Positions 1 to 64,000 of a stretch of DNA of 64,000 nt are shown one piece after another. The position numbers were made by a program, and so were the translations under genes. Under the pieces are notes generated by a model. It was not told the DNA's origin, did no database searches, and worked only from the letters and a program-made list of their open reading frames with translations. The DNA is from Nitratireductor aquimarinus (GTDB lineage: Bacteria; Pseudomonadota; Alphaproteobacteria; Rhizobiales; Rhizobiaceae). Numbering within the stretch: the first letter of the stretch is position 1; the number at the start of each line of letters is the position of its first letter. The stretch is from contig NZ_JAFKDE010000007.1 in assembly GCF_017255295.1 (NCBI RefSeq), positions 62,001 to 126,000 on the forward strand, in the 5' to 3' direction.

Positions 1-640
1 CGGATTTCGTCACCGCTTCCAGATCGTCCGCCGTACCGACAATGTTGTAAGCGATGATGTGCGGCAGGTGCGAAACGATGGCCAGCACCATGTCGTGGTG
101 CTCCGGGTCCATGCTGTCGACCATCGCGCCACAGCCTTCCCAGAAGGCTGACAGACGCGCCAGCGCATCCGCATCCGTGTCCGGCAGCGGCGTCAGAATG
201 CACCAGCGCCCCTCAAACAGATCGGCAAAACCGGCGGCAGGTCCGGAATCCTCCGTACCGGCAATGGGATGGCCGGGAATGAAATGCACAGTGTCCGGCA
301 GATGCGGCTGCATCTGCGCGACAACAGATGCCTTGGTGGAGCCAACGTCGGTCACGATCGCGCCCGGCTTCAGCGCCGGCGCAATCGCCTGCGCCACCGC
401 ACCCGAAGCGCCAACGGGCACCGAAATGATCACCAGATCGGCATCGCGCACCGCCGCAGCGGCGTCCTGCTCGTAGACATCGCCCAGTTCCAGCTCGCGG
501 GCCTTTTCCAGCGTCTGTTCACTGCGCGTCGAGATGGCGACGGTCGACGCCAGACCGGCATGCCTGATGGCGCGTGCAAGCGACGAGCCAATCAGGCCGA
601 TGCCGATCAGCGCGACCTTGTTAAAAAGAGGGTCAGGCAC
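1..640 (-). CDS. tyrC: Prephenate/arogenate dehydrogenase (cyclohexadienyl dehydrogenase), C-terminus cut by window edge
   Basis: Oxidative decarboxylation of prephenate or arogenate in tyrosine synthesis, cytoplasmic. Translating back from a GTG codon at 640 gives VPDPLFNKVALIGIGLIGSS, with the GxGxxG dinucleotide-binding loop at residues 13-18, then the family's SVPVGA, DVGSTK and PGHPIAGTEDSG segments. About 213 codons are present and the rest lies beyond base 1. The start is only 3 nt past the hisC stop, so the two genes form one transcript. The pairing with a HisC-type aminotransferase fits a prephenate/arogenate route, but specificity for either substrate cannot be told from the sequence. 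Confidence 0.9.
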   Translation of the reverse strand, partial: MPDPLFNKVALIGIGLIGSSLARAIRHAGLASTVAISTRSEQTLEKARELELGDVYEQDAAAAVRDADLVIISVPVGASGAVAQAIAPALKPGAIVTDVGSTKASVVAQMQPHLPDTVHFIPGHPIAGTEDSGPAAGFADLFEGRWCILTPLPDTDADALARLSAFWEGCGAMVDSMDPEHHDMVLAIVSHLPHIIAYNIVGTADDLEAVTKS

Positions 641-643
641 GAT

Positions 644-1744
644 TCAGCCTTCCATGAATTCCTTGAGAGCGGCGACGACGCCGCGGTTGGCCTCTTCCGG
701 GCCGACGGTCAGGCGCAGGGCGTTGGGGAAACCATAAGGCACCACACGCCGCAGCACATAACCGCGCGAACCAAGGAAGGCATCGGCCTCCGCAGCCGTC
801 TTGCCGCCATTCTCCGGGAAGTGGATCAGCAGGAAGTTGCAGACACTGGGCGTCACGCGCAGACCAAGCTTGCCAAGCTCTTCAACCAGCCAGGCGCTCC
901 AGGTCTCGTTGTGCTCGAGCGCGCGCTGCAGATGCGCCTTGTCGCGGATCGCCGCAGCACCGGCCTCAATGGCCAGCGCATTGACGTTGAAGGGGCCGCG
1001 CACGCGGTTCACCGCGTCCACCACGTGAGCCGGCGCATACATCCAGCCGATGCGCAGCGCCGCCATGCCGTGGATCTTCGAGAAGGTGCGCGTCATGACG
1101 ACATTCTCGCTCGACGACACCAGCTCGATACCGGCTTCATAGTCGTTGCGGCGCACGTATTCCGCATAGGCGGCGTCCAGCACCAGAAGCACATCCTTCG
1201 GCAGGCCGGCCTGCAGGCGGCGCACCTCTTCAACCGGAATATAGGTGCCGGTCGGATTGTTCGGGTTGGCCAGGAAAACGATGCGCGTCTTCGGCGTCAC
1301 CGCCGCAAGGATCGCATCCACGTCGGTGCGCTCATTGTCTTCCTTCACCACCACCGGCTTGCCGCCGGCAGCCAGGATCTGGATGCGGTAAACGAGGAAG
1401 CCATGCTCGGTGAAGATGCCTTCATCGCCGGGCTTGATGTAGGTCTGGGCCAGCAGGCCGAGCAGTTCGTCAGAACCATTGGAGCAGAGAATGTTGGCCG
1501 GGTTCAGGCCATATGTCTCGGCAATCGCCTCGCGCAGCGCCGTCGCCGAACCGTCCGGATAGAGCTCCAGATGTCCCATGGTTTTGGAGATCGCCTCAAC
1601 GGCCGCTGGCGAAGGGCCAAGCGGGGACTCGTTGGAGGAGAGCTTCCACACCTTCATGGCGCCGGGCGCGCTTTCGCGACCGGGTACATAAGCGGCGATA
1701 TCCATGACACCGGGCTTCGGTTCGGGACGGTCGGACGTGCTCAT
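644..1744 (-). CDS. hisC: Histidinol-phosphate / aromatic aminotransferase (HisC family)
   Basis: PLP-dependent fold-type I aminotransferase of 366 aa, the usual HisC length. The Schiff-base lysine is K223 in [15 protein letters not shown], the PLP phosphate and ring region shows NPNNPTG (160-166), and the substrate-arm region is [11 protein letters not shown]. HisC enzymes convert imidazole-acetol phosphate to histidinol phosphate. Many paralogues located next to tyrC instead transaminate prephenate or phenylpyruvate. Because this copy is followed within 3 nt by tyrC, a role in tyrosine/phenylalanine synthesis is at least as likely as histidine synthesis. ATG start at 1744; divergent from the metA riboswitch. 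Confidence 0.88.
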
Positions 1745-1870
1745 TGAATGGTCCTGCTCTAGGGAAACGGTTGATGGGAACGCCTGTCTCAGGCGAAAAT
1801 CCGTCAGATGCTTTAGACCATGACGGCGATTGACGCAAAGAAAACGCCACCTTAAATAATGATCTCTATT

Positions 1871-1922
1871 CGTGGTGATTTGGCCGGTCGGCTTGCAGCC
1901 ACGTAAAACAACTCGCTAAAAG
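1871..1922 (+). promoter_or_regulatory. SAM-II riboswitch (metA leader aptamer)
   Basis: The leader matches the alphaproteobacterial SAM-II aptamer: cgtggtgatttg, then ggcttgcagccacg, then actcgctaaa. P1 is formed by CGTGG (1871-1875) with CCACG (1899-1903), and the conserved CGCTAAA box lies at 1914-1920. SAM-II RNAs bind S-adenosylmethionine and shut down methionine synthesis genes. The gene downstream is metA, as expected. Confidence 0.93.
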
Positions 1923-1947
1923 GCCGTGCGATGCAAGAATATTGCTG

Positions 1948-1980
1948 AGACCGGCCGCGATTTCGCTGCCGGTCTTTTTG
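1948..1980 (+). terminator. Intrinsic terminator/attenuator between SAM-II aptamer and metA
   Basis: Perfect stem AGACCGGC (1948-1955) with GCCGGTCT (1968-1975), extended by GCGA/TCGC inside the loop, followed by TTTTTG. The aptamer segment GGCCGGTC (1882-1889) is exactly complementary to GACCGGCC (1949-1956), the 5' terminator arm, so it can serve as an antiterminator. This suggests control by transcription termination. Confidence 0.85.
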
Positions 1981-2009
1981 TTTGGAGCCCGGTCCTTTTT
2001 GTTTGGAGC
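1968..2009 (+). repeat. Tandem ~20-bp duplication spanning the terminator tail and metA ribosome-binding region
   Basis: The segment ccggtctttttgtttggagc (1969-1988) recurs as ccggtc + ctttttgtttggagc (1989-2009), with one extra C. The second TTTGGAGC supplies the metA Shine-Dalgarno (GGAG, 2005-2008), 7 nt before the ATG. The first copy carries the terminator U-tract. It looks like a recent tandem duplication. Confidence 0.8.
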
Positions 2010-2015
2010 AAAACA

Positions 2016-2951
2016 ATGCCGATCAAGATCCCCGACCAGCTTCCCGCCCGCGACGTGCTCGTGCGTGAAGGTGTGTCCGTGATGGACGAGGAAACAGCGC
2101 TGCGGCAGGACGTCCGCCCGCTGCAGATCGGACTGCTCAACCTCATGCCGAACAAGATCCGCACCGAAACGCAGTTCGCCCGCCTCATCGGCGCTTCGCC
2201 GCTTCAGGTGGAGCTGACGCTTGTGCGCATCGGCAACCACCGCGCCAAGAACACGTCGGAAGACCACCTCATCTCGTTCTACCAGACCTGGGAAGAAGTG
2301 CGTGACCGCAAGTTCGACGGCTTCATCATCACGGGTGCGCCCATCGAGCTTCTGTCGTTCGAAGACGTCACCTACTGGAAGGAACTGGAGAAGATTTTCG
2401 ACTGGACGCTGACCAACGTCCACTCCTCCTTCTTCATCTGCTGGGGCGCAATGGCCGCCGCATGGCACTTTCACCGCATTCCCAAATACACGCTGGAGAA
2501 GAAGGCGTTCGGCGTCTTCCGCCATCGCAACAACGCACCCGCCTCGCCCTTCCTCGCCGGTTTCTCCGACGATTTCGCCATTCCGGTGTCACGCTGGACC
2601 GAAGTGCGCTCCGCCGACATTCAGCCAGAAACGGGCCTGCAGGTGCTGATGGAATCGGATGTCACGGGGCCATGCCTGCTGACGGAGGAGACGGGCAACC
2701 GGCTCTACATGTTCAACCACATCGAATATGATTCCACTTCGCTGAAGGAGGAATATGATCGCGATGTGGCTTCGGGAACCGAGGTCGCCGTGCCGCACGG
2801 CTATTACCCCGATGATGATCCGAGCCGCCCGCCCTTAAACCGCTGGCGCTCGCACGCGCATCTTCTGTTCGGCAACTGGATCAACCAGGTCTACCAGTCG
2901 ACGCCCTACGATCTGGCGGAGATCGGCGCAGGGCATAAGGCTACGAAATGA
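2016..2951 (+). CDS. metA: Homoserine O-acyltransferase MetA, predicted acetyl-CoA-specific
   Basis: First committed step of methionine synthesis: acylation of homoserine. The 311-aa protein has the family nucleophile Cys142 in [10 protein letters not shown]. The position that sets acyl-CoA preference in MetA is Glu111 ([15 protein letters not shown]). In this family a Glu here goes with acetyl-CoA use, and a Gly (as in E. coli) with succinyl-CoA. Homoserine O-acetyltransferase is therefore predicted even though automatic annotation often says succinyltransferase. Start chosen at ATG 2016 with GGAG at 2005-2008. In-frame starts further upstream fall in the riboswitch leader. Expression should drop when SAM is abundant. 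Confidence 0.93.
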
Positions 2952-2956
2952 AATTG

Positions 2957-4024
2957 CTAGCCGCGTAGAAGCGCGGCAGCGTCGCGGGCGAGCTTCACCG
3001 TGCGTTCGCCCGCCGGCATGGGCGCGGCCAGAGCCGCCGCCTGCCCCGCCCATAAGGGCGAGAAATCGCTCACCCCGGCCTTTTCCGCCGCAGCGCGCAG
3101 CGGGCCAATGGCAGCCGTCGCCAGCGGAAACTCCGGCGCATCATCGCTCATCGGTCCCACTTCGCTGACGAAGCGGTTCAAAAGCCCGCGGGCTGGCCTG
3201 CCGGTGAACACATTGGTCAGAACCGTGCGGTCGTCCCGCGCCAGCGCCAGCGCATCGCGATGGCCCGCGCCGGTCAGCGCCTCGGGCGATTGCAGATAGG
3301 CCGTCCCCACCTGCACTGCGGAAGCGCCAAGCATGAAACAGGCCGCCACGGCGCGCCCGTCGCAGATGCCACCGGCTGCAATGACCGGAATGGAAACCGC
3401 GTCCACCACCTGCGGCACCAGCGCCAGCGTGCCGGGCTGCGTCGCAATTTCCGGCTCCAGAAAGACGCCGCGATGTCCGCCTGCTTCCGCGCCCTGCGCG
3501 ATGATGGCGTCGCAGCCGTTTTCTTCCAGATAGCGCGCCTCGGCCACGGTGGTCGCCGAAGCGATGATCTTCGCCCCCGCTTCGCGCACGCGCGCCATCA
3601 GCGCCTCATCCGGCAGGCCGAAGTGAAAGCTCACCACTTCCGGGCGCGTCTCCTCGACGATGACGCAGCTTTCCTCGTTGAAAGGATTGCGCCCGCCACC
3701 GGGCGGGGCCGCATCGGGGTCAATGCCGAATTCGGAATAAAAAGGCCGCAGGCGCTCGCGCCATGCCGCCTCGCGCGCGGGATCGGGTTCAGGCGGCACA
3801 TGGCAGAAGAAGTTCAGATTGACCGGTCCGTCCGTTCCCTTTCGGATGGCCTCCATCTCGGCGCGTATCTTCTCCGGCGTCAGCATGGCGCAGGGCAGCG
3901 AGCCCAGACCGCCGGCGCTGCTCACGGCAATCGCAAGCGCCGATCCGGCAGATCCCGCCATGGGCGCCAGAAGGATCGGCAGTTCGATGCCGAAGAGTTC
4001 CGTAACGGATGTGCTCATTGCCAT
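2957..4024 (-). CDS. Nitronate monooxygenase (2-nitropropane dioxygenase family)
   Basis: FMN-dependent TIM-barrel enzyme of the NPD/NMO family, 355 aa. The family oxidises alkyl nitronates such as propionate-3-nitronate to carbonyl compounds and nitrite. Visible features are the N-terminal PILLAPMAG segment, the QGAEAGGHRG motif with the likely catalytic His184, and the FMN-binding PVIAAGGICDGR segment. It converges on metA with only 5 nt between stop codons. The gene for a methyltransferase lies 5 nt upstream on the same strand, so both are probably co-transcribed. ATG at 4018 is an alternative start. The physiological substrate is not evident. Confidence 0.85.
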   Translation of the reverse strand: MAMSTSVTELFGIELPILLAPMAGSAGSALAIAVSSAGGLGSLPCAMLTPEKIRAEMEAIRKGTDGPVNLNFFCHVPPEPDPAREAAWRERLRPFYSEFGIDPDAAPPGGGRNPFNEESCVIVEETRPEVVSFHFGLPDEALMARVREAGAKIIASATTVAEARYLEENGCDAIIAQGAEAGGHRGVFLEPEIATQPGTLALVPQVVDAVSIPVIAAGGICDGRAVAACFMLGASAVQVGTAYLQSPEALTGAGHRDALALARDDRTVLTNVFTGRPARGLLNRFVSEVGPMSDDAPEFPLATAAIGPLRAAAEKAGVSDFSPLWAGQAAALAAPMPAGERTVKLARDAAALLRG

Positions 4025-4029
4025 GATGG

Positions 4030-4803
4030 TTATCCCTTTCCCCCGTTTCGGCTCCCAGTGCGACGAAGGCCGCCAACCCGTGTTGCGCCCTGCGGCGAAA
4101 GCACCGGCACGAAAACGCGCCGCGAGGCCCGCGCCGCCACCGGCAATCCCTGATAAAGGCGCTTCTCAGCCTCGACCACCAGAACGCCCGAGAAAATCGG
4201 CCAGAAGCGCCGCCCGGCCTGCTCCAGAAGCTGATGCAGCCGCAGCATGAAGCGCCGCTCGGATGGCGGGAAGTGCAGCGCGTCCCCCCAGGCCGTGGCG
4301 GTGAAATTCGCCTCGCGCAGCGCCTCGGCAAGCTGGGCGCGCGAATAGGGCCGCCCGGTGCCAAACGGCGTGTGCTCGAAACGCGCCCACATGCCACGCC
4401 GATTCGGCACGGCAATGATCAACCGCCCGCCCGGGGCCAGCACACGCCAGATTTCCAGAAGCGCCTGCTGCGGGTTCTCCACATGCTCCAGCGCATGCAC
4501 CATCAGCACGCGATCAACCGAGGCGTCGGGCAGCGGCAGTTCCTCCTCGAACACCAGAGCGGTGGCGGAGGGTTTGCCCGAGGGCCACGGCACCGCGCCC
4601 TGCATGGCCGGCATGAAGGCGAAGGTGCGCTCCGCATCCGCGCCGAAACGGTCGAGCCAGGGCAGCGTGTAGCCAAGCCCGACAAACCGCTCGCTGGTGC
4701 TTTTCGACCAGATGGCGGAAAGCGCCATGGCGATGGAGCGCTCGGCCAAATGACCGAGCAGGGAGGAATAGAAGGCGCGAAGCGCAACAATGTCCGAAAT
4801 CAT
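4030..4803 (-). CDS. Class I SAM-dependent methyltransferase (Methyltransf_11-like)
   Basis: Predicted 257-aa cytoplasmic methyltransferase beginning MISDIVALRAFY. The post-motif I region is weak (FVGLGYTLPWL), but the acidic/His segment VLMVHALEHVENP (about 99-111) and LAPGGRLIIAVPN (about 122-134) are typical of class I folds. Similar proteins sit beside gloB in other Hyphomicrobiales, and here gloB diverges immediately upstream. An upstream in-frame start at 4863 would add 20 residues that overlap the gloB promoter, so ATG 4803 is preferred. The substrate is unknown. Confidence 0.75.
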   Translation of the reverse strand: MISDIVALRAFYSSLLGHLAERSIAMALSAIWSKSTSERFVGLGYTLPWLDRFGADAERTFAFMPAMQGAVPWPSGKPSATALVFEEELPLPDASVDRVLMVHALEHVENPQQALLEIWRVLAPGGRLIIAVPNRRGMWARFEHTPFGTGRPYSRAQLAEALREANFTATAWGDALHFPPSERRFMLRLHQLLEQAGRRFWPIFSGVLVVEAEKRLYQGLPVAARASRRVFVPVLSPQGATRVGGLRRTGSRNGGKG

Positions 4804-4907
4804 GGCAGGGACGGTACCCCCCTTCCACGACACCGGCAAGAATTGTCGCACCCGGCGTGACAAGCCGCCGCCCCCGCCCTATCGTCCAGCCGACAACGGA
4901 GAGATTC

Positions 4908-5675
4908 ATGGCCCTGGAAATCGAACAATTCATCTGTCGCAGCGACAATTTCGGCATTCTGGCCCATGACAGCGAAACCGGCGAAACGGCGCTGATCGAC
5001 GCGCCGGAAGAACGCGCCATCCTGTCAGCCGTGGAACGCACCGGCTGGCGTCCGACGATGATCCTGACAACCCACCATCACCCCGACCATGTGGAAGCCA
5101 ATCTCGCGCTCAAGGAGCGTTTCGGCCTGACCATCATCGGCCCGGCGGCAGAAGCCGGGCGCATTCCCGGCATCGACAGCACGGTGAAGGAAGGCGACAC
5201 GGTGCGCGTCGGCAAGCAGGCGGTTCGGGTGATCGAAACGCCTGGGCACACGGCGGGGCACGTAAGCTATTACTTCGCCGATTCCGGCGTCGTGTTCACC
5301 GCCGACACGCTGTTTGCGCTTGGCTGCGGGCGGCTGTTCGAGTGCAAGCCGCCGGTCATGCTCGCCTCACTCCAGAAGCTTGCCGCCCTGCCGCTTGAGA
5401 CAATCGTCTATTGCGGCCACGAATATACGGAAACCAATGCGCGCTTCGCCCTGACGGTGGACCCCACCAACCCGGTGCTCAAGGAGCGTGCAAAGGAGAT
5501 TGCGCGTCTGCGCAGCGAGGGCAGGCCCACCCTGCCGACCACCATCGGCGCGGAGATGGCCACCAATCCATTCCTGCGCGCGCATGATCCGGTGATCCGC
5601 CGCAATCTCGGTATGGAAGGCGCGAGCGAAGAGGACGTCTTCGCCGAAATCAGGAAACGCAAGGACATTTCCTGA
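4908..5675 (+). CDS. gloB: Hydroxyacylglutathione hydrolase (glyoxalase II)
   Basis: Metallo-beta-lactamase-fold enzyme that hydrolyses S-D-lactoylglutathione to lactate and glutathione, the second step of methylglyoxal detoxification. Length 255 aa is standard. The binuclear metal motif TTHHHPDH gives H56, H58, D60 and H61, with further ligands in ETPGHTAGHVSYY, FTADTLFALGCGRLFE and YCGHEYTETN. The start at ATG 4908 has GGAGAG 4 nt upstream. A glyoxalase I gene occurs elsewhere in the window (53.5 kb). A strong terminator lies just past the stop. Confidence 0.93.
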   Translation: MALEIEQFICRSDNFGILAHDSETGETALIDAPEERAILSAVERTGWRPTMILTTHHHPDHVEANLALKERFGLTIIGPAAEAGRIPGIDSTVKEGDTVRVGKQAVRVIETPGHTAGHVSYYFADSGVVFTADTLFALGCGRLFECKPPVMLASLQKLAALPLETIVYCGHEYTETNARFALTVDPTNPVLKERAKEIARLRSEGRPTLPTTIGAEMATNPFLRAHDPVIRRNLGMEGASEEDVFAEIRKRKDIS

Positions 5676-5710
5676 CCTCACACCACAGGTCCTGACCTCA
5701 CGCCACGGGA

Positions 5711-6601
5711 TCAGGCCGGCTCGCCGGCCTTTTTCCGCGACGGTTTGAGGATCATGTTCTTTGCCGCGAGCACCGCGCCGAAGGTGATCAGCAAACAGGC
5801 GGCGATGATGCTGGTGGAGGGTTCCGCCGCGCCGGCTGCAATCAGGATCAGCGTCGAAAGAAGCGGCGCGGCATAGCTCGCCGCGCCCAGAACCTGAATG
5901 TTGCCGCGCTTGACCCCGTAATCCCAGGCGTAGAACGCAGCGCCCACCGGCATCAGCCCGAGACCGAGCACGTTCAGCCATTCGCTCGTGGAGCCCGGCC
6001 AGACGGTTTCTTCAAGCAACACATGGCAGAGTGCGGAAAGGATCGCCGTCGCCGCACAGAACCAGGTCACGACGCTCGTCGGCACGGCCTGAAAACGGCG
6101 CGACAGGAGCGAATAACCGGACCAGAAAAACGCGCAGGCCCCCGCCGCCGCATACCCCAGCGCATAGCGGCTCTCGAAGGTGAAGCCGCCACCCTTGGTG
6201 ATGATGAGCGCGGTGCCCGCAAGCCCCAGAAGCGCGCCGGCAATGTGATGCCAGCCGAGCCGCTCGCCCGGCATGAGCGCGGAGCCGAGCACGATGAGCA
6301 ACGGCCAGAGATAGGCGATCAGGCTCGCCTCCACCGCCGGCGCATTGCGCAGGGCAGTGAAATAGAAAAAGTGGTAGCCGAACAGACCGGCAATGCCGAT
6401 CAGCCAGACCACGGGCGGAATGGGCGCGGCAGGCGCAGAGGACGGCGCGGCCACCCGCATGACGAGACCGATCAGCGCGGCCACCGAAAAGGCCAGCGCC
6501 GACAGGAGAAATGGCGGGACAGCGCCCGACCCGGCTGTAAAAAGCGCCAGAAGCGCCCACATGGCAACAGCGGTAAATCCGATCAGCGTGGCGCGCGCCA
6601 A
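5711..6601 (-). CDS. DMT-superfamily exporter (EamA; YddG-like)
   Basis: 296-aa inner-membrane protein with about ten hydrophobic segments in two EamA repeats, the usual drug/metabolite transporter layout. The N-terminus ARATLIGFTAVAMWALLALF resembles the aromatic amino acid exporter YddG, but substrate prediction within this superfamily is weak. The only start that keeps the first membrane helix complete is TTG at 6601, preceded by GGGAGGGG at good spacing. It lies downstream of the DUF3108 gene on the same strand, 27 nt from that gene's stop. Confidence 0.8.
   Translation of the reverse strand: MARATLIGFTAVAMWALLALFTAGSGAVPPFLLSALAFSVAALIGLVMRVAAPSSAPAAPIPPVVWLIGIAGLFGYHFFYFTALRNAPAVEASLIAYLWPLLIVLGSALMPGERLGWHHIAGALLGLAGTALIITKGGGFTFESRYALGYAAAGACAFFWSGYSLLSRRFQAVPTSVVTWFCAATAILSALCHVLLEETVWPGSTSEWLNVLGLGLMPVGAAFYAWDYGVKRGNIQVLGAASYAAPLLSTLILIAAGAAEPSTSIIAACLLITFGAVLAAKNMILKPSRKKAGEPA
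5714..5734 (+). terminator. Intrinsic terminator of gloB, overlapping the EamA coding end
   Basis: Stem GGCCGGC (5714-5720) and GCCGGCC (5723-5729) with a 2-nt apex and a TTTTT tail. It lies in the last codons of the opposing exporter gene, so it is a shared convergent-end structure. Confidence 0.75.
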
Positions 6602-6628
6602 AATCCCCTCCCGGCGCAGATGCGCCCC

Positions 6629-7393
6629 TCAATCAACCGGACGGCCGCGAATGTGCACCGTGCCGACCTTGGTACCGATCCGCGCTTCAACGGGCGTGTG
6701 ATGGCCACGCGCCCCAAGCGGCCTGAAGGCTACCAATAGACGAGCCTTGTCGCGCAGGAAAGCGATGGTCGAGCGGCCCTTGCGATAACCCGAGACCGGG
6801 ATGAACTTCGCCCTGCAGGTGATCAGGTCCGTGCCGATCCGCTCTCCCCTGGCTGCCGGCGAGAAAACGATGTCTGCGCGCATTTCGCCATCGAACACCT
6901 TGAAGCGGCGGTTGCAGACGTCGGCTGCACTTGCCGCTGGCGACAGCAGGGCCGACAGCGGATCAAGGGCCCCGGCGAGATCCTTCTTCGACACGGCCAC
7001 CCAGTCCCTGCCGCGTTTCTTGGGCTTCGGCGTTATCACCGTCTCCGTGATCTGCCCCTTGGAAAAACGGATCGTGGTCGTTTCACGCTTTTTGCCGCTC
7101 AGATAGGCAAGCTCATAGGAAGATGGCGTCACGGCATCGCCGGAGAGCCGGCCTTTCGAAATCACCGTGCCATCCGTCTTGTCGAACAGGCGCGCAATGC
7201 CGGCGCTGGCGAACCGCCCCGAAACCTCGAAGCGGCTTTCATCCAGACGGCTCGTGAAATCGGCCTTTCCAATCGGGATGCCATAGAGAAACGCATCATA
7301 GCGAAGGCGGTGCGTCTCGGTCTCCGCCAGAGCGGTTCCTGAAGCGGCGCAAAAGCCAATCGCAACAACAAGACAATATCCAGCAGGCCGCAT
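6629..7393 (-). CDS. Exported DUF3108 domain protein
   Basis: 254-aa protein with a clear signal peptide (MRPAGYCLVVAIGFCAASGTALAE). The mature part resembles DUF3108 proteins, periplasmic proteins of unknown role common in alphaproteobacteria. The family's N-terminal strands (YDAFLYGIPIGKADF) and C-terminal basic/hydrophobic strand repeats are visible. ATG 7393 is chosen because it places the signal peptide at the N-terminus and has GGAGGAGA upstream. Longer in-frame versions add a non-membrane extension. Two cysteines in the mature chain (in VCNRRF and ITCRAKF) could form a disulfide. Confidence 0.7.
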   Translation of the reverse strand: MRPAGYCLVVAIGFCAASGTALAETETHRLRYDAFLYGIPIGKADFTSRLDESRFEVSGRFASAGIARLFDKTDGTVISKGRLSGDAVTPSSYELAYLSGKKRETTTIRFSKGQITETVITPKPKKRGRDWVAVSKKDLAGALDPLSALLSPAASAADVCNRRFKVFDGEMRADIVFSPAARGERIGTDLITCRAKFIPVSGYRKGRSTIAFLRDKARLLVAFRPLGARGHHTPVEARIGTKVGTVHIRGRPVD

Positions 7394-7650
7394 CACGAGC
7401 GGTCTCCTCCAGCCAGGCCGGCGAACCGGCAGCGTCCCTTCCCCTTGCGTGAAGAGGAATATTAAGGCATTTCTTTGGAAAAGGGCCATGGAGATTGTCC
7501 GAACAGGGGCGCTGGGTGCTTGACCCGCTCGCCAAATATCTCTATGGAACGGCAACTTTTTCCATAAGGCCGCCAATGATCAACCGCGCGCCGCCAATTT
7601 AAGGTGCGGCAGTGGGGTATGGACGGGCCAAGACGATGAAGGTTTGAAAA

Positions 7651-7950
7651 ATGTCCCGCGCCTGCGAACTGACCGGCAAAGCCGTAATGACCGGCAACAA
7701 TGTTAGCCACGCGAACAACAGGACGCGTCGTCGCTTTCTGCCCAACCTGTGCCACGTGACCCTGCAGTCCGAGGCTCTTGGCCAGAACGTGCGTCTGCGC
7801 GTTTCCGCCAGCGCCCTGCGCACGGTGGAGCACCGTGGTGGCCTCGACGCGTTCCTCGTGAAGGCGAAAGCGAATGAGCTTTCCCAGCGTGCACGTCTGC
7901 TGAAGAAGCAGGTCGAGAAGAAGATGTCCGAACAGGTTGCAGCTGCCTGA
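7651..7950 (+). CDS. rpmB: 50S ribosomal protein L28
   Basis: Structural protein of the large ribosomal subunit. 99 aa, starting [21 protein letters not shown] and containing [10 protein letters not shown], both diagnostic of L28. The C-terminal helix region ([19 protein letters not shown]) is the longer form seen in alphaproteobacteria. It is monocistronic, with a GC-rich hairpin after the stop. Confidence 0.97.
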
Positions 7951-7959
7951 GGCTTCTGC

Positions 7960-7978
7960 GCCCCGGCAAAGCCGGGGC
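7960..7978 (+). terminator. Hairpin after rpmB
   Basis: GCCCCGGC aaa GCCGGGGC is a perfect 8-bp stem starting 10 nt after the rpmB stop. The T-run that follows is weak (actgttt). Confidence 0.6.
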
Positions 7979-8068
7979 ACTGTTTGACAGGATGATCGGC
8001 TCGCCATGGGGCGTGCATTTCCGGGTTGAGGCTTCAAGCCTTTTCAGGATTTGCACCGATGGCGAGCT

Positions 8069-8099
8069 TTCTGGTTCCATCACCCAGGATAAAAAAATG
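8069..8099 (+). promoter_or_regulatory. preQ1-I-like riboswitch overlapping the start codon of the queuosine-precursor transporter
   Basis: The leader fits the preQ1-I layout element by element. P1 is CTGG (8071-8074) with CCAG (8084-8087). L1 is TTC (8075-8077), C8083 precedes the P1 3' strand, and the A-rich L3 is GATAAAAAA (8088-8096). P2 would be CAT (8078-8080) pairing with the ATG start codon (8097-8099). The Shine-Dalgarno AGGA (8086-8089) is part of the P1 3' strand. Ligand binding should hide both the ribosome site and the start codon. Called by eye against the known consensus. Confidence 0.7.
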
Positions 8100-8729
8100 A
8101 ATCGGCTTTATGCGATCTGGCCTTTCATGGCCTCCATGGCGATCATCGTGACCGCCTCGAACTTTCTCGTTCAGTTTCCGTTTCGCCATTTTGGCCTGGG
8201 TGAGCTTCTCACCTGGGGCGCTTTCACCTATCCGGTGGCGTTTCTCATCAACGATCTGACGAATCGCCGCTTTGGCCCCGGCGCCGCCCGGCGGGTGGTG
8301 CTTTCAGGCTTCGTGCTGGCGGTGATTCTCTCGATCTGGCTCGCCAGCCCGCGCATCGCCATTGCCTCGGGCGCAGCGTTCCTCTTTGCACAGCTTCTCG
8401 ACGTCGCCGTGTTCGACCGGCTTCGCGGCAGCGCATGGTGGCGCGCGCCGCTCATCTCGACGCTGATCGGCTCCATGCTCGACACGGTGCTGTTTTTCTC
8501 GCTGGCTTTCGCCGCGCGGTTTGCCTTTCTCGACACGGCATTCGGCCTGGAAGACGCTTCTCTGGCCTTCCCGGTCTCGCTGTTCGGCACAGGCATTGAA
8601 GCGCCCTTGTGGCTTTCGCTGGCGCTTGGCGATTTCGCGGTGAAACTGCTGATCGGCTTCGCCATGCTCGCGCCTTATGGCGCACTGCTCACATTCCTGC
8701 GCGCAAAACCCGCCTATAACCGGGGTTAG
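8097..8729 (+). CDS. Queuosine precursor transporter (YhhQ / VUT family)
   Basis: 210-aa inner-membrane protein with about six hydrophobic segments. The family signature is visible in LLTWGAFTYPVAFLINDLTN and in the helix beginning SGAAFLFAQLLDVAVFDRLR. YhhQ-family (COG1738) proteins import 7-cyano- or 7-aminomethyl-7-deazaguanine for queuosine tRNA modification. The ATG at 8097 is the only start that keeps the first helix and is embedded in the preQ1-I-like element, which independently supports the function. The TAG stop abuts a dispersed palindromic element. Confidence 0.88.
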   Translation: MNRLYAIWPFMASMAIIVTASNFLVQFPFRHFGLGELLTWGAFTYPVAFLINDLTNRRFGPGAARRVVLSGFVLAVILSIWLASPRIAIASGAAFLFAQLLDVAVFDRLRGSAWWRAPLISTLIGSMLDTVLFFSLAFAARFAFLDTAFGLEDASLAFPVSLFGTGIEAPLWLSLALGDFAVKLLIGFAMLAPYGALLTFLRAKPAYNRG

Positions 8730-8834
8730 AGCATCGGCCCGAAAATCGGAATCGATTTCCGGAAAGCACGATGCGTGTTTTCAAGAGGTTAGAGCGCCCT
8801 TTGTGCGTCCATTCGGACGCACGGCGCTTTGGCC
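8730..8834. repeat. Dispersed palindromic element, copy A (two hairpins)
   Basis: About 105 bp, closely similar to 41733-41835. It has an imperfect palindrome running from gcatcggcccg to cgatgc, then a spacer (ggttagagcg), then a strong stem GTGCGTCC/GGACGCAC. It begins directly after the TAG stop of the transporter gene and ends before the MarR gene on the other strand. Confidence 0.8.
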
Positions 8835-9299
8835 TCAGCCTTCGGCGAGCTTTGCCAGAAGGCGCAGAAAAGTGGCGGTCTCGCGCTGGGTCAGCGGAGC
8901 CAGCGTCTCCTCACTCACCTCCAGCGCATCGGGCAGGAGCGCCTCGATGGTCTCCCTGCCCTTGTCGCTCAGGCTGACGACCAGACGACGCCGGTCACTG
9001 CCATGCGGCTCAAGCGCAACGAGATCGCGGGCCTTCAACCGGTCGATAACGCCCTTGATGGTCGCGGCGTCCATCGCCACAAGCTGGCCAAGCTGATTCT
9101 GGGAGGTTGCGCCAACCTCGTGAAGCTTTGCCAGCGCAGCAAACTGCGGCGGCGTCAGATCGCTGATGCGCGCCGCAAAAATCGCCAGATGGCGCTGGTT
9201 GGCCTTGCGCAGGATGAAGCCAACCTGCTCGCCGAGCTCATAGACATCGGCCGTGTTGTTATCGGCCTGCATCCCGAGCCCGTCGCGCTCCACTGTCAT
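8835..9299 (-). CDS. MarR-family transcriptional regulator
   Basis: 154-aa winged-helix regulator. The helix-turn-helix lies in TSQNQLGQLVAMDAATIKGV, followed by the family wing DRLKARDLVALEPHGSDRRR. MarR proteins usually repress until a phenolic or heterocyclic acid binds. Its ATG overlaps the stop of the AA_synth gene (ATGA, 9296-9299), making it the last gene of the six-gene catabolic operon. In pseudomonads a MarR-type protein, NicR, controls nicotinate genes, so a 6-hydroxynicotinate-responsive regulator is a reasonable but unproven idea. Confidence 0.85.
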   Translation of the reverse strand: MTVERDGLGMQADNNTADVYELGEQVGFILRKANQRHLAIFAARISDLTPPQFAALAKLHEVGATSQNQLGQLVAMDAATIKGVIDRLKARDLVALEPHGSDRRRLVVSLSDKGRETIEALLPDALEVSEETLAPLTQRETATFLRLLAKLAEG

Positions 9300-9880
9300 C
9301 TGAGACCGTCCTCGCCTTTCACTTCGTCGACCGTCAGGCCGCCCATGCGCGCATGGATACGCGGTCCACAGGCCATGGCAAGCACAAACAGGATTTCGTC
9401 GGGGCGCGGACCATCCGGCATCCCCACTTCCATCGCGTCGAAATGGCTGCGCACATAGGCCGCGTTGATGTGGCCGAGCGGAATATCGATGCGCGCGCCG
9501 AACCCGCCCACCTTCTTGGATGAGGGCACGATGGCCTTCGAATCGCCCAGCCGCTCACGCATGGCGTAACCGCCCGGCACATGCCACAGCGCTCCGTGTT
9601 CCAGCTCACCGGCCGTGCCGACAATGGCGCCCTTGCCGAAACCGTCGATCACCGCAATGTCACCGCCAAGCGCAGCGATGAGGCGGTCGGACATCTCCAG
9701 CCCGAGCGGCTTCAAATCCTCCATCGCGCTCTCGACCTCTTCCACATAGCCCCCGGCGAAGGGGTTCTTCACCAGTGCCAGAGCGGCGGCGCGGCGACGC
9801 GGCTTCATCGGGGCCGGGCCGCCCTCATGGAGAATTTCTTCGGTCACGAGCGCGATCTTGCGCAGGGCGAATTCAGGCAT
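9296..9880 (-). CDS. AA_synth (DUF1185) family protein
   Basis: 194-aa protein starting MPEFALRKIALVTEEILHEGG, matching the 'amino acid synthesis' family PF06684, a fold with solved structures but no settled reaction. The conserved core is visible as VKNPFAGGYVE, GKGAIVGTAGELEHGALWH and PSSKKVGG. The start ATG (9880) overlaps the stop of the UPF0280 gene by 8 nt, and its own stop overlaps the marR start. Embedded in a nicotinate-type catabolic operon, it may act on an intermediate after ring reduction. An ORF extension upstream to 10096 is an artefact. Confidence 0.8.
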   Translation of the reverse strand: MPEFALRKIALVTEEILHEGGPAPMKPRRRAAALALVKNPFAGGYVEEVESAMEDLKPLGLEMSDRLIAALGGDIAVIDGFGKGAIVGTAGELEHGALWHVPGGYAMRERLGDSKAIVPSSKKVGGFGARIDIPLGHINAAYVRSHFDAMEVGMPDGPRPDEILFVLAMACGPRIHARMGGLTVDEVKGEDGLR

Positions 9881-10790
9881 GATGGGCAATCCTGTTGCTG
9901 GAAATGTTTCTGGGTCCGGTTGCGCCTTTGGCGGCGCGATCACGCATGCTGACAAGCGGGGCAGCGCCGCATTCGCGCACCGCACCGCACAGGAAAAGGG
10001 CCGCACTCTCGATGAGACCACGGTCGCGCATCGCCTCGGCCACGGCAAGACCGCGCCCAAGCGCCTGCGCAACCTCGGACCGCGAGAGCGCGCCAACAGC
10101 CTGCGTCACCAGACGGTCGCGCAGATCACTGTCGGGATCGATTTCACAGGCCGGAACGCGGGATATTGCCGGGTGCCCCGGCAGATCAACCGCATTGGCG
10201 ATCAGCGTCGCCGCCACATCGGCAGAAGCAGCGGAACGCGCCAGCACCGTCACCGCATCGGCGATGCCGAGCGAATGACTGCGCCCGCGCCACCCGCTTG
10301 TCGCCATGCCCCGCACGGGATCGTCTGAGCGGATTGTCACGCGGTCGGCGAAGCCGTTTCCAGTTCCGGCAATGGCCGCTTCGAGGCTTTCGCCTTCCCT
10401 GAGATAAAACGCGCTGTCGCCGCCATTGTTCACATAGGCGCGCGCCAGCGTCCGCCCCTCAACGAGAGCAGCAAGAACCTCATCGGCAACGCTCCCGGCC
10501 ACCGCCGCCATGGGCGTAACGAAGGCAGGCGCATGGCGCTCTGCCGCCGCCTCCATGCGGCGCGCGGTGGTGGATGCAAAACTGCGCGGCTCTTCACCGA
10601 CAGGGATGCGCAGAGCCGGCAGTTCCGCCACCAGTTCTTCAAGGATCGTATCGAACCGCGCAACGGCCTGCCGACAGGCCGCACGGCATTCATCTTCCGC
10701 GCCGAACGCCTCGACAATCAGATCAATCGGGCCGTGGTTCAGATGCAGACGACGCCCATCGGCCAACCAGTTGGCGGTCGGGCCGCTCAC
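9873..10790 (-). CDS. UPF0280 family protein (ApbE-like fold)
   Basis: 305-aa protein of the UPF0280 family, related in fold to the flavin transferase ApbE but with no defined role. GTG start at 10790, overlapping the reductase stop as GTGA. Visible segments include NNGGDSAFYL (a hydrophobic core segment near residue 120) and TSGWRGRSHSLGIADAVTVLA, typical of the family. No signal peptide. Its conserved placement between a 6-hydroxynicotinate-reductase-like gene and AA_synth suggests either flavin attachment to the reductase or a separate catabolic step. Both are inference. Confidence 0.8.
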   Translation of the reverse strand: MSGPTANWLADGRRLHLNHGPIDLIVEAFGAEDECRAACRQAVARFDTILEELVAELPALRIPVGEEPRSFASTTARRMEAAAERHAPAFVTPMAAVAGSVADEVLAALVEGRTLARAYVNNGGDSAFYLREGESLEAAIAGTGNGFADRVTIRSDDPVRGMATSGWRGRSHSLGIADAVTVLARSAASADVAATLIANAVDLPGHPAISRVPACEIDPDSDLRDRLVTQAVGALSRSEVAQALGRGLAVAEAMRDRGLIESAALFLCGAVRECGAAPLVSMRDRAAKGATGPRNISSNRIAHHA

Positions 10791-12313
10791 CGCTTCGGCT
10801 CCCGGCGCAACTGGTGTAGCGGCGGCCAGGGGTTCGATGCAGCAGCGCCCCGCGCCTCACGTTGATTGAAGTACTCGCCGCCCTTTTCCAGCACGTCTTC
10901 CACGCTGCGGATCTCATCCGCATAGCCGCCGAGGCGAATGTAATCCTCCCGCCGGAGCGTGAACTCGATGGGTGCGACCAGCGCCGGGGTCGGCACATAG
11001 CCAAAAGCATTTTCGGGCGTGCGCATCACATCCACCATGATGGTGATGCCACCGCCCGGCCACACATAGACCGGCGCGCCGCCAACCGTGACATAGGTTC
11101 TGAGCCCCTGAACCGAGCGCGTGAGATTGACCGGATTCTCCGTCACACCAGCGCGAAGACTGCCTCCCGCACCGCCCATGAACAGAACGGTGCAAAGCGC
11201 CGGCTCGCAATTCTCTTCGATCAGCTCCACGGATTTGCGCAGGCGTTCGGGGAACGGCTTCTTAACGGGCTTCAGCGCCTCATCGAGCTCGTAATAGGAA
11301 AACTGCTCGCCCGTGGTGGACACCATGAGCAATGAAAGTCCGGGCCGTGCGCCCTTCTTCTCATTGAAGGGGCCAAGAATTTCCAGCGGATCGTCAATGG
11401 TCGTGCCGCCCCAGCCAAGCCCCGGCTCGGACACCTTGAAATAGCGCCCCGGTGTGGAGCGTCGGCCGATGATCTTGATGCCGGTGTCTTCCCAGCCGAT
11501 CACCTTGCCCGCCTGATGCTCGGACACGACGCCGGTGATGTGGTCATCGACGACAACCACCTCGTCCACCAGCCCCTTCCATTGCGAGGCGAACATGCCA
11601 ATGGTCGCCGACCCGCAGCCGACCCGCATGCGCTCCTCGCGCGTGCCGTCGATGACCGGCGGCTTTCCCGCCTGCACGACAATGCCTGCACCGCCGTCGA
11701 TGGTCAGCTCCACCGGCTTCTTGTTGCACAGGTCCATCAGCGCCTGGCAGGTGACACGGCCTTCCGCCTTGGAGCCGCCCGTCAGGTGCTGCACCCCGCC
11801 GAGCGAGAGCATCTGGCTGCCATATTCAGCCGTGGTCACATGGCCGACCGCCTCGCCATCCGCGCGCACCGTCGCGGCTTCAGGGCCGAGATGCCGGTCG
11901 GTGTCGATCTTCACCTTCACGCCGCAATAGGAGAAAATCCCCTCCGTCACGACCGTGACGAGATCGACGCCTTCCACCTCCTGCGACACAATGAAGGGGG
12001 CGGGCTTGTAGTCGGGATAGGTGGTGCCCGCGCCGACCGCGCTCACGAAGCGGCGCTTGGTGTTGACCAGTTCGCCATCCCACGGCGCTTCCCCCTCGAA
12101 GGGTACCACCGGGTCGCCTTCCTCGGCCGCATGTTCGAGAATGGTCACCGGGTCGCAGCGTGTGATGCGCCCGTCGAAATTGCCATAGCGATCACAGGCG
12201 CCCGTGCGCCCTTCGGCGATGTAGCACATGACGGGGCATGCATCGCAGCGCAGCTTGTCGCCTGCCGGCTTTTTGGGCGGCGTCGCCTCGAAACGTTCGG
12301 TCAGCTCGTTCAT
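10787..12313 (-). CDS. 6-hydroxynicotinate reductase-like iron-sulfur protein
   Basis: 508-aa protein with an N-terminal ferredoxin-like cysteine cluster, C23-x2-C26-x3-C30-x9-C40 (CDACPVMC...GAC), plus C53, then a long glycine-rich body. It resembles proteins annotated as 6-hydroxynicotinate reductase, which reduce 6-hydroxynicotinate to 1,4,5,6-tetrahydro-6-oxonicotinate in anaerobic clostridia and in the Azorhizobium-type route. ATG at 12313 overlaps the stop of the molybdenum hydroxylase gene by 4 nt. The pairing with a nicotinate-dehydrogenase-type enzyme supports the call. The exact substrate could be another N-heterocycle. Confidence 0.8.
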   Translation of the reverse strand: MNELTERFEATPPKKPAGDKLRCDACPVMCYIAEGRTGACDRYGNFDGRITRCDPVTILEHAAEEGDPVVPFEGEAPWDGELVNTKRRFVSAVGAGTTYPDYKPAPFIVSQEVEGVDLVTVVTEGIFSYCGVKVKIDTDRHLGPEAATVRADGEAVGHVTTAEYGSQMLSLGGVQHLTGGSKAEGRVTCQALMDLCNKKPVELTIDGGAGIVVQAGKPPVIDGTREERMRVGCGSATIGMFASQWKGLVDEVVVVDDHITGVVSEHQAGKVIGWEDTGIKIIGRRSTPGRYFKVSEPGLGWGGTTIDDPLEILGPFNEKKGARPGLSLLMVSTTGEQFSYYELDEALKPVKKPFPERLRKSVELIEENCEPALCTVLFMGGAGGSLRAGVTENPVNLTRSVQGLRTYVTVGGAPVYVWPGGGITIMVDVMRTPENAFGYVPTPALVAPIEFTLRREDYIRLGGYADEIRSVEDVLEKGGEYFNQREARGAAASNPWPPLHQLRREPKR

Positions 12314-15057
12314 TGTCCTGCCTCCCGCGCCCGGATGGCCGCCAGAATGCGGCTTGGCGTGGCCGGCACTTTCGTCACCTCCACACCCACCGCATGACGG
12401 ATCGCATTGAGGATCGCCGGCGCGGTGGGGATCAGCACATGCTCGCCCAGCCCCTTCGCCCCGAACGGCCCTTCCGGGTCCGGCACTTCCACGAGAATGG
12501 TTTCGATGGGCGGCACGTCGCCAATGGTGGGGATCAGATAATCGTGCAGGTTTTCCGTGCGGCCCGGAACATATTCCTCCATCAGCGCCAGGCCGATGCC
12601 CTGCGCAATGCCGCCCTCGATCTGGCCTTCCACCAGAAGCGGATTGATGGCGCGGCCCACATCGTGAGCGGCGACGATCCGCAGGAGCCGCACCGTACCA
12701 AGCGTGGTGTCGACCTCCAGCTCCACAAGCTGCGCGCCATAGCCGTAAACGGCATAGGGAACACCCTGCCCCTTCCCGTCCAGCGCCGTTGTGGGCGGAT
12801 CGTAGGTTTCCTCCGCGCAGAACGCATAGCCATCAGAACCGGCTTCAATCTCAGCGAGTTCGACGCGCCGCCGCACCGCCCCCTCGCGAATAACGAGCGC
12901 CCCGTCTTCAAGGCCGATCACCGCCGCATCCGACACATTTGCGAAGCGCAAAATTTTCTCCCGCAAAGCGCGGCCCGCCTTCTCCGCAGCCTTGCCCGTC
13001 ACATAGGTCTGGCGCGAAGCAGACGTCTTGCCCGCATCCGGCGTGACGCCCGTATCCCCGCCCACGAGTTGGAACGCCGAAAGCGGCAAACCGCTGGCGT
13101 CCGCGCAAATCTGCGTCACCACCGTGTTGGAGCCCTGTCCGATATCCACCGCGCCCTGATGCAGCATCACCGCACCGGACGCCGTGACCCCGACGCGGAT
13201 CTTCGAGGGGTTCGGCAGAGCCGTGTTCCCGCAGCCATACCAGCAGGACGCAACGCCGATGCCGCGCCGCAGCCTCCCGTCGCCCGCATTGGCGCTATCG
13301 GCTTCCGCCTGGGCGCGCGCCCAGTGCGGTTTCAGCGCCTCGAGACAGTCGCGAATGCCAACGCCTGAAAGCGCCTGCCCGCAGGTGGTGCGATCACCAT
13401 CGACAAGCGCATTGTCGATACGGAACGCTAGCCGGTCGCGGCCAAGCTTCTCCGCCAGCCGGTCATAAAGCGTTTCCTGCATGATGGTCGCCTGCGGCAC
13501 GCCAAAGCCGCGAAACGCGCCCGATACCGGACCATTGGTGTGGATCGCCCGGCCCGTGGCGCGATAATTCGGCGTGCGATAGGGACCGGAGGCGTGAACC
13601 GGCACACGGTTCGCCACGGTCGGCCCCCAGCTTGCATAGGCACCGGTGTTGAAATCTCCCTCGAACACCATGCCGGTGACGCGCCCCGCCGCATCCGCAC
13701 CGATTGAGGCGCGCATGGCCGCCGGGTGCCGCTTGGTGGTGGAGCGCATGGAATCGCCACGTGTGTAGACCATCGCCGCCGGCCGGCCCGTTTTGAGCGT
13801 CACCAGCCCCACCAGCGGCTGTAGCGAGATGTCGAGCTTGGAGCCAAAACCGCCCCCTGCCGCCAGCGGCACGATGCGCACCCTTTCAGGCGGCAGGCCC
13901 AGAACCCTGGCGGTGTCGTCGCGGTCCATGTAAGGCGCCTGCGTGCAGGCCTTGATGACCAGCGTGTCGCCCTCCATCGCCGCAAACCCCGCCTCGGGCT
14001 CGATATAGGCATGCTCCACATAAGATGTCTCGATCTCGCCGGAGACAGAAACGAAAGCCCCCGCCAGAGCCGCCTCGGGATCACCACTCTCCACAAAGCC
14101 CTGTGTGAGCTGATTGCCCGTGCGCCCCTCATGCAGATCGGGAAAGTCCGGACGCCGCGCCTCATCCGGCGTAAGCGCATGGGGCAGCGCCTTCCAGCTG
14201 ACCGGAAACGCATCCATGTCCAGCGCCTCGATGGCCGCGCGTTCGCCGGCGATCAGCGCCACAGCCTCACCACGAAACCGCGCCCGCCCCCCGGCCAGCG
14301 CCGGCTGGTCAGCGAAAGGCGGAATGACCCCAAACCGGTTTTCACCCGGAATGTCGGCTGCCGTGAAGACCGCGACAATACCGGGATGCGCCGCGATGAA
14401 CGCCTCCGTGTCGCCGATCTCGAAATCCGCATGCCAGTGCGGCGAGCGCACCACCGCCACCGAAAGCGCATCGGCCGGACGTTCATCCGCGCCGAACACC
14501 TCAGCCCCACTCACCTTGCGTTCGCCATCGAGCCTGATGGGCGACGCCCCGACGGCGCGGCCCTGCTCCACCATGGCCGCATCCGAAGCAACCGAACGGT
14601 TGGCGTTCATCACCGCATCGATGATCTTGCGATAGCCGGTGCAGCGGCACAAAACGCCGCCAAGCGCATCCTGAACCTCGGTTTCAGATGGCGCAGGGTT
14701 CTTTTCCAGAAGTGCTGCCGCGCTCACGAGAACGCCCGGCGTACAAATGCCGCACTGGGCTGCACCATGGCGCAGGAAGGATTCCTGAAGCGCCGACAGG
14801 CTGCCATTGGAAAGCCCCTCCACCGTGCGCACGCGGCTGCCCGACAGCCCCGCCGCCGGCACGAGGCAGGCGCAGACCACCGCGCCATCCACCTCAACCG
14901 AACAGGCCCCGCAATCGCCCGCATCGCAGCCAACCTTGGTGCCGGTCAGCCCCAGCCCGTCACGTAGCACGGAAGAAAGCCGCTGGAGTGGAGAAACCTC
15001 CGCCACAACGGGCTCGCCGTTCACCTCGAACGAAACGGAAAGTCGCTCTGCGCTCAT
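12310..15057 (-). CDS. Xanthine dehydrogenase-family molybdenum hydroxylase, fused 2Fe-2S and molybdopterin subunits
   Basis: 915-aa fusion. Residues 1-150 carry two [2Fe-2S] domains: C44, C49, C52 and C64 in the plant-type cluster, and C102, C105, C137 and C139 in the second. From about 165 on is the molybdopterin domain, ending in the catalytic-Glu motif GAKGLGE. Such enzymes hydroxylate carbon next to ring nitrogen, for example nicotinate to 6-hydroxynicotinate. The FAD subunit is encoded immediately upstream with a 4-nt overlap (ATGA, 15054-15057), which fixes the start. An upstream extension to 15279 is out of the question because it lies inside the FAD gene. The small and large subunits are usually separate genes in nicotinate dehydrogenases. 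Confidence 0.9.
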   Translation of the reverse strand: MSAERLSVSFEVNGEPVVAEVSPLQRLSSVLRDGLGLTGTKVGCDAGDCGACSVEVDGAVVCACLVPAAGLSGSRVRTVEGLSNGSLSALQESFLRHGAAQCGICTPGVLVSAAALLEKNPAPSETEVQDALGGVLCRCTGYRKIIDAVMNANRSVASDAAMVEQGRAVGASPIRLDGERKVSGAEVFGADERPADALSVAVVRSPHWHADFEIGDTEAFIAAHPGIVAVFTAADIPGENRFGVIPPFADQPALAGGRARFRGEAVALIAGERAAIEALDMDAFPVSWKALPHALTPDEARRPDFPDLHEGRTGNQLTQGFVESGDPEAALAGAFVSVSGEIETSYVEHAYIEPEAGFAAMEGDTLVIKACTQAPYMDRDDTARVLGLPPERVRIVPLAAGGGFGSKLDISLQPLVGLVTLKTGRPAAMVYTRGDSMRSTTKRHPAAMRASIGADAAGRVTGMVFEGDFNTGAYASWGPTVANRVPVHASGPYRTPNYRATGRAIHTNGPVSGAFRGFGVPQATIMQETLYDRLAEKLGRDRLAFRIDNALVDGDRTTCGQALSGVGIRDCLEALKPHWARAQAEADSANAGDGRLRRGIGVASCWYGCGNTALPNPSKIRVGVTASGAVMLHQGAVDIGQGSNTVVTQICADASGLPLSAFQLVGGDTGVTPDAGKTSASRQTYVTGKAAEKAGRALREKILRFANVSDAAVIGLEDGALVIREGAVRRRVELAEIEAGSDGYAFCAEETYDPPTTALDGKGQGVPYAVYGYGAQLVELEVDTTLGTVRLLRIVAAHDVGRAINPLLVEGQIEGGIAQGIGLALMEEYVPGRTENLHDYLIPTIGDVPPIETILVEVPDPEGPFGAKGLGEHVLIPTAPAILNAIRHAVGVEVTKVPATPSRILAAIRAREAGQ

Positions 15058-15908
15058 GCCATGGCCCCTCTTTCCGCTGCAACGCCAAGCGCCCGCTCCA
15101 GCGCCCGCGCCGTGATTTCGCGCGCCGCTTCCAGCCGATAGGCGGCCGTGCCGCGCACATCGTCGATTGGCGACAGTTCGGACAGGTCGCACGACGCCAC
15201 CGCAGAGCGGATATCCGCAACCCGCGCGCCTTTCAGCTGCGCCTCCAGGCCTGAGAGCCGCTGCGCCACCGCCGAGCACGAACCGACACTGACCGCCGCT
15301 TCCGCGATCCGCCCGCCATCAATCACCACCCGCGCAGCGGCCATGGCGATGGAAATCACCAGATAGCGCCGCGCGCCCAGTTTCACGAAGCCCGAGTTCC
15401 CGCGCGCCGAGGCCCTTGGCACACGGATCGCCGTAAGCAGTTCATTGGGCGCACGCGCCGTCTTGCGATTGCCAAGGATGAAGGCTGCAAGCGGCAGATA
15501 CCGAACACCCTCCGCAGACCGCAGCTCCACCTCTGCATCGAGCGCCAGAAGCGGCGGCACACCATCGGCCGCCGGCGAAGCATTGCACAGATTGCCGGCC
15601 ACCGTGCCGGCATTCTGGATCTGCACCGAGCCGACTTCACGGGCGGCAAGCTTGAGCATGTCGAAGCCGGGCGGCAGCGGCGCATCGATCACCGCGCTCC
15701 AGCTCGTGCGCGCGCCGATGACGATGTGCGTCGCGGTTTCGTGAATGCCCTCAAGGGCCGACAAGCCGTTGATGTCGAGCACATCGCTCTTCAGCGGGCC
15801 CGCGCCGAGGGCGGGATAAAAGTCCGTGCCGCCGGCAAGAATCGTCCAGCGCCTTGAGCATAAAAGCCCCAGCGCTTCCTCCAGTTCGGTCGGTCTGGCA
15901 TAGTCCAT
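15054..15908 (-). CDS. Molybdenum hydroxylase FAD-binding subunit (CoxM/XdhB type)
   Basis: 284-aa FAD_binding_5/CO_deh_flav_C protein. The FAD-binding signatures are ILAGGTDFYPAL near residue 35 and the AGNLCNASPAADGVPPLLAL segment near residue 110. It passes electrons from the iron-sulfur clusters to an acceptor as part of the enzyme encoded next. ATG 15908 (MDYARPTELEEAL) matches the family N-terminus. The longer reading frame to 15944 would need a TTG with no ribosome site. First gene of the operon; the promoter region carries an operator-like palindrome. Confidence 0.9.
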   Translation of the reverse strand: MDYARPTELEEALGLLCSRRWTILAGGTDFYPALGAGPLKSDVLDINGLSALEGIHETATHIVIGARTSWSAVIDAPLPPGFDMLKLAAREVGSVQIQNAGTVAGNLCNASPAADGVPPLLALDAEVELRSAEGVRYLPLAAFILGNRKTARAPNELLTAIRVPRASARGNSGFVKLGARRYLVISIAMAAARVVIDGGRIAEAAVSVGSCSAVAQRLSGLEAQLKGARVADIRSAVASCDLSELSPIDDVRGTAAYRLEAAREITARALERALGVAAERGAMA

Positions 15909-15977
15909 GCTGCGCCTGCCTGCCAATCGCGATGTCGTTCCCAAGCCCTTTTTGCTGCTCTGACGGCGGGGCTTAAA

Positions 15978-15996
15978 TTCATTTGTACACGAATGA
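15978..15996. promoter_or_regulatory. Operator-like site, copy 1 (catabolic operon / pncA promoter)
   Basis: TTCATTTGTACACGAATGA, an imperfect palindrome with 14 of 18 core positions symmetric, between the divergent FAD-subunit and nicotinamidase genes. Its reverse complement matches 15 of 19 bases of the site at 22344-22362 upstream of the ABC importer. Confidence 0.65.
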
Positions 15997-16074
15997 TACG
16001 CTCCTCTGCCGGCTTGTCAAAGGGGAACATTCGGTCCACCTTCCCGGCGATTTCATGCGAGAAGGAGACAGGGC

Positions 16075-16674
16075 ATGGCCGACGAGGCGTTGATCGTGAT
16101 CGATGTGCAGAACGATTTCTGCCCCGGCGGAGTACTTGCCGTGGCCGGGGGCGACGAGGTTGTACCGGTCATAAACGGGCTGATCGAGCGCTTCGACCAC
16201 GTGGTTCTGACGCAGGACTGGCACCCGGCGGGCCATTCCAGCTTCGCCTCCTCGCATCCGGGCAAAGCCCCGTTTGAGATGGTCGAAATGCCCTATGGCA
16301 CCCAGACGCTGTGGCCCGACCACTGCGTTCAGGGCACCGGGGGCGCAGCCTTCCATGACGGGCTTTCATGGGACAGGGCCGAGCTTGTCATTCGCAAGGG
16401 CTTCCGCAAGTCGATCGACAGCTATTCGGCCTTTTTCGAGAATGATCACGAAACGCCGACCGGCCTGTCGGGCTATCTGCGCGAACGCGGCATCACCCGG
16501 GTGACGCTCGCCGGTCTGGCGACGGATTTCTGCGTCGCCTATTCAGCCATCGACGCCCGCCGTCAGGGATTTGAGGCCACCGTCATCCTCGAAGGCTGCC
16601 GCGCCATCGACCTTGGCGGCTCGCTGGCGGCGATGACCGAGAAGATGAAAGAGGCCGGCGTTACGCTGGTGTGA
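16075..16674 (+). CDS. pncA: Nicotinamidase
   Basis: Isochorismatase-fold amidase, 199 aa, converting nicotinamide to nicotinate and ammonia. The catalytic triad is D10 (VIDVQNDF), K108 (IRKGF) and C153 (TDFCVAYS). Metal ligands are D48, H50 and H54 in QDWHPAGH. The ATG has GAAGGAGA 9 nt upstream. It is divergent from the molybdenum-hydroxylase operon across a 166-bp region holding an operator-like palindrome. In most bacteria PncA serves NAD recycling. Here it could also feed nicotinate into the adjacent catabolic route. Confidence 0.93.
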   Translation: MADEALIVIDVQNDFCPGGVLAVAGGDEVVPVINGLIERFDHVVLTQDWHPAGHSSFASSHPGKAPFEMVEMPYGTQTLWPDHCVQGTGGAAFHDGLSWDRAELVIRKGFRKSIDSYSAFFENDHETPTGLSGYLRERGITRVTLAGLATDFCVAYSAIDARRQGFEATVILEGCRAIDLGGSLAAMTEKMKEAGVTLV

Positions 16675-16710
16675 GACAGGGGGGCGGGTTAGGAGCCAAG
16701 TCAGGATGCC

Positions 16711-16757
16711 AAGCGCCCTCGCCCTTCGACAAGCTCAGGATGAGGGCTGTTGGAGCG
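16711..16757 (+). repeat. Dispersed repeat, copy 1
   Basis: Core gccctcgcccttcgacaagc then tcaggatgagggctgttgga. It matches 17401-17447 almost base for base over 47 bp. Confidence 0.85.
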
Positions 16758-16910
16758 CAGGGCGCAGGGGCATGTCTTCAACCAAATTCTCCGACAATGC
16801 CACAGCCTTTGGCGGTCAGATGGCAGCATCTGAAGCCCGCATAAATTGGGAAAACAGAGAGAAATAAACACACCGTCCCCATGAACCGGTGATCCGGGAA
16901 ACGAAGATCT

Positions 16911-16957
16911 GCGCCAAAGTAACCCTCATCCTGAGCCTGTCGAAGGGCGAGGGTGCC
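16911..16957 (-). repeat. Dispersed repeat, copy 2 (inverted)
   Basis: Contains ccctcatcctgagcctgtcg then aagggcgaggg, the reverse complement of the copy 1 core. Flanks (gcgccaaagta, gtgcc) match copy 4. Confidence 0.85.
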
Positions 16958-16999
16958 AGGCACCATGACCGAAGCCAGGTCACCTTCTCTCGACGCTCC

Positions 17000-17341
17000 T
17001 CATTCTCGACCACCCGCGCTTTTCGAGCGATGATCGCCAAGGCACCCGGCACCATTCCCCTGCCCGTTCCGCGACAGGTCCGGCAGCGCTTCATAGTCGA
17101 GTGCCATCAGCGCTTCCTTCTTGGCGCGCGACCAGCCCTTTATCTGCCGTTCCCGGGCAATGGCGTCGAGAATGCGATCATAGGTTTCGGTAAACACCAG
17201 CTCCACCGGGCGGCGAGGCTTGGTGTAACACTCAAGAATGCCCGCATTGTGCTCCCACACACGCGCTTCAACCGGCTGCTTGGTCAATCCGGTGTAGTAG
17301 GAGCCATCCGCGCATCGCAGGATATAGACCGTGGCTTCCAT
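17000..17341 (-). CDS. GIY-YIG nuclease family protein (UPF0213-like)
   Basis: 113-aa protein with the compact GIY-YIG core: VYILRCADGSYYTGLT at the N-terminus, ARVWEHNAG, then the conserved glutamate region AIARERQIKGWSRAKKEAL. This stand-alone subfamily is common in alphaproteobacteria. Its cellular role is not established. ATG 17341 is preferred because it matches family N-termini (MEATVYIL), although 17380 is possible. The gene is bracketed on both sides by copies of the same dispersed repeat in inverted pairs, an arrangement that may be meaningful given the nuclease fold. Confidence 0.85.
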   Translation of the reverse strand: MEATVYILRCADGSYYTGLTKQPVEARVWEHNAGILECYTKPRRPVELVFTETYDRILDAIARERQIKGWSRAKKEALMALDYEALPDLSRNGQGNGAGCLGDHRSKSAGGRE

Positions 17342-17400
17342 CGCGCTTCCCGCCAGAAGAAATACATCCTCTGATTGCATTTCATGCGAGCCGCGGAGTC

Positions 17401-17447
17401 AAGCGCCCTCGCCCTTCGACAGGCTCAGGATGAGGGCTGTTGAAGCG
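17401..17447 (+). repeat. Dispersed repeat, copy 3
   Basis: Near-identical to copy 1 (aagcgccctcgcccttcgac, then aggctcaggatgagggctgt), starting 60 bp upstream of the GIY-YIG start codon. Confidence 0.85.
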
Positions 17448-17477
17448 CTGCGCCTGTCATCCACCCACATTGCGACA

Positions 17478-17526
17478 GCGCTAAAGTAGCCCTCATCCTG
17501 AGCCTGTCGAAGGGCGAGGGCGCCCG
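17478..17526 (-). repeat. Dispersed repeat, copy 4 (inverted)
   Basis: Reverse-complement copy, about 30 bp after copy 3 and ending 17 bp before the livF stop. Shares flanking aaagta and gcgcc bases with copy 2. Confidence 0.85.
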
Positions 17527-17542
17527 GGACCAACGTCCCGCG

Positions 17543-18250
17543 TCACCCCACCCCCACATAACGGTGCACCATGTCCGGGTCTTCCCGCAGGCGCTCCACA
17601 TCCACCGTCTCGCGGTTGCGGCCGTTCTCGATGAAGGCGACGCGATCCGCCACGGGCAGAACGGCATCAACCCGCTGCTCGACAAGGATGGTGGAAACGC
17701 CGCGCTCGCGCAGCCCCGCCACGGTCTCGCGAATGCGCGCGATCATCGAGGGCATGAGACCCTCCGTCGGCTCATCCAGAAGCAGCACCTGCGGCTCAAG
17801 ACAGAGCGCGCGCGCCATGGCCAGCATTTGCTGCTCGCCGCCCGAAAGCGTGCCGGAGCGCTGCTTCAGCCGCTCGCGCAAAACCGGGAAGAGATCGAGC
17901 ACGCTGTCACGCGTGGCAGCACCCTTGCCGCGTGTCATCAGCCCGATCTCGATGTTCTCGCCCACGGTCAGTTCCGAAAACAGCCGACGCCCCTGCGGCA
18001 CATAGGCAACGCCGGCTTTCGGAACCTCGTGCGGCGCGAGGCTATTCAACTCCACATCGCCAAGCAGAATGCGGCCTGCCGTTGCCGGCACCAGCCCCAT
18101 GATCGTCTTCAGCGCCGTGGTCTTGCCTGCGCCATTGCGGCCAAGCAGGCAAAGCACCTCGCCGGAGCGTAACTCCAGATCGAAACCGCGCAGCACCTGC
18201 ACATGGCCATAGGCACTGTCGACATTTTCCATTTTCAGGGCAGCCGTCAT
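17543..18250 (-). CDS. Branched-chain-amino-acid-type ABC transporter ATPase (LivF-like)
   Basis: 235-aa ATP-binding protein of the HAAT importer family. Walker A is LLGRNGAGKTT, the signature is LSGGEQQMLAMARAL, and Walker B is VLLLDEPTEGL, where the EGL ending is typical of LivF. Start ATG 18250 lies 1 nt after the LivG-like stop, and a longer frame to 18319 would overlap that gene. Last gene of a five-gene importer operon (SBP, LivH, LivM, LivG, LivF). The substrate cannot be read from the ATPase. Confidence 0.9.
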   Translation of the reverse strand: MTAALKMENVDSAYGHVQVLRGFDLELRSGEVLCLLGRNGAGKTTALKTIMGLVPATAGRILLGDVELNSLAPHEVPKAGVAYVPQGRRLFSELTVGENIEIGLMTRGKGAATRDSVLDLFPVLRERLKQRSGTLSGGEQQMLAMARALCLEPQVLLLDEPTEGLMPSMIARIRETVAGLRERGVSTILVEQRVDAVLPVADRVAFIENGRNRETVDVERLREDPDMVHRYVGVG

Positions 18251-18251
18251 C

Positions 18252-18992
18252 TCAACCTCCGAGATAGGCTTGCTGGACGGCCTGGTTGGCGCGGATCTCG
18301 GCAGGCGCGCCCTGCGCAAGAATGCGCCCCTGCTCCATCACCGTGATGCGCTCGGCAAGCGCCATGACCACATCCATGTTGTGTTCAATCAGAAGCACCG
18401 TCGCCTCCTCGCCGATCTGGCGCACCAGCGCGATGAAATTCTCGATCTCGCTGTCGGAGAGACCCTGCGTGGGTTCATCGAGGATCAGGAGACGCGGCCG
18501 CAGCGCCAGCCCCATCGCCACTTCAAGCAGCCGCTGATGCCCGTAAGACAGATTGCCGGCCACCTTTTGCGCGTGCTCCGCAAGGCCCACCTTCTCCAGC
18601 GCGTCCATCCCGTGTTCGGTGAGCGCGCGCGCTGAAAGCCCCCGCGCGTGGTCATCGATCAACTGCCGCTGAACCGCCAGCGCCACATTGTCGAAGGCCG
18701 TCAGATTGGCGAACACGCTGGTGATCTGGAACGTGTAGGCGATGCCGGCGCGCACCCGCTTGTGGGCCGGCATCTGCGAAATGTCCTGCCCGTCGAAAAC
18801 CACGCGTCCTTCCGTCGGCGCAACACGCCCGCAGATGAGGCTCACAAAGGTCGTCTTGCCGGCCCCGTTCGGGCCGATGATGGCGTGGGTCTCTCCCTCG
18901 GGCAGCGCGAAGTCGACACCATCGACCGCGCGCAGCCCCCCGAAGGCGCGCGCAAGGCCCCTGGTTTCAAGAAGCGGACTCACGGCAGCCAT
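18252..18992 (-). CDS. Branched-chain-amino-acid-type ABC transporter ATPase (LivG-like)
   Basis: 246-aa HAAT-family ATPase. Walker A IIGPNGAGKTT, signature LSYGHQRLLEVAMGL (the Y variant typical of LivG), Walker B LLILDEPTQGLSD. The C-terminus AYLGG matches LivG family ends. Start ATG 18992 has AGGTGG 5 nt upstream. The alternative GTG at 19001 would overlap its own ribosome site. It overlaps the LivM-like gene by 13 nt, consistent with coupled translation. Confidence 0.9.
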   Translation of the reverse strand: MAAVSPLLETRGLARAFGGLRAVDGVDFALPEGETHAIIGPNGAGKTTFVSLICGRVAPTEGRVVFDGQDISQMPAHKRVRAGIAYTFQITSVFANLTAFDNVALAVQRQLIDDHARGLSARALTEHGMDALEKVGLAEHAQKVAGNLSYGHQRLLEVAMGLALRPRLLILDEPTQGLSDSEIENFIALVRQIGEEATVLLIEHNMDVVMALAERITVMEQGRILAQGAPAEIRANQAVQQAYLGG

Positions 18993-19945
18993 GGCAACCA
19001 CCTTTCACGCACCGTACCGGTGATGCCTTTGGGGAAGAACAGAATGACGCCGATCAGCACCAGACCGACCACCAGCAGATGCGCGGTGGTGTAGCTCGAC
19101 GCGGTGTCTATGACATAGAACATGAACAGGGTGCCGATGAGCGGGCCGAGTGTCGTCGCGGCACCGCCGACCAGCACCCAGAGCAGCGGCAGAATGGAAT
19201 ACTGGATCGCCGCAAAACCAGACCCGACATAGCCGAACAGCACCGCATAGGCAGCGCCCGAGGCGGCGCAGAAAATGCCCGAAAGCACCATCGACATGAG
19301 CTTGTTGGCAAACACGTCATAGCCCAGCATGCGCATGCGCTCCTCGTTCTCGCGAATGGCGATCAGCGAGCGGCCATAGGGCGCGCGCACCAGAAACAGG
19401 ATCGCTCCCAGAACCAGCGTGAAAAGCGAAAGCGCGACGAGATAGCGGGTGGAGGGATCGGAGAGATCGAGCGCCCCGCCGGGAAATTCCAGAACGCGCG
19501 AGGCCTGCGGCAGAACGAGTCCTTCCTCGCCGCGCGTATAGGTCGTGAAGTAAAGGGTCATCAGATAGAAGACCTGCGCGAACATCAGCGTGACGATCAT
19601 GAACGCGACGCCGGTTGTGCGCAGCGCCAGAAAGCCGACGACCAGCGCCAGCGCCGCACCGGCGGCAAGCCCCGTCCCGAAGGCCGGCCAGACGCTCCAT
19701 TCCAGATGGTAGATCGTCAGCCCCGCCCCGTAGAGCCCGGCGGCGAAGAACATGGCGTGGCCGAGGCTGAGCAGTCCCGTGTAGCCAAAGGCCAGATTGT
19801 AGCCCATGGCGAAAACGGCCAGCACCAGAACGCGTGCAAACACGCCGCGATGATATTCCGGCAGCAGAAAGTTGAGCGCCAGAAGCAGGAGGACCACGCC
19901 GACATGAAGGGCAATGGTCTTTGCAGAAGGGGTCAGTCTGGTCAT
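18980..19945 (-). CDS. Branched-chain-amino-acid-type ABC transporter permease (LivM-like)
   Basis: 321-aa inner-membrane permease with about eight to ten hydrophobic segments. The LivM signatures YNLAFGYTGLLSLGHAMFFAAG and the EAA-like cytoplasmic loop RSLIAIRENEERMRMLGYD are visible. ATG overlaps the LivH-like stop by 4 nt. Pairs with the LivH-like permease to form the membrane channel. Confidence 0.9.
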   Translation of the reverse strand: MTRLTPSAKTIALHVGVVLLLLALNFLLPEYHRGVFARVLVLAVFAMGYNLAFGYTGLLSLGHAMFFAAGLYGAGLTIYHLEWSVWPAFGTGLAAGAALALVVGFLALRTTGVAFMIVTLMFAQVFYLMTLYFTTYTRGEEGLVLPQASRVLEFPGGALDLSDPSTRYLVALSLFTLVLGAILFLVRAPYGRSLIAIRENEERMRMLGYDVFANKLMSMVLSGIFCAASGAAYAVLFGYVGSGFAAIQYSILPLLWVLVGGAATTLGPLIGTLFMFYVIDTASSYTTAHLLVVGLVLIGVILFFPKGITGTVRERWLPWLP

Positions 19946-20823
19946 CGCGCGGCCTCTCCGAAAAGGCCCTGCGGGCGAAACACCAGGATCATCGCGACCG
20001 CCAGCGTCGCCAGCATCTTGGCGAGCGTCGGTGAGAAGAACATCGAGATGATGCCATCCGACAGGCCGATCAGCACCGCCGCCAGAACCGTGCCACGCAG
20101 CGAACCCAGACCGCCGATGATCACGACGATGAACGACAGAAGCAGTGGATCGTGACCCATCAGGTAATGCGCCTGCTGGATGGGCACGATCAGCACGGCC
20201 GCCACGGCGGCAAGCCCCGCCCCCAGCGCAAACACGCCGGCATAGACGCGCCCGACCGGAATGCCGAAGGCCTGCGCCGTCTCACGGTCGAACTGGGTGG
20301 CGCGCATGACGAGGCCGATCTTCGTGCGCGTCAGCACAAACCATGTCGCCAGCATCATCAGGATGGAGAAGCCGATCACCGCGAGTTTGTAGGCGGAATA
20401 GCCAAACCAGGGCAGCTGCATGCGGTAATTGAACGGCGCTTCGACCGGCCGCGCCTCCGGCCCGTAAAACGTCAGGGCGAGCTGCTGGATGATGTACATC
20501 AGGCCGATCGTGGCAACGATGGTCGCCTCCGGCTCATATTTGAGCCGGCTCAAGACCAGCCGCTCGGCAACAAAGGCGATGGCAGCCACCACAAGCGGGC
20601 TCAGCACCAGCGCCACCAGAAAGCCGATCGCCGGATGACCGCCGAACAACGACGCGAACCACCAGGCGAGTACCGCGCCCAGCATGTAGAACTCGCCATG
20701 GGCGACGTTCACCACCCGCATGACGCCGAAGACCAGTGACAGGCCAAGCGCCATCAGCGCCAGCACAGCCGCCGTCACCAGCCCTTCAAGCGTGGCGAGA
20801 AGAAAATACGGACCGAAGGCCAT
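19942..20823 (-). CDS. Branched-chain-amino-acid-type ABC transporter permease (LivH-like)
   Basis: 293-aa permease with about eight membrane helices. It contains ALGLSLVFGVMRVVNVAHGE near the N-terminus and the EAA-like loop VMRATQFDRETAQAFGIPV, both typical of LivH. It starts with ATG at 20823, 141 bp from the binding-protein stop; that gap contains a palindromic repeat that may lower read-through from the SBP gene. Confidence 0.9.
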   Translation of the reverse strand: MAFGPYFLLATLEGLVTAAVLALMALGLSLVFGVMRVVNVAHGEFYMLGAVLAWWFASLFGGHPAIGFLVALVLSPLVVAAIAFVAERLVLSRLKYEPEATIVATIGLMYIIQQLALTFYGPEARPVEAPFNYRMQLPWFGYSAYKLAVIGFSILMMLATWFVLTRTKIGLVMRATQFDRETAQAFGIPVGRVYAGVFALGAGLAAVAAVLIVPIQQAHYLMGHDPLLLSFIVVIIGGLGSLRGTVLAAVLIGLSDGIISMFFSPTLAKMLATLAVAMILVFRPQGLFGEAAR

Positions 20824-20901
20824 TCACAAACGCACTTTCATGAAAGGAGCCGAAGACACGCCGCCGAACCGTCCCATGGGAAAAGCCGCAACGCTGACGT
20901 T

Positions 20902-20941
20902 CCCTCTCCCCGCATGCGGGGGAGAGGGCAAGGGTGAGGGG
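20902..20941. repeat. Palindromic repeat between the binding-protein and LivH-like genes
   Basis: CCCTCTCCCCGCATGCGG then GGGAGAGGG, a near-perfect inverted repeat, followed by caagggtgagggg. This sequence type recurs in many proteobacterial genomes. It sits in the mRNA between SBP and permease genes and could act as a stabiliser or attenuator. Confidence 0.75.
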
Positions 20942-20964
20942 CAAACACCGCCCGCCTTGATGTC

Positions 20965-22269
20965 TTAGAACGACATCGCCGTGTAGTCGGCCTCGGGCTC
21001 GTAAGCGCCATCCTCGATGGAGGTGCGGTGCACCACTTCGAGCTTCCCGTCCTTCACCTGGCTGATGCTCTGCTCGCCGAAGACCTGGTGGATCTTGCCG
21101 TTGAACAGCTTCTTGCCCTGCGGATGGTCCGGGCCGGCGTCCATCCCGGTCATCGCCTCGGTGGCCTCGATCATGGCGGCGCGGTCATCCGGCCCCTTGT
21201 AGTCGCAGGCTTCCATCGCGGCCTTGATGACGTTGAGCGTCTCCCAGCAGCCGAACATGTGAGCGGCGGTGGAGATGTCCTTGCCGTCATTCACGCTCGC
21301 GCCATTGTCGTCGATGCCCACCGTCTCGCGATAGGCGGTGACATAGTCCGGCTGATCCGGCTGCGCGTAGCGCGGCATGCCTTCCCAGAAATGGCTTCCT
21401 TCAAGGAATTCCAGACCCGGGCTTGCGATATCGACGGCCTCGAGCGAGTCGATGAAGCCGAAGAGCTGCGGCCCGCCGGAGCCGAAGAACTCGCCCATTT
21501 CCTTCACGAAGGTGAGCACGGCCGGGCCGACCATGACGTGATAAATCACGTCCGTGTCGCGCGGGATCTGCGGGAAATAGCGTGTGAACGAGGTCTCCGT
21601 CGGCGGGATCGGCACCTTGGCCACCACCTGCCCGCCCTGCGCCTCGATGGCCGGGGTGAAGAAGTCGCGGTGGTCATGTCCGAACGCATAGTCCGGATAG
21701 ACCAGCGTGACCTTCTTGCCGAGATTGTCGGCAATCCACGGCGCCATGGAGCGGGCCTGCGACTTCACATCGGTGATGCCCGGCTGCACGCAGTAGCGGT
21801 TCAGCTTGCCGGATGCGACGTGATAGCCCTCGCTGACCACGTAATAGGGAATTTTCAGCTCGCCCGCCGCCGGAGCCGAACCGACGACCACGTGGCTGAA
21901 CAGCGTTCCGTAAACCAGATCGACCTTGTGCTGGTTGGCGAATTTCTCGACCACCTCGGCACCGCGCTTCGGGTCCGTGCCGTCATCCTCGATCACGATT
22001 TCGAGCGGCCGCCCGTTGATGCCGCCGGCATCGTTGATGCGCTTGGCCGCCGCCGCCGTGACGCGATCGTACCAACGGCCATAAGCCGCGCCGATGCCCG
22101 TGCGGTGGCACTGGAAACCGATCTTGATGGGCTCGGAAGACTGCGCCTGCCCGTAACGCACGAAGCCGGGCGCGGCGATGAGACCGGCCGCAGCGCCGAG
22201 GCCCTTGAGCGCCGACCTGCGGCTGAGACCGCTGTTTAAATTAACCAGAGACTTGCGATTTTCACTCAT
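20965..22269 (-). CDS. Branched-chain-amino-acid-type ABC transporter substrate-binding protein, Tat-exported
   Basis: 434-aa periplasmic-binding protein (Peripla_BP_6/LivK type). The N-terminus has a twin-arginine signal, SRRSALKGLGAAAGLIAAPG, so it is probably exported folded. The mature domain shows KIGFQCHRTGIGAAYGRWYD and GGINGRPLEIVIEDDGTDP. ATG 22269 has GGGGAA upstream. Longer frames run into the promoter. Ligand unknown. The shared operator with the molybdenum-hydroxylase operon hints at a heterocyclic acid or amide rather than an amino acid. Confidence 0.88.
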   Translation of the reverse strand: MSENRKSLVNLNSGLSRRSALKGLGAAAGLIAAPGFVRYGQAQSSEPIKIGFQCHRTGIGAAYGRWYDRVTAAAAKRINDAGGINGRPLEIVIEDDGTDPKRGAEVVEKFANQHKVDLVYGTLFSHVVVGSAPAAGELKIPYYVVSEGYHVASGKLNRYCVQPGITDVKSQARSMAPWIADNLGKKVTLVYPDYAFGHDHRDFFTPAIEAQGGQVVAKVPIPPTETSFTRYFPQIPRDTDVIYHVMVGPAVLTFVKEMGEFFGSGGPQLFGFIDSLEAVDIASPGLEFLEGSHFWEGMPRYAQPDQPDYVTAYRETVGIDDNGASVNDGKDISTAAHMFGCWETLNVIKAAMEACDYKGPDDRAAMIEATEAMTGMDAGPDHPQGKKLFNGKIHQVFGEQSISQVKDGKLEVVHRTSIEDGAYEPEADYTAMSF

Positions 22270-22306
22270 GCCGGTTCCCCATTGTTGTGATCGTTTGACC
22301 GAGCAT

Positions 22307-22340
22307 TTCCAACGGTTGGAAGCATTTTCCAGCGTTGGAA
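22307..22340. promoter_or_regulatory. Two tandem palindromes upstream of the importer operon
   Basis: TTCCAACGGTTGGAA (22307-22321) and TTCCAGCGTTGGAA (22327-22340). The dyad centres are about 20 bp apart, two helical turns, as expected for a dimeric regulator binding twice on one DNA face. They lie 38-71 bp upstream of the substrate-binding protein start. Confidence 0.65.
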
Positions 22341-22343
22341 AAA

Positions 22344-22362
22344 TCACTTGTGTACAAACTAA
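22344..22362. promoter_or_regulatory. Operator-like site, copy 2 (importer promoter)
   Basis: TCACTTGTGTACAAACTAA with the palindromic core TTGTGTACAA. Fifteen of 19 positions equal the reverse complement of 15978-15996 at the catabolic operon. Confidence 0.65.
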
Positions 22363-22555
22363 ATCACCAATCCAATCCCTTGGCAACAGGACATGCCCCA
22401 AGGGAAACGCGCCTGTCTTTTAAAACATTTTAAGTCGCAGCGGAATTGCAGACGGGGGACAAAGTGACGAAGAAACAAAGAGTTACCAAGAAGACCCGCC
22501 CGGCAGAAACAGCCGTAACGCAAATGCCGGGATCAAGAAATTTTAATCCGCTTTC

Positions 22556-23968
22556 TCAGCCCACGGTGGGTGCGGAGAGCAGCCAGAGGCCAAAAACGGT
22601 GTAACCGACCATCAGCGCGGCAAGCGGAATCTGGCTGATGGTCGCCACCCGCGCAGAGCCGAAATGCCGATAGGCGATCAGATGCGACAGGACAACGGCC
22701 AGCACATGCCCGCCAATGATCGCCACCGCCTGCGCGTTCCAGATCAGCCACGCAGACCGCGCGCCGAGCGTCGCGCCGGCCTGCACATGCATCCCCGCCG
22801 TGCCGAACAGGTTCCAGCCCTGCATCAACGGGTCGGAGAGCGCGGCAAGCGCATACTGGCTGTTGATGGTGAACCCCACCAGATAATGCGAGAAATGATA
22901 GGCGAGCGCGATGGGGATGATCGACCAGGCCAGAAGACCGCCCGTCTTCACGACATCCGCCTCCCCCACAAACCGGCAACCCAGCCAGACCGAGCCCATG
23001 AAGGCGGAAAACAGAAGCACGAACATCAGGGCGAGCCCCAGCGAGTTCGCCCCGACAACCGCCGAACGGCCGGGGAATTCCAGCGGGTTGATGCCGATGA
23101 GATCGAGCCAGAAGAATGTGTGCGTGAGCCCGTCGAAGGACACCGAGCTTAAGGCCAGAAGCAGAAAGGCGATGCCGGAAAGCGGCAGCGCCGCGGCCTC
23201 TCCAAGCTTGTAGCCCGGCAGGCCGATCACCAGCCGCCGCCCCCTGTCGCCAGCCTCCAGCGCAAAGAAGGAAAGGCGCGAGAGCATGGTGAAGAACAGC
23301 GACAGAAACTCCACCCGGCCGCTCCAGCGCTCATGCCCGAACAGGACCATGCCCGCAAAGGTGAAGCCCCAGTAGAGCGAGACGGCAATCGCAAGCCTTT
23401 CGGGGTCGGAAGGCGCAAGATAGACAAGCTCGAACCAGGCAAAGCCGAACAGCGTCACAAAGGCCGGCCACATCCCCAGCCAGGCGGGCAGACGCCAGAA
23501 CCCGTCTTTCGGAACACCCGCACGCACCAGCATGCGCCACGGCCCATACCAGGGGTTGATCCAGTCCCAGACATTGCCAAGAACGCCCTGCACAATGGTC
23601 ACGCCGACCCACAGAAGCGTCCAGATCACCAGCGGCAGCGGATTGGAAAGCGGATCGCGGCTGCCGTAAAACCCGGCAAACACAAGACCTGCAAGGGCAA
23701 GGAATGAGAGCGTGCTTAAAAGCGCACGCCCATCCAGCGGCATCGGAAACAGCCCAGCCCTTCTTGCCGAAAGTCGCTCGAAACCATGCACCGGCAGAAA
23801 GACCAGAACCAGAAAGCTCAGCGCAACGGAGAGCATGCCGCCGAACAGGTAATAATCGGTCGGCAGAAGCAGAACATGGCCGCGCTCGGAGGCATGGGCC
23901 AGCGCCTCACCGGCGGCGGCGCACAACGCGGCCCCGGTCAGAAACGCACGCGATACAGGCGTTTTCAT
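22556..23968 (-). CDS. Multi-pass membrane protein of unknown function
   Basis: 470-aa protein with a cleavable or anchoring N-terminal signal (AFLTGAALCAAAGEALA), then HASERGHVLLLPTDYY and about eleven hydrophobic segments. Conserved-looking aromatic/His sites include VWDWINPWYGPW, FFWLDLIGINP and AYHFSHYL. Some homologous-looking membrane proteins are labelled fenitrothion hydrolase in databases, but that label cannot be confirmed here. It overlaps the GntR gene by 4 nt (23965-23968), so the two are co-transcribed. Confidence 0.6.
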   Translation of the reverse strand: MKTPVSRAFLTGAALCAAAGEALAHASERGHVLLLPTDYYLFGGMLSVALSFLVLVFLPVHGFERLSARRAGLFPMPLDGRALLSTLSFLALAGLVFAGFYGSRDPLSNPLPLVIWTLLWVGVTIVQGVLGNVWDWINPWYGPWRMLVRAGVPKDGFWRLPAWLGMWPAFVTLFGFAWFELVYLAPSDPERLAIAVSLYWGFTFAGMVLFGHERWSGRVEFLSLFFTMLSRLSFFALEAGDRGRRLVIGLPGYKLGEAAALPLSGIAFLLLALSSVSFDGLTHTFFWLDLIGINPLEFPGRSAVVGANSLGLALMFVLLFSAFMGSVWLGCRFVGEADVVKTGGLLAWSIIPIALAYHFSHYLVGFTINSQYALAALSDPLMQGWNLFGTAGMHVQAGATLGARSAWLIWNAQAVAIIGGHVLAVVLSHLIAYRHFGSARVATISQIPLAALMVGYTVFGLWLLSAPTVG

Positions 23969-24735
23969 GCCTGTTTTCCGTGGTCTCCAGCCGTTGTTCC
24001 ATCAAGATCGGCAAGTGTGAACACGTCGACGGTCAGCCCCACATGCTCTTTCATCAGCGCCAGCACCCCCTCCAGATTTCTGTCCAGGGCAAGCTCCATG
24101 AGTTGCGTGTGCTGGTCAAGGGACATGGCCGCATCGAGCGCGGCAATGGCCGCCTCATGACCATCCTCCGCACCCGCCGCCGCGCGCAGCGTCGGCGTGA
24201 CCGTCAGAAAGATGTGATGCCGGCAGAGCTGCCCCCAGATCTGGGTGTAGAAGTGCTTTAGCCAGGTGGCGTCCGCCGCAGAAAGCAGCGCTTCGTGAAA
24301 GGCCTGATGCCGCTCCACCCATTCATGCAAGGCGTCGTCGGAAAGCCCCTCGGCCGGTATCTGGCAGCGAGAAAGACGATAATGCGCCGTGACGACGGCA
24401 GCCTCCCAGTCGGCGTCGCCCTTGCGAATGGATTCCTCCAAAAGCGTGTTTTCCACCGCAAGCCGCGCCTTGGAGAGGTCTTCAAGCTCCGCGCGCGAAA
24501 CGGGCGCAACGGCAAATCCGCGATTGCTCTCCGCCGTGACGAGACGCTCGGCCTCCAGCCGTGAAAGCGCCTCGCGCAGCGGCGTCCAGCCAAAGCCATA
24601 GGCATCGCGCAGCGCCGCAATCCGCAGCGGCTGCCCCGGCATCAGGCGCGTCGCGAGAATGTCGCGGCGCAGATGGTGATAGGCTGCCTCCGTCTTCGTC
24701 AAAGGCGCGTCATCGTCCACGACCGTATGATGCAA
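23965..24735 (-). CDS. GntR-family regulator (FCD subfamily)
   Basis: 256-aa regulator. The N-terminal winged helix (HHLRRDILATRLMPGQPLRI then TPLREALSRLEAERLV) is typical of GntR, and the C-terminal all-helical FCD domain has the spaced metal/ligand residues. It starts with TTG at 24735, supported by GAGGAGGAG just upstream and by the absence of an in-frame ATG before the DNA-binding domain. Divergent from the ABC importer at 24995; an inverted repeat of TATATATAAT lies between them and is the likely binding site. Confidence 0.85.
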   Translation of the reverse strand: MHHTVVDDDAPLTKTEAAYHHLRRDILATRLMPGQPLRIAALRDAYGFGWTPLREALSRLEAERLVTAESNRGFAVAPVSRAELEDLSKARLAVENTLLEESIRKGDADWEAAVVTAHYRLSRCQIPAEGLSDDALHEWVERHQAFHEALLSAADATWLKHFYTQIWGQLCRHHIFLTVTPTLRAAAGAEDGHEAAIAALDAAMSLDQHTQLMELALDRNLEGVLALMKEHVGLTVDVFTLADLDGTTAGDHGKQA

Positions 24736-24759
24736 AATGGCTCCTCCTCAGAACAAAAG

Positions 24760-24796
24760 TATATATAATTCAAGGGGTGTTCAACGATTATATATA
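24760..24796. promoter_or_regulatory. Candidate GntR operator (inverted repeat)
   Basis: TATATATAAT (24760-24769) and ATTATATATA (24787-24796) are perfect inverted 10-bp arms, 17 bp apart, in a very GC-rich genome. They lie between the gntR start and the -35 box of the divergent importer. Confidence 0.65.
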
Positions 24797-24800
24797 GCGT

Positions 24801-24828
24801 TTGACAGGCATAGCGCCCGCGATATGAT
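24801..24828 (+). promoter_or_regulatory. Sigma-70-type promoter of the PF04392 ABC importer
   Basis: TTGACA (24801-24806), 16-bp spacer, TATGAT (24823-24828). Transcription would begin near 24835, at the edge of the first leader hairpin. Confidence 0.65.
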
Positions 24829-24839
24829 GCCCTACGCAT

Positions 24840-24994
24840 TCGGATGGGGAGGAGACGCATCCAGCATGCAAAGCCCATCCGACAGAGGTTGATGCGGGCA
24901 AACCGGCGACCTCTGATTTGATGTTTGACATGAGATATGGCGTGGAGGCCATCCTCATGTTTCAGGCCCCTCGGGCCCCCACGGGAGGAATGAC
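24840..24994 (+). ncRNA. Structured 5' leader of the ABC importer, possible riboswitch
   Basis: Four consecutive stems fill the leader. CGGATGGG/CCCATCCG pairs 24841-24848 with 24874-24881. CAGAGGT/ACCTCTG pairs 24883-24889 with 24909-24915. ACATGAG/CTCATGT pairs 24928-24934 with 24954-24960, and holds an inner ATGGC/GCCAT. GGCCC/GGGCC pairs 24965-24969 with 24973-24977, right before the ribosome site GGGAGG. I do not recognise it as a known riboswitch class. Confidence 0.55.
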
Positions 24995-25981
24995 ATGACT
25001 GTAAAATCACGCTTATGGCTGCGCGGCGTTGTTGCCGCCGGCGCTATGGCTCTGGGTCTTGGCGCGGCAAGCGCCGAGCCGATCCGCATCGGCATCGCCA
25101 ATTTCGGCGAGCATCCGCAGCTCAACACCGCGATCCAGGGTTTTAAAGACGCCATGGCCGCCGGCGGCTACGAGGAAGGCAAGGACGTTGTCTACTCCGA
25201 GAGCCACACCAATTTCGATGCATCGCTCGTGCCGCAGATGATCGCCAAGCTGCAGGCCGAAGGTCCGGTGCTCATGTACACGGTGACGACGCCGGTCTCG
25301 CAGATCGCCAAGAAGGCGCTTGCCGGTTCCGGCATTCCGATCGTCTTTTCCGCCGTCACCGATCCGGTGGCCGCCAAGCTCGTCCCCTCCTGGGAGGCCG
25401 GCGATGAAGGCATGACCGGCGCGACCGACCTGCAGGATGTCGCCGCCGTCATGGAGTTTGCCAAAAAGCTCGTTCCGGACGCAAAGCGCATCGGCCAGCC
25501 CTACAATCCGGGCGAGGCCAACGACGTGGCGCTGCTTGAAAAGGTTCAGGAAGCCGCTCCCGCCGCCGGCTTCGAGGTCGTGGCCGTGGGCGTCGACAAT
25601 GTGAACGACATTCAGCAGCGCGTCGCGTCGCTGGCCGGCAAGGCCGACGTGATCTACACGCCCGCCTCCAACCTGTTGCAGCCGGCCATCGCCGCCGTTT
25701 CGGCTGCCGCCCGACAGGCCGGCATCCCGATCATCAATTCCGATGATGGCGCCGTTTCCGATGGCGTGGTTCCGGCAAGCTTTGCCGTGAACTACCAGCA
25801 GGTCGGCCTCAACGCCGGCAAGATCGCGCTGCAGATCCTCGACGGCACGGACCCCAAGTCGATCCCGCCGATGAACCCGGCCTATGAAGATCACTCGCCG
25901 CGCATCTCGAAAAAGGCCATGGCGGCCTTCGGCCTCGAGATCCCCGAAGAGTTCGCCGACTGCAACTGCATCGTCGACTGA
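24995..25981 (+). CDS. ABC transporter substrate-binding protein (PF04392, TrpX-like)
   Basis: 328-aa exported binding protein with signal peptide (LWLRGVVAAGAMALGLGAASA). The ABC_sub_bind family pattern is clear: IRIGIANFGEHPQLNTAIQG, VLMYTVTTPVSQIAKKAL and PIVFSAVTDPVAAKLVP. Some relatives bind tryptophan or other aromatic compounds, but ligand choice is open. A conserved C-terminal DCNCIVD adds two cysteines. First gene of an SBP-ATPase-permease operon under a clear promoter and structured leader. Confidence 0.88.
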   Translation: MTVKSRLWLRGVVAAGAMALGLGAASAEPIRIGIANFGEHPQLNTAIQGFKDAMAAGGYEEGKDVVYSESHTNFDASLVPQMIAKLQAEGPVLMYTVTTPVSQIAKKALAGSGIPIVFSAVTDPVAAKLVPSWEAGDEGMTGATDLQDVAAVMEFAKKLVPDAKRIGQPYNPGEANDVALLEKVQEAAPAAGFEVVAVGVDNVNDIQQRVASLAGKADVIYTPASNLLQPAIAAVSAAARQAGIPIINSDDGAVSDGVVPASFAVNYQQVGLNAGKIALQILDGTDPKSIPPMNPAYEDHSPRISKKAMAAFGLEIPEEFADCNCIVD

Positions 25982-25996
25982 TACGGCAAGAGACCA

Positions 25997-26032
25997 GACG
26001 CGGCGTCTCCCCCTTTTCCGGGACGCCGCGTC
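25997..26032 (+). promoter_or_regulatory. Intercistronic hairpin between SBP and ATPase genes
   Basis: GACGCGGCGTC (25997-26007) and GACGCCGCGTC (26022-26032) form a perfect 11-bp stem without a downstream T-run. It probably stabilises the SBP part of the mRNA so that it is made in excess. Confidence 0.65.
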
Positions 26033-26051
26033 AGCTTTAAGGGAGGTGCCG

Positions 26052-26831
26052 GTGCTTGAAGTTCGTGCCGCACGCAAAGTGTTCTACCGGGGACAACCCG
26101 ACGAAAAGATCGCCCTCAACGGGCTCGACCTCACCCTGAAAACTGGCGAATTCGGCGTCGTGATCGGCTCCAACGGAGCGGGCAAGAGCAGCATGCTCAA
26201 TGCCATTTCCGGGTCGCTCTCGCTTGATTCAGGCCAGATCCTCATCAATGGCGATGACATCACGGCCCTGCCCGTGCACAAGCGCGCAACCCGCATTGCC
26301 CGCGTGTTTCAGGACCCCATGCTCGGCACCGCCGCAAGCATGACGGTGGCGGAAAACATGCTGCTTGCAGAGCTGCGCAGCAAGAAGCGCACGCTGCGCC
26401 ACGGGCTCAACGCCAAGCGCCTTGCCGATTACCGCGACAGGCTCGCCATTCTGGGCCTCGGCCTTGAAGAGCGGCTGGAAACACGCGTCGACCTTCTGTC
26501 CGGTGGCCAGCGCCAGTCGCTGTCGCTCATCATGGCGGTGGGCGGCTCGCCCGACCTCCTGCTGCTCGACGAGCACACAGCCGCTCTCGACCCGCGCACC
26601 GCTGACATCGTGATGGAAGCGACCGTGCGCGCGGTGGACGCGCTGAAGCTCACCACGCTTATGGTGACGCACAACATGCAGCACGCCGTCGATTACGGCC
26701 ATCGCGTCATCATGCTCAATGCCGGCCGCGTGCATCTGGAAATCGGCGGAGAAGAAAAGGCCAATGTGACCGTGGCCGACCTGGTCGGCCATTTCGCCAT
26801 CAAGACCGACAGCATGTTGCTCGCGAGCTGA
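26052..26831 (+). CDS. ABC transporter ATP-binding protein (TrpZ-like)
   Basis: 259-aa ATPase that works with the PF04392-type binding protein. Walker A VIGSNGAGKSS, signature LSGGQRQSLSLIMAV, Walker B DLLLLDEHTAALDP, switch His in VTHNMQHAV. GTG start at 26052 with GGAGG 5 nt upstream. The longer reading frame begins inside the previous gene and has no ribosome site. Stop is 5 nt before the permease. Confidence 0.9.
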   Translation: MLEVRAARKVFYRGQPDEKIALNGLDLTLKTGEFGVVIGSNGAGKSSMLNAISGSLSLDSGQILINGDDITALPVHKRATRIARVFQDPMLGTAASMTVAENMLLAELRSKKRTLRHGLNAKRLADYRDRLAILGLGLEERLETRVDLLSGGQRQSLSLIMAVGGSPDLLLLDEHTAALDPRTADIVMEATVRAVDALKLTTLMVTHNMQHAVDYGHRVIMLNAGRVHLEIGGEEKANVTVADLVGHFAIKTDSMLLAS

Positions 26832-26836
26832 CCCCG

Positions 26837-27769
26837 ATGATCGATTTTCTGCAAACCACTCTGACGAGCTTCGTCGCACTCATCCCCGTAACGCTCGCGC
26901 AAAGCCTGATCCTCGGCTTCGTCGTCGCCGGCATCATGATCCCCTTCCGCATGCTGAGCTTTCCGGATCTCACCAGCGAGGGCGCGTTTCCGCTGGGCGG
27001 CTGCGTCTGCGGCCTGGCGCTTGCGTCCGGCCTCGGGCCGCTCACGGCCATCGGACTGGCCCTGCTCACCGGCTTCATCGCCGGCTGCTGCACCGCCTTC
27101 ATCCATCTGCGCTTCCGCATCCACACGCTACTGGCCGGCATCCTGGTGATGACCATGCTCTACAGCGTGAACCTGCGCATCATGGGGCGCTCGAACCTCT
27201 CGGTGTTCGGCACGGAAACCATCTTCGACTGGGTGCCGTTCGTACAGCCGGGCTTCCCGCTCGCCAAGATCATCGCCGTCGGCCTCATCACGCTGGTGAT
27301 CTTCCTGGCGCTCAACTTCTTCTTCACGACGGAGAAGGGCACGGCAGTGCGCGCCGTGGGCGCAAACCCGGTGATGGCCGAAGCACAGGGCATCAATGTC
27401 TGGGCGGCAACCATTGGCGGCATCGGCCTTGCCGGCGCGTTCTCCGCCTTCAGCGGCGCGCTGATGGTGCAGTCGCAGGGCTTCGCCGATGTGAACATGG
27501 GCCTCGGCATCCTCATCAACGGCCTTGCGGCGCTGATGATCGGCGAGGCAATCGTCGGCAAGGCGACCGTGTGGCGGCAGCTCCTCGCGCCCTTCGCCGG
27601 CGCGATGGTCTACTACCAGCTCGTCTCGCTGTGTCTGGCGGCAGGCATGCCCCCACCCGACCTGAAGCTTGCAACCGGCGCATTCGTGCTTCTGATGCTG
27701 GCCCTGCCCACGCTGCGCGCCGCGCGCAGCCGGCAGGCGGCGACACCGCGCGAGAGCTTCCGCGAGTAG
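26837..27769 (+). CDS. ABC transporter permease (TrpY-like)
   Basis: 310-aa permease with about nine hydrophobic segments, of the LivH-related group that pairs with PF04392 binding proteins. Recognisable parts are IPFRMLSFPDLTSEGAFPLG near the N-terminus and the cytoplasmic loop TEKGTAVRAVGANPVMAEAQG. Ends near a bidirectional terminator shared with the Trm112-like gene on the other strand. Confidence 0.88.
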   Translation: MIDFLQTTLTSFVALIPVTLAQSLILGFVVAGIMIPFRMLSFPDLTSEGAFPLGGCVCGLALASGLGPLTAIGLALLTGFIAGCCTAFIHLRFRIHTLLAGILVMTMLYSVNLRIMGRSNLSVFGTETIFDWVPFVQPGFPLAKIIAVGLITLVIFLALNFFFTTEKGTAVRAVGANPVMAEAQGINVWAATIGGIGLAGAFSAFSGALMVQSQGFADVNMGLGILINGLAALMIGEAIVGKATVWRQLLAPFAGAMVYYQLVSLCLAAGMPPPDLKLATGAFVLLMLALPTLRAARSRQAATPRESFRE

Positions 27770-27778
27770 AAAACTCCG

Positions 27779-27841
27779 GGCGCGGCCCCAGAGCATTTTA
27801 CCGCTCTAATACGGTGGATGTTCTAATCGAGGGGCCGCGCC
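27779..27841. terminator. Bidirectional terminator between convergent genes
   Basis: GGCGCGGCCCC (27779-27789) pairs with GGGGCCGCGCC (27831-27841). The loop contains a second small stem, AGAGC/GCTCT. It lies at the ends of the permease and Trm112-like genes. Confidence 0.6.
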
Positions 27842-28035
27842 TCGGAAGGCAGCATGATCGGAATGCCGTCACGCACGGGATAGGCGAGCTTGGCGCTCTT
27901 CGAGACCAGTTCGCCATTCTCCCGGTCCCAGCGCAGCGGGCCCTTGGTCAGCGGGCAGACCAGAAGCTCAAGCAGCTTGCCATCCATCGGTGCGACCGCA
28001 GAGACCGCCTGACCGTCCCGTTTCTCATCATTCAT
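27823..28035 (-). CDS. Trm112/UPF0434 family protein
   Basis: 70-aa zinc-ribbon-like protein: [16 protein letters not shown] and [20 protein letters not shown] are the standard signatures. In other organisms Trm112 proteins activate methyltransferases. Bacterial versions have not been assigned a firm role. Only one cysteine of the zinc site remains (C28 region), as in many bacterial homologues. ATG 28035 matches the family size. 22 nt downstream of the Lon-N domain gene. Confidence 0.88.
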
Positions 28036-28057
28036 CGTCTTTTCCCTCGAGAACCCG

Positions 28058-28729
28058 TCACTGAAGCCGGTGCGTGGCGTCGCCCTCACCCTGCGCCAGA
28101 ACAATCTCCGTAATGGCGATCAGCGTGTCGGCCCGCGTCTTCAGATCAGGCGCTTCCAGAAGCGCCTGCTTTTCCGCCGGACCATAAGGCACCATCATCG
28201 ACAGGGCGTTGACGAGGCTCGCATCCTCGGCCTGATGAACACTGTCCCAGTCGGCCTCGAGATCATTGGCCTCCAGATAGGCGCGAAACGCCCGCAACAG
28301 CGCCGCACGGTCCACCTCCGGCTCTTCCGGATCGTCATGCAGATCGCTTTCGAAGGGCAGGATGCGGCACTGGCGGAACGGCGTCTTGACGCTCAGTTCC
28401 TCAAGCAGCCGGAACCGGCAAATGCCGATCAGGGTGATCAGATAGCGCCCGTCTCCCGTCTCGGAAACGGAACCCAGCCGCCCGACACACCCCACATCGC
28501 AGAGAGCCGGTTCGCCATCGGGCCGCGTCGCACCATCAAGGCGCGGCTGCACCATGCCGATGAGCCGCCCACCGGACAGCGCATGGTCCGTCATGGCCAG
28601 GTAGCGCGGCTCGAAAATGTTGAGCGGTAATCGTCCACCCGGCAGAAGCAGGGCCGCCGACAATGGAAACACGGGGATCACACTGTCGATATCGCGGCCG
28701 CTGCGATACGAAAAATTACCTGCCTTCAC
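28058..28729 (-). CDS. LON peptidase substrate-binding domain protein
   Basis: 223-aa stand-alone Lon N-terminal (PUA-like) domain without protease parts. Signature [27 protein letters not shown] at residues 18-44, then IGMVQPR and the CVGRLGSV segment. Function unknown; such proteins often lie beside thioredoxin and Trm112-like genes in Hyphomicrobiales, as here. GTG start at 28729 with GGAGA upstream. Confidence 0.88.
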
Positions 28730-28795
28730 ACGACGTCTCCCGATGTTTACCCGATATCTGGAGCAGCCTCGCCAATAGGCAAATAATCGGGCAGC

Positions 28796-29827
28796 TTATG
28801 AGAACAGAAGCGACGACAGCTTGCGCCGCGCCGAAAGCGTTGCCGGATCGGTTGCGCCCCAGGCCTCGAAGAATTTGAGAAGCTGGGCGCGCGCGCCGTC
28901 TTCCTGCCACTCGCGATCCGCCCGCACGATGGCCAGCAGGCTTTCCGCCGCTGCCGCCCGGTCGTCCTTCGCATTCTGCAGAAGCGCCAGGTCGAAGCGG
29001 GCCTGATGGTCGTTCGGGTCGGCGGCAAGCCGCTGCTCCAGAGCGGCTGCGTCGCCCAGATCGGCCACCTGCTCGGCAAGCGCCATCTTGGCCTGCACGG
29101 CGGCGATGGGCGCTGCATCTTTCTGCTTTTCAGGAACCTGCGCAAGCACCTGTGCGGCCTGCTCCGTCTGACCCGCTTCGAAAAGCAGATCGGCAAGACC
29201 GCCAATGGCGTCCACATTCTCCGGCTCGCGCTGAAGGATCGCAGAATAGATCTGCGCAGCCATCTGCTGGTCGCCATTGGCGACAGCCTCTTTGGCGGCC
29301 TCAAGCGCGCCGGCGATCTCGTCATTGCCCGCGCCGGCGGTGAGCTTGTCGATGAACGCTTTCACCTGGCTTTCAGGCAATGCGCCCATGAACCCGTCAA
29401 CCGGCTGCCCATCCTTGAAGGCAAAGACGGCGGGGATGGACTGCACGCCGAGCTGGCCGGCAACCGCCGGGTGCTCGTCGATGTTCATCTTCACCAGCTT
29501 GACCTTGCCGCCCGCCGCGCGCACCGCATTTTCGATGATCGGGGTGAGCTGCTTGCAGGGGCCGCACCAGGGCGCCCAGAAATCCACCAGAACCGGCTGA
29601 TTGCGCGATTCCTGGATCACGTCAGCCGTGAAAGCGGCCGTCGTCGTGTCCTTGATAAGATCGGCCGCTGCGAGCTGGGGCTCATCCGACAGCGTGAAGG
29701 TCTGCGAAGCCGGCTCGGGAGCGGATGCGGGCGCTGCGCCGCCGCCGAAATCCACATTGGTGGTGTAGTCCCCACCGGCTGCGCCATAACCGCCGGACTT
29801 CCCGTAAGGATTGTCACCGTTGTTCAT
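28796..29827 (-). CDS. Thioredoxin with TPR-like C-terminus (CnoX/YbbN-like)
   Basis: 343-aa two-part protein. A Gly-rich disordered N-terminus (about 60 aa) precedes a thioredoxin domain with the redox-active WCGPC (C88, C91) and the cis-proline QSIPAV. The C-terminal half is helical with TPR-like repeats, as in YbbN/CnoX, a chaperedoxin that protects proteins against oxidation. A WCGPC motif suggests it retains oxidoreductase activity. ATG 29827 has GAGG-type ribosome site nearby. Followed by the Lon-N gene on the same strand. Confidence 0.9.
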   Translation of the reverse strand: MNNGDNPYGKSGGYGAAGGDYTTNVDFGGGAAPASAPEPASQTFTLSDEPQLAAADLIKDTTTAAFTADVIQESRNQPVLVDFWAPWCGPCKQLTPIIENAVRAAGGKVKLVKMNIDEHPAVAGQLGVQSIPAVFAFKDGQPVDGFMGALPESQVKAFIDKLTAGAGNDEIAGALEAAKEAVANGDQQMAAQIYSAILQREPENVDAIGGLADLLFEAGQTEQAAQVLAQVPEKQKDAAPIAAVQAKMALAEQVADLGDAAALEQRLAADPNDHQARFDLALLQNAKDDRAAAAESLLAIVRADREWQEDGARAQLLKFFEAWGATDPATLSARRKLSSLLFS

Positions 29828-29917
29828 AAAAGCCTCTTCCTGCTTGCGGTCCGGCTCGCTGTTCGTGCAGCGCCCGGCCGGCCGATAGAAATCGTTTCGT
29901 CGCTCCAAATGTGGCGA

Positions 29918-30415
29918 TCACTCGGTCACTTTCAAGACGAGCGGCTCATGCGCGACCGCTTCCAGAAAGCGCATCAGGTCGTCACGCCGGATGGATGTGG
30001 TCGCCTCATTGGTGAGCGGGTGCGCGTTGATGAGATCATTTTCCATCAAATCCGCGTCGAGCACCACCTTTACGCTGTGCTCTTCATCATTGATCACGCC
30101 AAAAACCGTCACCGACCCCGGCTCCACGCCGAGAAATTCCATCAGCCTGTCAGGCTTGCCGAAGGAAACGCGGCTGGCAGCGCCGATCTTGTGATGAATC
30201 GTCTTCAGATCGACCTGCGCATCCTCGTCGACGGTCACAAGAAAGAAATTATCCTTCTTGTCTTTCAGAAAGAGGTTCTTCGTGTGCCCGCCCTCAATCT
30301 CCCCGCGCAGCGACTGGGAATCTGCAACGGTGAAAAGCGGCGGGTGCCGATGGGTTTTCGCGTCGATTCCCAGCGTTTCGAGATATTCGAGCAGGTTTTC
30401 GGGAGTTTTCGGCAC
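29918..30415 (-). CDS. YbaK/ProX-type aminoacyl-tRNA deacylase
   Basis: 165-aa trans-editing protein that clears mischarged tRNA (Ala-tRNA-Pro type in ProXp-ala relatives). Visible family parts: GGHTKNLFLKDKKDNFFLV, KIGAASRVSFGKPDRLMEFLG and PGSVTVFGVIND. GTG at 30415 is preferred (AGGGG 7 nt upstream); a longer TTG start at 30436 would lack a ribosome site. Monocistronic or loosely linked to the thioredoxin gene. Confidence 0.85.
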   Translation of the reverse strand: MPKTPENLLEYLETLGIDAKTHRHPPLFTVADSQSLRGEIEGGHTKNLFLKDKKDNFFLVTVDEDAQVDLKTIHHKIGAASRVSFGKPDRLMEFLGVEPGSVTVFGVINDEEHSVKVVLDADLMENDLINAHPLTNEATTSIRRDDLMRFLEAVAHEPLVLKVTE

Positions 30416-30575
30416 GGTTTCACCCCTTTTCAACAACGGCGTCTTCAGAGCGAACTAGCCGCTGAAAGCCAGCAAATGCAAGCCCTTGAGCGACATTGAA
30501 GGTTCCTCCACCGCCGACTTTTTTGCGCCTGCGAAGGCGTTTTTAAAAAAACGCAACATCACTGTCGATTTCCTG

Positions 30576-30605
30576 TTGCATCTGCGAGCGGGATCAGACT
30601 ATAAG
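30576..30605 (+). promoter_or_regulatory. Probable promoter of tRNA-Gly
   Basis: TTGCAT (30576-30581), 18-bp spacer, TATAAG (30600-30605), 26 bp before the mature tRNA 5' end. Confidence 0.45.
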
Positions 30606-30630
30606 CCCATCGTCGGAAGCGACGAAGCGA

Positions 30631-30705
30631 GCGGGCGTAGCTCAGGGGTAGAGCACAACCTTGCCAAGGTTGGGGTCGTGAGTTCGAATCTCATCGCCCG
30701 CTCCA
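30631..30705 (+). tRNA. tRNA-Gly (GCC anticodon)
   Basis: Acceptor GCGGGCG (30631-30637) pairs with CGCCCGC (30695-30701). D-arm is GCTCAGGGGTAGAGC and the T-arm contains GTTCGAATC. The anticodon loop TTGCCAA gives GCC at 30663-30665. The CCA tail is encoded (30703-30705). All cloverleaf stems close. Confidence 0.97.
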
Positions 30706-30718
30706 GTTTCCGAAACTC

Positions 30719-30745
30719 AAAAAGCCGCGGTCATCCGCGGCTTTT
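30719..30745 (+). terminator. Intrinsic terminator after tRNA-Gly
   Basis: AAAAAGCCGCGG tcat CCGCGGCTTTT: 7-bp GC stem flanked by A- and T-runs. Confidence 0.85.
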
Positions 30746-30925
30746 GTGTTTTCCGGATCAGGAAAATCGCGCTCCCGAAAATTCCCCTGTGAAACCGGCA
30801 CTGGCCAAGCGCCCGCACGGCAGACGGCCAGACGCCTTGCAGCCAGCGCGAATTCATGCAACCCGACGCTTGTCCGGCAGCCGGCTTATGCCATGCTGAC
30901 CGTGATTTAGCTGAAGGTTTCGAGA

Positions 30926-32344
30926 ATGCTGGCTGTCCTTGTCCATATCACCATCGTCACCACTGCGACGCTCCACATCCTGCTGCGCCGCAACAGACAG
31001 CCGGAATCGCGCATGGCGTGGCTCGTCGTGGTCATGACGCTTCCATATCTCGGAGCACTCGCCTATCTGCTGCTCGGCCAGACCAGCGTTGGCCGCAAGC
31101 GCATCAAGAGGCTGACCAGCGCCTTCAACGACCTGCCGCGCCCCCCGACGCAGAACGCAGAAGCCCGGACACCGCTTTCAGCATGGGACGAAGCCCTGTT
31201 CCGGGTCGGGCGCTCCATCTCCGGCTATGAGCCGGTCAGCGGCAATCATGCAAAGCTGATGAAGGATTCGGATGCTGCGATTGATTCGATGGTGGCCGAT
31301 ATCGACGCGGCCCGCGATCACGTGCACCTCGTCTTCTACATCTGGCTGGATGACGGCAATGGCAACAAGATCGCCGATGCGCTGATGCGCGCCGCCGCGC
31401 GTGGCGTCACCTGCCGCGCCATGGTCGACGACATCGGCTCACGCGCCCTGGTGAAGACGCCGCTCTGGCGCAAGCTCTCGGAGGCCGGCGTGCACACGCG
31501 CACCGCCCTGCCCGTGGGCAATCCCTTCCTGCGCATTCTGGATGGCCGCATCGATCTGCGCAATCACCGCAAGGTGCTCGTGATCGACAACGCCATCACC
31601 TATTGCGGCAGCCAGAACTGCGCCGATCCCGCATTTCTGCCCAAGGCGAAATTCGCGCCATGGTTCGATGCCGTCATGCGCTTCACCGGGCCTGTGGTGC
31701 GCCAGAACCAGCACCTCTTCGCCAGCGACTGGATGGGCAATGGCGGCGACGACATCACCGAGATTCTGAAAGAGCCCGTGGAAGCGCCGAAAGGCGGCTT
31801 CTTCGCGCAGGTGGTGGCGACCGGCCCGACCTTCCGCGCCTCCGCCATGCCCGAAATGTTCGAGAGCCTGATTTATTCGGCGAGGCGCAGCGTGTTCATC
31901 ACCACCCCCTATTATGTGCCGACACAGGCGCTTCAGGCTGCGATCTGCGCCGCCGGCAATCGCGGCGTCGATGTCACCATCATCTTCCCCGCCCGCAACG
32001 ACGATTTCGCCGTCGGCGCGACCTGCCGCAGCCATTATGAAAGCCTGCTGGAAGCGGGCGTCAAAGTGCATGAGTTCCAGCCCGGCCTTCTGCACACGAA
32101 GTCGCTGACCGTGGATGGAGACGTGACGCTGATCGGCTCGGCCAATATGGACCGGCGCAGCTTCGACCTGAATTACGAAAACAACATCCTGCTGCACGAC
32201 CCGCAGACCACCGCCGCAATGCGCGCGCGGCAGGAGGAGTATCTCGCCCAGAGCCGGCCAATCACGCTTGAGGAGGTGCGCGGCTGGAGCATGCTCCAGC
32301 GGCTCAAGCAGAACGCACTCGCGATTGTGGGGCCGATACTCTAG
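30926..32344 (+). CDS. cls: Cardiolipin synthase
   Basis: 472-aa membrane-bound phospholipase D-family enzyme that condenses two phosphatidylglycerols into cardiolipin. Two N-terminal membrane segments (residues 1-20 and 30-50) precede two HKD motifs: H214-K216-D221 in HRKVLVIDNAITYCGSQN and H390-K392-D397 in HTKSLTVDGDVTLIGSANMD. Length and domain order match bacterial Cls. The TAG stop coincides with the first bases of a palindromic element. Confidence 0.93.
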   Translation: MLAVLVHITIVTTATLHILLRRNRQPESRMAWLVVVMTLPYLGALAYLLLGQTSVGRKRIKRLTSAFNDLPRPPTQNAEARTPLSAWDEALFRVGRSISGYEPVSGNHAKLMKDSDAAIDSMVADIDAARDHVHLVFYIWLDDGNGNKIADALMRAAARGVTCRAMVDDIGSRALVKTPLWRKLSEAGVHTRTALPVGNPFLRILDGRIDLRNHRKVLVIDNAITYCGSQNCADPAFLPKAKFAPWFDAVMRFTGPVVRQNQHLFASDWMGNGGDDITEILKEPVEAPKGGFFAQVVATGPTFRASAMPEMFESLIYSARRSVFITTPYYVPTQALQAAICAAGNRGVDVTIIFPARNDDFAVGATCRSHYESLLEAGVKVHEFQPGLLHTKSLTVDGDVTLIGSANMDRRSFDLNYENNILLHDPQTTAAMRARQEEYLAQSRPITLEEVRGWSMLQRLKQNALAIVGPIL

Positions 32345-32392
32345 AGCAATTCCAGGAAAAGTGGGGACCGGTTTTCCGTCCGGAATTGCGTA
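32345..32392. repeat. Palindromic element C (after cls)
   Basis: GCAATTCC ... GGAATTGC outer arms with an inner GGAAAAGTGG/CCGGTTTTCC dyad. Same architecture as element D at 61.97 kb (outer arms, inner AAAAGTG...TTTTC). Starts right after the cls stop codon. Confidence 0.75.
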
Positions 32393-32451
32393 AAAACAAT
32401 ACTCTAGACCCGCCTGCATGCGGACTGGAGGTACGGCCCCGGCGCGGCGCG

Positions 32452-33660
32452 TCAGTCCCCGTTGTCCGGATCGATCTGCAGATGCTCGGCGACAATCGCC
32501 GCAGCCTGCGTGAACGGCAGCACGCCGGCGCTTCCCTGCCATGGCCTCGCATCGCCGGCGAGAAGCAGCGGAACCCGCTCACGCGTGTGGTCCGTGCCTG
32601 TCCAGGTCGGGTCATTGCCGTGATCGGCGGTCAGCATGAGCAGGTCGCCGGGGCGCAGTTTCGGCAGAAGCCCGGCGAGGCGGCGATCAAACCACTCCAG
32701 CGCCCGCGCATATCCCGCCACATCGCGGCGATGGCCGTAATGACTGTCGAACTCGACGAAATTGGCAAAGACAAGATCGCCATCGGCGGCATTTTCGACC
32801 GTCTCCAGAAGCCGGTCGAACAACGCGTCGTCGTTCGGCCCCTTCAGCACGCGGGAAATGCCCTTGCCGGCGAAGATATCACCGATCTTGCCCACGGCAT
32901 GCACGGTGCGGCCAGCGGCCACCACGCGGTCGCAGATCGTGTCGCCGGGAGGCGGAATGGCGAAATCGCGCCGGTTGGCGGTGCGGGTGAAGCCGTTCTC
33001 CGCATCCCCCACGAAGGGCCGCGCGATGATGCGGCCCACATTCATCGGATGGAAAATCCCGGCTGCCGCCTCACACAGACGTAACAGCCGTTCGAGGCCG
33101 AATGTCTCCTCATGCGCAGCGATCTGCACCACGCTGTCAGCCGAGGTGTAGACGATCGGCGCGCCGGTCTCCATGTGCTCCGCGCCAAAGCGCTCCAGCA
33201 CATCCGAGCCCGAACCATGCGCATTGAAAAGCGTGCGTTCCAGCCCGCCTGCGCGCCGCAGCCGCGCCATCGCCTCTTCCGGAAAGGCCGGAACTTCGTG
33301 TGGGAAATAGTGCCAGTCCCTGGTGAGCGGCAGGCCTGCCAGCTCCCAGTGCCCGGTCTGGGTGTCCTTGCCGGCACTTTCTTCCTGAAGGGCCGCCCAG
33401 GAAGCATAGGCCTCGGGTGCGGAAAGCCCCGGCGCGGACTGGCCACAGGCCAGTTCGAGCGCGGCTCCAAGGCCAAGCGCGGAAAGATTGGGCAGATGAA
33501 GCGCGCCGGAGCGCCCCTCTTCCGCCCGGCCTGCGGCGCAGGCTTCGGCGATGTGCAGAACCGTGTTGGAACCGGCATCGCCGAACCGCTCGGCATCCGG
33601 TGCGCCGCCTATGCCCACCGAATCCAGAACGCACAGGAAGACACGACCGTTCACAGACAT
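32452..33660 (-). CDS. deoB: Phosphopentomutase
   Basis: 402-aa alkaline-phosphatase-superfamily enzyme that interconverts ribose-1-P (or deoxyribose-1-P) and ribose-5-P. The metal motif [20 protein letters not shown] at the N-terminus is the DeoB signature; further ligands lie in [13 protein letters not shown] and [18 protein letters not shown]. The gene is 3 nt after an ABC permease and is the last of six coupled genes that include a uridine-phosphorylase-like gene, which makes ribose-1-P. That context fits nucleoside breakdown. Confidence 0.93.
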
Positions 33661-33663
33661 TCG

Positions 33664-34407
33664 TCACCCTTCCGCGAAGCGCGCCTCCATACGACGCCGC
33701 AACGCTTCGAATATTTCATAAAAGCTCCAGCCCATGAGGGAGAGGAGCAGCACCATGCCGATCACTGTGGCCGTGTCGGCGTTCTCCTGTCCAGAAGAAA
33801 GGAGGTAGCCCACGCCCTCATTGGCGCCCATCAGCTCGCCGATCACGGCAGCCGTCATGGCAAGCGTGGTCGCCACTGTCGCGCCGGCAAAGAGCGTCGG
33901 CAGCGCCGAAGGCAGTTCGATATGCAGGAAGCGCTGCAGGGGCGAGAGCTTCAGCACGCGCGCCAGATCCAGATAGGATTTGTTGACGAAGCGCAGGCCC
34001 GAAAGCATGCCCGTCATCACCGGGAAGAAGGTGACGATGGCGATCAGCACCACTTTGGGAGCCGGCCCAAGACCGAGCCAGAGCAAAAGCAATGGCGCGA
34101 TGGCGATCTTGGGCGCGGTCTGCAGAAGCAGGATGAGCGGCGTGGACATCCGCTCGGCAACGGGAAAGCGGGCAAACAGCAATGCGGCCGCGACGCCGGC
34201 CAGAGCGCCGAGCAGGAAGCCCCAGAAGATCTCGATCAATGTCACATAGACATGCCCCAGAAGATTGGCGTTCTTGTAGAGAAACACCATCCGCTCCATG
34301 ACGGCTGCCGGGCTTGGCAACAGATAATCGGGCACATTGAAGAGGAACACACCGCCGCCCCAGAGGGCGACGATGAGAACCAGACCCGCGATCCCGCGCT
34401 TCAGCAT
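33664..34407 (-). CDS. ABC transporter permease (ThiX/SsuC type), second copy
   Basis: 247-aa BPD_transp_1 permease with about six helices; the EAA loop is GLRFVNKSYLDLARVLKLSP. It is shorter and distinct from the first permease of the operon (36188-36955), so the importer probably uses a heterodimeric channel. Gap of 3 nt on both sides. Likely substrate is a pyrimidine nucleoside or base, inferred from neighbours. Confidence 0.88.
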   Translation of the reverse strand: MLKRGIAGLVLIVALWGGGVFLFNVPDYLLPSPAAVMERMVFLYKNANLLGHVYVTLIEIFWGFLLGALAGVAAALLFARFPVAERMSTPLILLLQTAPKIAIAPLLLLWLGLGPAPKVVLIAIVTFFPVMTGMLSGLRFVNKSYLDLARVLKLSPLQRFLHIELPSALPTLFAGATVATTLAMTAAVIGELMGANEGVGYLLSSGQENADTATVIGMVLLLSLMGWSFYEIFEALRRRMEARFAEG

Positions 34408-34410
34408 GGC

Positions 34411-35400
34411 TTATTCGCCGATCGAGGAAGGATCGACCACGAAGTCGGCAGCCTTCGGCGCTTCGTCGACGACTTCATACTTCGCCAGAATGTCGGCATT
34501 GGCCTGCCAGGCGTCGAGATCGGCAGCGCCGAGGCCCTTTTCCCTGGTCAGGTCGCTCTGCCAGACGGAAGCGACGAAGCTGTTCTTGAATGCCGTGGAG
34601 AGAAGCTCCTTCTGGTCGGCCCAGGTCGGCGTGTACTTCTCGAAGGAGATTTCGAGAGCATCGTCCACGTGACCGTCGATCACCCACTCATAGGATGCGG
34701 TGACGGCATTGGTGAACCGCTTCACGAGATCCGGGTTTTCCTCGAGCAGGCGGCTGGAGGTGACAACGACATTGCCGAAGGACGGCAGGAAATCGTTGGA
34801 CAGGATCATCGTGACATCGACGCCGGCGCCTTCCAGATTGTACTTGCGCAGCTCGGAGAACACGATGGCGTCGACCTGGTCGCTCTGCAGCGCCTGAACG
34901 ATTGCACCCGTGGAAACAACTTCAAGCTTGATGTCGTCGAGCGAGAGGCCCGCATCCTGGAGGCCGACCTGAAGCTGCAGGTAGTTGGGTGAGCCGAGCG
35001 AGGTGACGGCGACCGTCTTGCCCTTCAGATCTGCATAGGTTTCGATGCCGGTTTCAGCCTTTGCCAGCAATGCGCCAATGCCGCGCTGGTAGGTGGTGTG
35101 AACCACTTTCACCGGCAGGCCGTTGGCCGCAGCCGCCACAACGGCGTCGCCGTTCGGGAAGCCGAAATCCACATTGCCGGCGGCAATGTTGGTCAGGATG
35201 TCGGACGCGCCGGCATAGATGAACTCGACCTCGATGTCCTGATCGGCGAAGAAGCCGTTTTCAACACCGGCATAAAGCGGCGAATAGAAAGGCACTGCAG
35301 CGCCGTCGATCTGCATGACCACCTTGTCGGCAGCAAGTGCAGCAACACCCGAAGCAATAAGGGCAAGCGTGGCTACGCCGGTTTTCAGCATCACATTCAT
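34411..35400 (-). CDS. ABC transporter substrate-binding protein (NMT1/THI5-like, ThiY family)
   Basis: 329-aa periplasmic protein with a signal peptide (MLKTGVATLALIASGVAALA). NMT1-type features: VPFYSPLYAGVENGFFADQDIEV and NVDFGFPNGDAVVAAAANGLPV. This family binds pyrimidine-type ligands such as hydroxymethylpyrimidine precursors in ThiY and sulfonates in SsuA. The gene is flanked by uridine phosphorylase and permease genes, so a pyrimidine nucleoside ligand is proposed. GGAGAGAAC precedes the ATG. Confidence 0.85.
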   Translation of the reverse strand: MNVMLKTGVATLALIASGVAALAADKVVMQIDGAAVPFYSPLYAGVENGFFADQDIEVEFIYAGASDILTNIAAGNVDFGFPNGDAVVAAAANGLPVKVVHTTYQRGIGALLAKAETGIETYADLKGKTVAVTSLGSPNYLQLQVGLQDAGLSLDDIKLEVVSTGAIVQALQSDQVDAIVFSELRKYNLEGAGVDVTMILSNDFLPSFGNVVVTSSRLLEENPDLVKRFTNAVTASYEWVIDGHVDDALEISFEKYTPTWADQKELLSTAFKNSFVASVWQSDLTREKGLGAADLDAWQANADILAKYEVVDEAPKAADFVVDPSSIGE

Positions 35401-35409
35401 TGTTCTCTC

Positions 35410-36198
35410 CTATTGGGACGCATCATGCGCGAGAGCCCGGCCCGCAATGCGGAGCAGGTTTCGCTGCGTGTTTTCATAATCGACAAGCCAATTGTCGGTG
35501 GCGCGATTGCCGTGCACACCCAAGAGGCAGGCCGCCCTGAGGCCAAGAGCCCGGCCAACGGCCAGGATCACCTGCGATTCCATTTCCACTCCGATGGCCC
35601 CCTCGGCAAGGAAACGGTCCAGATATCCAGCGTCCGGGCTGTCGACCGCATCAAGCCTGAGCGGCCGGTCCTGCCCGAGGTAATAACTGTCGGTCGAGGC
35701 GATCATGCCCCGGTGCGCGCCGAGCCCCAGCGCCGCAGCACTTTCTTCCAGCGCAGACGCGAGTGCGGGATCGGCCTCCGGCGTGTAACCGTGTTCGGCA
35801 TAGAGCGCTGCAACGCCGGTCAGGCCGGTCGCCGTGTGCGGCACGATGTAATCGCCCGTGGGAATTTCCGGCACCAGCGCGGAGCACCCGCCGATGCGGA
35901 TGAGACGCTTTGCGCCCAGCATGGCGAGCTCAACCATGGCGATCTCGGTCGACGGACCGCCAATGCCGCTGGAACAGATGGTCAGACGCCGGCCTTCAAA
36001 CGTTCCCGTTACAAGCGCAAACTCGCGCTTGCGGCCGAAATCCTGCACATCGGTGAGCATGTCGCGCAGCAGCGCAACACGGTCGGGATCACCCGGCACC
36101 AGAACATCTTCGGCCACATCGCCCGGCCCACAGGGAAGATGCGGCGGGCGACCGCCGGAAAACGGCAGCCGCGCGGTGGGTTTTGAACTATCGGCCAT
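35410..36198 (-). CDS. Uridine phosphorylase-like nucleoside phosphorylase
   Basis: 262-aa PNP_UDP_1 enzyme: phosphorolysis of a nucleoside to base and (deoxy)ribose-1-P. Phosphate-binding GDPDR (36-40), SSGIGGPSTEIA and RIGG are present. The uracil-recognition pair of uridine phosphorylases (Gln and Arg of GQER) is kept as Q176 and R178 in GQDR, and the ribose-binding VEMES lies at 204-208. Uridine specificity is therefore likely. Overlaps the upstream permease by 11 nt and is followed 9 nt later by the binding-protein gene. Confidence 0.85.
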   Translation of the reverse strand: MADSSKPTARLPFSGGRPPHLPCGPGDVAEDVLVPGDPDRVALLRDMLTDVQDFGRKREFALVTGTFEGRRLTICSSGIGGPSTEIAMVELAMLGAKRLIRIGGCSALVPEIPTGDYIVPHTATGLTGVAALYAEHGYTPEADPALASALEESAAALGLGAHRGMIASTDSYYLGQDRPLRLDAVDSPDAGYLDRFLAEGAIGVEMESQVILAVGRALGLRAACLLGVHGNRATDNWLVDYENTQRNLLRIAGRALAHDASQ

Positions 36199-36955
36199 CC
36201 TGCACCTTCCATGACAAGAGACGCCCCTCGATCACACCGAGAAGCCCGTGAAGGGCGATGCCCAAAAGCGAAGTCAGAAGCACCGCGCCAAACAGCAGCG
36301 GCGTCTTGTAGGTGGCGGAGGCGAAGGTCATCAGATAGCCGAGGCCGTCGCTGCCGGAGATCCACTCGGCAAGGATCGCGCCGACGAGCGCCTGCACCGC
36401 GCCGATCTTGAGACCGACGAAAATGCCCGGAAGCGCCGCCATCAGATCGATGCGCCAGAACAGCGAGAACGGGTTCAGCTTCAGAAGCTTCGCAAGGTCG
36501 TGCATGCGGCTGTCGATGCTGCGGAAGCCGGCAAGCGCGCCCATCAGAACCGGGAAGAAAACCAGCGAGACGATGAGCACGATCTTGGCCGTGAGGCCAA
36601 GGCCGAACCAGACGACGAACAGCGGCGCAAGCGCAATCTTCGGCGCGGTCTGGAAGACGACCAGAGGGCCATCCAGAAAGGTCGAAAGCCGGGGCATCTT
36701 GTAGAGCAGGTAGGCGACGGCGATGCCCGCCACGCTGCCAATGCCGAGCCCCAGAAGGATGTTGCGCACGGTGAACCAGAGATGCGGCCACAGTTCGCCG
36801 CTCACAAGCGAATCCCAGAGCGTCGAAACCGTGCTTTGCGGCGACGGCAGGAGATATTTGGGAATGCCCATCGGCCCGCTGGCGTACCACCAGGCCACGG
36901 TCAGCAGCGCCAGCGCCACACCATATTCGAAAACGGGACGAAAGCGGCTCATCAT
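36188..36955 (-). CDS. ABC transporter permease (ThiX/SsuC type), first copy
   Basis: 255-aa permease with about six helices and the EAA loop FRSIDSRMHDLAKLLKLNP. Its ATG overlaps the ATPase stop by 4 nt. Together with the second permease it would form the membrane part of the nucleoside-linked importer. Confidence 0.88.
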   Translation of the reverse strand: MMSRFRPVFEYGVALALLTVAWWYASGPMGIPKYLLPSPQSTVSTLWDSLVSGELWPHLWFTVRNILLGLGIGSVAGIAVAYLLYKMPRLSTFLDGPLVVFQTAPKIALAPLFVVWFGLGLTAKIVLIVSLVFFPVLMGALAGFRSIDSRMHDLAKLLKLNPFSLFWRIDLMAALPGIFVGLKIGAVQALVGAILAEWISGSDGLGYLMTFASATYKTPLLFGAVLLTSLLGIALHGLLGVIEGRLLSWKVQDGR

Positions 36956-37695
36956 TCCGTTTCCCGCATGTCCTGGCGCAGCTCCGCGACCAGTTGATGA
37001 TAAGCGGGATCGAGCTTGGTGGCCTCGCCGCGCGGATGCGGCAGGTCCACCGTGTAGGTCTTCTTCAGACGACCGGGACGCGGCGACATGACCATGACCT
37101 CGCTGCCGAGATAAGCCGCCTCTTCAACGCTGTGCGTGACCAGAAGAATGGTCTTGCCCGTGCGCTGCCAGATGCGCAGCAATTCGTCGTTCAGCGTTTC
37201 TCGGGTCAGAAGGTCCACGGCGGAGAACGGCTCGTCCATCAGAAGGATCGGCGGATCGTCGGACAGCGCCCGGGCAATGGCCGCACGCTGGCGCATGCCG
37301 CCGGAAAGCTGTTTGGGCAGCGCGTCCTCAAAGCCGGAGAGCCCCACCAGTTCGATCAGTTCACTGACGATCCGGTTGCCCTCGTCGCGGCGCACACCGG
37401 CGGTGTCGAGCGGAAAGCGGATGTTGTCGCGAACGGTCTTCCACGGCAGCAGAACGGCGTCCTGAAACACGAAACCGACCGGGCGTTTGGCCGAACCCGT
37501 ATCGAGTTCGATCGTGCCGCCGGAAGCGTCTTCCAGCCCCGCAATCAGACGAAGGAAAGTGGACTTGCCACAGCCGGACGGCCCGACGATGGAGACAAAT
37601 GCACCCTTTTCAATCCGGTGATCGAGAGGCGCCAGGGCGAGGATGCTTCCACCATCAAGATCGAAGCTCTTCGTCAGACCAGAGGTTGTTATCAA
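36952..37695 (-). CDS. ABC transporter ATP-binding protein (ThiZ/SsuB type)
   Basis: 247-aa ATPase of the nitrate/sulfonate/taurine group. Walker A VGPSGCGKST, signature [15 protein letters not shown], Walker B ILLMDEPFSAVD, His switch VTHSVEEA. TTG start at 37695 with AAAGG 7 nt upstream; no nearby ATG keeps the first beta strand. First gene of the six-gene operon, so the promoter should lie in 37700-37800. Confidence 0.88.
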   Translation of the reverse strand: MITTSGLTKSFDLDGGSILALAPLDHRIEKGAFVSIVGPSGCGKSTFLRLIAGLEDASGGTIELDTGSAKRPVGFVFQDAVLLPWKTVRDNIRFPLDTAGVRRDEGNRIVSELIELVGLSGFEDALPKQLSGGMRQRAAIARALSDDPPILLMDEPFSAVDLLTRETLNDELLRIWQRTGKTILLVTHSVEEAAYLGSEVMVMSPRPGRLKKTYTVDLPHPRGEATKLDPAYHQLVAELRQDMRETE

Positions 37696-38246
37696 TCTGA
37701 GACCTTTCAGAGGTAACTGAACCGATTAGACGCATAAAAATGCGACGTTTCAACGCATATTCTCAAAATTTAGACACCTTGTCCAGCGACGCCGGGAAGG
37801 CAGCGCCTGTCGTGAATGCGACGCGGATCATCACAGGATTTTCCAAAGCGTTTTGGGAGGCCATGACAAGCGAGAAAAATTCTCAAAAGAATTCAGCACA
37901 TTAAAAGTAGACCGTCACAACAGAAACAGACACACCAGAATATTCATCGAGCATTACATGACGCCGACTAATTTCTGCAACACGCATAGAAGAGCGACGC
38001 GCACCAGAGACTGGAGGGGAAATTCTAATTATTGATACAAGTCGTTTTCTGCTCCGTCTCCCGACGCCCCGGACCGGCCATCGAGAAAATCTCAGCCCAC
38101 GTCACAACAAGCCCGGGGAAGCGCGAAAACGCGCGCCCCGGCTAACAGTTCAACGGGTGATTAGCGGATAAATGCGCGGCTCGTCAGACGCTGCTGCGGC
38201 AATCAACAATCAATTTTGCTGGGAAACGATTATTCGAACGCTCAGC
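37696..38246. other. Long intergenic region without a convincing gene
   Basis: About 550 bp between the ATPase start and the IclR stop, clearly AT-richer than the coding DNA around it in 37730-38040. It should contain the promoter of the nucleoside operon. A strong hairpin (AGCCCGGGG with CCCCGGCT, inner GCGCG/CGCGC, 38110-38142) lies near the IclR end and may be the IclR terminator. No RNA gene recognised. Confidence 0.6.
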
Positions 38247-39017
38247 CTAGCTGGCGCGCCGCCCCAGGGCCGTCTCGATGTTGCGGGCCGACTGGCGCAC
38301 GGCGTCGGACAGCCGCTGCGTTTCGGCGCGCGCCTTGGTCTCCGGCAGCACGATGGAGATCGTCGCCACACAGGCCCCCGTCTCATCACAGATCGGCGCG
38401 GCAATGCAGGCGACGGCATATTCCGAAGCACTCATCTGCACTGCGAGCCGCTCGCTGAATTCGCGCCCGGCCTGTTCGGCAAGCAGAACCGCATCGGTCT
38501 CGGCGCGCCCGGTGGTCGAGGGCCGCGCGATTTCACTGAAGATGCGCACGCGCTCGGCCTCGTCGAGATGGCCCAGCAGCAAACGGCCTGACGCCGTCCA
38601 GTTAAGCGGCACACGCGTGCCCACATCGGACGCGACATTGAAGTGATCCTCACCGCGCGACATGCCGATCACCGTCATCATGTCATCGTCGCGCGCGCAG
38701 ATCTGAATGGTTTCGCCCAGCTCTTCCGCCAGCGCTTCCATCTCGCGCTTGGCTTCCTTGAACACATCCATGCGTGAACGATAGGTGAGGCCGTAGCGCA
38801 TCAGCCGCGGGCCGAGCCAGACGGAATTCTCCCCGCTGCGCGACAGCATGGAGCGCTCCAGAAGCTCATCGACAATCTTGTAGATGGTCGAGGCCGGCGC
38901 ACCGGTGGAGCGCGCCAGATCATAGGTGCTCATCGGCTGCTGGCGTTCGGTCAGAATGTCCAGAATCTGAAGCGTCCGGTCGATGGCCCCAACCCGCTTT
39001 CTCGCTTCACCGCTCAT
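38247..39017 (-). CDS. IclR-family transcriptional regulator
   Basis: 256-aa regulator with the winged helix in MSTYDLARSTGAPASTIYKI and a C-terminal IclR effector domain (LNWTASGRLLLGHLDE, SASEYAVACIAAPICDETG). ATG 39017 has GGGAG 7 nt upstream. A longer frame to 39116 adds only basic sequence. Divergent from the dipeptide-type importer operon, so it most likely controls it through the AT-rich dyad at 39122-39149. Confidence 0.88.
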   Translation of the reverse strand: MSGEARKRVGAIDRTLQILDILTERQQPMSTYDLARSTGAPASTIYKIVDELLERSMLSRSGENSVWLGPRLMRYGLTYRSRMDVFKEAKREMEALAEELGETIQICARDDDMMTVIGMSRGEDHFNVASDVGTRVPLNWTASGRLLLGHLDEAERVRIFSEIARPSTTGRAETDAVLLAEQAGREFSERLAVQMSASEYAVACIAAPICDETGACVATISIVLPETKARAETQRLSDAVRQSARNIETALGRRAS

Positions 39018-39121
39018 CTGACGCTCCCGCTGCCGTTTCCATTCAGCCGCCTTAGCACGCACCCGCACCCAACGGGCAGAGGGCGCACGCAGACTTGACG
39101 GATGTTTAGCACGCATATACC

Positions 39122-39149
39122 GTTATTGTAAAATATAATACATAATAAT
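39122..39149. promoter_or_regulatory. AT-rich dyad upstream of the Dpp-type operon
   Basis: TTATTGTA and TACATAATAA arms around an AT spacer. It is placed just before the ribosome site of the binding protein and 105 bp from the iclR start. A likely regulator-binding or promoter element. Confidence 0.45.
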
Positions 39150-39159
39150 GGAGGAGAGA

Positions 39160-40722
39160 ATGGCATTGAAGATCATTGGGAAGTTCACCGGAAAATCATC
39201 CCTTCTGAGCGCCCCTCTGGCCGCCCTTCTGGCCGGAAGCGCGCTCTCGCTTGCAGCAGGCCCGGCATTTGCCGAGGGCAAGACGCTGGACGTCGCGATC
39301 ATCGGTGAGGCCGACACGTTCGACCCGATGATGTCGACCAAGGACGTGGTCTCCATCGTCACCCAGCATTTCGTCGAGACGCTCTATACGTTCGATGGCG
39401 GCTGGAACATTGCGCCGCTTCTGGCGACCGGGCTGCCGGAAATCAGCGATGACGGCCTCACCTACAAGATCGGCATCCGCGAAGGCGTCACCTTCCATGA
39501 CGGCTCCAGCATGGATGCAAAGGACGTCGTGGCGTCCCTCGACCGCTGGCTGAAAGTGGCCACACGCGGCAAGGGCGTGGCCGACAAGGTGGCGTCCGTC
39601 GAAGCGACCGGCGATTACGAAGTCACCATCACGATGAAGGAGCCCTATTCGCCGCTCCTGTCGCTGCTGGCCTTCTCCAATTCCGCCGCGGCGGTCTATC
39701 CGGAAGAGATCATCGCCGACACGATTGAAACCGTGGTTGGCACCGGCCCCTACAAGATCGCCGAGCACATGCCGGACCAGCATCTCCAGCTCGTGCGCTT
39801 TGAAGATTACGCCTCGCGCGACGAAGCGTCGGACGGCGCTGCCGGCAAGCGCGAACAGCTGGCCGATGAAATCCGCTTCATTCCGGTTCCCGATCCGAAC
39901 ACCCGCGTCGAAGGGCTTCTGTCCGGCCAGTTCGACTTCGCCGACGGCCTGCCGGCTGAAAGCTACAAGCGCCTTGAAGAGAACGAAACGGCCGACCCGC
40001 TGCTTCTCAAGCCGTTCGGCTGGCCGATCTTCGCCGTCAACCACAAGGATGGCCTCCTGACGGACAAGAACATCCGTCTGGCTGTTCAGGCGGCGCTGCC
40101 CATCGATGACATGCTGTTTGCCGCCTTTGGCGACGACAATTTCTTCATCACCGACGGGCCGCTCTACCCGGAAGGCTGGGCATGGCGCACGGAAGCAGGC
40201 GCCGAACTGTTCAACCAGAACGACCAGACCAGGGCCGGTGAGCTGCTCAAGGAAGCCGGCTATGACGGCACCCCGCTGCGCATCCTCACCTCGCGCCAGT
40301 ATGAGTTCCACTTCAAGATGGCCGAAGTGGCCAAGATGGCGCTGGAATCGGCAGGCTTCAAAGTTCAGATGGACGTGGTCGACTGGGCAACGCTCGGCCA
40401 GCGCCGCGACGATCCGGCCGTCTGGGACATCTACATCACCCATTCGCCCTTCCTGCCCGAGCCGGCGCTCACCTCGCTCTATGACAAGTCGTCCCGCCTT
40501 GGCTGGTCGAACCCGGAGAAGGACAAGATCCTCGACGCGTTCACCAGCGAGACCGACATTGCAAAGCGCAAGGAGCTCTTCGCCGAACTGCAGAAGCAGG
40601 TCTTCGAGGATGTAGGCTTCATCAAGATCGGCGCATTCAACGCGCTTCAGGGCACCCGCAAGGGGCTTGAAGGTGTGCCGGCTTCTCCGTGGCCCTTCTT
40701 CTGGAACGCACAGGTCCAGTAA
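39160..40722 (+). CDS. Dipeptide/oligopeptide-type ABC transporter substrate-binding protein (SBP family 5)
   Basis: 520-aa periplasmic protein with signal peptide (SAPLAALLAGSALSLAAGPAFAEG). SBP_bac_5 motifs: EADTFDPMMSTKDVVSIVTQ at the mature start and YKIGIREGVTFHDGSSMDAKDVVAS. The true start is probably ATG 39160 with GGAGG 5 nt upstream. Leads an operon with DppB-, DppC-, DppD- and DppF-like genes plus three enzymes. A strong terminator after it suggests that SBP is made in excess. Confidence 0.88.
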   Translation: MALKIIGKFTGKSSLLSAPLAALLAGSALSLAAGPAFAEGKTLDVAIIGEADTFDPMMSTKDVVSIVTQHFVETLYTFDGGWNIAPLLATGLPEISDDGLTYKIGIREGVTFHDGSSMDAKDVVASLDRWLKVATRGKGVADKVASVEATGDYEVTITMKEPYSPLLSLLAFSNSAAAVYPEEIIADTIETVVGTGPYKIAEHMPDQHLQLVRFEDYASRDEASDGAAGKREQLADEIRFIPVPDPNTRVEGLLSGQFDFADGLPAESYKRLEENETADPLLLKPFGWPIFAVNHKDGLLTDKNIRLAVQAALPIDDMLFAAFGDDNFFITDGPLYPEGWAWRTEAGAELFNQNDQTRAGELLKEAGYDGTPLRILTSRQYEFHFKMAEVAKMALESAGFKVQMDVVDWATLGQRRDDPAVWDIYITHSPFLPEPALTSLYDKSSRLGWSNPEKDKILDAFTSETDIAKRKELFAELQKQVFEDVGFIKIGAFNALQGTRKGLEGVPASPWPFFWNAQVQ

Positions 40723-40736
40723 CGGCCACTCTTCAG

Positions 40737-40768
40737 GGGCCGCTTCGCTCCCGGCGGCCCCTTTTTTG
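40737..40768 (+). terminator. Intercistronic terminator/attenuator after the binding-protein gene
   Basis: GGGGCCGC (40737-40744) and GCGGCCCC (40755-40762) followed by TTTTTT. A full intrinsic terminator inside an operon, expected to reduce transcription of the permease and enzyme genes relative to the SBP. Confidence 0.85.
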
Positions 40769-40790
40769 GATATGAGTTCGGAGAACGCGT

Positions 40791-41732
40791 ATGGCGCGCT
40801 ATATCCTCAAGCGCATCCTGGGAATGTTCATCGTCATCTTTCTCGTACTGACGATTGCCTTCCTGATCGTTCGTCTTGCGCCGGGTGATCCCGCCGCCCT
40901 GATGCTGGGGCCGGAGGCAACGCCTGAAGAAACAGCCGCGCTGCGCACCGAACTCGGCCTCGACCGCCCGATCGTGGTGCAATATTTCACCTTCGTCGTG
41001 AACGCGGCCCAGGGTGACCTCGGCACCTCGCTGTTCTTCCGCCAGCCGGTCACGCAGGTGCTGGCGGCGCGGGCCGAGCCCACCATCTTCCTCGCGCTTT
41101 TCTCTCTCGTGTTCGCGCTGGTCATCGCAACACCCATCGGCATCTACGCGGCCTATCGGCGGGGCTCGTTTCTCGACCAGAGCGCCATCAGCACGGCCAT
41201 GCTCGCCGCCTCCATTCCCAGTTTCTGGACCGGCCTCATGTTCCAGCGCTATCTGGCCACCGATCTCGGTCTCTTTCCCGCATCGGGCTATGGCGGGCCG
41301 GACGCCAGCTTCATCGAGCGGATGGGCTATCTGATCCTGCCCTCCATCGTGCTCGGCATCGTCAATTCCGCGCTGATCCTGCGCTTCACCCGCGCGTCCA
41401 TGCTCGACATTCTGGGCGAGGACTATATCCGCACCGCCCGCTCCAAGGGCATGGGCGAACCGCGCGTCGTGCTGCGCCACGCGCTGAAGAATGCGGCCAT
41501 TCCCATCATCACGGTCATCGGCCTCACCTTCGCGCTTCTGGTTTCCGGCGCGGTGGTCACCGAGCGCGTGTTCAACATTCCCGGCATGGGAAACCTGGTG
41601 GTCAGCGCGGTCCTGCGCCGCGACTACCCCGTCATTCAGGGCGCGCTCATCGTCGTCGCGTCGCTCTATGTGCTCATCAACCTTGTCACGGACCTGCTCT
41701 ATCTGACCGTCGACAAGCGTGTTCGGTACTAG
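40791..41732 (+). CDS. Dipeptide-type ABC transporter permease (DppB-like)
   Basis: 313-aa permease with six helices. DppB hallmarks: MARYILKRILGMFIVIFLVL at the N-terminus, PGDPAALMLGPEATPEE, and the loop DYIRTARSKGMGEPRVVLRHALKNA. The TAG stop abuts a palindromic element that separates it from the DppC-like gene. Confidence 0.92.
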   Translation: MARYILKRILGMFIVIFLVLTIAFLIVRLAPGDPAALMLGPEATPEETAALRTELGLDRPIVVQYFTFVVNAAQGDLGTSLFFRQPVTQVLAARAEPTIFLALFSLVFALVIATPIGIYAAYRRGSFLDQSAISTAMLAASIPSFWTGLMFQRYLATDLGLFPASGYGGPDASFIERMGYLILPSIVLGIVNSALILRFTRASMLDILGEDYIRTARSKGMGEPRVVLRHALKNAAIPIITVIGLTFALLVSGAVVTERVFNIPGMGNLVVSAVLRRDYPVIQGALIVVASLYVLINLVTDLLYLTVDKRVRY

Positions 41733-41835
41733 CGCATCGGCCCGGAAACCGGAATCGATTTCCGGAAAGCGCAATGCGTAGATTCAATAGGTTAGAGCGT
41801 CCTTTGTGCGTCCGAATGGACGCACGGCGCTCTAG
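41733..41835. repeat. Dispersed palindromic element, copy B (inside the operon)
   Basis: Aligns with 8730-8834 over about 103 bp, roughly nine in ten bases identical by eye. Contains gcatcggcccgg...caatgc and the stem GTGCGTCC/GGACGCAC. It starts right after the DppB-like stop and ends 12 bp before the DppC-like ATG. Confidence 0.85.
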
Positions 41836-41847
41836 GGAGAAGGCATC

Positions 41848-42708
41848 ATGGCCGCTGCATCCGCTGTCGCAGATCAACCAAAATTCTTCACCGCCCTCTT
41901 CTCAAGGCGCGCCGTTCTCATCGCACTCGTCATCTTCGTCGTGCTCGTCCTTCTGTGCGTCTTCGCCCCGCTCATCGCACCCGCAGATCCGGCGAAAATG
42001 TCGGTGCGCGCACGCCTCACCGCGCCCGGCGCGGATTATCTTCTGGGGGCGGACGCATTCGGCCGCGATGTGTTCTCACGTCTTCTCTATGCGGGCCGCG
42101 TGTCGCTCTCCATCGGGCTTGGCGTTGCCGCTGTTTCTTCGGCCATCGGCATCGTGATCGGCCTGATGGCCGGCTTCTTCCGCCGGCTGGACGCTCCAAT
42201 GTCGCGCCTTGTCGATGCGATGATGGCCTTCCCGGACATTCTTCTGGCCATCGCACTGGTCTCGATCCTCGGCGGTTCCATCGTCAATGTGGTGATCGCC
42301 CTCTCCATCGTCTACGCGCCGCGCATTGCGCGCATCGTGCGCGCCTCAACGCTGGTGATCCGCGAACTGCCCTATGTGGAGGCGGCGGTCTCGCTCGGCT
42401 CCTCCACCTTCTTCATCATGACCACCCATGTGCTGCGTAACATCCTGTCGCCCATCATCGTGCAGGCAACCTTCATCTTCGCCTACGCCATGCTGGCGGA
42501 GGCCGGGCTCTCCTTCCTCGGCGTCGGCATCGATCCGTCAACGCCGAGCTGGGGCACGATGATCAATGAGGGCCGGCAATATATCGATCAGGCGGCATTC
42601 CTGATCTTCTTCCCCGGCATCGCGATCTCCATCGCAGTGCTCTCCCTGCAATTGATCGGCGATGGACTGCGCGACGCGCTCGACCCCCGTTTGAGCAAGG
42701 ATCTTTGA
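41848..42708 (+). CDS. Dipeptide-type ABC transporter permease (DppC-like)
   Basis: 286-aa permease with an N-terminal cytoplasmic tail and six helices; OppC_N-type segment and the cytoplasmic loop LPYVEAAVSLGSSTFFIMTTHVLRN. Preceded by GGGAGAAG. Its ATG follows the intra-operon repeat, so expression depends on read-through. Confidence 0.9.
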   Translation: MAAASAVADQPKFFTALFSRRAVLIALVIFVVLVLLCVFAPLIAPADPAKMSVRARLTAPGADYLLGADAFGRDVFSRLLYAGRVSLSIGLGVAAVSSAIGIVIGLMAGFFRRLDAPMSRLVDAMMAFPDILLAIALVSILGGSIVNVVIALSIVYAPRIARIVRASTLVIRELPYVEAAVSLGSSTFFIMTTHVLRNILSPIIVQATFIFAYAMLAEAGLSFLGVGIDPSTPSWGTMINEGRQYIDQAAFLIFFPGIAISIAVLSLQLIGDGLRDALDPRLSKDL

Positions 42709-42711
42709 GAC

Positions 42712-43823
42712 ATGGCGCTCAGGCTTACCAATTTCCGCCCTGTCGGCCTCGACAACGCACCGGCTGAAATCTTCATCGGCGATGACGGGCTCGTGGCCGG
42801 CACGCTGATCGCCGGCGCGGAAACCATCGACTGCAAAGGCGCATATCTTTCGCCCGGCTGGTGCGATTTGCATGTGCATGTCTGGCACGGCGGCACGGAT
42901 ATTTCCGTGCGCGCTTCCGAGGCCGGCCGCAAGACCGGCGTTACCGCCATGGCGGATGCGGGCTCATCCGGCGAAGCCGCATTTCATGGCCTGCGCGAAT
43001 ATGTGATCGAGCAGCAGCAGGAGACGGTTCGCGCCTTTCTCAACATCGGCTCCATCGGGCTTGTCGCCTGCAACCGCGTGCCGGAGCTGATCGACCTGCG
43101 CTCCATCGATGTGGACCGCACGCTGGCCGTCGCCGAAGCGAACCGCGATGTCATCTGCGGCATCAAGGTGCGGGCAAGCGGCGTCATTTCCGGCGCATGG
43201 GGCATCACACCGGCAAAGATCGCCAAGCGGGTCGCGGAAATTCTCGATCTGCCGCTCATGGTTCATATCGGCGAACCGCCACCGCTGATCGACGAAGTGT
43301 TCGACATTCTCACCCCCGGCGACATCGTCACCCACTGCTTCAACGGCAAGAAGGCCGGCTCGATCCGCGACACCAAGGCGCTGTTCGCGCAGGCGCAGCA
43401 ACTGGCGGGGAGCGGCGTGCGCATGGATATCGGCCATGGCGTCGCCTCGTTCAGCTTCGACACCGCGCGCGAGGCCATCGCCAACGGGCTGAAACCCTGG
43501 TCGATCTCCACCGATCTGCATCTGCGGAATGTGAACGGGCCGGTCTATGACCTCGCCACCACCATGTCGAAACTGCTGGCCGTCGGCCTTTCCTTCGACG
43601 AGGTCATCGCCGGCGTGACCGAACGCCCCCGCTCCGTTCTGGGCCTTGGCGCATCGGGCGGCGCGACACCGGGTCAGAAAGCCGATTTCACGGTCTTCGA
43701 TGTGGATGCCGCAAACATCGACGCCATCGACAGTCTCGGCGGGCATCTGACACTCGAAAAGCGGTTCGAGCCGCGCCTCACGGTCATCGGCGCATCGGCC
43801 ATGCCGGCCGCAAGGAGGAGCGC

Positions 43824-43827
<4 letters not shown>
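42712..43827 (+). CDS. Amidohydrolase (EF_0837/Atu3266-like deacetylase family)
   Basis: 371-aa binuclear amidohydrolase: H54 and H56 (DLHVHVWHGG), bridging K152 (CGIKVRAS), H185 (VHIGEPPP), H208 (THCFNGKKAG) and catalytic D268 (STDLH). Characterised relatives hydrolyse acetyl-(R)-mandelate and N-acetyl-D-amino acid-type compounds. It is embedded between permease and ATPase genes (3 nt from the former, 4-nt overlap with the latter). It probably deacylates the imported compound. Exact substrate unknown. Confidence 0.85.
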
Positions 43828-45766
<1,939 letters not shown>

Positions 45767-45780
<14 letters not shown>

Positions 45781-46252
45781 TCTCAAAGAACCCGCTTCCG
45801 CACGGCTTGCGGCACTCGGCATCGAGCTGCCGCCCGCCGCCCCCTCGCCCATCGGCGCATTCTGCAATGTGCGCCAGACAGGCCGCCTCGCCTATGTTTC
45901 CGGCCAGGGCCCCGTTCTGCCGGACGGCACATTGCTGCGCGGCAAGGTGGGTGCAGACGTGGACGCAGACACCGCCCGCGAACACGCGCAGCTCGTGGCG
46001 CTCAACATTCTCGCCACGCTGCGCGATCATCTGGGCGGGCTTGAGCGCATCAGCGGCGTCGTCAAGCTTCTGGGGCTCGTCAACGCGACGCCGGATTTCG
46101 AACGGCACCCGCATGTCATCGATGGCGCTTCCACCCTGCTCGCCGACATTTTTGGAGAAAACGGCATTCACGCCCGCTCCGCATTCGGCGTAGGCTCGCT
46201 GCCAAACAACATCACCGTGGAAATCGAAGCGGTCTTCGAGCTGTACGAGTAG
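45767..46252 (+). CDS. RidA/YjgF-family protein
   Basis: 161-aa RidA-family protein with AYVSGQGPVLPDGTLLRGKVG and VKLLGLVNATPDFERHPHVIDGAS. RidA enzymes hydrolyse reactive enamine/imine intermediates made by PLP enzymes. That fits the PLP enzyme gene 13 bp downstream. The start ATG lies inside the end of the DppF-like gene. The family's catalytic Arg is not in the usual 'NRP' context, so this is the longer YjgF subgroup. Confidence 0.88.
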
Positions 46253-46265
46253 GGGACTTTTGAAA

Positions 46266-47477
46266 ATGGCAGGCGAGACAGACGGCATGTGGTCCTGGCA
46301 CGACACTCACAATTGCTCCCGGCTGATCAATGTATCGGGAACCATGACAAGCCTGGGCGGCTCGATCACCAGCCCCGCCGTGCAGGAAGAGACGGCGGCC
46401 ATCATGGGCGAATTCGTCAACATGCATGAGTTGCAGGCGCATGCCAGCCGCGCCATCTGCGACCTGACGGGCGCGGAGGCGGGCTGTGTGACGGCATCGG
46501 CAAGTGCGGGCATCTCGCTTGCAATTGCCGCCGGCATGACCGGCCTGAACCCGGGCCGCGTGGAAGCGCTTCCGAAAGATCCAGGCGAGAAGAACGAAGT
46601 GGTCGTTCAGCTCGGCCATCTGTGCGGCTATGGCGCACCCGTCTCGCAGGCCGTGGACCTGACCGGCGCAACCGTGCGGCCCGTCGGCCAGTCGACCCAT
46701 GTGATGGACTACCAGCTTGAAAGCGCGCTTAACGAAAAGACGGCGGCAGCCCTCTATGTGGTGTCGCACCATGTGGTCCATTACGGGCAGATCCCGTTCG
46801 CCCGCTTTGCAGAAATCTGCCACCGCGCCAATGTTCCCGTCATCGTAGACGCCGCTTCGGAATACGACCTCACCGGGTTCATCGATCAGGGTGCGGACAT
46901 CGTGATCTATTCCGGCCACAAATTCCTCGGCGGCCCCACATCCGGCCTCATTGCGGGCCGGCGCGATCTGGTGCGCGCCGCCTATCTTCAGAACATGGGC
47001 ATCGGGCGTGGCATGAAGGTCGGCAAGGAAAGCATCGCCGGCGCCATTGCCGCTCTGAGACAATGGCAGAAGCGCGATCATGAGGGCATCCGCCGGCAGG
47101 AGCGCGCCGCGCTGGAGCTCTGGCAGAAAACGCTCTCCGCCTTCGCCGGCATCGACCCCGTGATCGTGCCGGACCCCACGGGGAACCCGCTGGAGCGTCT
47201 TCAGGTCAATGTCGATGCGCGAAAGCTTGGCGCGAGCGCAGCGACAGTCGCCCGCGCGCTGGGCGAGCAGGAACCGCGTCTCATCGTGCGCAACCACGAG
47301 GTGGAGCTTGGTTATTTCCAGCTCGATCCGTGCAATCTGAAGCCGGGACAGGCCGAACTGGCTGCCGAAATTCTGGGAAAGGTCTGCGCGGAGGCCGGAA
47401 AGCTGGAAGAACGGGCCGACGATTATCACGCGGCCCGCAATGGCGGCGTCGATCCCTATCTCAACTGGCTCTCCTGA
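46266..47477 (+). CDS. SelA-fold PLP-dependent enzyme (DgaE/aminotransferase class V-like)
   Basis: 403-aa fold-type I PLP enzyme. The Schiff-base lysine is K219 in YSGHKFLGGPTSG, and D195 in VIVDAASEYD holds the PLP nitrogen. It resembles DgaE-type ammonia-lyase proteins (D-glucosaminate-6-phosphate and similar substrates) rather than selenocysteine synthase, since no tRNA-binding domain is present. Located right after RidA, it likely eliminates ammonia from an imported amino compound. ATG 46266 is preferred over TTG 46260 (AGGGGA at better spacing). Confidence 0.82.
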   Translation: MAGETDGMWSWHDTHNCSRLINVSGTMTSLGGSITSPAVQEETAAIMGEFVNMHELQAHASRAICDLTGAEAGCVTASASAGISLAIAAGMTGLNPGRVEALPKDPGEKNEVVVQLGHLCGYGAPVSQAVDLTGATVRPVGQSTHVMDYQLESALNEKTAAALYVVSHHVVHYGQIPFARFAEICHRANVPVIVDAASEYDLTGFIDQGADIVIYSGHKFLGGPTSGLIAGRRDLVRAAYLQNMGIGRGMKVGKESIAGAIAALRQWQKRDHEGIRRQERAALELWQKTLSAFAGIDPVIVPDPTGNPLERLQVNVDARKLGASAATVARALGEQEPRLIVRNHEVELGYFQLDPCNLKPGQAELAAEILGKVCAEAGKLEERADDYHAARNGGVDPYLNWLS

Positions 47478-47500
47478 GCCGGCCTTTCAGGTTGCCCGGC

Positions 47501-47534
47501 GCGTCGGCCCCACATGAGGGGGTGGGGCCGACGC
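47501..47534. terminator. Bidirectional terminator between convergent operons
   Basis: GCGTCGGCCCCAC (47501-47513) and GTGGGGCCGACGC (47522-47534), a perfect 13-bp stem between the PLP enzyme and the M20 amidohydrolase stops. Confidence 0.75.
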
Positions 47535-47547
47535 ATTGGTCCGGCAA

Positions 47548-49005
47548 TCAGTTGGACAGACGGTAATCCAGCGGCGGCTCGCGGTCGCCGATCAGGGCCG
47601 AATAGCTGAATTCTTCGCCACGCGCGTTTTCGAACTCGACCTTCGCGGCCTCGATCACGTCGGGAGACTGGAACAGTTCAGCCGCCGCCGTCGCCAGCGT
47701 TTCGGCGGCAAGGCGCGTGCCCTTGTGGCCGATGGACATGCCACCCGCCGCAACGGCCTGCCAGCTATGCGTGGCCGTTCCCGGCACCCAGGTCGCCGTT
47801 CCAAGGCCTACGGTCGGCGAAACCCAGCTCACATCGCCCACATCGGTGGAATAATAGCCCTGACCGCCGAAGGAATAGTCCTGCACATCCGCCACCGAGC
47901 TCAGGGCCGGCTTCTTGCGCAGCGTGGTCTGGAGCTTCGTGGCGAAGTCGGTTTCCTCCGCGTCCCACGCGATCGGAGCGGCAGCGCGCAGATTGCGATC
48001 CATCAGCTTGCCGAGCACGTCATTGGGGAGAACCGAATAGACGCCGCCGACACGCTCGACGGAGAACTCCGTGCCCGTTCCAAGCGCTGCGCCTTCGGCA
48101 GCCTTCTGAATGCGCTCGAACACGTCGGCCACGACGGCCGGATCGGGATGGCGCACATAGAGATAGCTTTCCGCCGAATTCGGAACCACGTTCGGGGCCG
48201 CGCCGCCATTGGTGATCACATAGTGGATGCGGGTTTCCTGCGGCACGTGCTCGCGCATCATGTTGATCATGTGATGCATGGCCTCGACACCGTCGAGTGC
48301 GGAACGACCGCGCTCGGGATACATGGCCGCATGGGCGGACTCGCCCTCGAAACGGATCTTGGCGCTGACATTGGCGAGCGAACGGCCCTGCCCTGCGCGG
48401 TTGGTGCTGGAGGGATGCCAGTGCAGCGTCACGTCGACATCGTCAAACAGGCCGTCGCGCACCATATAGACCTTGCCCGAACCGCCTTCCTCAGCCGGTG
48501 TACCGTAGAGCCGGACCTGGCCTTCGACACCGTTTTCCTTGAGCCATTTGGAAACGGCAATGGCGGCCGCAACCGAGCCCGCGCCGAACAGGTGATGGCC
48601 GCAGGCATGCCCGCTTTCAACGCCCTCGGCCGCTTCCTCGTGCGGCACCGCCGCCTGCGACATGCCCGGCAGTGCATCCATCTCCGCCAGAATGGCGATC
48701 ACCGGGCCGCTATCGGACCCGCTGCGGGCGATGAAAGCCGTCGGAATGCCACCGACATTGCGCTCCACTTCGAAGCCGGCTTCTTCCAGCTCCGCGATCA
48801 GCAGACCGGAGGTCTCCTCCTCGAGATATCCCAGCTCGGGATTGGCCCACATCCGGGTCGCGATCTCGTTCATGCGCGGGCTGTAGTCCTGCACTAGCCC
48901 GGCCAGTTCCGCACGCTGTTCCTCCGTAAGCGGCGCAGCCAGAGCCTGCGGCGCACTCGCCATAGCCAAGGCCGCAGCCAACGCATACGTAACCGACAAT
49001 CTCAT
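47548..49005 (-). CDS. Exported M20-family amidohydrolase (AbgB-like)
   Basis: 485-aa protein with a signal peptide (LSVTYALAAALAMASAPQALA), so it acts in the periplasm, unusual for this family. Zinc ligands appear in AEMDALPG, GHACGHHLFG, TPAEEGGSG and TLHWHPSS. It resembles p-aminobenzoyl-glutamate hydrolase subunit B and IAA-amino acid hydrolase-type enzymes. It converges on the Dpp-type operon and could release amino acids or aromatic acids from amides before import. Confidence 0.85.
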   Translation of the reverse strand: MRLSVTYALAAALAMASAPQALAAPLTEEQRAELAGLVQDYSPRMNEIATRMWANPELGYLEEETSGLLIAELEEAGFEVERNVGGIPTAFIARSGSDSGPVIAILAEMDALPGMSQAAVPHEEAAEGVESGHACGHHLFGAGSVAAAIAVSKWLKENGVEGQVRLYGTPAEEGGSGKVYMVRDGLFDDVDVTLHWHPSSTNRAGQGRSLANVSAKIRFEGESAHAAMYPERGRSALDGVEAMHHMINMMREHVPQETRIHYVITNGGAAPNVVPNSAESYLYVRHPDPAVVADVFERIQKAAEGAALGTGTEFSVERVGGVYSVLPNDVLGKLMDRNLRAAAPIAWDAEETDFATKLQTTLRKKPALSSVADVQDYSFGGQGYYSTDVGDVSWVSPTVGLGTATWVPGTATHSWQAVAAGGMSIGHKGTRLAAETLATAAAELFQSPDVIEAAKVEFENARGEEFSYSALIGDREPPLDYRLSN

Positions 49006-49315
49006 TGCATCCTCGTAGTTTTATTAATTGGCAAAGCAAGCTAGCAGCGGATCGGAACCATGAGGAAGCACAATTTGTATTTTTCGACAGACGATCTTCG
49101 AAAACTGCAGCGTCTCTATTTTCAACAAGGGCCAGAAACCCTGAAAAACCATGTCTTCTTCAAACGTTTTCTGTAAACGCGTAAACAGAAAGACAGATCA
49201 AAAAACCCCGGAAACCATGCGAAATCCACGACCTTGACACCCGCCTCTCCTCCACCTTTCCTAGGGGAAACAAGGTAGTCGGCTGCAGGCAATACTACCG
49301 ACAGGGGGAGCGCGC
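49006..49315. other. Intergenic region between M20 amidohydrolase and AraC genes
   Basis: 310 bp holding two divergent promoters. AT-richer stretches near 49060-49200. No gene, repeat or known RNA seen. Confidence 0.6.
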
Positions 49316-50311
49316 ATGACAGGGGAGCAGGAAACCGGCGACCAACCACCCGGCAGCGCCTTTGCGAGCGTCTCCACCCTCGACCAGAGACCCGACCAGC
49401 GCTTCGAATTCTGGCGCAGCCTGTTTCCCCTTATCGAACTCGACATTTCGGACAAGAGCCGCATTCGCCAGTTCAAGGCCAGGCTGATGCGTTATCAGGC
49501 GCCGGACGGATGCGTTTTCGGCTTCGGCGCGAATGACAACACCCATGCCCGTTTCGCCAGGCCGGAAAGCGATTTCGTGCTGCTCAACCTCACGCTTTCG
49601 GGCCGCGCCGAGCTTGAACTCTCCGGCGACCGCCGACATGTGGTCGATGCCGCGTCGGGACTTCTCGCGCTGGACGGCACAAGACCCTTTCGGACGAAGA
49701 GCTACGGACACGCAACGCTCTGGATGACGCTGCCGCGCGACATGGTTGCCGCCATTGCCGGAGAAGAAACGGGCGTCCTGAAAGACGGCCTCGCCTTTCT
49801 TCCGCAAAACGGCCTGTCGCGCATTCTTGAAGCCCATTTGCAGATGATCGCCCGTGAGGGTGACGGCATGGACAGGCGCTCTGCCGAACTGGCGCTGAAA
49901 GTCGCCACCGATCTCGCGCTCGGCGCACTCTCCCGGACACGCGACGCACTGGACGCGGAGCCGGACAGGCCCCATGACAGCGCGATCTTCACCGCTGCGC
50001 TGCGCCACATCCGCGCCAGAACCAGCCAGCTCGACCTCACCGCAGCCGCAATCGCCGACGCGATTGGTTGCTCACGGGCCCGCCTTTACCGCGTCTTCGC
50101 GGCCAATGGGCGGGCCGTTGGCGACGCCATCAGAAACGCCCGCATCGAGCTTGCATCGACACAGCTCGTCAATCGCCCCGACACGCCGGTAAAGCAGATC
50201 GCCCATGGCTGCGGCTATGCCGACGCCGCCGCCTTCGCCCGCGCGTTTCGCGCCGCCACTGGCCTCACCCCCTCGGATTTCCGGGAGCGCCATCAGGAAA
50301 CCGACAGATAA
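49316..50311 (+). CDS. AraC-family transcriptional regulator
   Basis: 331-aa activator-type protein. N-terminal AraC_binding_2-like domain (RFEFWRSLFPLIELD ... LLNLTLSGRAELELSGDRRH), C-terminal double helix-turn-helix: LDLTAAAIADAIGCSRARLYRVF and PVKQIAHGCGYADAAAFARAF. ATG 49316 has GGGGGAG upstream. Target unknown; candidates are the divergent M20 gene and the downstream outer-membrane protein. Confidence 0.88.
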   Translation: MTGEQETGDQPPGSAFASVSTLDQRPDQRFEFWRSLFPLIELDISDKSRIRQFKARLMRYQAPDGCVFGFGANDNTHARFARPESDFVLLNLTLSGRAELELSGDRRHVVDAASGLLALDGTRPFRTKSYGHATLWMTLPRDMVAAIAGEETGVLKDGLAFLPQNGLSRILEAHLQMIAREGDGMDRRSAELALKVATDLALGALSRTRDALDAEPDRPHDSAIFTAALRHIRARTSQLDLTAAAIADAIGCSRARLYRVFAANGRAVGDAIRNARIELASTQLVNRPDTPVKQIAHGCGYADAAAFARAFRAATGLTPSDFRERHQETDR

Positions 50312-50421
50312 GCCGGTTCATTTGTGTCGTTTGAGACCCTGCGCACAGCCGTGAGACACCCTGCATGGCCGTTTTTTGATAAGGCTCCGGAAAATGTTCT
50401 AGGGGGTTCCCGGGGGGTTAC

Positions 50422-51084
50422 ATGAAACGACTGACCATCGCGACCGCGCTTTTTCTCGCCGTCGGCGCAACCAGTGTCCACGCCGCCGACACCTTTCCTC
50501 CGGCGGGTGAAGCGCCAGCCGAGAAGTGGCAGGGTTTCTATGCCGGCGCATGGCTGGGCTATCACTGGGGCAATATCGAGAACACCTATTGCAACGGCAT
50601 TTGCGGCGACGATCTGGACCTGAGCGGTGCGGTTGGCGGTGTGGAAGTCGGCTATAATTTTGCCGTCGACCAGAACTGGGTGCTCGGCGTCTTCGCCAAT
50701 GTCCCGCTTCTCAAGCCTCAGGAAGACGCAGACGTGCCGATCTTCGGCACCTATGACGTCGATCCGCGCTGGGCCGCCTATACCGGCGTGAAGATCGGCC
50801 GCGCCTATGGCCAGTGGATGCCCTATGGCCTGGTCGGCCTCGGCGTCGCGCGGGTCAAGGTCACAGACCCCGTGGGCACGTCTTCCAGCGCAACGCATCT
50901 CAGCGGCGTTGTGGGCGCGGGCGTCGAATACATGTTTGCCGACAACTGGTCGCTCGACGGTCGTTTCGTCTACAGCTTCTCCAATGAGAAGGATTACGAT
51001 TTCTGCACCGGCGGGTTTTCCTGCCCCTCGGGCTACAAAGAAAACGCGCCCAACGTCACGATTGGCCTGAACTATCAGTTCTGA
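50422..51084 (+). CDS. Outer-membrane beta-barrel protein (Omp25/31-like)
   Basis: 220-aa protein with a signal peptide (MKRLTIATALFLAVGATSVHA) and alternating beta-strands ending in the aromatic C-terminus NVTIGLNYQF typical of outer-membrane barrels. WQGFYAGAWLGYHWGN opens the barrel, as in rhizobial Omp25/31 proteins. Two cysteine pairs (CNGICG, CTGGFSC) lie in surface loops. Confidence 0.85.
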   Translation: MKRLTIATALFLAVGATSVHAADTFPPAGEAPAEKWQGFYAGAWLGYHWGNIENTYCNGICGDDLDLSGAVGGVEVGYNFAVDQNWVLGVFANVPLLKPQEDADVPIFGTYDVDPRWAAYTGVKIGRAYGQWMPYGLVGLGVARVKVTDPVGTSSSATHLSGVVGAGVEYMFADNWSLDGRFVYSFSNEKDYDFCTGGFSCPSGYKENAPNVTIGLNYQF

Positions 51085-51150
51085 ACAGGCTTCGACGCGC
51101 GCAATGCACACACAGGAACCACACGCATACCCAAGCCGGCCCGCACCAGA

Positions 51151-51954
51151 ATGAAGCCGGACAACAAGACGAGCTTCGCCGACCTCGACGGCAAATTTGC
51201 CGTCGTCACCGGCGGCACGCGCGGCATCGGAGCCATTGTGGTCGAACGCATGCTTGAGGCGGGGGCCAGCGTGCTGTTCACCGGCACCGATGCCGACCGC
51301 GGCCGGCAGGCGCAGGAGCGCATGGGCGGAACCTTTCTGCGCGCAGACGCCGCTTCCCCCGACCATGCCGACCACATCGCCAAAGCGGTGCGCGAGCGTT
51401 TCGAGAGGCTGGACATCCTCGTCAACAATGCGGGCAGCCTGGGCAGCCCGCAAGGCGTCGAAGACACCACGCCAGAGGCGCTTGATCAGACGCTTGCCGT
51501 CCATCTGCGCGCGCCATGGCTCACCATGTCCGCGCTTGCGCCGCTGATGCGCCCGGCCGGCGGCAGCATCGTCAACATGGCCTCCATCGCCGGGCACCGT
51601 GTCGGCGCATCATCCGTCGCCTATTCGGTCAGCAAGGCCGCGCTCCAGCATCTCACGCGCTGCGCAGCGGCGGAATTCGGCAAGGATGGCATCCGCGTGA
51701 ACTCGATCTCGCCGGGCTTCGTGTCGACGGACATTCACGCCGCCGCCATTCCCGGAAGCGAGGCGCGCGGCGCGCGCTTCGTGCAGGGGCTCGGCAAGGT
51801 GTTCGTCTCCCGTCAGGCGCTGCCGCATCTCGGCCAGCCGGGCGACATCGCAGAGATCGTGCTTTTCCTGGCTTCAGAAGCATCCGCCTTCGTCACCGGC
51901 TCCGACATCGTGGCAGATGGCGGCGTGATCTGGGGCAGAGACAGTCTTGGCTGA
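51151..51954 (+). CDS. SDR-family oxidoreductase (FabG/NodG-like)
   Basis: 267-aa Rossmann-fold reductase. Cofactor loop GGTRGIG (21-27), NNAG (92-95), catalytic S145, Y158 and K162 (YSVSK). Similar in size and motifs to 3-oxoacyl-ACP reductases. It leads a three-gene set with an acyl carrier protein and a ketosynthase, so it probably reduces a beta-keto group on that carrier. ATG 51151 is weakly supported by its ribosome site. Confidence 0.88.
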   Translation: MKPDNKTSFADLDGKFAVVTGGTRGIGAIVVERMLEAGASVLFTGTDADRGRQAQERMGGTFLRADAASPDHADHIAKAVRERFERLDILVNNAGSLGSPQGVEDTTPEALDQTLAVHLRAPWLTMSALAPLMRPAGGSIVNMASIAGHRVGASSVAYSVSKAALQHLTRCAAAEFGKDGIRVNSISPGFVSTDIHAAAIPGSEARGARFVQGLGKVFVSRQALPHLGQPGDIAEIVLFLASEASAFVTGSDIVADGGVIWGRDSLG

Positions 51955-51972
51955 GACGACCCGCGAGGCACC

Positions 51973-52272
51973 ATGAGCAAACCACCGCACACAGGCACCG
52001 CCATCAGGGCAGAACTGACACGGATCATCGCCCGCGAAGGCGAGATCGCGCCGGAGCGCATCATTCCCGAAGCCACACTCGACACGATCGGCATCGCCTC
52101 GCACGATCTCGTTCTCGTGCTGATGAGCATCGAGGAAACCTTCGACCTCTATGTCGCCGTCGACAGCGATTTCGCCGATGTCGAAACACTCGATCAGCTG
52201 CTTGGCCTCCTCACCAGCCGGATCATGGAGCATCAGGCGCTGGCGGAACCCGCCGCAAGCGAAGCCTGCTGA
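51973..52272 (+). CDS. Acyl carrier protein, NodF-like, with unusual phosphopantetheine site
   Basis: 99-aa acidic four-helix carrier. The phosphopantetheine Ser is probably S43 in DTIGIASHDLVLVLMSIEE. The usual DSL is ASH here, with the preceding Asp and following Leu both changed, so the carrier may need its own transferase or partner. Long C-terminal tail. Lies 18 bp after the reductase and 1 bp before the ketosynthase. Confidence 0.82.
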   Translation: MSKPPHTGTAIRAELTRIIAREGEIAPERIIPEATLDTIGIASHDLVLVLMSIEETFDLYVAVDSDFADVETLDQLLGLLTSRIMEHQALAEPAASEAC

Positions 52273-52273
52273 C

Positions 52274-53476
52274 ATGACAAGGCAGGTTGCCATCACCGGC
52301 ATGGGCGCCGTCACGGCGGCAGGCATTGGTGCGGAAACGCTGTGGAACGCGGCAGCGGCCGGGCGCTCCGCCGTTCGCACCGTCGATCTGCCGGGGCGGG
52401 AAAAGGCGCGCGTCAACATCGCTGCGGCGCTGGATGAGGCGACGGACGCGCGCATCGCGGAACACACCAACACGACCACGGACCGCTTTGCAGCCATGGC
52501 GCTTCTGGCGGCACGGGAAGCGTTCGGTCAGGCGAACCTGCCGGGCGAAGCCTTCGGCCAGCGCTGCGGCATTGTGCTGGGCACTGGTGCTGGCGGCGCT
52601 GTCAGCACGGATCGCAACGCCCGCGCATTCTATGTGAAGGATGTGGACGCCGAGCCGATGAGCGTGCCCAAGGTCATGCCCAATGCCGCCGCCTCGCTTC
52701 TTTCGATGAAATACGGCATGACCGGCCCCGCACTGACCATCTCCACCGCCTGCGCTTCATCGGCCCAGGCCATCGGCCTCGGCTTCGAGCTAGTCCGTTC
52801 CGGTGCGCTGGACCGGGTCATCGTCGGTGGATCGGAGGCCATGCTCACGCCCGCCGTTTTCCGCGCATGGGAAATGCTGCACGTTCTCACGCCCGTCGCT
52901 TCACGCCCCTTTTCCCGTCGCCGCGATGGCATGGTGCTGGGCGAAGGCGCAGCCATTCTCGTGCTTGAGGCTGAAGAAAGCGCGCGGGCGCGCGGCGCTG
53001 AAACGCTCTCCCTGCTCGCCGGATATGGAACCACCAGCGATGCGCGCGACATGCTGCGCCCCGATGCCGATGGCGCGGCCCGCGCCATGCAGCTGGCGCT
53101 GCAATCGGCCGGCCTCGCGCCCGACGCCATCGGATATGTGAACGCCCATGGAACGGGCACGGTCTACAATGATCTTGCGGAAGCCGAGGCGCTGCGCACC
53201 GTGTTCGGCGCAGGCCTTCAAGACCTGCCGGTCTCATCCACCAAACCCGTTCACGGGCACTGCATCGGCGCGGCTGGCGCAATCGAGCTGATCGTCACCG
53301 TCGCCGCCCTGCGCGAACAGATCGCGCCGCCCACGATCAACTGGCTCGGGGCCGATCCGAAAATTCCGCTCGACCCCGTGCCCAATGAACGCCGTCCGGC
53401 GACGATGGACGCTGCGCTCTGCAACTCCTTCGCCTTCGGCGGCATCAATGCAAGCCTCGTCGTGCGACGGGCCTGA
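52274..53476 (+). CDS. Beta-ketoacyl-ACP synthase (KAS II/NodE-like)
   Basis: 400-aa condensing enzyme. The catalytic triad is complete: C160 (STACASS), H292 (NAHGTGT) and H329 (KPVHGHCIGAAG). Extends acyl chains on a carrier protein by malonyl condensation. ATG 52274 follows the ACP stop by 1 bp; an upstream frame is out of context. Close match in size to NodE (402 aa), but no other nod gene is present, so a membrane-lipid, lipid A or secondary-metabolite chain is as likely. Confidence 0.9.
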   Translation: MTRQVAITGMGAVTAAGIGAETLWNAAAAGRSAVRTVDLPGREKARVNIAAALDEATDARIAEHTNTTTDRFAAMALLAAREAFGQANLPGEAFGQRCGIVLGTGAGGAVSTDRNARAFYVKDVDAEPMSVPKVMPNAAASLLSMKYGMTGPALTISTACASSAQAIGLGFELVRSGALDRVIVGGSEAMLTPAVFRAWEMLHVLTPVASRPFSRRRDGMVLGEGAAILVLEAEESARARGAETLSLLAGYGTTSDARDMLRPDADGAARAMQLALQSAGLAPDAIGYVNAHGTGTVYNDLAEAEALRTVFGAGLQDLPVSSTKPVHGHCIGAAGAIELIVTVAALREQIAPPTINWLGADPKIPLDPVPNERRPATMDAALCNSFAFGGINASLVVRRA

Positions 53477-53552
53477 AACGTTCCATTTCCTTGATCTCGA
53501 GAAACTCCGGACGCAAAACCGGTTGCCGGTTCTGCCGGAATTTCTCCGGCAG

Positions 53553-53948
53553 TTAATGGAAGCGGCCGTGCTTCTGCAGCACTTCGATCTTGTAGCCGTC
53601 CGGGTCCTGCACGAAGAAGAAGCGCGCCAGAAGCGTGCCCTCGCGCTCGAAGGCGACAATGTCGCGCGGCGCAAGACCGGCCGCCTTGAAACGGGCGTGC
53701 TCGGCATCGAGATCATCGACGACAACCGCAAGATGCCCATAACCATTGCCCAGATCATAGGGCTCGGTCTGGTCCTTGTTGATGGTGAGCTCGACCTCGA
53801 AGCCGATCTCCGCATTGCTCAGATAAACCAGCGTGAAGCTGTCGAAATCGAGACGGTCCGCAATCTTAAGGCCGAACGCTTCCTTGTAGAAAGCGACCGA
53901 TTTTGCCTCGTCCAGAACGCGGATCATGGTGTGAATGCACTTGGCCAA
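53553..53948 (-). CDS. gloA: Lactoylglutathione lyase-like VOC protein (glyoxalase I)
   Basis: 131-aa glyoxalase I. Metal ligands H6, E53, H72 and E122 are all in place (CIHTMIRVLD, FEVELT, GYGHLAV, YKIEVL). H6 lies upstream of the first ATG (residue 8), so translation must start at TTG 53948, which has GGAGG 4 nt upstream. It isomerises the hemithioacetal of methylglyoxal and glutathione; GloB is encoded at 4.9 kb. Confidence 0.9.
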   Translation of the reverse strand: MAKCIHTMIRVLDEAKSVAFYKEAFGLKIADRLDFDSFTLVYLSNAEIGFEVELTINKDQTEPYDLGNGYGHLAVVVDDLDAEHARFKAAGLAPRDIVAFEREGTLLARFFFVQDPDGYKIEVLQKHGRFH

Positions 53949-54146
53949 GATGCCTCCAATAGCGTTTCAAGCGGCGCTGGCTAATCTGCCGGGCGCCTGA
54001 TTTTCCGTTGTCGAGGCACCCGAATAACAGAGTTGAGGCATAAATGTGATGGTATCTTGCCACCATCTCACTTGAAAGATTGATGCTGACCGGCAGGAAT
54101 GCTAGCTCACGTTACGTTACTTGTTTTTATCTCTTGGGAGGTTTCC

Positions 54147-55157
54147 GTGAACAGACGGCGTTTTGCGATTATTGGAGCAGTCTTGTGCGGCATCGCCGCG
54201 AGCGGTGTGGCGCTTGCCCAGCAGCCGCAGTTTTTCCGCATCGGCACCGGCGGCACGGCCGGCACCTACTATCCGATCGGCGGCCTCATCGCCAACGCCA
54301 TCTCCAATCCGCCCGGCTCGCGCCCCTGTGAGGAAGGCGGCTCCTGCGGTGTTCCCGGCCTGATCGCCACCGCCCTTTCGGCCAATGGTTCGGTTGCCAA
54401 TGTGAACGCCATTGCCGGCGGTTCGCTGGAATCCGGTTTCTCGCAGTCGGATGTCGCCACCTGGGCGCACAGCGGCACGGGCATCTGGGAAGAGCGTGAT
54501 CCGGTCGAAAAACTGCGCGCCATCGCCAATCTTTATCCCGAGACGATCCACCTGGTCGCCAGCGCGTCCAGCGGCATCGACAGCGTCGATGACCTGGCAG
54601 GCAAGCGCGTCTCCCTCGACGAGCCAGGCTCCGGCACGCTGGTTGACGCCCGCATCATTCTCGATGCCTACGGCCTTACCGAGAAGGACGTGGAAGCGCA
54701 TTACCTGAAGCCCGACCAGGCTGCCGAGCGCATGCGCGACGGCGCAATGGACGCCTTCTTCTTCGTTGGCGGTTTCCCCGCCGGCGCCATTGCCGAGCTC
54801 GCCAGCCAGCACGACATCACGCTCGTTTCCATCTCCGGCGACGAAGCAGCCAAGGTGACGGGCGAGCATGGCTTCTTTGCCGCCAACACGGTTCCTGCCG
54901 GCACCTATGAGGGCGTGGGTGAAGACGTCACCACGCTTTCCGTCGGCGCACAGTGGATCACCAGCGCAGACCAGCCCGAAGAGATGGTCTACGAGATCAC
55001 CAAGGCGCTGTGGAACGACAACAGCCGCAAGCTTCTGGACGCCGGCCACCTGAAGGGCCGCCAGATCACGCTCGACACCGCGCTTGACGGCGTCGGCATC
55101 CCGCTGCATCCGGGCGCCGAGAAGTTCTACCGCGAAGCGGGTGTGCTGGGCGACTAA
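54147..55157 (+). CDS. TAXI-type TRAP transporter substrate-binding protein
   Basis: 336-aa periplasmic protein with signal peptide (FAIIGAVLCGIAASGVALAQ). TAXI signature FFRIGTGGTAGTYYPIGGLIANAIS. GTG start at 54147 with GGGAGG 5 nt upstream; an upstream frame is spurious. Followed by a fused TRAP permease. Ligand unknown, but neighbours encode primary-amine breakdown, suggesting an amine, amino acid or aromatic acid. Confidence 0.9.
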   Translation: MNRRRFAIIGAVLCGIAASGVALAQQPQFFRIGTGGTAGTYYPIGGLIANAISNPPGSRPCEEGGSCGVPGLIATALSANGSVANVNAIAGGSLESGFSQSDVATWAHSGTGIWEERDPVEKLRAIANLYPETIHLVASASSGIDSVDDLAGKRVSLDEPGSGTLVDARIILDAYGLTEKDVEAHYLKPDQAAERMRDGAMDAFFFVGGFPAGAIAELASQHDITLVSISGDEAAKVTGEHGFFAANTVPAGTYEGVGEDVTTLSVGAQWITSADQPEEMVYEITKALWNDNSRKLLDAGHLKGRQITLDTALDGVGIPLHPGAEKFYREAGVLGD

Positions 55158-55186
55158 ACCCTGCCGGCAAGCATCGCCAACGCAAA

Positions 55187-55224
55187 CGGACTCGGCCTGT
55201 CACCACGGGCCGGGTCCGTCTTTT
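55187..55224 (+). terminator. Attenuator between TAXI binding protein and permease
   Basis: CGGACTCGGCC (55187-55197) and GGCCGGGTCCG (55208-55218), an 11-bp stem with one T·G wobble, then TCTTTT. Expected to keep permease levels below those of the binding protein. Confidence 0.8.
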
Positions 55225-55273
55225 CAGGCGTCGACGCGCGCACCAAACGTGATTTCCAGAGAGGCTTTGCAGG

Positions 55274-57355
55274 ATGGCCCATCCATCTGAATCCGAACGC
55301 GCGGAAGCGCTGACCGAAGAACAGATGAAGGCGCTCGAAGAGCGCTATGATCCGGAAGTCCGTTTCAGACCCCTGCCCGAACTGCTCGGCTGGATCGCCG
55401 GCGGCGCGCTGTTCGTCCTCTCCTGCTATCACTATTACACGGCCGGTTTCGGCATTCCGCAGGCGACCACGCATCGCGGCGTGCATCTGGCCTTCACGCT
55501 GGCGCTGATCTTCGTTTTCTTCGCCGCCTGGAACCAGCCGCGCGAGCCGCGTAAGGGCCTGCTCTACCCGCTCGGCATGCCGGTCATCGACTGGGTTCTC
55601 GCCATTGCGGGCGCGGTGGCGGCGCTCTATGTGCCGTGGATCTTCAACGATCTCGCCTTCCGCGTCGGCGATCCCCTGCCCATCGACGTGTTCATGGGCA
55701 CGGTGCTTATCGTCGTGTTGCTTGAGGCCACGCGCCGGGCCATGGGCTGGCCGCTGCCGGTCATCGCCCTGCTCTTCATCGCCTATGCCCATTTCGGTCA
55801 GTCCATGCCCGGCATTCTGGCGCATCCGGGCGCGAGCTGGAGCAACATCGTCAACCATCTCTACCTGACGAGCCAGGGCATTTACGGAACCGCGCTGGGC
55901 GTCATCTCCACCTATGTGTTCCACTTCGTGCTGTTTGGCGTTCTTGCGACGCGCATCGGCCTCGGCCAGCTCTTCATCGACCTCGCCTCGGCCCTTGCCG
56001 GACGCTATTCCGGCGGCCCGGCCAAGGTGTCTGTGCTTTCTTCGGCCATGCTCGGCTCGATCTCCGGCTCGTCCATCGCCAACACGGTGACCACCGGCTC
56101 GCTGACGATCCCGGCGATGATCCGCATCGGCTATCCGCGCCATTTCGCAGCCGCCGTGGAAGCGGCAAGCTCCACCGGCGGTCAGATCACCCCGCCGGTC
56201 ATGGGCGCCGTCGCCTTCCTGATGATCGAATATCTGGGCGTGCCGCTCACCACCATTCTGACCGCTGCCCTCGTGCCCGCCTTCATGCACTTCTTCGGCG
56301 TTCTGGTGCAGGTGCATCTGGAAGCCCGCCGTCGCGGCCTGCGCGGCCTCACCAGGGATGAGCTGCCCGTCGCCTGGACCGTCTTCAAGGCTGGCTGGCT
56401 CACCACGCTGCCGCTCTTCGTGCTGGTGGCCATTCTCCTGTCGGGCAAAACGCCCTATCTCGCCGCCTTCTGGGGCATCTCCGCCTGTCTTCTGGTGCTC
56501 GTCATCCAGAATTTCATCCGCCACGACATCAAGACCGCGATCCGCGAAAGCGTGCGCGAAACGTGGGACGGGTTCGTTGTCGGTGCGAAATACTCGCTCT
56601 CCGTCACGGCGGCCGCGGCCCTTGTCGGCGTCATCATCGGCGTGGTCACGCTTACCGGCGTCGGCTTCAAGATCGCCTATATGGTCACATCCGTTGCCGC
56701 CGGCTGGGCGCAGAGCGTGGCCGACAGTCTCGCCTTCCTGCCGTTCGAGCTCTTCAGCGTGAGCACGCTCACCCTGCTCTTCACCCTGATCATGACCGCA
56801 ATTGTCTGCGTTCTGATGGGCTGCGGCATCCCCACCACGGCGAACTATCTGATCATGATCGCCGTCGCGGCCCCCATTCTGAGCCTGCTCGGCGTCGAGC
56901 CCATCGTGGCGCATTTCTTCGTGTTCTATTTCGGCGTTCTGGCAGACATCACGCCGCCGGTGGCGCTGGCGGCCTATGCGGCGGCCGGCATCGCCGGGGC
57001 CAACGCCTTCAAGGCCGGCAACACCGCCTTCCGGCTCGGCATGGGCAAGGCGCTGGTGCCGTTCGTCTTCGTCTTCTCGCCCTCCATGCTGCTGGTCACA
57101 GACAGCTTCACCTGGAACGAGTTCTTCCTGGCGACCATCGGCGCGATGCTCGGCATCTGGATGCTGTCGGCGGCGTTCTCAAGCTGGCTGTTTGCACCGC
57201 TGCGCGTCTATGAGCGGCTGCTGCTCGCGCTCTCCGCCATCCTGTTCGTCGCGCCGGATCTCTACGCCACGCTGGCCGGCGCCATCATCGCCGCACCGGT
57301 TTTCGTCCGGCAGTTCTCGGTGCGCAAGGCAGGCGCCGTCACGGCGGAAAACTGA
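55274..57355 (+). CDS. TRAP transporter fused permease (DctQ-DctM type)
   Basis: 693-aa inner-membrane protein with about 16 hydrophobic segments, the 4TM/12TM fusion typical of TAXI systems. The DctM-type core shows SSAMLGSISGSSIANTVTTG, TGGQITPPVMGAVAFLM and ADITPPVALAAYAAAGIAGA. Moves the ligand delivered by the TAXI protein with a Na+ or H+ gradient. ATG 55274 with AGGATGG context. Confidence 0.92.
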   Translation: MAHPSESERAEALTEEQMKALEERYDPEVRFRPLPELLGWIAGGALFVLSCYHYYTAGFGIPQATTHRGVHLAFTLALIFVFFAAWNQPREPRKGLLYPLGMPVIDWVLAIAGAVAALYVPWIFNDLAFRVGDPLPIDVFMGTVLIVVLLEATRRAMGWPLPVIALLFIAYAHFGQSMPGILAHPGASWSNIVNHLYLTSQGIYGTALGVISTYVFHFVLFGVLATRIGLGQLFIDLASALAGRYSGGPAKVSVLSSAMLGSISGSSIANTVTTGSLTIPAMIRIGYPRHFAAAVEAASSTGGQITPPVMGAVAFLMIEYLGVPLTTILTAALVPAFMHFFGVLVQVHLEARRRGLRGLTRDELPVAWTVFKAGWLTTLPLFVLVAILLSGKTPYLAAFWGISACLLVLVIQNFIRHDIKTAIRESVRETWDGFVVGAKYSLSVTAAAALVGVIIGVVTLTGVGFKIAYMVTSVAAGWAQSVADSLAFLPFELFSVSTLTLLFTLIMTAIVCVLMGCGIPTTANYLIMIAVAAPILSLLGVEPIVAHFFVFYFGVLADITPPVALAAYAAAGIAGANAFKAGNTAFRLGMGKALVPFVFVFSPSMLLVTDSFTWNEFFLATIGAMLGIWMLSAAFSSWLFAPLRVYERLLLALSAILFVAPDLYATLAGAIIAAPVFVRQFSVRKAGAVTAEN

Positions 57356-57467
57356 GGACGGCAGGGGCGGTGCATACCCCACCTTGCCGAGCCGCTGAAA
57401 GCTGACTACGCTTCCCCTGCCGCTTCCTGCCCGCAATGCGATGGCAGGCGACGGCGGGAGGAGAAAC

Positions 57468-58436
57468 ATGCCGTCTGACGAGACGAACAGCCTGGCGCCG
57501 CTGGACGCCTTCCAGGCTGGCGTACGCAATGTTTGCGGGCAGTTCCTGGTTTCGCCGCCGGACGGCGCACGGGATATGCGCGGCATCATCACACTGAAAC
57601 AGCGTCAGGCGCTGGCGGTTGCCGTGGTGCGCAACAGTGCGGCCCGGATCAACCGCGACTGGCGCTGCATCAGGCAGGATTCCGCCGAGCACCTGTTTCT
57701 GGTTCTGCAGAAGGCGGGCCATTCGGTGATGCGTCAGGGCGATGCCGATGTACGGCTTGCGCCCGGCGACTTCATCATGATCGACTCCGCCTATCCCTCC
57801 CGCTTCCTCTATGGCGACAGTGGCAGCCTGCAATATTCCGTGCACCTCAACCGCGCCGAATTCGCCCATCGCTTTGGCACCTGCGCGCTGGGTGGCTGTC
57901 CGATCCCCGGCTCCACCGATATCGGCATGGCGCTGCGCGCCACCATCGACCGCATCGTCGATGGCGAGGGGGCTGCCGCGCAGCAGCATTTCATCGGCGA
58001 GGCCTTCTTCAACCTTATGGGGGCCTATCTCTGCGGCATGGAGGCAGGCGACCTGCCATCCCCGGAAACCAGCAACGAACTGCTCATGGCCAAGGCGCGG
58101 GCTTATATCCGGCAGCGTTTCCGCGATCCGGAATGCACGCCGGCAGACGTCGCAGCCGCCATGGGCGTCAGCCTGCGCGCCCTGCAGCGCCGGTTTCAGG
58201 CGGCCGGCTCCTCCCTGTCGGAATGTCTCATCGGCGCGCGGCTCGACTATGTTTGCCAGCGGCTGATGGCGCAGGAGGCGGCGGGAACCTCGGACCGCAT
58301 CTCGACAATCGCTTTCGACGCGGGCTTCAACGACCTGTCCTATTTCAACCGCCAGTTCCGCGCCCGCTACCGGGTGCCGCCCGGCGAATACCGCCTTCAT
58401 GCGGCGACGCCATCGGCCAAAAGCGTGACGCAATAG
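57468..58436 (+). CDS. AraC-family regulator (FeaR-like)
   Basis: 322-aa protein: AraC_binding_2 N-domain (GDFIMIDSAYPSRFLYGDSG) and C-terminal helix-turn-helix pair (CTPADVAAAMGVSLRALQRRF, ISTIAFDAGFNDLSYFNRQF). ATG 57468 follows GGAGGAG. Located directly upstream of aldehyde dehydrogenase and copper amine oxidase genes, as FeaR is linked functionally to feaB and tynA in E. coli. Predicted activator of the amine operon. Confidence 0.88.
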   Translation: MPSDETNSLAPLDAFQAGVRNVCGQFLVSPPDGARDMRGIITLKQRQALAVAVVRNSAARINRDWRCIRQDSAEHLFLVLQKAGHSVMRQGDADVRLAPGDFIMIDSAYPSRFLYGDSGSLQYSVHLNRAEFAHRFGTCALGGCPIPGSTDIGMALRATIDRIVDGEGAAAQQHFIGEAFFNLMGAYLCGMEAGDLPSPETSNELLMAKARAYIRQRFRDPECTPADVAAAMGVSLRALQRRFQAAGSSLSECLIGARLDYVCQRLMAQEAAGTSDRISTIAFDAGFNDLSYFNRQFRARYRVPPGEYRLHAATPSAKSVTQ

Positions 58437-58516
58437 TCCAAGACCGGTGGCCGGCCCGCTTCCACTATGCCCGATTGATGCCGCCCGAAAGGCGGCGCTA
58501 TCGGAGGAGGAAGACG

Positions 58517-59950
58517 ATGGCAGACACCGCGACAGCCACAGGCGCAGATGCGTTCCAGAACATCATCAATGGCCGCCCCGCGCCAACCGCGGGAGGCCAG
58601 CCCGTGCTTGATCCGGCAACCGGAACACCGGTCGGCCAGATGCCGCTTGGCACGGTTGAGGATCTCGAAGCGGCGGTGGACGCCGCCCGCGCAGCCTTTC
58701 CCGCATGGGCGGCTGCCAGCGATGCGGACCGTCAGGCAGCCTGCCTGAAGATCGCAGACCGGCTCGAACAGGCGATCCCGGAGCTTGCGCCCCTTCTGAC
58801 GGCTGAGCAGGGCAAGCCCATTGGCGGTTTCGGCTCGCAATGGGAAATCGGGGCTGCCGCCGCATGGACCCGGCACACGGCAGGCCTCGAACTGCCGGTC
58901 TCCGTCCTGCAGGACAACAATGAGGGCCGCGTGGAGGTGCACCGCAAGCCCATCGGCGTGGTTGGCTCCATCACACCGTGGAACTTTCCCGTGCTGATCG
59001 CCGCCTGGCACATCATTCCCGCCGTGCGCGCCGGCAATTGCGTGGTCATCAAGCCCTCGCCCAACACACCGCTCGCCACGATCCGCTTCGTCGAGATCAT
59101 CAATCAGGTGCTGCCGGCCGGCGTGGTCAACATCGTGTGTGGCGCAGATGAAATCGGCGCGGCCATGTCCGCCCATCCCGGCATCGACAAGATGGTGTTC
59201 ACCGGCTCCACCGGCACAGGCCGCAAGATCATGGCCTCGGCCGCCGAAACGGTGAAACGCCTGACGCTGGAACTCGGCGGCAATGATGCAGCCATCGTGC
59301 TTCCCGATGTCGACCCGCAGGCGGTCGCCGAAGGGCTCTTCTGGGGCGCGTTCCTCAACAACGGCCAGACCTGCGCCTGCATCAAGCGGCTCTATGTGCA
59401 TGACAGCATCTATGACGCCGTCTGCGATGCGCTCTCGGCGCTGGCCGCCGCCATTCCCATGGGCGACGGACGGCAGGATGGCGTCGCGCTCGGCCCGGTG
59501 CAGAACGCCATGCAGTTCGAGCGCGTGAAAGAGCTGGTCGAGGAGGCAAGAGCTTCCGGCGCGCGCATTCTCACCGGCGGCGCACCCTCCGGCGGACCCG
59601 GGTATTTCTATCCCGCCACCATCGTCGCCGATGCCGAACACGGCATGCGCCTTGTCGATGAAGAGCAGTTCGGCCCGGTCCTGCCGGTCATCCGCTACAC
59701 GGATGTGGAGGCCGTGATTGCACGGGCCAACGACAATCCGAACGGGCTTGGCGGCTCCGTCTGGTCGCAGGACACCGAACGCGCCAAGGCGCTGGCGCTG
59801 CAACTCGAATGCGGCACCGCGTGGATCAACAAGCACGGCATGATCCAGCCCAACGCCCCCTTTGGCGGCATCAAGCAATCCGGCGTCGGCGTGCAGTTCG
59901 CCGAGGCAGGGCTGATGGAGAACACCGTCGGCCAGACCCTGATCATGTAA
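58517..59950 (+). CDS. Aldehyde dehydrogenase (FeaB-like context)
   Basis: 477-aa NAD(P)+-dependent aldehyde dehydrogenase: N-terminal PWNFP, base E252 (LELGGND) and nucleophile C286 (NNGQTC). Oxidises the aldehyde produced by the neighbouring amine oxidase to an acid. ATG 58517 preceded by GGAGGAGG. A 328-codon extension upstream is out of context because it overlaps the regulator gene. Confidence 0.92.
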   Translation: MADTATATGADAFQNIINGRPAPTAGGQPVLDPATGTPVGQMPLGTVEDLEAAVDAARAAFPAWAAASDADRQAACLKIADRLEQAIPELAPLLTAEQGKPIGGFGSQWEIGAAAAWTRHTAGLELPVSVLQDNNEGRVEVHRKPIGVVGSITPWNFPVLIAAWHIIPAVRAGNCVVIKPSPNTPLATIRFVEIINQVLPAGVVNIVCGADEIGAAMSAHPGIDKMVFTGSTGTGRKIMASAAETVKRLTLELGGNDAAIVLPDVDPQAVAEGLFWGAFLNNGQTCACIKRLYVHDSIYDAVCDALSALAAAIPMGDGRQDGVALGPVQNAMQFERVKELVEEARASGARILTGGAPSGGPGYFYPATIVADAEHGMRLVDEEQFGPVLPVIRYTDVEAVIARANDNPNGLGGSVWSQDTERAKALALQLECGTAWINKHGMIQPNAPFGGIKQSGVGVQFAEAGLMENTVGQTLIM

Positions 59951-59977
59951 CGGCACGGTTCAAGAGGAGGAGACACG

Positions 59978-61963
59978 ATGAAGAGACACTTATCCGCCAC
60001 CTGCGCGGCCATGGCGCTCACCGTCTTATGCGGCGGCGCTCTGGCTCACCCGCTGGACGGCCTGTCGAAAGAGGAGATCGCCGAGGTCGTCACCATCATG
60101 AAATCCGATGACCGGATTTCCGACGAGGCCCGCTTTCCGCTGATCGAGCTGAAAGAACCGGAAAAGGCCGAAGTGCTTGCCTGGAAAGAAGGCGATAAAG
60201 GCCCACGCGCCGCCACCGTCCATGTCATCTCGGGCGACGAGACCTACAAGGCCGAGGTCAATCTCGTTTCCGGAGAAATCAGCGATTTCGGCGCCATTGG
60301 CGGCCAGCACATGGTGCTTCTGGAAGAATTCATAGGGGCCATGGATCTGGCCCTTTCCGACGAAAACTTCGTCGCCGCCCTCGCAAAGCGCGATCTGGAG
60401 CCCGGCGACGTGTTCTGCCTGCCGCTCACGGCCGGCTCGTTCGACATGGAGGCGGAAGCCGGCCAGCGCCTGATGAAGGTGCCCTGCTACGTCAATCCGA
60501 CCGGCTCCAACTTCTACGCCAAGCCCATCGAAGGGCTCTATGCCGTGGTCGATCTCGCCGGCAAATCCGTGGTCGAGGTGATCGACAATGGCGTCGTGCC
60601 GGTGCCGCAGGATGCCTGGGGCTACATGGAAGAAGAGGTCGAGGCGCGCACGGGCGCGCTGCGGCCCGAAAGCAATCCCGCCACGCTTCGCCAGGAAGGC
60701 GACCCCAATTTCACCATCGACGGCAGCATGGTGAACTGGGACATCTGGCGCTTCCGCTGGCGCGTCGACAAGCGCCCCGGCGTGGTTCTGTCCAACATCG
60801 AGGTCAATGACCGCGACGACTGGCGCTCTGTGCTCTATCAGGCCCATCTGTCGGAAGTCTTCGTGCCTTATATGGACCCGGACGAAGGCTGGTACTGGCG
60901 CACCTATATGGACAGCGGCGAATATGGTTTCGGCATCTTCCTGAGCCCGCTGCGCGCGGGCGTGGACTGCCCCTCCTATGCGCGCTTCCTGCCCGCCACC
61001 GTGCATGACGATCTGGGCAACCCGATCGAAATCCCGGATGCGTTATGCATCTTCGAACGCAATATCGGCGACCCCGCCTGGCGGCATTACGAGATCTTCG
61101 CCCAGAGCGAGGAACAGTCCGTGCCTGCGGAAGGCCGCCCGGCAAGCGAGCTGGTGGTGCGTTCCGCCTCACAGGTGGGCAATTACGACTATCTTATCGA
61201 CTATGTGTTCGAGCAGAACGGGCGCATCCGCGTGATGGTCGGCGCAACCGGCCTCGATGCGGTGAAGGGCGTTGCCTCTACCTCCATGGAGGACGCAACC
61301 GCCGAACAGGAAACCCGCTACGGCACGCTGATCGTGCCCAATCTGGTTGCACCCAACCACGACCACTTCTTCAACTTCCGGCTCGATTTCGACATTGACG
61401 GTCAGGACAATGTCTTCATGCGCACCGGCCTCGTGAAGGGCGACATGCCAGATGGCGTGCCGCGCCGCTCCATGTGGGTGACCGAGGCGACAATGCCGAA
61501 GACCGAAATGGAAGCGCGCTATCGCGTGAACCCGGCAACGCCGGCCATGTATCACATCATGAACATGGGCCGGAAAATCGGCGTCGGCCATGCGCCGGGC
61601 TACATGATCCTGCCGCAGAACAGCGTCGCCTACAGCCCGCTGGACACGGAGAACGATCCGCCCGCAAAGCGCAACGCCTATATCGACTACACGTTCTGGA
61701 ACACGCCCTATGCGGCAAACGAACGCTATGCCGGCGGCGAATACGCTTTCCAGAGCGACGGGTCGGACACGCTCGCCGAGTGGGTGAAGCAGGACCGCAG
61801 CATCGACAACACCGACATCGTGACCTGGTACACGATGGGGTTCCATCATGTGCCGCAGATGGAGGACTGGCCGGTCATGTCGACCATGTGGAAGGGCATC
61901 ACGCTAAAACCCTACAACTTCTTCCCGCACAATCCGGCGCTCACCGTGCGACTGCCCGAATAG
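59978..61963 (+). CDS. tynA: Primary-amine oxidase (copper/TPQ amine oxidase)
   Basis: 661-aa periplasmic enzyme with a signal peptide (ATCAAMALTVLCGGALA). The TPQ precursor is Y403 in VGNYDYLIDY, the catalytic base D312 is in YMDSGEYG, and Cu ligands H461 and H463 lie in NHDHFFNF, with the third His in MGFHHVPQMEDWP near residue 628. It converts amines such as phenylethylamine or tyramine into aldehydes, ammonia and H2O2. 27 bp after the aldehyde dehydrogenase. It lacks the N-terminal D1 domain of E. coli TynA, like Arthrobacter-type enzymes. Confidence 0.92.
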   Translation: MKRHLSATCAAMALTVLCGGALAHPLDGLSKEEIAEVVTIMKSDDRISDEARFPLIELKEPEKAEVLAWKEGDKGPRAATVHVISGDETYKAEVNLVSGEISDFGAIGGQHMVLLEEFIGAMDLALSDENFVAALAKRDLEPGDVFCLPLTAGSFDMEAEAGQRLMKVPCYVNPTGSNFYAKPIEGLYAVVDLAGKSVVEVIDNGVVPVPQDAWGYMEEEVEARTGALRPESNPATLRQEGDPNFTIDGSMVNWDIWRFRWRVDKRPGVVLSNIEVNDRDDWRSVLYQAHLSEVFVPYMDPDEGWYWRTYMDSGEYGFGIFLSPLRAGVDCPSYARFLPATVHDDLGNPIEIPDALCIFERNIGDPAWRHYEIFAQSEEQSVPAEGRPASELVVRSASQVGNYDYLIDYVFEQNGRIRVMVGATGLDAVKGVASTSMEDATAEQETRYGTLIVPNLVAPNHDHFFNFRLDFDIDGQDNVFMRTGLVKGDMPDGVPRRSMWVTEATMPKTEMEARYRVNPATPAMYHIMNMGRKIGVGHAPGYMILPQNSVAYSPLDTENDPPAKRNAYIDYTFWNTPYAANERYAGGEYAFQSDGSDTLAEWVKQDRSIDNTDIVTWYTMGFHHVPQMEDWPVMSTMWKGITLKPYNFFPHNPALTVRLPE

Positions 61964-61967
61964 GCCA

Positions 61968-62017
61968 GAGCATCGGACCGAAAAGTGGTGTCCGGTTTTC
62001 GGATCATTCCGATGCTC
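61968..62017. repeat. Palindromic element D (after tynA)
   Basis: GAGCATCGG (61968-61976) and CCGATGCTC (62009-62017) outer arms, inner CGAAAA/TTTTCG. It starts 4 bp after the tynA TAG stop. Related in design to elements A-C. Confidence 0.8.
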
Positions 62018-62047
62018 CATCAATAAATCAGATCGCAGAAACGAAGA

Positions 62048-62080
62048 GAGGCGCGACCGAAAGGCCGCGCCTCCTTTGTT
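62048..62080 (+). terminator. Probable terminator of the amine operon
   Basis: GAGGCGCG (62048-62055) and CGCGCCTC (62066-62073) followed by CTTTGTT. It also ends near the opposing heme-binding-protein gene. Confidence 0.6.
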
Positions 62081-62096
62081 CAACCCGTAGGGGTGA

Positions 62097-62579
62097 TTAT
62101 TCGGCGCCGATTGCGTCGAGACCGGCGCGGGCGCAGGTGGCGTCAATGTCGCCCGAAGGCGCGCCGCCGACACCGATGCCCGCCACCAGAGCGCCACCGA
62201 TGCGCACCGGCAGACCACCGGCCTGGATCACCAGACGGGAATCCATGTCGCGCAGGCCGTCATTCTGCGGGTTCTCACCGATGAAGTTGGCCAGACCAGC
62301 CGTGTCGCGGCCAAGGCTTGCGGAGGTGAAGGCCTTGCCGACGCTGCTGCCGGTCGTGTGCGGGCCGGAATTGTCGGCTTTCACGAGAACCTTGGTTGCG
62401 CCGCTGCGCTCCACCACGGCAACGCTCACCGCGTAACCTTCAGCGGCACAGGCGTCGAGTGCAGCCTGAGCAGCCTTCTGCGCCATGTCGAGCGGCAGGT
62501 AGGGAGCGGTGGGCAGGTCCTGAGCCGAAACGGCGGTCGCGGCCAGAAGCGAGGCGGAAAGAACAATCGAACGGATCAT
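62097..62579 (-). CDS. Exported HbpS/GlcG-family (heme-binding-like) protein
   Basis: 160-aa protein with a signal peptide (IVLSASLLAATAVSA). The HbpS/GlcG fold is evident: ALDACAAEGYAVSVAVVERS, VLVKADNSGP, GKAFTSASLGRDTA, IGALV/GIGVGGAPSG. In Streptomyces, HbpS is a secreted heme sensor for the two-component pair SenS-SenR. Here a FixJ-type regulator and kinase genes lie just upstream on the same strand, 87 bp away. Confidence 0.85.
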   Translation of the reverse strand: MIRSIVLSASLLAATAVSAQDLPTAPYLPLDMAQKAAQAALDACAAEGYAVSVAVVERSGATKVLVKADNSGPHTTGSSVGKAFTSASLGRDTAGLANFIGENPQNDGLRDMDSRLVIQAGGLPVRIGGALVAGIGVGGAPSGDIDATCARAGLDAIGAE

Positions 62580-62666
62580 CGGGAACTCCTTGGGTTTGGA
62601 TGATCCGTTTCTAGCAAGCTGCCCCGCTCCACCGCATCGGTAGCGCTGGCGGGGGGCTCCGTAGTT

Positions 62667-63278
62667 CTACGGATGCCTGTTCGCCTGCAGCCAGAGCCGC
62701 GTCATTTCCGCCGCCGATGTCGTGCCGAGCTTTGCGCCGATGGAAGCGCGATGGCTTTCCACCGTGCGTGGCGAAACGGCCATGGAAGCGGCAATCTCCT
62801 TGGTGGTGAAGCCGCCGGCAATGCGCTCCAGAACCTCGCTTTCACGGCCCGTCAGGCTCGCCAGAAGATCCGCCGTTTCGGCGTGTTCGGCCGCTTCCCG
62901 CTCAGAGCGGTCCAGCATGTCCTGCGCCTTCTGGATGGCGTCGATCAGATCCTGCTCATCGACGGGCTTGCTCAGAAAATCCACCGCGCCATTGCGGAAA
63001 GCCCGGCGGCAGGCCTCGATATCACCATGGCCGCTGATCACCACGGTCGGCCAGTCTATGCCCTGCGCGATCAGGCGCTCCTGAAGCTTCAGGCCCGAGA
63101 TCACGGGCATGCGAATGTCGAAGATCAGACAGCCGGGCGGCAGCTTGCCGAGCGCGGCCAGAAAACTCTCCGGGTCGGGAAACGATTTCACGTCGACGTC
63201 GACCGTGCTCAAAAGCAGCACCAGAGCGCGGCGCACGGCTTCGTCGTCATCCACCAGATAGACCGGCCTGCCACTCAT
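62667..63278 (-). CDS. FixJ/LuxR-type response regulator
   Basis: 203-aa two-domain regulator. Receiver with acidic pocket D10-D11-D12, phospho-acceptor D54 (LIFDIRMPVI), and K104 (SKPVD); C-terminal GerE helix-turn-helix ESEVLERIAGGFTTKEIAASM. ATG overlaps the kinase stop by 4 nt (63275-63278). Members often control aromatic or C1 catabolism (TodT, StyR-like). Likely target: hbpS-type gene or the amine operon. Confidence 0.9.
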   Translation of the reverse strand: MSGRPVYLVDDDEAVRRALVLLLSTVDVDVKSFPDPESFLAALGKLPPGCLIFDIRMPVISGLKLQERLIAQGIDWPTVVISGHGDIEACRRAFRNGAVDFLSKPVDEQDLIDAIQKAQDMLDRSEREAAEHAETADLLASLTGRESEVLERIAGGFTTKEIAASMAVSPRTVESHRASIGAKLGTTSAAEMTRLWLQANRHP

Positions 63279-64000
63279 GCCGAAACCCTCCCCTCATCGT
63301 GCTTGATCTCGTGCCGTTGGCTCGCCAGAGGGAGGCGCACCTGAAAGCGGGCGCCTCCTTGCGAGGGCAATAGCTCGATCTCGCCATTCATGCGCTCGAC
63401 GATGCGTTGCGAGAGCGAGAGGCCAAGCCCGGTGCCCTGCTCCTTGCCGGTCACGAAAGGCTCGAACACCTGCCCCGCCAGCGCTTCATCCACGCCCGGC
63501 CCATTGTCATACACGTCCAGAATGGCGAGCCCCGCCTCGCGGCGGCTTGTGACGCTCACCTGCCCGTCCTGCGTTTCTTCCAGCGCCTCAAAGGCGTTGC
63601 GCACGAGATTGAAAATCACCTGTTCGAGCTCCGTCCGGTCGGCGCGCACGGCCAGCGCCTCATCGGCAAGGTCCAGCTTCAGCTTCACCGAACGCTTGCG
63701 CGCCTCGGGCGCAAGGAGCGCCTCAACGCCGCCGATGGCCGCGTTCAGGTCGGTCATGCCGGTCTCACCGCGCGGCGGACGGATCCACTGGCGCAGATGC
63801 GAGAGAATGTCCGCGCCGCGCCGTGCCTGCGCGACAAGTTCGTCCAGCACGGACGCCACGGCCTGCGTATCGCCCTTGGCAAGCAGGCGGCGGCCCGCCT
63901 GCGCCTGTGTCAGAATGGCGGTGAGCGGCTGGGTCAGTTCATGGGCGATGCCGCTTGCCATCTCGCCCAGCGAATTGACCCGCGAGGCATGGGCCAGCCG
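63275..64000 (-). CDS. Sensor histidine kinase, N-terminus cut by window edge
   Basis: About 241 codons from the 3' end. The H box is MASGIAHELTQPLTAI (the His just inside the window), N box QVIFNLVRNAFEAL, G1 DNGPGV and G2 GTGLGLSLSQRIVE. This is the HPK4-like class paired with FixJ-type regulators. Reading frame continues past 64000, where sensing domains must lie, so the signal cannot be predicted. Confidence 0.9.
   Translation of the reverse strand, partial: RLAHASRVNSLGEMASGIAHELTQPLTAILTQAQAGRRLLAKGDTQAVASVLDELVAQARRGADILSHLRQWIRPPRGETGMTDLNAAIGGVEALLAPEARKRSVKLKLDLADEALAVRADRTELEQVIFNLVRNAFEALEETQDGQVSVTSRREAGLAILDVYDNGPGVDEALAGQVFEPFVTGKEQGTGLGLSLSQRIVERMNGEIELLPSQGGARFQVRLPLASQRHEIKHDEGRVSA

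Follow-up and report, generated by a model that had tools for sequence, protein, structure and literature searches.

Organization of the locus

We analyzed a 64,000-bp stretch of the Nitratireductor aquimarinus genome (contig NZ_JAFKDE010000007.1, positions 62,001 to 126,000; hereafter, the window), the relevant features of which are listed in Table 1. Six genes on the minus strand form a block with successive overlaps of 4, 4, 4, 8 and 4 nt, which bears out the coupling described in the initial annotation of this DNA. The divergent nicotinamidase-type gene and the five-gene importer noted there were likewise confirmed by frames and families, the importer (17543-22266) having the two ATPases, two BPD_transp_2 permeases and type-I binding protein of the HAAT branched-chain type. 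We fetched 40 alphaproteobacterial HnR loci out of 68 HnR genomes. The order exceeds chance, since UPF0280 lies beside HnR in 40/40 loci and AA_synth is present in 32/40; UPF0280 also adjoins HnR in all five fetched Bacillota loci. A MarR gene is found in 26 of the 40 loci, and a nicotinamidase gene beside the cluster in only one of the 40 other loci (L019).

Table 1. Genes and regulatory features of the locus (positions in the window)
Position	Strand	Feature	Evidence
8835..9299	-	MarR-family regulator, proposed palindrome binder	PF01047
9296..9880	-	AA_synth (DUF1185) protein, type A1	PF06684, 223 bits vs cut-off 27; PDB 3byq, 2qtp
9873..10790	-	UPF0280 protein; would mature HnR as an ApbE-like flavin transferase	NF003322, 372 bits vs cut-off 290
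10787..12313	-	6-hydroxynicotinate-reductase-like protein (HnR)	39% to E. barkeri HnR
12310..15057	-	Fused [2Fe-2S]/Mo subunit (NdhS+NdhL+NdhM, one chain)	Pfam
15054..15908	-	FAD subunit, nicotinate-dehydrogenase-like hydroxylase	PF00941, PF03450; 35% to E. barkeri NdhF
15978..15997		Palindromic operator overlapping -10 of operon promoter	0 mismatches
15993..16020	-	Sigma-70-like promoter of catabolic operon, TTGACA-16-TATCAT	one match; mean of 0.1 in shuffles
16075..16674	+	Nicotinamidase/pyrazinamidase-type gene, divergent	NF008623, 210 vs cut-off 174 bits
17543..18250	-	Importer ATPase (LivF type)	PF00005
18252..18995	-	Importer ATPase (LivG type)	PF00005, PF12399
18980..19945	-	Importer permease (LivM type)	PF02653
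19942..20823	-	Importer permease (LivH type)	PF02653
20965..22266	-	Importer substrate-binding protein	PF13458
22343..22362		Second operator copy, upstream of importer	2 mismatches

Similarity to the nicotinate cluster of Eubacterium barkeri

A nicotinate cluster has reportedly been described in E. barkeri. The locus of strain VPI 5359 contains hnr, an adjoining UPF0280 gene, an hgd-like gene, ndhFSLM, an enamidase gene and then AA_synth; its ndhF piece is derived from PDB entry 3hrd_C, which bears the name nicotinate dehydrogenase, and its enamidase aligns over the full length with PDB 2vun (ENAMIDASE). All five non-regulatory genes of the operon have homologues in this cluster, at 31-44% identity. 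The hydroxylase is of the NDH type, with 35-44% identity to NdhF, NdhS, NdhL and NdhM: the best PDB match of the FAD subunit is 3hrd_C, the FAD subunit of nicotinate dehydrogenase, and the fused subunit is 44%, 37% and 42% identical to NdhS, NdhL and NdhM, respectively. Neither Pfam nor NCBIfam matched the window HnR at E 0.001, and its best PDB match (E 0.29) is not meaningful, so its name depends on its 39% identity over 467 residues to the E. barkeri nicotinate-cluster gene product. We also observed a weak GCV_T_C match in 15 of 16 HnR members scanned (best E 0.00026), the window protein scoring under the curated cut-off.

Since its homologues cluster in E. barkeri with nicotinate dehydrogenase and enamidase, the nicotinate-type route of the initial annotation, hydroxylation followed by ring reduction, appears well supported for this locus, judging from homology. 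The window differs from the E. barkeri cluster, however, in lacking enamidase, hgd, mgm and mii, in its fused Mo subunit, in an HnR without the ferredoxin domain, and in having a branched-chain-amino-acid (BCAA)-type importer and a MarR regulator where E. barkeri has another transporter and a LysR regulator. The missing ferredoxin domain is N-terminal and characteristic of Bacillota members, as Fer4 matches were confined to the five Bacillota among the 16 HnR members scanned. According to passages of PMC3511419, the nicotinate clusters found in Azorhizobium and Bradyrhizobiaceae encode the first three steps, whereas the window has no enamidase; the two unknown proteins of those clusters may well be UPF0280 and AA_synth.

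The substrate might also be another azaarene carboxylate or an N-methyl derivative (of the picolinate or homarine type), with nicotinate used only by relatives. The partner genes vary over the 40 loci (hydantoinase in 13, Rieske oxygenase in 8, Kor in 4 and AOR in 3), the importers fall into two lineages by binding-protein identity (about 70% or about 25%), and the fused Mo subunit shares only 37-44% identity with E. barkeri NDH. Nevertheless, we consider this reading unlikely given the E. barkeri homology, the divergent nicotinamidase gene in the window, and three named plasmid clusters in which a hydroxylase annotated as NicAB, or else a two-gene Mo hydroxylase, accompanies an unchanged hnr-UPF0280-AA_synth core.

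The initial annotation regarded the importer class as unusual for nicotinate. This did not hold, since PMC3511419 already describes a putative ABC transporter for nicotinate in clusters of this kind, and a BCAA-type importer is found in 19 of the 40 loci. Binding-protein orthologues of 70-72% identity stand beside the HnR cluster in L016, L020, L021 and L053. The importer class is not novel in nicotinate clusters, with nicotinate as its putative ligand.

A palindromic operator common to the operon and the importer

A 20-bp palindrome was found in 34 of the 40 related loci (23 of 29 held out). The 40 loci contain 57 sites, whereas 20 local shuffles averaged 2.2. Allowing up to three mismatches, it occurs in the window at two sites only, the operon promoter and the importer promoter, so a common regulon is likely on this sequence evidence. 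The claim that the importer belongs to the regulon is supported by an operator common to both promoters. In other loci, the palindrome precedes enamidase, hydantoinase and ferredoxin-reducing genes. Another palindrome, TTTCCAACGGTTGGAA, lies ahead of the importer and nowhere else in the window, and was rejected as a regulon motif.

UPF0280 accompanies HnR or HcyBio

Among 385 genomes, we detected HnR in 68 and UPF0280 in 70, and all 68 HnR genomes, which are alphaproteobacterial, carry both. The two extra alphaproteobacterial genomes (G009 and G143) have distant UPF0280-like genes and neither HnR nor HcyBio; the prediction that they would harbor HcyBio failed. An HcyBio gene was found in none of 15 genomes searched, that of N. 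aquimarinus among them. In 148 Clostridia, UPF0280 is present in 23 and HcyBio in 22; the carriers coincide, the 23rd UPF0280 genome being E. barkeri, and the two genes lie within 1.5 kb of each other in 21 of the 22 genomes with both. Because 68/68 HnR genomes carry UPF0280 and the clostridial carriers are the HcyBio set plus E. barkeri, UPF0280 probably does not catalyze a later step, as had been suggested, but tracks HnR or HcyBio; the initial guess of cofactor insertion fares better.

Profiles of UPF0280 and of nine ApbE sequences matched each other at E 6.3e-7 and, in reverse, 1.7e-6, compared with 0.064 and 0.1 for control pairs. In the profile alignment the GGD/GGN, TSG and AD..T motifs line up, so UPF0280 has a homologous ApbE core with the TSG Ser and the AD..T Asp, which by their motifs would be equivalent to V. 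cholerae Ser241 and Asp285. UPF0280 shares these motifs with the ApbE flavin transferase as portrayed in parts of PMC12052999, but differs from it in that the alignment has a gap at the catalytic-His loop (the HxxDPxTG segment), no signal peptide is seen in its sequence, and its partners lack the flavinylation motif D-x-x-[ST]-G-A-[ST] (0/50 HnR and 0/22 HcyBio sequences). Run against the PDB with an E limit of 10, the UPF0280 profile retrieved 2o34 and no ApbE chain. AlphaFold models of UPF0280 and HnR (three sequences each) were too poor to use, with mean pLDDT of 36 and 38, and gave no Foldseek match at E 0.001. An ordinary ApbE match is absent from 6 of the 14 HnR-bearing genomes checked.

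We take COG2122 to be UPF0280, and DUF39 is presumably HcyBio. The COG2122/DUF39/NIL-ferredoxin pathway of homocysteine synthesis, as outlined in passages of PMC5764234, resembles the present system in pairing a small ApbE-like protein strictly with an iron-sulfur or ferredoxin-linked enzyme. In our case, however, the partner is HnR, which showed no homology to HcyBio either in profile comparisons (three) or by hmmsearch (two runs), and the N. aquimarinus genome has no HcyBio. The same passages state that COG2122 homology seemingly stops short of the flavin-binding region, and that its role in homocysteine synthesis is an open question. A literature search by the word UPF0280 found nothing, and no paper among the matches listed joined COG2122 with 6-hydroxynicotinate.

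On this sequence evidence we propose that UPF0280 matures HnR, most likely by flavin attachment. It is improbable, in our judgment, that maturation instead involves cysteines, through persulfide or another sulfur-based chemistry. E. barkeri HnR reportedly contains covalently bound flavin, nicotinate reduction requires no sulfur donor, and UPF0280 resembles ApbE. In 50 HnR sequences, C23, C26, C30, C40, C233 and C369 are conserved. The sulfur alternative nonetheless draws on the two invariant ones that lie outside the N-terminal cluster motif (C233 and C369), on the conserved cysteines of HcyBio, on the missing His loop, and on a proposal of this kind for COG2122 with DUF39 in parts of PMC5764234.

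AA_synth and ring opening

Within the window we found no ring-opening enzyme: the enamidase of a reductive nicotinate catabolism cluster is not there, nor are hydantoinase, Kor or AOR genes. Searching the whole genome with an alphaproteobacterial enamidase homologue gave only weak amidohydrolase matches (best E 1.2e-5). A2-type AA_synth occurs in 10/10 enamidase loci versus 9/30 others (Fisher p 1.1e-4), and AA_synth comes after enamidase in E. barkeri. These associations, with the co-transcription of UPF0280 and AA_synth, would suit the earlier idea that both catalyze steps following ring reduction. We think this has little chance of being correct, as Clostridia without HnR still have UPF0280 with HcyBio, and AA_synth is absent from 8 of the 40 loci.

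Proposed model and implications

Overall, the initial interpretation stands in its nicotinate-type route, gene order and importer regulon, and falls with UPF0280 as a later step. We give about even chances to a model in which the six-gene operon and the importer belong to one regulon that serves nicotinate or a closely related pyridine carboxylate. To the gene content, co-occurrence, ApbE resemblance and common palindrome observed in the sequences, this model adds parts that we infer, namely the substrate, the transfer of flavin, the binding of the palindrome by MarR and a role for AA_synth. Nicotinate would be supplied by the importer and the nicotinamidase and converted by the molybdenum hydroxylase to 6-hydroxynicotinate, the ring of which HnR would reduce with reduced ferredoxin to 1,4,5,6-tetrahydro-6-oxonicotinate. 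UPF0280 would mature HnR, likeliest as a cytosolic ApbE-like transferase attaching flavin covalently, AA_synth may act at about the ring-opening stage or on the formyl acid so produced, and MarR would repress the operon and importer via the 20-bp palindrome until the substrate or 6-hydroxynicotinate is present.

More tentatively, UPF0280 (COG2122) may in general be a cytosolic enzyme that attaches flavin by way of a remodeled active site, its clients being the unrelated ferredoxin-linked HnR, for N-heterocycle reduction, and HcyBio, for homocysteine synthesis, with the ferredoxin of HnR supplied within the regulon, in some relatives by oxidizing pathway products (AOR, Kor); we hold this wider view to be possible, if somewhat doubtful. 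The operator offers a handle for finding missing pathway genes, such as those for ring opening and, in aerobes, for supplying ferredoxin. The strict pairing with HnR gives UPF0280 a second, soluble partner, reportedly a covalent flavoprotein, and so the role of COG2122 may become addressable by co-expression and mass spectrometry.

Conservation of the HnR cluster

The six-gene operon, divergent nicotinamidase-type gene and five-gene importer described in the initial annotation are all present, as judged by reading frames and family matches, with operon gene overlaps of 4, 4, 4, 8 and 4 nt. UPF0280 and AA_synth score above the cut-offs of NF003322 and PF06684, respectively, while neither UPF0280 nor the 6-hydroxynicotinate-reductase-like protein (HnR), encoded by a single gene in this genome, has a Pfam match at an E-value of 0.001. 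Residues 131-166 of HnR (10787-12313) give a sub-threshold match to the C-terminal barrel of the glycine-cleavage T-protein, which recurs in 15 of 16 HnR proteins.

HnR was found in 68 of 385 alphaproteobacterial genomes, representing 42 of 277 genera. We compared regions of at most 20 kb, some ending at contig ends, from 40 of these 68 genomes. All 40 loci contain UPF0280, and the Mo subunit is found in 36 (a few of these matches being distant), the FAD subunit in 34, AA_synth in 32 and MarR in 26. Three named plasmid clusters keep the order hnr-UPF0280-AA_synth-AA_synth with a different hydroxylase, annotated as NicAB in two of them. HnR also occurs in 6 of 199 Bacillota genomes, where five loci from four genomes all harbor UPF0280, and four each harbor enamidase and AA_synth.

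Using a piece of PDB 3hrd_C (the nicotinate dehydrogenase FAD subunit) as the query, we reached the clusters of Eubacterium barkeri VPI 5359 and E. aggregans. The gene order in E. barkeri is hnr, UPF0280, hgd-like, ndhF, ndhS, ndhL, ndhM, transporter-like, enamidase and AA_synth, followed by further genes that would correspond to mgm and mii of the published cluster. Its enamidase matches PDB 2vun (ENAMIDASE) over all 386 residues, and the cluster contains homologues of all five non-regulatory window genes (31-44% identity). The nicotinate interpretation of the initial annotation was largely right, but already in print: neither the cluster type nor its importer is new, because both appear in an excerpt of PMC3511419. 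The importer class, which the initial annotation regarded as not normally tied to nicotinate, is likewise not novel: that paper describes a putative nicotinate ABC transporter in clusters of this type, and 19 of the 40 loci have at least three branched-chain-amino-acid-type importer subunits.

Ring opening and AA_synth

Enamidase homologues, matching that of E. barkeri at 45-48%, occur in 10 of the 40 loci, with an incomplete eleventh at the edge of one further locus (L039); one alphaproteobacterial homologue matches 2vun with an E-value of 3.6e-109. Hydantoinase-type genes occur in 13 loci, and no locus has both (p 0.016, related loci being counted as independent). Neither gene is present within the 64-kb window, and an enamidase search of the organism's own genome returned weak amidohydrolase matches only. 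AA_synth falls into two types, of which A2, the one closer to E. barkeri, is found in all 10 enamidase loci vs 9 of the 30 others (p 1.1e-4, again counting related loci as independent); that of the window is type A1 only. Since the AA_synth-type protein TgnF stimulates an aldehyde-oxidising step of trigonelline breakdown, according to an excerpt of PMC7913881, AA_synth may possibly act near an aldehyde or enamide product.

A second AA_synth gene (38% identity to that of the window) lies on another contig (C14 of this genome, G000; L051:6856-7458). By sequence, its neighbours are alpha/beta hydrolase-, aldehyde dehydrogenase- and 3-hydroxyisobutyrate-dehydrogenase-like, the last being 33% like the hgd-like protein of E. 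barkeri.

A putative operator

The FAD gene is preceded by a sigma-70-like promoter. Visual inspection of the window and of 11 loci first revealed a palindrome, which was written as WTYRTTYGTRYACRAAYRAW and searched for with up to 3 mismatches, yielding 57 sites in 34 of the 40 loci, vs a mean of 2.2 and a maximum of 6 in 20 local shuffles. It was recovered in 23 of the 29 loci left out when the motif was written, and control loci had 4 sites (28 loci of 167 kb). The window has two copies; a 16-base core version has four matches there, a number that 2 of 100 shuffles also reached.

Coordinates of the palindrome copies and of other features of the window
Feature	Position	Description
Palindrome copy 1	15978-15997	no mismatch; overlies the operon promoter's -10 element
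Palindrome copy 2	22343-22362	2 mismatches; upstream of the importer
Two adjacent TTTCCAACGGTTGGAA-like palindromes	22306-22341	upstream of the importer, adjoining the operator; nowhere else in the window (up to 3 mismatches)
Inverted repeat	17403-17523	48 nt, 92% complementary, 25 nt between arms; between nicotinamidase gene and importer
Membrane-protein-like gene	22556-23968	470 aa, no Pfam match; in two loci (L016, L020), its homologues (cluster c46) sit between the importer and the operon
ABC_sub_bind-type importer	24995-27769	separate, with own ATPase and permease; adjoins a GntR/FCD regulator

Elsewhere, WTYRTTYGTRYACRAAYRAW precedes KorA in all four loci having it, AOR in two of three, enamidase in 2 of 10 and the hydantoinase-type gene hyuA in 2 of 13, as well as MarR genes and importers; one locus (L053) has sites before fpr, a livK gene and hyuA. 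We infer that MarR binds the palindrome. Each of Kor, AOR and Fpr either produces or consumes reduced ferredoxin, in keeping with an HnR supplied by ferredoxin; HnR of Bacillota has a ferredoxin domain, whereas that of alphaproteobacteria does not.

UPF0280 and its proposed clients

UPF0280 (presumably COG2122) was found in all 68 HnR-bearing alphaproteobacterial genomes. Two further alphaproteobacteria (G009 and G143) have distant matches (E-values 2e-4 and 1e-6) without HnR; HcyBio, the homocysteine-synthesis partner of UPF0280, had been predicted in both and was found in neither, so this prediction failed. Among 148 Clostridia, UPF0280 occurs in 23 genomes and HcyBio in 22 of the same, the 23rd UPF0280 carrier being E. 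barkeri; in 21 of the 22, UPF0280 and HcyBio are no more than 1.5 kb apart, and in the remaining one they are on different contigs. Full-length HnR occurs in one of the 148, three other matches covering the ferredoxin domain only. This co-occurrence in Clostridia and HnR genomes fits UPF0280 being a helper of two client families, HnR and HcyBio.

Such distant UPF0280-like genes (L122:4033-4848 and L123:3982-4776), from two related alphaproteobacteria lacking both HnR and HcyBio, each adjoin a very large uncharacterised gene of about 900 aa.

HnR of E. barkeri reportedly (Alhapel, 2006) has covalently bound flavin and iron-sulfur clusters. Ordinary ApbE had no match in 6 of 14 HnR-bearing genomes, which rules it out as a maturase serving HnR in general. 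Comparing the profiles of UPF0280 (88 sequences) and ApbE (9 sequences) gave single-pair E-values of 6.3e-7 and, in reverse, 1.7e-6, vs 0.064 for HcyBio and 0.1 for HnR as controls against ApbE. The TSG and AD..T motifs of ApbE align with UPF0280, whereas the ApbE segment bearing the catalytic His is missing from it. An excerpt of PMC12052999 lists Ser241, His257 and Asp285 as conserved ApbE residues, two of which would correspond to these motifs. PMC5764234 states that homocysteine synthesis requires COG2122, a distant relative of ApbE that may not share its flavin-binding region, and cites a persulfide proposal for it. The ApbE target motif was found in none of 50 HnR sequences, which counts against flavin transfer, and the strongest structural tests failed. 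Judged from sequence comparison, UPF0280 is likely to act in maturation, and flavin transfer is somewhat favoured over other chemistry as its mechanism.

The putative operator, which would define a regulon, is a useful addition to prior knowledge, as is the well-supported link of UPF0280 to its clients.
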